In this document: positions 1 to 24,762 of the stretch, one piece after another
Layout: each line of letters begins with the position of its first letter
Numbering within the stretch: the first letter of the stretch is position 1
Source of the DNA: a virus
Virus record (IMG/VR): IMGVR_UViG_3300030117_000138
Coordinates: 1 to 24,762 of that record
Strand: one strand, 5' to 3'
DNA length: 24,762 nucleotides
Position numbers and translations under genes: made by a program
Notes under the pieces: generated by a model
Database searches by the model: none
Seen by the model: the letters and a program-made list of their open reading frames with translations, nothing else
Told to the model about the DNA's origin: nothing

Positions 1-1041
1 ACATTACAAGAAATGGATGTTGCAGGTAAGTTTGTTTTTGTAGGTGTAACTGCTAATGGTGTAATGCCACAAATAGCAACACCAGTTGGTTTATTAGAAC
101 CACATAAAATTCAAACTGCACTTGCTGAATCAATATTAATACAAGATAGTCCTTATATACCTGATTGGCATTTAGCAGTTGAATTATTAATTTTAGTGAT
201 AACAGTAAGTTTGGTTTGGTTATGTGTAAATATTTTTGGAATGACGCTAGGAATAATATTTACTGGTCTATTATTTTTTTTAACAATATTTTCTGGACAC
301 TATCTAATACAGCTTGGAATACTAATAGATGTAAGTTGGACACTAATTTCACAATTTATAACAGCGTCAATAGGATTTTATATAAGATTTAGAGAGCAAT
401 ATAAATTAAGACAACAGATTAAAAAACAATTTGAACATTATTTAGACCCTAGACAAGTTAAAAAATTACAAGATAACCCAGATTCTTTAGTATTAGGTGG
501 TGAACGCAGATATTGTACATTTTTGTTTACAGATGTTAGAGGTTTTACTGCTATGTCTGAAAAGTTAGAACCAGAAGAAGTTACAGAAATAATGAATAAA
601 GCCCTTACTATACAAGCAGATGCAGTTAAAAAGTATGGTGGTATGGTAGATAAATATATTGGTGATGCCATGATGGCTATTTTTAACGCACCGATTAACC
701 TTCCAGACCATGAAACTTTATCTGTGTTATGTGCTGAAGAAATACAAGAAAATATTAAAAAAGCTAATTTAGGTGTTGAAATAGGAATAGGTGTTAATAC
801 TGGATATGCTGTTATAGGCAATATGGGAAGCGAAACTAGGTTTGATTATACCGCTATAGGTGATGCAGTAAACCTTGCTGCTAGGCTTGAAAGCTCTACA
901 AAGGAAGTTGGAGAAGATATTGTTATTGGATATAATACAATTCATGTAGAAAATTTTAGTTCTGAAATAATATTAAAAGAATTAAAAAGTATATATGTAA
1001 AAGGTAAAGAAAAACCAATACAAATATATACAATAGATTAA
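1..1041 (+). CDS. CHASE2-type membrane class III adenylate cyclase, 5' end outside window
   Basis: The frame is open from base 1, so the gene starts upstream; the first ATG (13) lies inside a domain. The order is: the end of an extracytoplasmic CHASE2 sensor (GKFVFVGVTANG, then ATPVG), about three membrane helices (roughly 170-400), a short linker (LDPRQVKKL), and a complete class III cyclase catalytic domain from about 500. Catalytic features are all present: metal-binding Asp in FTDVRGFT (532-534) and in IGDAMMA (664-666), adenine-selecting Lys (652-654) and Asp of FDYTAIG (844-846), and transition-state Asn and Arg in VNLAARLE (871-873, 883-885). This predicts cAMP synthesis from ATP. The stop is 13 bases before the holin ATG, with AAAGGA between them, so it reads as part of the phage lysis operon. 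A host fragment joined by assembly error is the alternative, but base composition and spacing match the phage genes. Confidence 0.92.
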   Translation, partial: TLQEMDVAGKFVFVGVTANGVMPQIATPVGLLEPHKIQTALAESILIQDSPYIPDWHLAVELLILVITVSLVWLCVNIFGMTLGIIFTGLLFFLTIFSGHYLIQLGILIDVSWTLISQFITASIGFYIRFREQYKLRQQIKKQFEHYLDPRQVKKLQDNPDSLVLGGERRYCTFLFTDVRGFTAMSEKLEPEEVTEIMNKALTIQADAVKKYGGMVDKYIGDAMMAIFNAPINLPDHETLSVLCAEEIQENIKKANLGVEIGIGVNTGYAVIGNMGSETRFDYTAIGDAVNLAARLESSTKEVGEDIVIGYNTIHVENFSSEIILKELKSIYVKGKEKPIQIYTID

Positions 1042-1054
1042 TTAAAGGAATTTT

Positions 1055-1534
1055 ATGAAAGCAATATTAAAAAATATAGTAGGTGCTGTTGCACCAACAT
1101 TAGGCACAGCAATTAGTGGACCTTTAGGTGGAATGGCTATGGGTAAAATAGCTGAAGTGTTAGGCGTATCTAATGACCAAAAATCTATACAACAAGCTAT
1201 ACAAAATGCTACACCAGAGCAAATGCTAGAACTTAAAAAAGCTGAACAAGAGTTTGAAGTACAAATGAAAGAACTTGATGTAGATGTATTTAAGTTAGAA
1301 GTAGCAGATAAACAAAATGCTAGAGGTATGTTTAGCAAAGACTGGACTGCCCGTATTATAGGTTTATTTACCATAGGTGGTTTTTTAGGTTATATATTTT
1401 TAGTTACTTTACAACCACCAGAACAAAATTCTGAAGCACTTATAAATTTAGTGTTAGGTTATTTAGGAGGGTTAGCAAGTGCAATTATTTCGTTTTATTT
1501 CGGAGCATCTCATACCAGCGACAAAGGAGAATAA
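1055..1534 (+). CDS. Holin of the three-transmembrane (GTA-type) family
   Basis: This 159-residue protein has an N-terminal Gly/Ala-rich amphipathic or hydrophobic segment (IVGAVAPTLGTAISGPLGG, residues 8-26), a charged helical middle, and two strong hydrophobic helices near the C-terminus (about residues 103-120 and 130-150). The ending ...SFYFGASHTSDKGE and the central DKQNARGMF...DWTARI resemble the holin_3TM family. Such proteins make membrane lesions that release the endolysin. It sits directly before the lysozyme gene: its TAA ends at 1534 and the lysozyme ATG is at 1536. The start at 1055 is preceded by AAAGGA. Family assignment is from recalled sequence pattern; the lysis role is backed by the neighbour. 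Confidence 0.85.
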   Translation: MKAILKNIVGAVAPTLGTAISGPLGGMAMGKIAEVLGVSNDQKSIQQAIQNATPEQMLELKKAEQEFEVQMKELDVDVFKLEVADKQNARGMFSKDWTARIIGLFTIGGFLGYIFLVTLQPPEQNSEALINLVLGYLGGLASAIISFYFGASHTSDKGE

Positions 1535-1535
1535 C

Positions 1536-1985
1536 ATGAATATATCACAAGAGGGTTTATCTTTAATTAAAAAGTTTGAGGGTTGTGAGCTTGAAGCTTA
1601 CAAATGTGCAGCAGGAGTTTGGACAATAGGTTATGGTTCAACTAAAGGTGTAAAAGAGGGTGATACTATTACCCAAGAAGAAGCTGATGAATTGTTATTA
1701 CACGAAATGGAAGAATACGAAGGTTATATAAATGACTTGGTTGAAACTAATTTAAAACAAAACGAATTTGATGCTATGGTTTCATGGGTATTTAATCTTG
1801 GACCAGCTAATTTAAAAAATTCAACTTTGTTAAAAGTGTTAAATAGTTCACATCCAGATTGGAATGATGTACCAGCACAAATAAAAAGATGGAATAAAGC
1901 TGGTGGAAAGGTTTTACAAGGTCTAATAAGAAGAAGAGAAGCAGAAGCCTTACTATTTGAAGGCAAAGAATGGCATGAGGTTTAA
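1536..1985 (+). CDS. Endolysin, T4-type lysozyme (glycoside hydrolase 24)
   Basis: This 149-residue muramidase would cleave the MurNAc-GlcNAc bond of peptidoglycan. The catalytic triad has exact T4 spacing: Glu15, Cys24 and Thr30 (E-x8-C-x5-T) within KFEG...YKCAAGVWTIGYGST. Cys replaces the Asp20 of T4 lysozyme, a substitution known to be tolerated there and found in other phage lysozymes. Further family marks are the QNEFDAMVSWVFNLG region (about residues 72-86) and LIRRREAEALLF near the end. No N-terminal signal or anchor is seen, so export should depend on the adjacent holin. The start at 1536 is chosen over an in-frame start at 1479 because AAGGAG lies at 1524-1529 and the upstream one would run back into the holin gene. 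Confidence 0.96.
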   Translation: MNISQEGLSLIKKFEGCELEAYKCAAGVWTIGYGSTKGVKEGDTITQEEADELLLHEMEEYEGYINDLVETNLKQNEFDAMVSWVFNLGPANLKNSTLLKVLNSSHPDWNDVPAQIKRWNKAGGKVLQGLIRRREAEALLFEGKEWHEV

Positions 1986-1987
1986 CT

Positions 1988-3844
1988 ATGCCATTAGCAA
2001 AGTATGTATTTAAACCAGGTATAAATAAAGAAGGTACTAATTATAGTAATGAAGGTGGCTGGTTTGATGCAGATAAAGTTAGATTTCGTAAAGGTAGACC
2101 TGAAAGAATAGGTGGTTGGCAAAAACAAAGCACAGATAGTTTTATAGGTACTTGTAGAAAAATTTATCCTTATAAAGTAGCTGATGGTACTGATTATATA
2201 ACTTTAGGCACTCATCAAAAATTTTATGTATTACAAGGTAATGTTTATTACGATGTAACACCTATTAGAAGTACAACATCTGCAGGAGATGTAACATTTG
2301 CAGCAACAGATGGAAGTACAACTATTACAGCTACAGATACTTCTCATGGTGCAGTAGAAGGAGATTTTGTTACATTTAGTAATGCTGCTAGTCTAGGTGG
2401 TAATATTACTGCTGCAGTTTTAAATCAAGAGTATCAAATAGATAGTGTTCCAACTGCTAACACATTTACTTTTACAGCTACTGCAACTGCTAATTCAAGT
2501 GATGAAAGTGGTAATGGTGGTAGTTCTACAGTTGGTACATATCAATTAAATTCTGGATTAGATGTTTATGTTAAATCTACTGGCTGGGGTTCAGGTACAT
2601 GGGGTGCTGGAAGTTGGGGTGCTGCTACTGATTTATCTTTTACTAATCAATTAAGATTATGGTCAATAGATAATTTTGGTGATGATACAGTATTAAATCC
2701 AAGAGCTGGTGGTATTTTTTATTGGGATGAATCTTCTGGATTAAGCACAAGAGCAGTTAATATTTCTACTTTAAGTGGTGCTAGTGATGTACCAACAGCA
2801 GTATTACAAACAATGATTTCTGATGTTGATAAACACGCAATAGCTTTTGGTTGTAATCCAATAGGTTCTTCTGCTATTGACCCTTTATTAGTAAGATTTT
2901 CAGATACAGAAAGTATTACAGATTGGACACCAACTGCAATAAATCAAGCAGGTGGAGTTCAACTATCTATGGGTTCAACCATTATAGGTGCATTAAGAAC
3001 AAGACAAGAAATACTTATTTGGACAGACGCAGGTATAATTTCCATGAGATTTGTAGGTGCACCATTTGTATTTTCATTTAATGAAGTAGCTCATGGACCA
3101 TCTTTAATTGGACCTAATGCAGCAGTAAATGCTAATAATAGTGTTTATTTTATGGATAATGGTGGATTTTATATTTATTCAGGTTCTGCACAAAGACTAC
3201 CTTGTACTGTATTAGATTATGTTTTAAGTGATTTGAATCAAGGACAGGCACATAAAGTATTTGGTGCAGTCAATGATAGTGCTAATGAAATTATGTGGTT
3301 TTATCCTTCAGGTACAAATACAGAAATAGATAAATATGTTATGTATAACTATTTAGAACAAGTATGGTCTATTGGTACAACATCAGATAATTTTGTAAGA
3401 ACTGCTTGGGATGAAGCTTTAATTTTAAATAACCCAATAGCAGCAAGTAAAAATGATAGTACAGTAAATGTTAATTATCTTTATGCACATGAAATAGGAC
3501 ATGGAGACGATGGTAGTAATTTTAGTGCATATATAGAATCTAGTGATTTTGACTTAGACCCTGATGGTGAAAAGTTTATAGCGGTAAATAGAATAATACC
3601 TGATATACAATTTAGAGACCAACAATCTACATCTGATGATGTAACTATTACAATTAAAGGTAGAAATTATCCATTAGAAGATTTATCTACTTTATCTACT
3701 GTATCAGTTACACCAGCTTCTACATTTACTAATACAAGAGCTAGAAGCAGACAATGTGCAATAAGAGTATCTAATTCATCTAGTGATTATGGTTGGAGAC
3801 TTGGCGATTTAAGATTAGATATAAGACCAGATGGTAAAAGATAA
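1988..3844 (+). CDS. Probable tail hub / packaged-DNA stabilisation protein (P22 gp10-like)
   Basis: This is a 618-residue beta-rich protein. The N-terminus (FKPGINKEGTNYSNEGGWFD, then VRFRKGRPERIGGW) is a pattern I associate with virion structural proteins of marine short-tailed phages. Residues about 93-218 form a Thr/Gly/Ser-rich beta module (GDFVTFSNAASLGGNITAA) ending in Trp/Gly repeats (GWGSGTWGAGSWGAA). The rest has the short strand-turn units of a beta-propeller, and the C-terminus (CAIRVSNSSSDYGWRLGDLR) resembles the end of P22 gp10. It is longer than P22 gp10 (about 470 residues), which the inserted module could explain. The start follows GAGGT at the end of the lysozyme gene. The virion role is likely; the exact tail position is inferred. 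Confidence 0.6.
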   Translation: MPLAKYVFKPGINKEGTNYSNEGGWFDADKVRFRKGRPERIGGWQKQSTDSFIGTCRKIYPYKVADGTDYITLGTHQKFYVLQGNVYYDVTPIRSTTSAGDVTFAATDGSTTITATDTSHGAVEGDFVTFSNAASLGGNITAAVLNQEYQIDSVPTANTFTFTATATANSSDESGNGGSSTVGTYQLNSGLDVYVKSTGWGSGTWGAGSWGAATDLSFTNQLRLWSIDNFGDDTVLNPRAGGIFYWDESSGLSTRAVNISTLSGASDVPTAVLQTMISDVDKHAIAFGCNPIGSSAIDPLLVRFSDTESITDWTPTAINQAGGVQLSMGSTIIGALRTRQEILIWTDAGIISMRFVGAPFVFSFNEVAHGPSLIGPNAAVNANNSVYFMDNGGFYIYSGSAQRLPCTVLDYVLSDLNQGQAHKVFGAVNDSANEIMWFYPSGTNTEIDKYVMYNYLEQVWSIGTTSDNFVRTAWDEALILNNPIAASKNDSTVNVNYLYAHEIGHGDDGSNFSAYIESSDFDLDPDGEKFIAVNRIIPDIQFRDQQSTSDDVTITIKGRNYPLEDLSTLSTVSVTPASTFTNTRARSRQCAIRVSNSSSDYGWRLGDLRLDIRPDGKR

Positions 3845-4047
3845 TGGCAAATCCTAAATCAATAGTATTACCTTTAGCACAACAAGAATATAGTTCCGCA
3901 GATGAGGCAGTTACAAGAAGAATAATGGAACAAGCAATACAAGATTTAGCTATAGAAGTAGATAAATTACAAAGATTACAAAGTGTTGTAGTTAGTAAAG
4001 GTTTAAAAAGACATCAATTTTTATTAATGGGAATGAAGCATGGCTGA
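3844..4047 (+). CDS. Small virion-region protein of unknown function (67 aa)
   Basis: The start overlaps the previous stop in TAATG (3842-3846), and its own stop overlaps the next gene by eight bases (ATG at 4040, TGA at 4045-4047), so it is translationally coupled on both sides. The protein is mostly helical, with a heptad-like middle (DLAIEVDKLQRLQSVVV), and ends in the short RHQFLLMGMKHG. I do not recognise a named family. Position between the tail-hub-like gene and another small structural-type gene suggests a virion or assembly role. The coding call rests on the coupling and on codon use matching its neighbours. Confidence 0.75.
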   Translation: MANPKSIVLPLAQQEYSSADEAVTRRIMEQAIQDLAIEVDKLQRLQSVVVSKGLKRHQFLLMGMKHG

Positions 4048-4381
4048 TAATTTAAAAGTTTTAGGTCAAGTTGACCCTGCAGCAACAACAACAACTACAC
4101 TTTATACTGTGCCTAATATGACACAAACAACAGTTAGCTCTATAGTTGCAGCAAATAGAACAGGTTCTGCAATAACATTTAGATTAAGTGTTCATGTAGC
4201 TGGTGCAGGTGCAGATGATAAACAATATCTTTATTATGATAAATCAGTAGCAGCAAATGATTCTTTAGCAATAGTTTTAGGCATTACATTAAATCAGACA
4301 GATGTCGTAAAAGTTTATACAAGTGCAGTAGATATGAGTTTCAATATGTTTGGTTGTGAAACCAAAGAGGAAGATAGATAA
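4040..4381 (+). CDS. Small beta-rich putative structural protein (113 aa)
   Basis: The protein begins MADNLKVLGQVDPAATTTTT and continues as alternating beta strands (LYTVP, TVSSIVAANRTGSAITFRLSVHVAG, LYYDKSVAANDSLAIVLGIT). This looks like a compact beta sandwich of the sort seen in small virion proteins that follow tail genes in many phages. There is no signal peptide or membrane segment. Its start overlaps the previous gene by eight bases. I have seen the VLGQ...YTVP...SSIV arrangement in phage structural clusters, but no specific function is attached to it; decoration or adaptor roles are guesses. Confidence 0.75.
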   Translation: MADNLKVLGQVDPAATTTTTLYTVPNMTQTTVSSIVAANRTGSAITFRLSVHVAGAGADDKQYLYYDKSVAANDSLAIVLGITLNQTDVVKVYTSAVDMSFNMFGCETKEEDR

Positions 4382-4383
4382 AT

Positions 4384-6834
4384 ATGGATATAAAACAACA
4401 AACCAAAAATGTAGCAGCACAAGGTCGTTTTGGCGATTCTATGTTACTTCATGTAAATCCTGCAGAAGTTAAAGGGTTAGCATCTGCTATGCCTATAACA
4501 ATGAATCCAGAAACAGGACAGCCAGAGGCTTTTTTACCTTTCTTAGCACCTATGTTAGGTAGTTTAATAGCACCAACAATTTTAGCTGGAACAGGATTAT
4601 CAGCAGCAGCTATGGCAGGTATAGGAGCAGGTTTAGCTACTTATGCACAAACAGGTGGTTCTGGAAGTAAAGCATTAATATCAGGTCTTACAGCAGGTTT
4701 AGGAACAAAAGCTTTAGAAGGTGTAGCAAATCCAGGTTTAGATGCAGCTATAGCCGATGCACAAGTTACAGCAGGTATAGGTACACCTGTTGACCCAAGT
4801 TTTGTTGGACCTGTAACACCACCTACAAGTTTTGCACAAACACCACCTACAACTTTAGCTGGTCAACAAGCTGCAGAACAAGCAGTAAGACAAACTGTAG
4901 GTGGACCAGTATCATCTTTACAAAAAATATTTAGTCCTGGATTAGATGAAGGTGTAAAATCATTAGGAAGTGCAGCAATGACTCCTACTGGTATGTTAGC
5001 AGGAACTGCAGCAGGTACTGGAGCTGTAATGCAATCACAAGAAGAGTTTGAAAGACAAATGGCTGAACTTGCATTAGATGAAGAAGAGCGTAAAAAAAGA
5101 ATGTATGAAATGTACCCTGAACAAATACCAATAGCTTCAGGTGGTAGCACTAATTTTGCAGATGGCGGTAAAACAGGTTTTCAAAGAGGTCGTAATGTTT
5201 ATTCAAACTATGACCCAATGATGAATATGAATTTTAATCCAATTCAAAATAGTTACCAAACTACTACTAGACAAGTTAGACCAATTACACCTGGATTTAT
5301 GGCAGGTTTTTCTCCTGAATATAGATATTTTCAAGGCAATGACCCAAAAAGATATTTAACAAGATATGCTGGAAATATAGAAGATAGTAGTAATCCACAA
5401 ACTTATGGATTTCAACCACCAGTACAACCATTATCTCCTCGTCAATTTATTAACGAAGGTAGATATATGCCTCCTCTAAGATTTGGTGGATATGGCAATC
5501 CTTTTATGCAAACACCAAGTTATAGAAGTTTTTATGGTAATCCTCAAATGGGTGGCATGATTAATCCTTATGCAAGATTTAGACAACAACCTATACAACC
5601 ATATTTCCCACCACCTCCAGTTTATACACCACCACCTAGAGATGATGTACCTCCTCCAAGAGATGATATACCACCACCAGATATTCCACCACCTGATGAT
5701 AATATAGGTCGTAAAGGTACACCTAGAAATATAACACCTATAATTCCACCAGATGATTTTGTTACTCGTGGACCTGTAAGAGGAGGTATGAATCGTGAAA
5801 ATCCAGTACCTATAACTACACCACCTCCTACAATAACAATACCTATTGAAGGTGGAGCAGATGTAACAATACCTGATTTTAGTAAAATAAATACTCCAAT
5901 AACTCCTCCTATGATTAAAGGTTTAGAAGATAGAGATGCTATGCGTCAAGAACGACCATTAGGAAGTTTTGAAAATCCTTTGTTTACTCAGATAGGTGTA
6001 GGATTAACAGGCACACCAATAGAGGAAAGAAATAAGCGTCTGTTGAGACCAATAGAAATTCCTAAAGGTAGTGATGAAATGTCTATAGATAGAGTAGCAC
6101 CTACAGATGATATGGCTAGATTACCTGGACTACCATTACAAGCAAACCCAGCACCGATTATACCGCCTCCTGTAACACCTCCAACTCTTCCAACTCCATC
6201 AGCACCAGCTAATAATCCTCCTCAAATGTCTATTGGTGGACCAGGTGGTTCTAAAAATGATATGTTTAGATTTGTTAAACCAACAGCTATGTTTGCAGAA
6301 GGTAAAGATACTGATAAAGAATTACCTAATGAAGGATTAAAAGCTTTAGCTAAAACAGAAAAAGGTAAAAAAGTTGTAGAAGCAATGGGTTATCAAGAAG
6401 GTGGACCAACAGATATAATGCAAGACCCAATAACACAAGAAGTTATACAGTTTATTCTTGGTGAATCTGATAATAGCGATATAGTTAATCAATTTTTACA
6501 AAAATATGGTCAAGAACAATTTTTAATGTTAAGAGATATGATATTAAAACAAGCTGCAGGTAATGTAGATGCACAAACAGAAGGACTAATACAAGGTGTT
6601 GGTAATAGTGGCATGGCAGATGATTTACCTATGAATATAGGTAATAAACCTATAGCTGCTGTATCACAAGATGAATATATTATTCCAGCAGATGTTGTAT
6701 CTATGTTAGGCGATGGTAGTTCTGATGCAGGTTCTAAACAATTAGATGGTATGTTAGATAGAGTTAGAATGGCTAAGACTGGTGGTAAAACACAAGCTCC
6801 ACCATTAAATCCAAATAAGGTATTACCAGCATGA
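4384..6834 (+). CDS. Large Pro-rich putative internal/virion protein (816 aa)
   Basis: Residues about 50-110 are hydrophobic and Gly/Ala-rich (LAPMLGSLIAPTILAGTGLS and on), suggesting a membrane-active segment. Residues about 215-240 are a charged helix (EEFERQMAELALDEEERKKR). FADGGKTGFQRGRN follows near 5155-5195. The middle is disordered and Pro-rich, with repeats of the form (R)DD(V/I)PPP at about 5600-5705. The C-terminal part (from about 6400) is folded-looking: ITQEVIQFILGE, then GNSGMADDLP and EYIIPADVVSMLGDGSSDAG, a pattern I associate with C-termini of marine phage virion proteins. The ATG at 4384 is three bases after the previous stop. Its stop overlaps the next start in ATGA. An internal or ejected virion role is inferred. 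Confidence 0.72.
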   Translation: MDIKQQTKNVAAQGRFGDSMLLHVNPAEVKGLASAMPITMNPETGQPEAFLPFLAPMLGSLIAPTILAGTGLSAAAMAGIGAGLATYAQTGGSGSKALISGLTAGLGTKALEGVANPGLDAAIADAQVTAGIGTPVDPSFVGPVTPPTSFAQTPPTTLAGQQAAEQAVRQTVGGPVSSLQKIFSPGLDEGVKSLGSAAMTPTGMLAGTAAGTGAVMQSQEEFERQMAELALDEEERKKRMYEMYPEQIPIASGGSTNFADGGKTGFQRGRNVYSNYDPMMNMNFNPIQNSYQTTTRQVRPITPGFMAGFSPEYRYFQGNDPKRYLTRYAGNIEDSSNPQTYGFQPPVQPLSPRQFINEGRYMPPLRFGGYGNPFMQTPSYRSFYGNPQMGGMINPYARFRQQPIQPYFPPPPVYTPPPRDDVPPPRDDIPPPDIPPPDDNIGRKGTPRNITPIIPPDDFVTRGPVRGGMNRENPVPITTPPPTITIPIEGGADVTIPDFSKINTPITPPMIKGLEDRDAMRQERPLGSFENPLFTQIGVGLTGTPIEERNKRLLRPIEIPKGSDEMSIDRVAPTDDMARLPGLPLQANPAPIIPPPVTPPTLPTPSAPANNPPQMSIGGPGGSKNDMFRFVKPTAMFAEGKDTDKELPNEGLKALAKTEKGKKVVEAMGYQEGGPTDIMQDPITQEVIQFILGESDNSDIVNQFLQKYGQEQFLMLRDMILKQAAGNVDAQTEGLIQGVGNSGMADDLPMNIGNKPIAAVSQDEYIIPADVVSMLGDGSSDAGSKQLDGMLDRVRMAKTGGKTQAPPLNPNKVLPA

Positions 6835-7310
6835 ATCAAATAGCAGAAAAAATAGAACTAGAAACAGAACATAATTTTGAAATATCACTTGTGCCAGATG
6901 ATAGATTAACTTTAGTTTGGAAACAATGTGAAAAACATTTACAAAAATCTTGTAATCGTTCTAATGGTAGAGCTTTACCTAAAGATATATTTTATGACTG
7001 TTTAAATAAACAAGCTTCTTTATGGATTATATTTGATAAAGAAACATTAGATATATTTGGATGTTCTATAACAAAGATAGTTGAATATCCAACTGGTAAA
7101 AGAATGTTAAATATAGACCATATTGGCGGTAAAAAAATGGATGAATGGATTGATAGAGGTCTTGAAGTTATAAACAAATGGGCTAAAAGTAATGAATGTG
7201 TAGGCATAGAAGGTATTGGTAGAGCAGGTTTTTGGAATTGGATTAAAGATAGACAAGGATGGGAAAAAACAGCAATCTTTTTTGAATATGAATTTAAGGA
7301 GAATGAATAA
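6831..7310 (+). CDS. GNAT-fold-like phage protein (T7 gp13-like position)
   Basis: This 159-residue protein has a GNAT-like order of elements: an opening helix region (DDRLTLVWKQCEKHLQKS), a strand pair (ASLWIIFDKETLDIFGCSIT), a strand (KRMLNIDHIGG), a helix (MDEWIDRGLEVINKWAKSNE), and the closing CVGIEGIGRAGFWNWIKDRQGW. The last part has the shape of the acceptor side of GNAT proteins. The acetyl-CoA-binding Q/R-x-x-G-x-G/A loop is not clear, so catalysis is doubtful. T7 gp13, also GNAT-like, lies next to internal core genes, and the setting here is similar. It overlaps its upstream neighbour in ATGA and its downstream neighbour in TAATG, so it is co-translated with them. Confidence 0.6.
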   Translation: MNQIAEKIELETEHNFEISLVPDDRLTLVWKQCEKHLQKSCNRSNGRALPKDIFYDCLNKQASLWIIFDKETLDIFGCSITKIVEYPTGKRMLNIDHIGGKKMDEWIDRGLEVINKWAKSNECVGIEGIGRAGFWNWIKDRQGWEKTAIFFEYEFKENE

Positions 7311-8737
7311 TGGGTGGAAGAAGTAAAAGCTCACCAGCACCAACAGAAACAAGAGTAACTCAAACAGATTTACCAGAATATGTACAACCATATTTTGAAC
7401 GACTCCTAAAAAGAGGAGAAGCTGAATCTAATCAACCATATACTCCATATGGTGGTGAAAGAATAGCTTATTTTTCTCCTGATGAATTAGCTAGTCAAGG
7501 TATGACAAGAGGTTATGCACAAGCAGGAACTCCACCAGAATATCAACTAGCTTCACAAAGAGCTGCTATGTTAGGTGGACCATATGGTTCTGGTTATCAA
7601 GCTGATTATTTAGGCAATACATATGATGCACAAGGATATGGCTCTGGCTATCAAGCTGGTTTAGTAGGTTCTGATTATCAAGCAGCAGCTATGGGTCCAG
7701 GTTATCAAGCACAACAATATACACCTACATATCAAGCAAGAAGTGCTGGACCTGATTATAATGTTTTAGGCTATGAATCTAATATAAATAGATTTATGAG
7801 TCCTTATCAACAAGCTGTAACTGATATACAAAAAAGAGAAGCTATAAGACAATCAGAAATGATAGGTGATAAAACTGCTGATTCTGCAGCTATGTCTGGT
7901 GGTCTTGGTGGTTATCGTGAAGCTATTTTACAAGCAGAAAGAGAGCGTAATTTAGGTCAACAACTTGATGATATTCAAGCAAAAGGTAGTTTAGGTGCTT
8001 TTCAGTCAGCACAAGCACAACTTGCAGCAGAAAGAGCAGCACAATTAGATGCTTCAAGATTTGGTTTGCAACAATTTACTGCAGAAGAACAAGCAAGACA
8101 AGCACAAGAAAGATTTGGACAAAGTGCATATGGATTAGAAGAAGGTTCTTTCCAAAGACAAACACAATTAGATACACAAAGATATCAAGCAGGTGAAGCT
8201 GCAAGACAAGCAGCAGCTAAATTAGGATTAACAGCAGCACAACAAAACGAAGCAGCACGACAAGCACAAGAAAAATATATGCAAAGTGCATATGCTCAAT
8301 CAGAAAAAGCTTTCCAAGAACAAGGAAAACAAGATATTGCTGCTTACCAAGCTAGAGAAGCTGCTAGACAAGCACAAGAAAAACTTGGTCAATCAGCTTA
8401 TGATATGTCTCAACGATATGGTTTGGCATCTGTAGATGCTCTTAGAGATGTTGGTGGAGATATACAAGATGATGTAAGACAAAGAATAGCTGCATTAACA
8501 GGTATAGGTGCACAACAAAGAGCAATGCAACAAGCATCTATGGATATGGGTTATCAAGACTTTTTAAGACAACAAGGTTTTGGTCAACAACAATTAGGTT
8601 TCTTAGGTGGATTATTAAGAGGTGTGCCTGTTCAACCACAACAACAAATAAGCACTTTTCAACAACAACCAGGATTATTCCAATCAGCTTTAGGTATGGG
8701 ATTACAAGGACTGGGTTTATATAAAGGATTAGCATAA
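7310..8737 (+). CDS. Repeat-rich helical putative internal virion protein (475 aa)
   Basis: The N-terminus (VTQTDLPEYVQPYFERLLKR) is a helix with a conserved look. Next comes a run of aromatic repeats of the form G-(S/P)-(G/D)-Y-Q-A (bases 7586-7777), then NINRFMSPYQQAVTDIQKRE and AMSGGLGGYREAILQAERER. A long Ala/Gln-rich coiled-coil-like region follows, containing three copies of A-R-Q-A-Q-E-(R/K)-x-(G/M)-Q-S-A-Y. The C-terminus is Gln-rich and then hydrophobic (LGMGLQGLGLYKGLA). There are no enzyme motifs. The features fit an internal core or DNA-ejection protein, perhaps analogous to T7 gp14/gp15 by position, though I see no sequence match. Its start shares TAATG with the previous stop. 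Confidence 0.7.
   Translation: MGGRSKSSPAPTETRVTQTDLPEYVQPYFERLLKRGEAESNQPYTPYGGERIAYFSPDELASQGMTRGYAQAGTPPEYQLASQRAAMLGGPYGSGYQADYLGNTYDAQGYGSGYQAGLVGSDYQAAAMGPGYQAQQYTPTYQARSAGPDYNVLGYESNINRFMSPYQQAVTDIQKREAIRQSEMIGDKTADSAAMSGGLGGYREAILQAERERNLGQQLDDIQAKGSLGAFQSAQAQLAAERAAQLDASRFGLQQFTAEEQARQAQERFGQSAYGLEEGSFQRQTQLDTQRYQAGEAARQAAAKLGLTAAQQNEAARQAQEKYMQSAYAQSEKAFQEQGKQDIAAYQAREAARQAQEKLGQSAYDMSQRYGLASVDALRDVGGDIQDDVRQRIAALTGIGAQQRAMQQASMDMGYQDFLRQQGFGQQQLGFLGGLLRGVPVQPQQQISTFQQQPGLFQSALGMGLQGLGLYKGLA
7586..7777. repeat. Tandem G-x-(G/D)-Y-Q-A codon repeats
   Basis: Within the 475-residue protein, short units of 10-14 codons recur: GSGYQADYLG, GSGYQAGLVG, GSDYQAAAMG, GPGYQAQQYT, then the more diverged TPTYQARSAG and GPDYNVLGYE. 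The GGT-TAT-CAA-GC core is kept at the base level, which suggests expansion by duplication. Confidence 0.8.
8093..8401. repeat. Three 39-base copies coding for ARQAQE(R/K)x(G/M)QSAY
   Basis: Copies lie at 8093-8131, 8255-8293 and 8363-8401. Each codes for 13 residues, with only two or three positions changing. Spacing between copies is uneven (124 and 70 bases). The central AGACAAGCACAAGAAA is nearly constant. They mark a repeated helical element within a coiled-coil region. Confidence 0.85.
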
Positions 8738-10158
8738 TGGCAAATTTAATAGAACTATCAAATGAATTAGAGTTTGTTCCAAAAGAACAGTTAATACAAA
8801 TGTCGCAAGACCCTAATGCTACTTATCCCTCTTATTTAGTATTATCTGAAATACAACGAAGAACACAAATGGAAAAGATGTATGAGGCTCAACAACCTAA
8901 ACCAGAAACAACTGTTGCTGAAGAGGTAGTTAATGAGTTTGCATCTAGTCCTGCAGGTTTAGGAGCTATGGCTCAATCATCTGATACACCAAATGCTTTC
9001 CAATCAGGTGATATGGGTAACATGGCTCCGCCTTCTCCTATGCAAATGATGGCTTCTGGTGGTAGAACTGGTTATCAAGCAGGTAGTACGACTGAACAAG
9101 AAATGTTAAAAAATCAATTTCTACAAAGTGCAGGAATAGGTGGCGGCATAGAATCAACACTTAATAATCCAATGCAAGAACAAATAACAGAAGAACAAAA
9201 AGGTTTTCTTAAAAAAAGATATACAAAACCAGATGGAAGCATTGATTTTGGAAGAGCAGCACTAGATGGTTTTAATACTGCAACATTAGCAATGATATTA
9301 GCTCCAGAACCGACAACAACTGTTGTAGGTGGTGCTTTAAGAGGTATTGTTGGTGCTGGTAAAGGATTATTTAATCTTGTAAGAAATCCTAAACAAACTA
9401 TAGATAAAGGTTTATCTTCTTTAGGAAGATTAAAATCAAGAATTACAGAAGGTAAAAGATTTAACAATCCAATAGCTTCACCACAATCTACAAGCAATCT
9501 ACCAGTACCTGCAAGTAAATTTAGAGATATGGGATTAGAAGTTGTAAAAGATGTAACTCCAAGAGCTATTGGAGCTGGAATTATAATTCCTCAATTATTA
9601 CCTGATAAAATAAAAACAACAGAAACAGAAACAGAAACAGCAGAAGAAAGAGCAGCTAGATTAAAAGCAGAAGCTGCTGCAAAATTAGAAGCAGATATAG
9701 CAGCAAGACAAAAAGCTGCAGCAGATAAAGAAGCTGAATTACTTGCACAAGCTAAAAAATCTCGTCAAGCAGATATGTTAATAGGACTTGGTGGTGCTAT
9801 AGGTTCTGCTAGAAATCTAGGAGAATTAAGTAGCGGTATATCTGATGCTTACTTTGGAGTTAAATCAGCAGAACAAGCTTCAGAATTAAAAGGCTTACAA
9901 GGTAGATTATTAGAAGCACAAGCTGCTAAATATGAAGCAGATGTAGCTAATATGCCATTAGATGCTGTTCTTACAAGTTTATCTACAGCACAAAAACAAT
10001 TAGAATATTTACAAGATTCAGGTGATACAGAATCAGCAAAAGAGTTAATATTATATATAGACGCATTAAATGAAAGAGCTGCACAATTACAAGGGATAAC
10101 TATTGCTCAAAAAGACCAAAGAAATAAATTATTAGGTTTAGTTGAAGAATTAGGATAA
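8737..10158 (+). CDS. Coiled-coil putative internal virion protein (473 aa)
   Basis: The N-terminal 45 residues (FVPKEQLIQMSQDPNATYPS, then LVLSEIQRRTQMEKM) form a motif I associate with marine phage virion clusters. Then come a disordered stretch with MASGGRTGYQAGS (about 9049-9090), a hydrophobic segment (TVVGGALRGIVGAGKGLFNLV, about residues 190-212), a second one (AIGAGIIIPQLL), and a charged coiled coil (about residues 285-350) opened by TETETETA. The C-terminal third is helical. The combination of membrane-seeking segments and coiled coil fits a protein that leaves the virion with the DNA. No enzymatic motif is seen. TAATG couples it to the gene upstream, and the giant gene starts seven bases after its stop. 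Confidence 0.7.
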   Translation: MANLIELSNELEFVPKEQLIQMSQDPNATYPSYLVLSEIQRRTQMEKMYEAQQPKPETTVAEEVVNEFASSPAGLGAMAQSSDTPNAFQSGDMGNMAPPSPMQMMASGGRTGYQAGSTTEQEMLKNQFLQSAGIGGGIESTLNNPMQEQITEEQKGFLKKRYTKPDGSIDFGRAALDGFNTATLAMILAPEPTTTVVGGALRGIVGAGKGLFNLVRNPKQTIDKGLSSLGRLKSRITEGKRFNNPIASPQSTSNLPVPASKFRDMGLEVVKDVTPRAIGAGIIIPQLLPDKIKTTETETETAEERAARLKAEAAAKLEADIAARQKAAADKEAELLAQAKKSRQADMLIGLGGAIGSARNLGELSSGISDAYFGVKSAEQASELKGLQGRLLEAQAAKYEADVANMPLDAVLTSLSTAQKQLEYLQDSGDTESAKELILYIDALNERAAQLQGITIAQKDQRNKLLGLVEELG

Positions 10159-10164
10159 TAAATT

Positions 10165-13100
10165 ATGGCTGAATACGATATTGGCAAAGGGAAAAAAATA
10201 AAAATTCCAGATAATTTAGACCCAGAAACAAGATTACAATTAGCTGAAGTTGTTAAAGATAAATATGGCATTGATATAAATCAAACATCAGCACTAGGAC
10301 AAGTAGGCGAGTTTATAAAAGCAATACCAAGAGGTGCTGCTGGATTAGCTTTAGATGTGCCTACAGGTATTGTTGGTTTATTTGATATTGGCAACGACAG
10401 TAACTTATATAAAGGTCTTGAAGGATTACAAGATAGATTAAGAGAAGATTCTGCATTAGCAGCAGACCCACGATATGCTGATAAGTATTCTACAAAACTA
10501 GGAGAAGGTATAGGTTCATTCGGACCATTCTTAGGTGCAGGTATGGTAGGTAGAGCACTAGCTAAAGCACCAGGAGCAGCTAAGGGCATACTATCACCAA
10601 CATTTACAGCACCAACAGCTTTAGCAATACCAACAGGTATAGCAGCACAAGGCGATAGACTACAGATGGCTAGAGAAATGGGCGAAGATGTAAGTGGTTT
10701 AACTGAAACTACTGCTGAATTATTTGGTGGTCTTATAGGTATAACTGAAGTATTACCTGTTGCTAGTATTTTAGGTAAAGTATCTAGTAAAACAGATTTA
10801 AACATAAAAGAAAGATTAGTATCTGCATTACAATCAGGTGCATTTGAAGGTGGACAAGAGGTAGCTGCAAGTATATTGCAAGATTTAACAGCTAAAGGTC
10901 TTTATAGTGAGGACTTACCTATAGCAGATAGTATGTTTGAAGAGTTTACTATTGGCGGTATTATTGGTGGTGCTGCTGATTTAGTTGTTACTAGCATGGC
11001 AGGTAAAAGTTCTGCTAGAAGAAAACAACTAGAAGAAGATAATTTAAGAGCTGATGAAAATAAAGCTCAGTTAATAAATGCAAAAAAAGCTGACCTTGCA
11101 ATGGAACAAGGCACTCTTGAAGAAATACAAGATATACCACCTACTATAGTTCCACAACTTATAGCACCTGAAGAACTTGGAGTAGAGCCTTCAGTAGAAG
11201 TAATAATGACTCCACAAGAACAATTTGCTGTTGTTGATATTACTAATCCTGAAGCTCCTGCACAAGTTGATATAAAAGATACAGAAATAGAAGCTATAAA
11301 AGTAAGAGATAAGATAACAAAAGACTTTAATAATAAAAAATTAAAATCAAAACTAGATAACGATACATATAACTTAGGACTAATTAATAGTTCTACTGCT
11401 TACGAAATAGGGCAAAGTTTAGAAGATAGTAGAGCTAGTGATGTAACTATTCAACAATTAATAAATAGTGTGCCTAAAGATTCTAAACAAGAGGTAATTC
11501 TTAGAGGTTTAGTAAATAGTTTTGTTGCACAAAATCCAGGCAAAACTTCTCGTAGCTATCCTAGATTATCTATGACAAAAGCTAAAGAATTACTAACGCC
11601 TAAACAGTTTAATGAATTTGCATCTGCATATGCACAAGGAGTATTTAAAGCTTCTGAAAAAAATGGTGAGCCTTCTATTGTTGCAGATAAAGATAAACCA
11701 AATACATCAGCTAAATATATAAAAGAAATAGCTGAATCTAAAAATATAGATTTAGATTTTCAATCACCTGCTGTTCAATATGCAGCAGAAAAATACACAG
11801 GTACGCCTGAGTTTAAAAAAATGAAAAAAGGTCAAAAAGAATTATTTTTGGCTAAACTTCATTCACTTCCTAAGTTCAATTCAAGAACAACTTTCCCAGA
11901 CTTTAGACCAAGAGATTATTCTGCACAAGATATGGCAGATTTTGTTGCTGAAATGAAAAGCAATAATATGACTTTTAATAAAGCATCCTTAAAACAAATG
12001 GATAGGAATGAACAATTCCTTGATGATTTAATTTATAGCAATAGAGCAGAAAAAATAGAAGGCACTAATAACTATAAGATAAGAGATAACTTTGAGTTTG
12101 ATATAGCTAGAAGAGCAGAAGGTTTTAATGAAACACCAGAAGAGTTTGGTGCAAGACTTACTGCAGAAGGTAAGTTGCCTCCAGAAACTATTGCAGAATT
12201 AGTACAACAAGAAACAACAAAACAAGAAAGATTATTACCACCTGCAGAAGTAATACCTAAAACTATTAATTATGCTGAGACTTTAGAGCAAGGCAAAACT
12301 AATAAGTTTGCACAAGAAATAAGAAAAACAATGGATGCTAGAGGTCTTAAAGAGACTGGTATTGTTATAAGTGATGACATAATCTCTACTAGCACATTAA
12401 GACAAATAGAAGGTGAAATAAAGTACGACCCTAGTCAAGTTAGAGCAACAGAAACACAAGGAGCTGTAGAAGGAGAATATGATAGAAATACAGATACTAT
12501 TTTCTTATCTCTTAATGCAGTAAATCCTGATGGTAGTGCTACTGATGTAGAGATACAAGAAAGACTTAACAAAGTATTAGACCATGAGATGATTCATGCT
12601 CTTCGTGCAAAAGATTTAATTACTAAAGCAGAATATAGTTATTTAACTAAAATGGTTAAGCAAACTAAATTTCCTAAACAAAATCAAACTTTTTATCAAG
12701 AAGCTATTAATAGAACTAAGCGTGAGTTTGAAAATAGAAATTTAACAGATGCGTTTAAAGAAGAATATATTGTAGAAGAAGCTATAGCAGAACTATTTAG
12801 ACAAAAAGATTTACTGGTTAATACTCCTCCTAAAGTAGAAGGTATCTACAATAAGATTATTGAGTTCTTTAAATCTATGGGTCAAGCTATGCGTAGCTCA
12901 GGATATAAGAGTGCTACAGAAATATTTAATGATATTGAATCAGGCAGGATTGGCAGAAGAGAAAGAGGTGTAGTAAGAACTACTAGGATTGGAGATAAGG
13001 GATTACAATCATTTAACTTTGCTACAGACTTTTCACAATTAGATGAATCTGCGGTTAGACCAACAATAATTCCTGGTGATGAAATAAAACAAACTCTAAA

Positions 13101-16100
13101 GCCTACAGGTATTAGACCTTTAACTATACCAAAGCCTAAACCAACACCTCCTACGCCTCCAGCAGGTCCTACAACTCCTCCTGCAACACCTTCTACAACA
13201 CCTACAACTATTTATAATACTAAAAAATTAACAGATAAAGAGTATATAGCTGAAAGGTCAAAAATTCTTAAAGGATTGCAAGATGCAAAAGTATTAGATA
13301 AAGATATATTTGATAAAGATGGTAATGTAACTAAAACTATTAAAGGTAATAATGATTCTATAAAAATGATGAAATGGTTAATTGATAATTCACCAAGTCA
13401 AGATTACAAAATTATTGCACAAAAAGTTCATAAATCTTTATTAGCATTAAAAAAACAAGGTAGAACATTTCCTCTTAAATTAGAAGTAGGTGAAAAACAA
13501 CCTGATATGCGAGGTACAGGACAAGCTGCTATACAGCCAAGTGATATGAATCCAATGGAACCATATAATTATAAAACATTCACTATGCTTGTTAATGATG
13601 GTAGCTTAAAAAGAATAAATGCATTTGCTAATACTTCTGAATGGAGAAGAGGCAATGGAGTTCATTTTGAAGCTTTATTACATGAAGGAATACATCAAGC
13701 TACATTAGCTCAAATATATGCTGCTCAACATAATTTAATTACTAGAAAAGGAACTAAAACATTTCAAGAAAGTGCATCAGGTAAAAAAGTTAAAGCTGCA
13801 CATAAAGAACTTGCTATACAAGCAAATAGAGTAAAAGGTTATTATCAAGAAAGAATGAGATTTTATAAAAATCTTGCTGCAAAAATAACAAAAAGAGAGA
13901 CAGCCGAAATACAAAAAAAAGCAATAGAAGAGTACAAATCTATTTATAATAATGCACCTACTATAGAAAAAGATTTAGCAGATATTTATATTATTAAAGA
14001 TTCAACAGGTTTTATATATGCTAGAGATGACAACTCTTTTAATGGCGTATCTGTTCAAAAGAGAATGTTTAATGATTATAGAATTAAATATCAATTATTT
14101 TCTAATGAAGCTCAATATAATGAAGATGTATCAGAGTTATTAACTTTTGGATTAACAAATAGAGACTTCCAAGAAATGCTTGAATATATACCTTTAGGCA
14201 AAGATGCTACTAATAGTGTATGGAATAAATTTGTAGAAACAATTAGAAAATTATTAGAGATACCTGCAAAATTAAATACAGAATTATCTGCATTTCTTAA
14301 AAATGCTTCTACTTTATTAGACCTTAAAACAGAAGGTTTAATAGCACCAACTCCTGTAGGAGAAACTGCTGCTCCTATAGATAAAGAAATACCTACATTT
14401 AGTAGAGCAGCAGACCAAGCTTATTTTAATAGAGAAAGAAGAAATCAAATAATATCTAATTTAGAAGCAGGTATAAAAAATAAACAAGCACAGTTAAATC
14501 AAGAAAGAGGACTTATGACTGATGCTACTGCTAAAAGATTAGAAAGAGAAATAATAAATCAAAGAAATGAAATAGCTGAGTTAAAAGCTGGAGATTTACC
14601 TTTTTTTAGTAGAGCAGCTACAGAAACACAACCTCCATACATGGACTTTAATCGTCAACAAATTAGAGACTTTAGTAGTAATAAAGTTGGTTTTTATAAT
14701 GGAGTAGAAATACCTTTAACTCATGTTACAAGAATGAATGTTGATGATTTTTTAAAACTTAGCACAATTAGTCAAAATCAAATTGATGAAATAATAGAAG
14801 AAGGTCCATCAGTTTTTGGTTTTTCTCAACAAGATGAACCTGGCTCATTTAAACCTATAAATAATAGAAGAATGGCTGATGCTGTATTTGACCCAGAAAT
14901 TGCAGATACTGCATTAACTGCTTCATTGCCAAGTTTACAAATTAAAAATGATGGTCAAGTAATTAGCCATGAAGGCAGACATAGAGTTGCATTAATAAAA
15001 CAAGGTGGTGGTAGAACTGTTCCTGTATTTATACATTTTCCTGAAGGTAATGTAGAACAAAATATACCTAATCCTAGTGGTCAAACTTTGCAAGAACAGG
15101 GTGTTACTTTTTTAAAAAATCAATATCCTGGAATATTTAAAGATGAATATGGTGATTTTCAAACAAATGAATTTAGTAGATTTGCTGTTCCTATAAATAA
15201 ACTAAGAGAAATTGCACCTTTACATAGAGATAGTGCCCAAACTAAAGATAAATTAGATTATGCAGTACAAGTTGCTACTGCTCCTGATATTTTAGAAAGC
15301 ACAAAAGATACAGTTGCAAGTGCATCTGAATATGATATTAGGATGGCAAGATTTTTAGCATCACAAGATATACCTACATTTAGTAGAACTAATTTAATAC
15401 CTAAAGATACTGAAGTTCCTTTTGATTGGGCAAGTAATAATCGTTTTGAAACTGGTGCAATAATAGACCAATTAAAAATGAGTAGAGAAGAAGGTGGTAA
15501 TAGAGATAATCCTGCACCACTTAAAATGGCTATAGTTGAAGCATTTAAAGGTAGGAAAAACAGACCTTTACTAAGAGCTAGTAAAAAATTCTTAGAAAAG
15601 TTTACAAACAAAAAAGGTAATTTAGTTTTATTTAGAGCTTTAAATATTCCTGAAGGTGAAAAGATTAAAAACTATGGACAGCTTCCACAAGATTTATTTG
15701 CAAGTACAACATTAGATAGTAGAAAAGCATTAGAAATAGGTCGTATGTTATTTAATAGAGCAAAAGAAGAAAGAAGTGAAACATGGAATATTGAAATACT
15801 TAGATATGAAGTTCCTATGAGTAAGGTAAAAGGTTATGTGCCTATGTTACTTAAAGCTATGGAATCAGATTATATTACAGACTTTAGAAGTGATATGGCT
15901 GGGTCAGGAATTATGTACCAAGAAGAATTAGATGCAGCAATAGAAGAAGCAGATGCAAAAGGAGATTTCTATAAATATCAAGGAGAACAAACAATAGAAG
16001 AATTATTTGCCGATGCTATGTATAAATATGAAGAATATATAGCAGAAGCAGAAGTTGTTGCTGACCTTCGTGGCATCAAACCAACATATCAATATTCTCC

Positions 16101-19100
16101 AGAAATAAAAGATAGACAAGCTAGTTTAATTAATGATGTGCCATTATTTAGTAGAGGTAGAAGAGATAGTAAAAGAAAGTGGGATGAACAATATTATTAT
16201 GTTGCTAAAAAAGAAGATGCTAATAGAATTTTAAAAGAAGGTTTTGCTGTTGATGATTCACAATTTTTTTATAATCCAGATACAGAAATAGAAACTCCAG
16301 GATTAGTAGTATTTACTAATCCAGTAGATGCTATTGCTTATCATAGAAGCGTAGATTGGAGAGAAGAACTATCTGATTTAGTTTTAATAGCTGTTAAAAA
16401 AGGTACTGACAGAGATATTGGTGCTTTAAATTGGCAACCTAATCCAAATTCTCTTGGATTACAAGGTCAACTACGAGGTCTTAGTGGAGAAAAAACTAAA
16501 GGATTACTTAAAGATGAAACAAATACATCTTTATATTTAGATGCAGATAATAATTTAGATTATTTTAAAAATGTTAATAACATATTAGGTAGTGCTACAT
16601 TAGAAGAACTTACTCAAACAAAAATTAATCCATACTTTGGTAGAGCAATAGATAGAACTGGTGAAGTTCCGCAAAGATTTTATAGTCCTGAAATGACTGA
16701 TATGGGAGACCCATTACCTTCAGAACAAGTTAAATCTGTTATGGAAGGTAAAGGATTACCTATGAAACCAATAGGTAATGAAACAAGAGGTTTAGCTTCA
16801 TCAAAAGAAGAACTTGCAAATATTGTTACTAAATATATGAATGATATTGCTAATATATTAAATCCACCACCAAATACACAAAAAAATATACAATTAAAAC
16901 AAGCAATAGAAGAAGCCGAAGAAACAGTTAAACAAACACCTAGGGGTTCAATACCTTATTATAATTTAAATGCCTCAGACACAGCTTTAAAGATTGCTAT
17001 AGACTTTAATAAAGACTTATCTGCTAAGGCACCTGATGATATACCTAATTTTTCAAGACCTACTCTTGATGGATTGCAAGATAATCTACAAGAGTTTATT
17101 AAAAGAACAGGTGGAGAAATATTACCTGACCAATCTTGGGGTGCAAGAGTAATAGAAATTGTCAAAGACCCTATTACATCTATTAAAAATTTCTTTAAAG
17201 AGTTTAGACAAAGATATATTGACCAATACGATACTGCTACCAAAGTACTATTAGCTGGTAAAAATAAAGAATGGTATTTAAAAATAGATGAAAGAACAGG
17301 TAAATTAAGAATAAATCCTAAAACTGGAAAACCTTGGACAGAAGAAGAAGCAATAGCAGCAGCAGAACAAGTAACTCTTGCTAATATGTTTGCAAATGCA
17401 GGTGCAGAACAATCAGTAAGAATGTCTGATAAATCAAGAGGTGTATTTCAAGGTATGCTTACAAGAGGAATACCAACTGATTTAATAGATGGAGTTGAAT
17501 CTTTAGTAAAAACAATACCTTTACCTCTTGTTGATGCTAATGGTAATAAAACTGGTAAAACAGGTGGTCTTATACAAATACTTGCACCATTATTTTCTAA
17601 TCTTAAATTAAATTTAGAAGCTGTTTTTAAAAGTTATGCTATGTTAAAAAGAGCAAAAAGTCTTGATGAAAGTGGTAGAGAAATAGATACACCAGTTAAA
17701 CCTAAAGACTATGTTCTTATACAGCAAATAGAACAACAACATCCTGAAGTGGTAGAAGTTTATAATAATTATCAAAATTGGAATAATGCTTTAATTAAAC
17801 TTGCAGAAAGAAAAGGTATTTTAAGTGCAGAACAATCTGCATTATGGAGAGAACATTCTTCTTATTATCCTTTCTATAGGCAAATGGTTGATGATAGTGG
17901 CATTAAAGGACCTAAAATTGCAGGTGGTTCACTACCAGGAAATCCATTAGATATACAAATAAAAGGTTCAGAAGAAATTATTGACGCAGACCCAATAGAA
18001 GCTATATCAAGAAACTCATTATCTATTCTTACAGCAGCATTAAAAAATGATGCAATGAATAAAATAGTTACAAACTTAGAAACAATGGGATTAGCTCAAA
18101 AAATATCTGCAAAAAACGCAGGTACAACTGATAGCTTATTCTTCTTTGAAAATGGTAACAAGCAACACTATCAGGTAGATGACCCTAGACTGGTCTATAG
18201 TTTACAAAATGTTGGAGGAGTAGCTCCAGGTGCCATAGGAAAATTTTTAGCAGTACCAGCAGGGCTGCTTAGAGATACAGTTACAAGAGACCCAGGCTTT
18301 GTTGTTATAAATATTTTAAGAGATACCTTATCTTCTGCTGTAACAAGTGGTGCACCATATACGCCTATCATTGATTCAGTTAAAAATATGTTTGGTAGCA
18401 TGGAAGAATTAGAACAGTTTGGTGTTCTTGGTGGCTATGACTATTCTGTTGATGAGGGTAGTGTAAAGCAATTTATTACTAGAACTATGCGACAACAGGG
18501 ACTTACACCAAATAATGGTATGTCTCCTACAAGTGCTTTCTTTAAGCTATGGGATGGTCTTGGAGCACTTACTACTAAATCAGATGGTGCAACTCGTAAA
18601 GCAGTCTATGATGGTGTTTATAAACAGTTAAAAGAGCAAGTTTATAGAAATCCTAAAACTGGTAAATACGAAAATATGCCTGAAGCAGTTGCACAATCAG
18701 AAGCGGCTTATCAAGCACAAGAAATAATTAACTTTGGAAGGCGTGGTTCTGATTCATTATTTAGAATTATTACTGCTGCAATACCATTCTTAAATGCAAG
18801 AATACAAGGTCTTGATGTATTACATAGAGGATTAACTGGACAATATTCTGCTGTAGAAAAACAACAAGTTGGAGAATCACTAAAAGATGTGCAATCAAGA
18901 ATATTTAGAAGAACATTCTTTAATGCAGGATTACTTGTAAGTCTAACAGCACTTTACTACATGATGGTAAGTGATACAGATGAATACAAAAATCTTAAAC
19001 GAGAAGTAAGAGATGATAACTGGGTCATGCCTATAGGCAATGGTAATGCAGTTAAGATACCTATTCCATTTGAAGTAGGTATGTTATTTAAAGCTATACC

Positions 19101-19905
19101 AGAAAGAGTATTTGATATGACTATGGGCGATGATGCTTTTACAAGAAAGTCTGTTGATGAAGCTATGACATCTATTGGCAGACAGGCTCAAACTTCTTTC
19201 AACATACCATTCTTTCAACCTGGTGGTGGAATACAATTATTAAAACCAATATCAGAAGTAATAAATAACAGAAATACTTTTACTAATACAGAGATTGTTC
19301 CCTACTATCAACAAAAGAAAGAACCTGGACTACAATCAAGACCAACTACCAATGAGTTTGCAAGAGTATTAGGTGAAGCTCTTAATTTATCTCCTGCAAA
19401 GATAGAGCATGTTATGAGAGGTTATACAGGAACACTTGGTGGATATGTATTAAGTGTTATAGATACTATCACTAGAGGAGCTACAGGAAGTCCTCTAATA
19501 CCTTCCAACTATCAACTAAGTAAAATGCCAGTCTTTAATAGACTATTACTTGATTTAGATAAGTCGGGTGGTTATCAGCAACAGTTTTATGAGTTAAGAA
19601 ATGAGGTTGACAGGGCAGTAGCAACTATCAACTCTCTACAAAAACAAAGAAGATTTGATGAACTATCAGCTTACAGAAGCAATATGCAAGGTGTGTTGAA
19701 TGTCAAAGGTCAAGTGAGAGCGATAGAAAGATACTTAGATAACTGGAGAAAGCGTAGAGATAGAATCTATCAAGATGAAAACCTATCTATAACAGTCAAG
19801 TCAGATATGATAAGAGATTTAGAACTAGAAAGAGATATGCGACTAGCTATGGTTCCTGAATTGAGGAAGAAAGCTAACATTCCTATTTTCAGTCTTAACC
19901 TCTAA
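10165..19905 (+). CDS. Giant polyvalent virion protein: two metallopeptidase motifs, ParB-like and ART-like modules, LPD38-like C-terminus (3246 aa)
   Basis: Domains in order: residues 45-290, hydrophobic/amphipathic segments; 740-880, zincin 1, with HEMIH at 807-811 and third-ligand region EEAIAE at 871-876; 980-1014, Pro/Thr linker; 1015-1400, zincin 2, with HEGIH at 1173-1177 and later E-D-V-S-E at 1320-1324; 1415-1477, coiled coil; 1484-1735, module with HEGRHRVALIKQ (GRHR 1604-1607), ParB-like; 1742-1991, candidate ADP-ribosyltransferase with Arg1824, STT 1847-1849 and ExE 1961-1963; 1998-2292, second ART-like region (YYYVAKKEDANRILKEGF, GLVVFTNPVDAIAYH); 2299-3246, LPD38-like region with RDPGFVVINILRDT and a membrane helix near 2917-2936. 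Modules from 1409 on are separated by (I/L/V)PxFSR. The size compares with the ejected phage N4 virion RNA polymerase. Zincin motifs are plain; the ART and ParB calls are tentative. Its place after internal-type genes suggests it is packaged and ejected. Confidence 0.88.
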   Translation: MAEYDIGKGKKIKIPDNLDPETRLQLAEVVKDKYGIDINQTSALGQVGEFIKAIPRGAAGLALDVPTGIVGLFDIGNDSNLYKGLEGLQDRLREDSALAADPRYADKYSTKLGEGIGSFGPFLGAGMVGRALAKAPGAAKGILSPTFTAPTALAIPTGIAAQGDRLQMAREMGEDVSGLTETTAELFGGLIGITEVLPVASILGKVSSKTDLNIKERLVSALQSGAFEGGQEVAASILQDLTAKGLYSEDLPIADSMFEEFTIGGIIGGAADLVVTSMAGKSSARRKQLEEDNLRADENKAQLINAKKADLAMEQGTLEEIQDIPPTIVPQLIAPEELGVEPSVEVIMTPQEQFAVVDITNPEAPAQVDIKDTEIEAIKVRDKITKDFNNKKLKSKLDNDTYNLGLINSSTAYEIGQSLEDSRASDVTIQQLINSVPKDSKQEVILRGLVNSFVAQNPGKTSRSYPRLSMTKAKELLTPKQFNEFASAYAQGVFKASEKNGEPSIVADKDKPNTSAKYIKEIAESKNIDLDFQSPAVQYAAEKYTGTPEFKKMKKGQKELFLAKLHSLPKFNSRTTFPDFRPRDYSAQDMADFVAEMKSNNMTFNKASLKQMDRNEQFLDDLIYSNRAEKIEGTNNYKIRDNFEFDIARRAEGFNETPEEFGARLTAEGKLPPETIAELVQQETTKQERLLPPAEVIPKTINYAETLEQGKTNKFAQEIRKTMDARGLKETGIVISDDIISTSTLRQIEGEIKYDPSQVRATETQGAVEGEYDRNTDTIFLSLNAVNPDGSATDVEIQERLNKVLDHEMIHALRAKDLITKAEYSYLTKMVKQTKFPKQNQTFYQEAINRTKREFENRNLTDAFKEEYIVEEAIAELFRQKDLLVNTPPKVEGIYNKIIEFFKSMGQAMRSSGYKSATEIFNDIESGRIGRRERGVVRTTRIGDKGLQSFNFATDFSQLDESAVRPTIIPGDEIKQTLKPTGIRPLTIPKPKPTPPTPPAGPTTPPATPSTTPTTIYNTKKLTDKEYIAERSKILKGLQDAKVLDKDIFDKDGNVTKTIKGNNDSIKMMKWLIDNSPSQDYKIIAQKVHKSLLALKKQGRTFPLKLEVGEKQPDMRGTGQAAIQPSDMNPMEPYNYKTFTMLVNDGSLKRINAFANTSEWRRGNGVHFEALLHEGIHQATLAQIYAAQHNLITRKGTKTFQESASGKKVKAAHKELAIQANRVKGYYQERMRFYKNLAAKITKRETAEIQKKAIEEYKSIYNNAPTIEKDLADIYIIKDSTGFIYARDDNSFNGVSVQKRMFNDYRIKYQLFSNEAQYNEDVSELLTFGLTNRDFQEMLEYIPLGKDATNSVWNKFVETIRKLLEIPAKLNTELSAFLKNASTLLDLKTEGLIAPTPVGETAAPIDKEIPTFSRAADQAYFNRERRNQIISNLEAGIKNKQAQLNQERGLMTDATAKRLEREIINQRNEIAELKAGDLPFFSRAATETQPPYMDFNRQQIRDFSSNKVGFYNGVEIPLTHVTRMNVDDFLKLSTISQNQIDEIIEEGPSVFGFSQQDEPGSFKPINNRRMADAVFDPEIADTALTASLPSLQIKNDGQVISHEGRHRVALIKQGGGRTVPVFIHFPEGNVEQNIPNPSGQTLQEQGVTFLKNQYPGIFKDEYGDFQTNEFSRFAVPINKLREIAPLHRDSAQTKDKLDYAVQVATAPDILESTKDTVASASEYDIRMARFLASQDIPTFSRTNLIPKDTEVPFDWASNNRFETGAIIDQLKMSREEGGNRDNPAPLKMAIVEAFKGRKNRPLLRASKKFLEKFTNKKGNLVLFRALNIPEGEKIKNYGQLPQDLFASTTLDSRKALEIGRMLFNRAKEERSETWNIEILRYEVPMSKVKGYVPMLLKAMESDYITDFRSDMAGSGIMYQEELDAAIEEADAKGDFYKYQGEQTIEELFADAMYKYEEYIAEAEVVADLRGIKPTYQYSPEIKDRQASLINDVPLFSRGRRDSKRKWDEQYYYVAKKEDANRILKEGFAVDDSQFFYNPDTEIETPGLVVFTNPVDAIAYHRSVDWREELSDLVLIAVKKGTDRDIGALNWQPNPNSLGLQGQLRGLSGEKTKGLLKDETNTSLYLDADNNLDYFKNVNNILGSATLEELTQTKINPYFGRAIDRTGEVPQRFYSPEMTDMGDPLPSEQVKSVMEGKGLPMKPIGNETRGLASSKEELANIVTKYMNDIANILNPPPNTQKNIQLKQAIEEAEETVKQTPRGSIPYYNLNASDTALKIAIDFNKDLSAKAPDDIPNFSRPTLDGLQDNLQEFIKRTGGEILPDQSWGARVIEIVKDPITSIKNFFKEFRQRYIDQYDTATKVLLAGKNKEWYLKIDERTGKLRINPKTGKPWTEEEAIAAAEQVTLANMFANAGAEQSVRMSDKSRGVFQGMLTRGIPTDLIDGVESLVKTIPLPLVDANGNKTGKTGGLIQILAPLFSNLKLNLEAVFKSYAMLKRAKSLDESGREIDTPVKPKDYVLIQQIEQQHPEVVEVYNNYQNWNNALIKLAERKGILSAEQSALWREHSSYYPFYRQMVDDSGIKGPKIAGGSLPGNPLDIQIKGSEEIIDADPIEAISRNSLSILTAALKNDAMNKIVTNLETMGLAQKISAKNAGTTDSLFFFENGNKQHYQVDDPRLVYSLQNVGGVAPGAIGKFLAVPAGLLRDTVTRDPGFVVINILRDTLSSAVTSGAPYTPIIDSVKNMFGSMEELEQFGVLGGYDYSVDEGSVKQFITRTMRQQGLTPNNGMSPTSAFFKLWDGLGALTTKSDGATRKAVYDGVYKQLKEQVYRNPKTGKYENMPEAVAQSEAAYQAQEIINFGRRGSDSLFRIITAAIPFLNARIQGLDVLHRGLTGQYSAVEKQQVGESLKDVQSRIFRRTFFNAGLLVSLTALYYMMVSDTDEYKNLKREVRDDNWVMPIGNGNAVKIPIPFEVGMLFKAIPERVFDMTMGDDAFTRKSVDEAMTSIGRQAQTSFNIPFFQPGGGIQLLKPISEVINNRNTFTNTEIVPYYQQKKEPGLQSRPTTNEFARVLGEALNLSPAKIEHVMRGYTGTLGGYVLSVIDTITRGATGSPLIPSNYQLSKMPVFNRLLLDLDKSGGYQQQFYELRNEVDRAVATINSLQKQRRFDELSAYRSNMQGVLNVKGQVRAIERYLDNWRKRRDRIYQDENLSITVKSDMIRDLELERDMRLAMVPELRKKANIPIFSLNL
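14389..17058. repeat. Recurring (I/L/V)-P-x-F-S-R module-boundary motif
   Basis: Five internal copies lie in the giant gene: IPTFSR at 14389-14406, LPFFSR at 14596-14613, IPTFSR at 15370-15387, VPLFSR at 16138-16155 and IPNFSR at 17041-17058. A sixth, partial copy (IPIFS) closes the protein at 19879-19893. The first and third are identical over 18 bases. The first and second share TTTAGTAGAGCAGC. The fifth uses different Ser codons, so the motif is kept as protein. Each copy sits between regions that look like separate domains. Confidence 0.85.
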
Positions 19906-20223
19906 CATAGCCATATCCTTTTCTTCTTTCAATGGTTTCAAGGTAAAGAAGTCTTTATGTTGTGGATGTCTAGCATGGAATAAACGGGCATAGAAACAGA
20001 TGTAATCATTACTTATCTTGAAGTCCCCACCTTTAGTTTCTATCTCATTGTGCCAACGAATACGATTGATTATCGCCCAATGCGAATACTTTTTCCTACC
20101 ACTATTGATAGCCTCCAATGTGTATTTCTCAAACTTATCCCAAACTTGTGGATTTTTCTTATGCCACTCCCACCATTTCTTTTTTCGTTTATCTAACTTT
20201 TCTTGTAGTATATCTTTTAGCAT
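19843..20223 (-). CDS. Conserved phage protein of unknown function (126 aa)
   Basis: The start at 20223 has a strong GGGAGGAAA eight or so bases upstream (about 20229-20237). The open frame extends further up to a TTG at 20289 but lacks a comparable site there. The protein is basic and Trp-rich at the N-terminus (KRKKKWWEWHKKNPQVW). It then has a block I recognise from many phage genomes, often near recombination genes: WDKFEKYTLEAINSGRKKYS, HWAIINRIRWHNE, KISNDYICFYARLFHARHPQ, then DFF. No function is attached to it that I know; the Arg/His/Tyr pattern would suit a nucleic-acid-binding protein. Its last 21 codons overlap the 3' end of the giant gene on the other strand. Confidence 0.85.
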   Translation of the reverse strand: MLKDILQEKLDKRKKKWWEWHKKNPQVWDKFEKYTLEAINSGRKKYSHWAIINRIRWHNEIETKGGDFKISNDYICFYARLFHARHPQHKDFFTLKPLKEEKDMAMLEVKTENRNVSFLPQFRNHS

Positions 20224-20248
20224 TTGCTTTCCTCCCAGAAAACAATTG

Positions 20249-20306
20249 ACTGGTAAATATTTTTTGGAGCTGCAACCCAGCAGCGTCAAAAATATTATTT
20301 ACTGGT
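20249..20306. repeat. Imperfect palindrome between two minus-strand genes
   Basis: The centre is GCTGC (20269-20273), a six-base loop, then GCAGC (20280-20284). The stem continues outward past one A/G mismatch with a G-T and a G-C pair and then five T-A pairs. Farther out, GGTAAATA on the left faces TATTATTTACTGG on the right as a looser inverted match. On either strand the T-run precedes and the A-run follows the stem, which is the wrong order for an intrinsic terminator. It lies just after the RusA-like gene and before the site that starts the 126-residue gene. Confidence 0.7.
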
Positions 20307-20682
20307 CTATTTTTTTTATCACCAATTCACATCTAGGATTTTCTTTATCAATCCCACCATATTTATAAATAACTTTTTTAATTTGTTTACTACTATCATC
20401 CTCTAACACACCTGCTTTAACTAAAGCATCGCAAGTAAACTTGTCAATAATAGAACAAGGATTACTTACATCTAGTCTTCTTTTACTTTTTGCATAATAG
20501 GTATAAATCAATACAACAGGTTCTTCGTATTTAGGATGACTAATCCTATCAACTAAATTGTCTGCATAAATCTTCTTGGCATTTGATAGTGTTCTGTAAT
20601 GAGCATTACGATAGTTGTTTAAGTTAAGGATAAACTTCTTATTCTTTGTGTAGTAAACCTCTAGGGGTAAATCAATCTTCAT
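20299..20682 (-). CDS. rusA: RusA-like Holliday junction resolvase
   Basis: At 127 residues it is close to the usual RusA size (about 120). The N-terminal region (LNLNNYRNAHYRTLSNAKKI) has the family's N-x-x-R-x-x-H type opening. The acidic metal site is in RRLDVSN (Asp71), IIDKFTCDALVKAGVLEDDS (Asp80, Asp85, Asp95, Asp96). RusA enzymes cut four-way DNA junctions as dimers. In phages they resolve recombination and replication intermediates before packaging. The usual R-x-D-x-D-N is RLDVSN here, with Ser-Asn where Asp-Asn is commoner, a modest change. The ATG at 20682 overlaps the stop of the Ref-like gene by 11 bases. Confidence 0.88.
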   Translation of the reverse strand: MKIDLPLEVYYTKNKKFILNLNNYRNAHYRTLSNAKKIYADNLVDRISHPKYEEPVVLIYTYYAKSKRRLDVSNPCSIIDKFTCDALVKAGVLEDDSSKQIKKVIYKYGGIDKENPRCELVIKKIDQ

Positions 20683-20974
20683 CTAACAACTTATTAACTT
20701 GCTCTAATAACTCTTCTTCTGTGCCGTAAGCTTCCTCAAATCTTTTCTTATATGGATGTCTGCTTATAGGTCTAAATCTATTGCCTTTACGATGATGGTC
20801 AAAGCAAAGAGGTAATACAGAAAAATGTGCATTTGGTTTTGTTTTGCCAATAACATGATGAATTTCAGCAGGAGTTATACATCCATTAGTATTTCTACAA
20901 ACAATGCAACCTAGCTGACTTACCTTGTCCATGTGTTCAGCTTCTTTCTTTGTTGGTTTTCTACCTTTAATCAA
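20672..20974 (-). CDS. Ref-like (RecA-dependent) HNH nuclease
   Basis: This 100-residue protein has a zinc knuckle CIVC (Cys23, Cys26), IHHVIG (His39, His40), LPLCFDHH (Cys57, His60, His61) and SRHPYKKRFEEAYGTEEELL near the end. The last block and the HH...C..HH layout match the catalytic part of phage P1 Ref, an HNH-type endonuclease that acts on RecA-coated DNA. The predicted start is TTG at 20974, overlapping the GIY-YIG stop by eight bases. It is favoured because RKPTKKEAEHMDKV looks family-conserved and a CAGG sits upstream; the next ATG (20932) would remove it. The gene lies with other recombination genes, consistent with DNA processing. Confidence 0.82.
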   Translation of the reverse strand: MIKGRKPTKKEAEHMDKVSQLGCIVCRNTNGCITPAEIHHVIGKTKPNAHFSVLPLCFDHHRKGNRFRPISRHPYKKRFEEAYGTEEELLEQVNKLLDED

Positions 20975-21425
20975 AACGAATACCTGTATTTATGTTTACT
21001 ACTCTTCTTATGGGTCTTATCTTATGAGTTTTATTATATTTTGGTATATAACTCTCTATTAGTTTTTTTTCCCAATGTCTTTTTCTACTTTCTTTACAAT
21101 ATAAAATCCTAAACGAATCAAATTTTTTTTCAGATTTAATGTGAGTACATACCCTAGCATAAGGATTTATACTTTCTCCTACATAAACAACAACATTCTT
21201 CATAAATAAAATATATACTCCATGTTTAAATATTTCGTTGACTTTAAACTTTCTTCTATGTGATGCTGTCGTAGAGTATTGAGTTTTTATTTCCTTTTCT
21301 GAAAGATAATGATGTGTCAACATTCCTGTTGAACCTACTGTATCTACTGAAATAGTATTACCACAAGATGTTGTTCCTAATTCTAATTTTCCTGTTGAAC
21401 TTATATGATTAACATTTATGCCCAT
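20967..21425 (-). CDS. Stand-alone GIY-YIG nuclease, possible homing endonuclease
   Basis: This is a 152-residue protein. The GIY-YIG core starts at GVY (69-71) and YVG (81-83), nine residues apart, with catalytic Arg91 (YARVCTH), candidate Glu119/Glu124 in HWEKKLIESYIPKYN, and Asn131. The core breaks one DNA strand via a metal-bound Glu. The N-terminal 60 residues are unusual: Ser/Thr/Gly-rich with an internal STGKL/STGML echo, and no known DNA-binding module is evident. Base use looks more AT-rich than in the flanking recombination genes. Its start overlaps the 38-codon gene by 17 bases and lacks a strong ribosome binding site; its stop overlaps the Ref-like TTG. A mobile-gene origin is plausible but unproven. 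Confidence 0.85.
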   Translation of the reverse strand: MGINVNHISSTGKLELGTTSCGNTISVDTVGSTGMLTHHYLSEKEIKTQYSTTASHRRKFKVNEIFKHGVYILFMKNVVVYVGESINPYARVCTHIKSEKKFDSFRILYCKESRKRHWEKKLIESYIPKYNKTHKIRPIRRVVNINTGIRFD

Positions 21426-21525
21426 TTTTTATTTTCTTTTTCTTTCTCTTGTTCCCAAATATCTTCTCAAAGTTCTCGTTATACTTATCTTTGTCGTAGG
21501 GTCTTTGTCTGCTACCCTTTGTCAT
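21409..21525 (-). CDS. Small conserved phage protein MTKGSRQRP... (38 aa)
   Basis: This short frame was read directly from the minus strand. The ATG at 21525 overlaps the TGA of the upstream gene as ATGA. The product begins MTKGSRQRPYDKDKYNENFE and continues KIFGNKRKKKKIKNGHKC. The opening (M-x-K-G-S-x-x-R-P) and the closing N-F-x-x-I-F-G resemble a tiny protein found in many phage early regions, so I regard it as a real gene of unknown function. The Lys-rich tail after IFG is longer than I would expect. It may come from sequence joined to it when the GIY-YIG gene was placed downstream. Confidence 0.75.
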   Translation of the reverse strand: MTKGSRQRPYDKDKYNENFEKIFGNKRKKKKIKNGHKC

Positions 21526-21860
21526 GCTCCATATCTCTTTCTTTCTTCTCTAGCATTAACCATTTTAGTTCTCCATTCCTCAAACCCTACTTCTAAGGCT
21601 CTTAACTCAACCTTGACTGCACTTAGTTGACCTTTAGCAACCGCCACAGCTAACCTAGATTGATACACTTCTTCTTTGTTTTCTGCAAAGTTATCTTGAC
21701 CACTTGCAGTTTTAATGCCCTCAGAAAGAGCAACAGCTTTCCATAAAGCTATTACTCTTTTAACATCTGCTTCTGACTTTAATAACTCGTATTCTGCTTT
21801 CTGCATCATAGGAGCAATGTTTCTTATTTGAACTTGCCAATTCTCTATCTGTTCATCCAT
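21522..21860 (-). CDS. Conserved helical phage protein of unknown function (112 aa)
   Basis: The start at 21860 is chosen because ATGGATGA makes an eight-base overlap with the stop of the 62-residue gene; an upstream start at 21881 would overlap more. The protein is almost all helix: MDEQIENWQVQI, then EYELLKSEADVKRVIALWKA, GIKTASGQDNFAENKEEVYQ, then AVAVAKGQLSAVKVELRALE and FEEWRTKMVNAREE. The A-x-x-x-L-x-x-x-E pattern and the FEEWRT ending recall a phage family seen next to recombination genes, to which I can give no function. A coiled-coil oligomer or accessory to a recombination enzyme is possible. Confidence 0.82.
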   Translation of the reverse strand: MDEQIENWQVQIRNIAPMMQKAEYELLKSEADVKRVIALWKAVALSEGIKTASGQDNFAENKEEVYQSRLAVAVAKGQLSAVKVELRALEVGFEEWRTKMVNAREERKRYGA

Positions 21861-22041
21861 TAGCTTTTCTCCAACCAACAACTAAGAAATCTATATCTTC
21901 AAAGTTTTCATCTTCTAAAGCTTCATCGGGCAACCATTGAGATAGTTGTTCGTGAGATGTACCACCAAACCAAGCGAAGCCCTGTTCACTTTGCATTGGT
22001 TTCCAACCTTCTTTTCTAATATCTTTAATATTTGCTGACAT
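21853..22041 (-). CDS. Small acidic protein of unknown function (62 aa)
   Basis: AGGGGGAAA stands ahead of the ATG at 22041, and the stop of the 30-codon membrane gene directly abuts it. The sequence is IKDIRKEGWKPMQSEQGFAW, then FGGTSHEQLSQWLPDEALED and ENFEDIDFLVVGWRK. I do not recognise the family. It is acidic and Trp-rich. The block GTSHEQL recurs as GTTSHEHL in the 87-residue protein nearby, including a shared 15-base DNA run. Tight coupling on both sides supports it as a gene. Confidence 0.78.
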   Translation of the reverse strand: MSANIKDIRKEGWKPMQSEQGFAWFGGTSHEQLSQWLPDEALEDENFEDIDFLVVGWRKANG

Positions 22042-22134
22042 TTATTTCCCCCTTATATCTTTTTCGTTTACATAAATTGTTGCTATCAATACTATTGAAA
22101 GTATTGAGTAAGAAATTATTTCAATTATTGTCAT
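22042..22134 (-). CDS. Single-membrane-helix microprotein (30 aa)
   Basis: This short frame was read directly from the minus strand. The product is MTIIEIISYSILSIVLIATI followed by YVNEKDIRGK: one hydrophobic helix of about 20 residues and a short charged tail, which by the positive-inside rule is probably cytoplasmic. GAGG lies a few bases upstream of the ATG at 22134. The stop (22042-22044) touches the ATG of the next gene. An in-frame ATG at 22179 would give 45 residues but has no ribosome binding site and lies inside the overlapping 28-codon frame. Function is unknown; small phage membrane proteins may affect host membrane proteins, superinfection or lysis timing. Confidence 0.65.
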   Translation of the reverse strand: MTIIEIISYSILSIVLIATIYVNEKDIRGK

Positions 22135-22136
22135 AA

Positions 22137-22223
22137 CTACCTCACTCTGAAAATGTAAAACAAACATCTTAAACGCCATTCAGATAGATGGCGTAAGTGT
22201 TTTGGTATCTTTGTTCTATCCAT
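22137..22223 (-). CDS. Short basic microprotein (28 aa)
   Basis: This short frame was read directly from the minus strand. The ATG at 22223 shares its A with the TAA of the 87-residue gene (TAATG), and the TAG ends two bases before the ATG of the membrane microprotein. The product is MDRTKIPKHLRHLSEWRLRC then LFYIFRVR: very basic, with a possible amphipathic helix. GGGG lies upstream at a plausible distance. The frame exactly fills the space between two genes, the main reason to believe it. I know of no function. Confidence 0.58.
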   Translation of the reverse strand: MDRTKIPKHLRHLSEWRLRCLFYIFRVR

Positions 22224-22486
22224 TATTCAATCCCCATCTTGTTTTTAAAGTGTTCATCTCTTGCTTCTTCTATCTTAAAAAACAGATAGTCCATAAGATG
22301 TTCGTGAGATGTAGTTCCAACACCATCTTTAACATCTTTAATTTGTTCAATCAAAGTTCTGTACGCAGACATAAACTCAAAAAATATATACTCGTCTATG
22401 TTTTCTTCAATTTGCACTACCAAATCTTTTCCGTAGGTATATTTATCATCAGAAATGATTTGGGTTTTTCCACTTGGATTTGCCAT
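22223..22486 (-). CDS. Unknown early protein (87 aa)
   Basis: The ATG at 22486 has GGGAGAAG upstream and lies inside the last 38 bases of the 57-codon gene. The sequence runs from a short beta-like N-terminus (GKTQIISDDKYTYGKDLVVQ) into helices (FFEFMSAYRTLIEQIKDVKD, and DYLFFKIEEARDEHFKNKM). The block GVGTTSHEHLMDYL echoes GTSHEQLSQWL in the 62-residue protein. There are no Cys or His clusters and no membrane segment. I do not recognise a family; it is co-expressed with recombination genes. Confidence 0.78.
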   Translation of the reverse strand: MANPSGKTQIISDDKYTYGKDLVVQIEENIDEYIFFEFMSAYRTLIEQIKDVKDGVGTTSHEHLMDYLFFKIEEARDEHFKNKMGIE

Positions 22487-22622
22487 TGTTCTTCTCCCTT
22501 TTATTTGGTTTATCTAAGTCTAGTGAATCAATGAGCAGATGTGATTCTATCCACTCATTTTTCACTCCCTCTTTCTTCAAAGCATCTTCCAATGCTTTCT
22601 TAAATGCTTTTGATTTACCCAT
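22449..22622 (-). CDS. Small basic early protein (57 aa)
   Basis: This short frame was read directly from the minus strand. A near-ideal GGAGGGAG precedes the ATG at 22622, 11 bases after the previous stop. The product starts MGKSKAFKKALEDALKKEGV, then KNEWIESHLLIDSLDLDKPN, and ends in a Lys/Asn-rich tail that overlaps the next gene. The N-terminal half is an amphipathic Lys/Ala helix. The last 12 codons or so also carry the start site of the next gene, so the tail may be under little protein-level selection. Function unknown. Confidence 0.72.
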   Translation of the reverse strand: MGKSKAFKKALEDALKKEGVKNEWIESHLLIDSLDLDKPNKREKNNGKSKWKNPNHF

Positions 22623-22633
22623 TACTCCCTCCT

Positions 22634-22945
22634 TTAAAATGGAATTTCATCATCTGTAAAGGTTTCAATATCATCGCTTGAATCCTTTACTGGCTCTTCT
22701 TTAGGCTCTTCTTTCTTCTGTGGAATGTCTAATCTAGCATACTTGTATTCTTTGCCATTCTTAGAAGTTCTATTCCATAAAGCCACTCTTAGTTCTCCAG
22801 TCCCGCCATCTTTGACAATACTGACTAATTCTTTAAGCATATCCCTACTAATAACTACCTTACCAGTCCAGTCGGGCTGTTTATCATTCTGTTTATAGTC
22901 ATTAGTGTAGATTGCTCCATCACTTTGGTTTTTGTTGTCGTACAT
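22634..22945 (-). CDS. Small putative single-strand-binding accessory protein with SSB-type acidic tail
   Basis: This is a 103-residue protein. A compact N-terminal beta domain (MYDNKNQSDGAIYTNDYK, PDWTGKVVISRDMLKEL, ELRVALWNRTSKNGKEYKY) is followed by a Lys/Glu/Pro linker and the acidic end DDIETFTDDEIPF. Bacterial SSB proteins end in D-D-D-I-P-F, the tip that docks recombination and repair enzymes; this ending is a close copy. The N-terminal domain is too short for a full SSB OB fold and resembles small DUF736-like phage proteins. AAAGGAGG precedes the ATG, one base after the stop of the annealing-protein gene. A replication or recombination partner that recruits enzymes is the likely role. 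Confidence 0.72.
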   Translation of the reverse strand: MYDNKNQSDGAIYTNDYKQNDKQPDWTGKVVISRDMLKELVSIVKDGGTGELRVALWNRTSKNGKEYKYARLDIPQKKEEPKEEPVKDSSDDIETFTDDEIPF

Positions 22946-22946
22946 A

Positions 22947-23657
22947 TTAATCCTCCTTTAGGTTTGATACGATTGTTTTAAGTTCACTATCCAAGTCAGC
23001 TTTCATATTAGGAAAGTTATCCCTCAATGTAGCCAAATCTTTAGTGTTATTTTTGTAGTAAGATGTCATAGCTTCTTTAGTCTTGCTAAGTTTTGACAAC
23101 TCTAAAAAGCTTTTGACAAATAACTCCGCCCATTCTTCCGTGCCATAACCTTTATCTGCTTCAACATCCTCTGTTGGAGTTTCTACTGGTGTTGGCTCTT
23201 CTTTAACAGGTTTTTCTTTAACAGGCTTTTCTTTTTTAACAGGCTCTTTGTCTGCACTAGGTACATCTTCTCCCGCATAGATATAATGACCAAGACCATA
23301 CATGGCTAAACACTTAACCAAGCATCGCATCTTAGTATCATTAACTTGTCTTGAATTTGGGTTTTGTACTGCATTGTTCTTGTAGTCCATAACACTTAGT
23401 GTCATTTCTCTATTTAAGTTATCTATAGATACCCTACATCTAACTTCTGCTGTACCATCGGGATATTGAACATAAGGCACATCGCCCTCGCCTTGATAGA
23501 ATAAGTATTGTGCTTGTGGATAATGCTCTTGCAAAACTCCCCATGCCCAAGCCCAAGATAAGTAAGATAAGTTCATCTTCTTTTCTATTTTATCAGAACA
23601 ATCTATCTTAGATAGCTTGTCCCACACTTCTTTATAAGTAAGTTCTTTATCACTCAT
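22947..23657 (-). CDS. DUF1071-type single-strand DNA annealing protein
   Basis: This is a 236-residue protein. Residues about 28-130 carry the DUF1071 pattern: NLSYLSWAWAWGVLQEHYP, then GTAEVRCRVSI, TLSVMDYKNNAV and NDTKMRCLVKCLAMYGLGHY, ending IYAGEDVP. Members of this group are Rad52/Erf-like annealing proteins that pair complementary single strands in phage recombination. A repetitive Lys/Pro/Glu linker (residues about 135-165, K-P-V-K-E units) leads to a helical C-terminal region (EEWAELFVKSFLELSKLSK). Its position between an end-processing nuclease and an SSB-tail protein supports the role. The ATG at 23657 overlaps the previous stop as ATGA. Confidence 0.85.
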   Translation of the reverse strand: MSDKELTYKEVWDKLSKIDCSDKIEKKMNLSYLSWAWAWGVLQEHYPQAQYLFYQGEGDVPYVQYPDGTAEVRCRVSIDNLNREMTLSVMDYKNNAVQNPNSRQVNDTKMRCLVKCLAMYGLGHYIYAGEDVPSADKEPVKKEKPVKEKPVKEEPTPVETPTEDVEADKGYGTEEWAELFVKSFLELSKLSKTKEAMTSYYKNNTKDLATLRDNFPNMKADLDSELKTIVSNLKED

Positions 23658-23992
23658 TCGCTTTCTCCATAATAAAATTCATATTCCCATTCGTATTTAG
23701 GGTTTTTGTGATGTTGCCACATTAATTCATACTCTTTTTCAGCATAATCTCCTAAAGGCATACCCTCTTCTGTTTGTTCATCTAAAACAGGTTTAACCTC
23801 TTCCCAGTTGTGTATATAAGAAATAGGTAGATAATCGCCTATACACCCAAATATTTCCCATTCAATACCTTTCTTTGTGCCAATTCCCACATCAATAATT
23901 TCTTCTGTTGACCATTCTTCCGTTAGCCAATAGATTATGTCTATGCTTAGTACCATCTTCTTTTTAATTGGTTTTGCTTGTAGTTCAATCAT
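23654..23992 (-). CDS. Acidic aromatic-rich protein of unknown function (112 aa)
   Basis: ATGA overlaps couple it to the genes on both sides (23989-23992 and 23654-23657). The product has about 25 Asp/Glu against about 10 Lys/Arg and many Trp and Tyr residues, with the acidity concentrated toward the C-terminus (KYEWEYEFYYGESE). The N-terminus (KPIKKKMVLSIDIIYWL) is basic then hydrophobic. I do not recognise a family. A DNA-mimic or nuclease-modulating role would fit the charge and the neighbour, but that is speculation. Confidence 0.78.
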   Translation of the reverse strand: MIELQAKPIKKKMVLSIDIIYWLTEEWSTEEIIDVGIGTKKGIEWEIFGCIGDYLPISYIHNWEEVKPVLDEQTEEGMPLGDYAEKEYELMWQHHKNPKYEWEYEFYYGESE

Positions 23993-24762
23993 TTGCTTTC
24001 CTCGTTATATTGATTACAAAATTCAGCCACATCACAATAGTTAGCACATCTAACGCACTCGCCTTTGGCTTCTACGACTTTCAGCAACTTACTATCTTTA
24101 TGACCACCTATATACTCATTAGCTTCTTCTTGGGTATCAAGCACTCTAACAGCAGTCTTTCTACCTTTCTTTTCCACTCTATAAGTATCTTTTCTTCTCC
24201 ACCTTTCTGCATCAGTACATAATGGAAGCTTATCATTGATAAGGTAATCCACTTCTGCTTCTTGATGGATTGAAACTCTTTGTTTGATGAAAGCTTCTTG
24301 CTCTTCATCACTCCATAAATCTATATTTAAAACTGTAATTGGTGATGGCGGATAATCTCCACCGCTACGAAGATACTGATTTTTGTTCCAGTCCCTAGCT
24401 ATCGCAATAATATTTAACTGGTCTATAGTTTTTCCTGTGTTTTGCTTGTAGAGATACGCATAGATATTAAGTTGTTGTTCCCATTCTGCTTTACCCTCTT
24501 TCAAAGCAGATACAATAGACCAAACAGAAGTTACTTTGTAATCCTTTAGTGTGTTACTTTTAACATCTATGCTGTCTGTCTGACCACTAACAGTCCAGTC
24601 TTTAACTGTTGCAAACATTCTTTGTTCTGTAATGGTGTCCTCGTTATCCTCATTGGCTCTTTCTAATATGGTATGAACTGATTGTCCTAGTAGTTTCCAT
24701 ATTTCATCTGATACATCTATCGTAAGCTTGTCGTAATGCTCTTGTGCCAATAGTCTTATTCT
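23989..24762 (-). CDS. PD-(D/E)XK nuclease with Cys cluster (RecB/Cas4-like), 5' end outside window
   Basis: The frame stays open to the right edge. The first possible start in view is TTG at 24750, but the codons before it (R-I-R-L) read naturally into the protein, so the true start is probably outside. Counting from 24750: His26 in QSVHTILE, Asp59 in SGQTDSID, D70-Y-K72 and the Q93-x3-Y97 motif of EQQLNIYAYL form a typical PD-(D/E)XK active site. The C-terminal CVRCANYCDVAEFC (Cys232, 235, 239, 245) suggests an iron-sulfur or zinc site as in Cas4/AddB-type nucleases. It likely resects DNA ends to feed the annealing protein two genes downstream. It overlaps the next gene by ATGA. Confidence 0.88.
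   Translation of the reverse strand, partial: RIRLLAQEHYDKLTIDVSDEIWKLLGQSVHTILERANEDNEDTITEQRMFATVKDWTVSGQTDSIDVKSNTLKDYKVTSVWSIVSALKEGKAEWEQQLNIYAYLYKQNTGKTIDQLNIIAIARDWNKNQYLRSGGDYPPSPITVLNIDLWSDEEQEAFIKQRVSIHQEAEVDYLINDKLPLCTDAERWRRKDTYRVEKKGRKTAVRVLDTQEEANEYIGGHKDSKLLKVVEAKGECVRCANYCDVAEFCNQYNEESK

Follow-up and report, generated by a model that had tools for sequence, protein, structure and literature searches.

A truncated cyclase gene at the contig start

The window analysed here spans 24,762 bases, the whole of an IMG/VR virus record, and opens inside a gene whose product joins a CHASE2 sensor domain and membrane helices to a class III adenylate cyclase, and genes resembling those for phage lysis follow on the same strand. 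This raises the question of what a sensor-linked cyclase does in a phage genome, and whether its proper partners are the lysis genes beside it. We consider it likely that the gene is the cut-off last member of a curli (type VIII secretion) cassette carried by phages and that it encodes an active cyclase; the genes that it most constantly accompanies in relatives would lie off the window contig.

In the list of open reading frames, the first plus-strand frame lacks its 5′ end, which falls beyond the contig start, and encodes the last 346 residues of a protein of ~584 residues. The full-length copy in a closely related viral contig (L003) has 584 residues, and the ~238 N-terminal residues, comprising most of CHASE2, are missing from the window; the complete receptor-type cyclase of the original prediction is therefore complete only in relatives. 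The remaining CHASE2 segment scored 26.6 bits against PF05226 in the window (cut-off 26.3), and 22.2 bits, below the cut-off, when the truncated protein was searched alone; the full-length L003 protein reached 86 bits. The following helices were placed from the L003 model (residues 295–342 and 350–385, minus 238), their membrane nature being predicted from sequence, and both features, CHASE2 followed by helices, are thus seen. For the cyclase domain, PF00211 scored 70.6 bits on the window protein, phrog_35576 matches the protein end to end, and the catalytic region aligns with solved cyclases, e.g. Pseudomonas aeruginosa CyaB (3r5g). An AlphaFold2 model of the L003 cyclase (mean pLDDT 87.5, pTM 0.62) likewise matches class III cyclases of known structure in its C-terminal portion. 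The class IIIb-type CyaB and CyaC (1wc1) are alike in fold and sequence over the cyclase domain, but possess other sensor domains and are not phage proteins. The coordinates of all features are collected in Table 1.

Class III adenylate cyclases employ two metal-binding aspartates, a lysine with a threonine, serine or aspartate for the base, and an asparagine and an arginine for the transition state. All six positions are occupied in the window protein by residues which we take to have these roles, with the lysine and the threonine/serine presumably forming an adenine-type pair, as had been read from the sequence at the outset (canonical ATP-selecting and metal residues). The composition of the gene is also like that of the phage, as claimed, with 30% G+C in the first kilobase and 29–38% in 1-kb windows across the contig.

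Table 1 Features of the window.
Feature	Position	Strand	Basis
CHASE2–membrane–class III adenylate cyclase, C-terminal 346 residues	1..1041	+	Open frame; PF05226, PF00211; phrog_35576
CHASE2 sensor domain, C-terminal part	16..204	+	PF05226, profile positions 185–254 of 257
Membrane helices and linker to cyclase domain (predicted extent)	169..441	+	Helices of L003 model
Class III cyclase catalytic domain	514..1032	+	PF00211, residues 172–344; residue check; solved cyclases
Catalytic/substrate codons D178, K218, D222	532–534, 652–654, 664–666	+	
Catalytic/substrate codons T284, N291, R295	850–852, 871–873, 883–885	+	
Holin-like protein (weak label), first lysis-region gene, outside curli cassette	1055..1534	+	phrog_1544; GTA_holin_3TM sub-threshold in L003 homologue
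Phage lysozyme (endolysin)	1536..1985	+	PF00959 (9.6e-48), phrog_7
RecA-dependent nuclease family	20672–20974	−	
GIY-YIG domain	20967–21425	−	
Sak-type annealing protein	22947–23657	−	
Exonuclease	23989–24762	−	

Elsewhere in the window, a 3246-residue protein (10165–19905, plus strand) has, towards its C terminus, a Large polyvalent protein domain (LPD38), and the phage collection contained no DNA closely matching its gene. Recombination genes occupy the minus strand from 20672 to 24762. For one structural protein of the window, identity to known records does not exceed 38.5%, the value for HTVC023P being 34.0%.

Curli and FecR genes precede the cyclase in viral relatives

Two sets of viral loci were compared: the near set, the best 80 viral loci (L002–L081), and an HTVC008M-like set, the best 80 loci around the cyclase of phage HTVC008M, alongside loci anchored on CsgG. 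‘Podovirus-like’ (near) and ‘HTVC008M-like’ are names of sets and imply no virion type. The loci of one set are relatives of one another, the sets partly share contigs (a single contig stands behind L003, L244 and L350), and gene labels come from profiles built on the same loci; upstream counts take in only loci with enough upstream sequence.

In L003 the cyclase is preceded, in order, by genes for an SNase-like nuclease, a 116-residue protein, CsgF, CsgG, a curlin-like protein and a FecR-domain protein, the last overlapping the cyclase gene by four bases. The same partners recurred throughout the near set, with FecR upstream in 67/67 loci, a curlin-like gene in 44/44 (the label being weak, at 15.2 bits against a PF07012 cut-off of 20.7), CsgG in 43/43 and CsgF in 42/42. 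Among the HTVC008M-like loci FecR was upstream in 36/37 and CsgG in 25/25; the exception, L232, lacks FecR despite 2.6 kb of room and has a curlin-like gene upstream instead. Approached from CsgG, the linkage was just as close, with a curlin-like gene in 70/70 loci, FecR in 64/64, the cyclase in 59/59 and CsgF in 74 of 75. The cassette therefore reads: one or two small proteins, CsgF, CsgG, curlin-like protein, FecR-domain protein, CHASE2 adenylate cyclase. FecR, CsgG and CsgF of the putative cassette are known from relatives and presumably lie upstream of the window too, beyond its first base, which is why the FecR and curli partners could not be seen in the window; an isolated gene that catches the eye at the contig edge finds its likely explanation in a cassette lying beyond that edge. 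The assumption that phages rarely carry such cyclases proved wrong for marine phages, since at least 597 of the 600 pattern-matching viral stretches listed encode a relative, and we dismissed the idea of a rare phage gene.

The small proteins before CsgF (81–116 residues; L003:5960–6310, L010:3432–3728 and 3728–3973, L082:2152–2433 and 2433–2714) match phrog_18771, of unknown function, in those scanned from the near group, and no kinase domain was found in them with Pfam. A study of pelagiphage curli modules (PMC9599517) places a histidine kinase at this position, a name that looks doubtful if these proteins are what was so called. A separate CsgG match (38.6%) was found in GenBank OR851715.1, a 1,499-base ‘Salmonella phage’ record that possibly contains curli DNA of the host, submitted under a phage name.

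Placement of the cyclase among viral and bacterial relatives

The relationship of the gene to bacterial cyclases was examined in a quick tree of 62 rows, comprising 24 viral copies (the window, 12 from the near group, 10 HTVC008M-like and that of phage Melnitz) and 38 of 80 bacterial loci. The viral copies split from the 38 bacterial copies with SH-aLRT support of 98, and the window cyclase falls in the same viral clade, nested with L003, L004 and L010 (SH-aLRT 99). The best 80 bacterial relatives, mostly from Alphaproteobacteria, are only 26–38% identical in the best segment, which, together with the position of the 38 in the tree across the supported branch, gives no support to recent gain from a sampled bacterium.

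A chimera or a prophage edge also had to be considered, and the gene does lie truncated at the contig edge. The same junction of cyclase and lysis genes, however, is present in independent contigs, the window cyclase is 95% identical to that of L002 and 91% to that of L003, it nests among viral copies in the tree, and its composition is similar to that of the contig. We accordingly reject both possibilities and regard the gene as a genuine phage gene; that the assembly is at fault, or that bacterial sequence was fused to a phage contig at about base 1040, is scarcely credible.

Among the bacterial relatives, FecR was found within 1 kb of the related cyclase, outside curli, in 15 of the 53 loci with room on both sides. 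Viral profiles detected no curli genes beside the cyclase in the 80 loci, and CsgG was present in none of the ten genomes tested. Conversely, CsgF exceeded the cut-off in 3 of 289 sampled genomes, and neither cyclase nor FecR occurred within ~10 kb on each side of the three alphaproteobacterial curli loci, too few to conclude much. As FecR accompanies some of the bacterial cyclases and no curli genes were found there, FecR and CHASE2 pair up independently of curli in bacteria, and phages bring this pair and curli together. Two bacterial clusters described in the literature resemble this pairing. In the Burkholderia BiofilmReg operon a periplasmic FecR-domain protein lies beside a biofilm-linked CHASE2 membrane sensor, but the sensor acts through a histidine kinase instead of a cyclase, and the article makes no mention of curli (PMC5192318). 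A Campylobacterota cluster (PMC9239204) combines a CHASE2 adenylate cyclase with a FecR-domain protein, but also contains a phosphodiesterase and a TPR protein; both systems are bacterial.

Conservation of the active site

The six catalytic residues were intact in all 80 near loci and in 79/79 HTVC008M-like copies covering them (one of the 80 does not), including the cyclase of HTVC008M itself, and in 53/53 CsgG-anchored copies (59 rows, six not covering the site; this set partly overlaps the near set). Melnitz differs from the other viral copies scored in that its cyclase (L083:4942–6993) has a serine instead of the catalytic asparagine, and judging from this substitution it may be inactive. 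The window cyclase is under purifying selection, with dN/dS of 0.10–0.21 against ten relatives. As the active site is intact in the viral copies scored except Melnitz and dN/dS is low, the phage cyclase is probably active.

The FecR partner and its tail

A model of the FecR protein was of lower confidence (mean pLDDT 60.0, pTM 0.43), with residues ~30 to 200 modelled better. The best PDB matches of this confident part (E-values of 4e-4 to 6e-4) were 4m0h, a FecR-family anti-sigma protein, and 6ovk, the cell-surface (periplasmic) signalling domain of PupR, and the predicted fold fits, but does not show, a role for FecR as a periplasmic signalling partner of CHASE2.

The C-terminal tail of the near-group FecR proteins may resemble a curlin repeat, possibly a new feature, and the evidence is mixed. 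A repeat model built from curlins of the HTVC008M group scored 5 bits or more on 51 of 78 near-group tails, compared to 17 of 1560 shuffled tails, and reached 0.3 bits at most on 24 bacterial FecR tails; 26 of 41 aligned FecR tails contain a Q-x-G-(1–3)-N motif, where shuffling gives an expectation of 2.7. Pointing the other way, only one of 37 FecR tails from the HTVC008M group stood out with this model, a repeat model from near-group curlins (one seed) gave no signal on FecR tails, the best of 481 other viral tails reached 7.2 bits, and the top score in a pooled test (13.7 bits) came from a shuffled tail. Pfam detected no curlin repeat in the six viral FecR tails scanned, the tail region of the model mostly falls below pLDDT 60, and related tails are not independent of each other.

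Lysis genes and other readings of the cyclase

We consider the likeliest role of the cyclase to be a cAMP signal during infection that is gated by FecR and CHASE2. CsgG and CsgF would form an outer-membrane pore during infection and export curlin-like subunits; the periplasmic FecR protein would contact the CHASE2 domain to form a two-part sensor, its ligand reflecting either envelope state or curli export; and the cyclase, on receiving this signal, would convert ATP to cAMP, presumably to the benefit of the phage. The cAMP would act on a host receptor, or one that goes unrecognised, because the cAMP-binding domain PF00027 was found in none of the 22 viral records searched (including HTVC008M and Melnitz) and not in the window, which led us to discard a phage-encoded receptor carrying this domain. 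Taken alone, the two-part sensor mechanism is tentative, and we would put it at somewhat short of even chances. A more specific version, in which FecR and the cyclase let the phage monitor its own curli export, the curlin-like tail joining the nascent fibre or pore and the state of the fibre being relayed as cAMP that possibly times the adjacent lysis genes, is improbable on present evidence.

The position of the gene invites a different explanation, that the curli cassette and cyclase serve lysis, with either the curli pore or the cAMP signal timing lysis together with the adjacent lysis genes. The gene had been described as standing 13 bases before a holin: the spacing is correct, but the holin label is weak, as the product of the downstream frame matches phrog_1544, of unknown function, has no Pfam family at E 0.001, and the match of its L003 homologue to GTA_holin_3TM (E 0.05) stays below threshold. 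The order of cyclase, holin-like gene and lysozyme does recur in other viral contigs. In 63 of 76 near loci the four genes that follow include one for a holin-like protein, a spanin-like protein or a lysozyme, the holin-like gene coming directly next in 8/76 and after one small gene in 35/76; in a search anchored on the holin-like gene, a cyclase lay upstream in all 75 near-lineage loci with room, and of the 43 CsgG-anchored loci that extend far enough (5 kb), 29 have a lysis gene downstream. In some relatives an Rz-like spanin (phrog_739; L010:8943–9338) replaces the holin-like gene. The authors of the Melnitz study have also suggested a part in lysis for the curli pore (PMC9004378). Against this, 13 near loci showed no lysis-type gene, ten of them with four further genes visible (L065 shows three, L073 and L078 one each), and none was found within 3 kb downstream in 66 HTVC008M-like loci, a count made with near-group models that would miss unrelated lysis genes. 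As the linkage fails outside the near lineage, we reject the lysis operon as the defining context, and with it the claim that the cyclase is a lysis operon component as such: FecR and curli genes are the constant partners, and the place beside lysis genes is a property of the near lineage. Within that lineage the linkage to the holin-like gene is complete, so we keep a role in lysis as a rival, which we judge unlikely.

The original prediction also allowed that the cyclase might flood or decoy cyclic-nucleotide immune signalling in the manner of Pycsar systems. PycC models do match the cyclase domain (best 1.3e-28), but the match covers only that domain, as expected of class III cyclases generally, the base-selecting pair is presumably of the adenine type, and the constant neighbours of the gene are curli genes. 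We found no positive evidence for such a role and consider it very improbable. A cAMP signal gated by FecR and CHASE2 remains the reading that we favour.

Relation to known phage curli modules

A phage curli cassette with FecR and adenylate cyclase is already published: Wittmers et al. 2022 (PMC9599517) describe a pelagiphage curli (T8SS) module with CsgF, CsgG, curlin, FecR and adenylate cyclase in the same order as in the near-lineage cassette, carried by podovirus- and myovirus-type marine phages, and propose an alphaproteobacterial origin with transfer between phage families. Our literature searches turned up no other paper joining phage curli and adenylate cyclase; curli genes of pelagimyophages were reported earlier, with the idea of ‘sibling capture’ (PMC7029224). 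Relative to the 2022 study, the window contig is a further, truncated example, and the linkage counts come from the present analysis.

The cultured phages HTVC008M (KC465899; FecR labelled by Pfam) and Melnitz (MZ577098) both encode CsgF, CsgG, curlin, FecR, curlin and cyclase in order. They differ from the near lineage in the second curlin gene between FecR and cyclase and in having no adjoining lysis gene, and the window cyclase is 38.6% and 36.4% identical to their respective copies; Melnitz differs further in its catalytic asparagine, as noted above. In HTVC008M the protein between FecR and cyclase (L082:5890–7215) combines a PA14 domain with curlin repeats. The authors of the Melnitz study observed no clumping of infected cells in culture (PMC9004378).

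In both phage sets curli genes, FecR and cyclase are linked almost without exception, which argues for cAMP signalling as a part of the workings of phage curli. The counts also give broader support to a known system of marine phages that joins a curli secretion pore to a dedicated cAMP sensor-enzyme.
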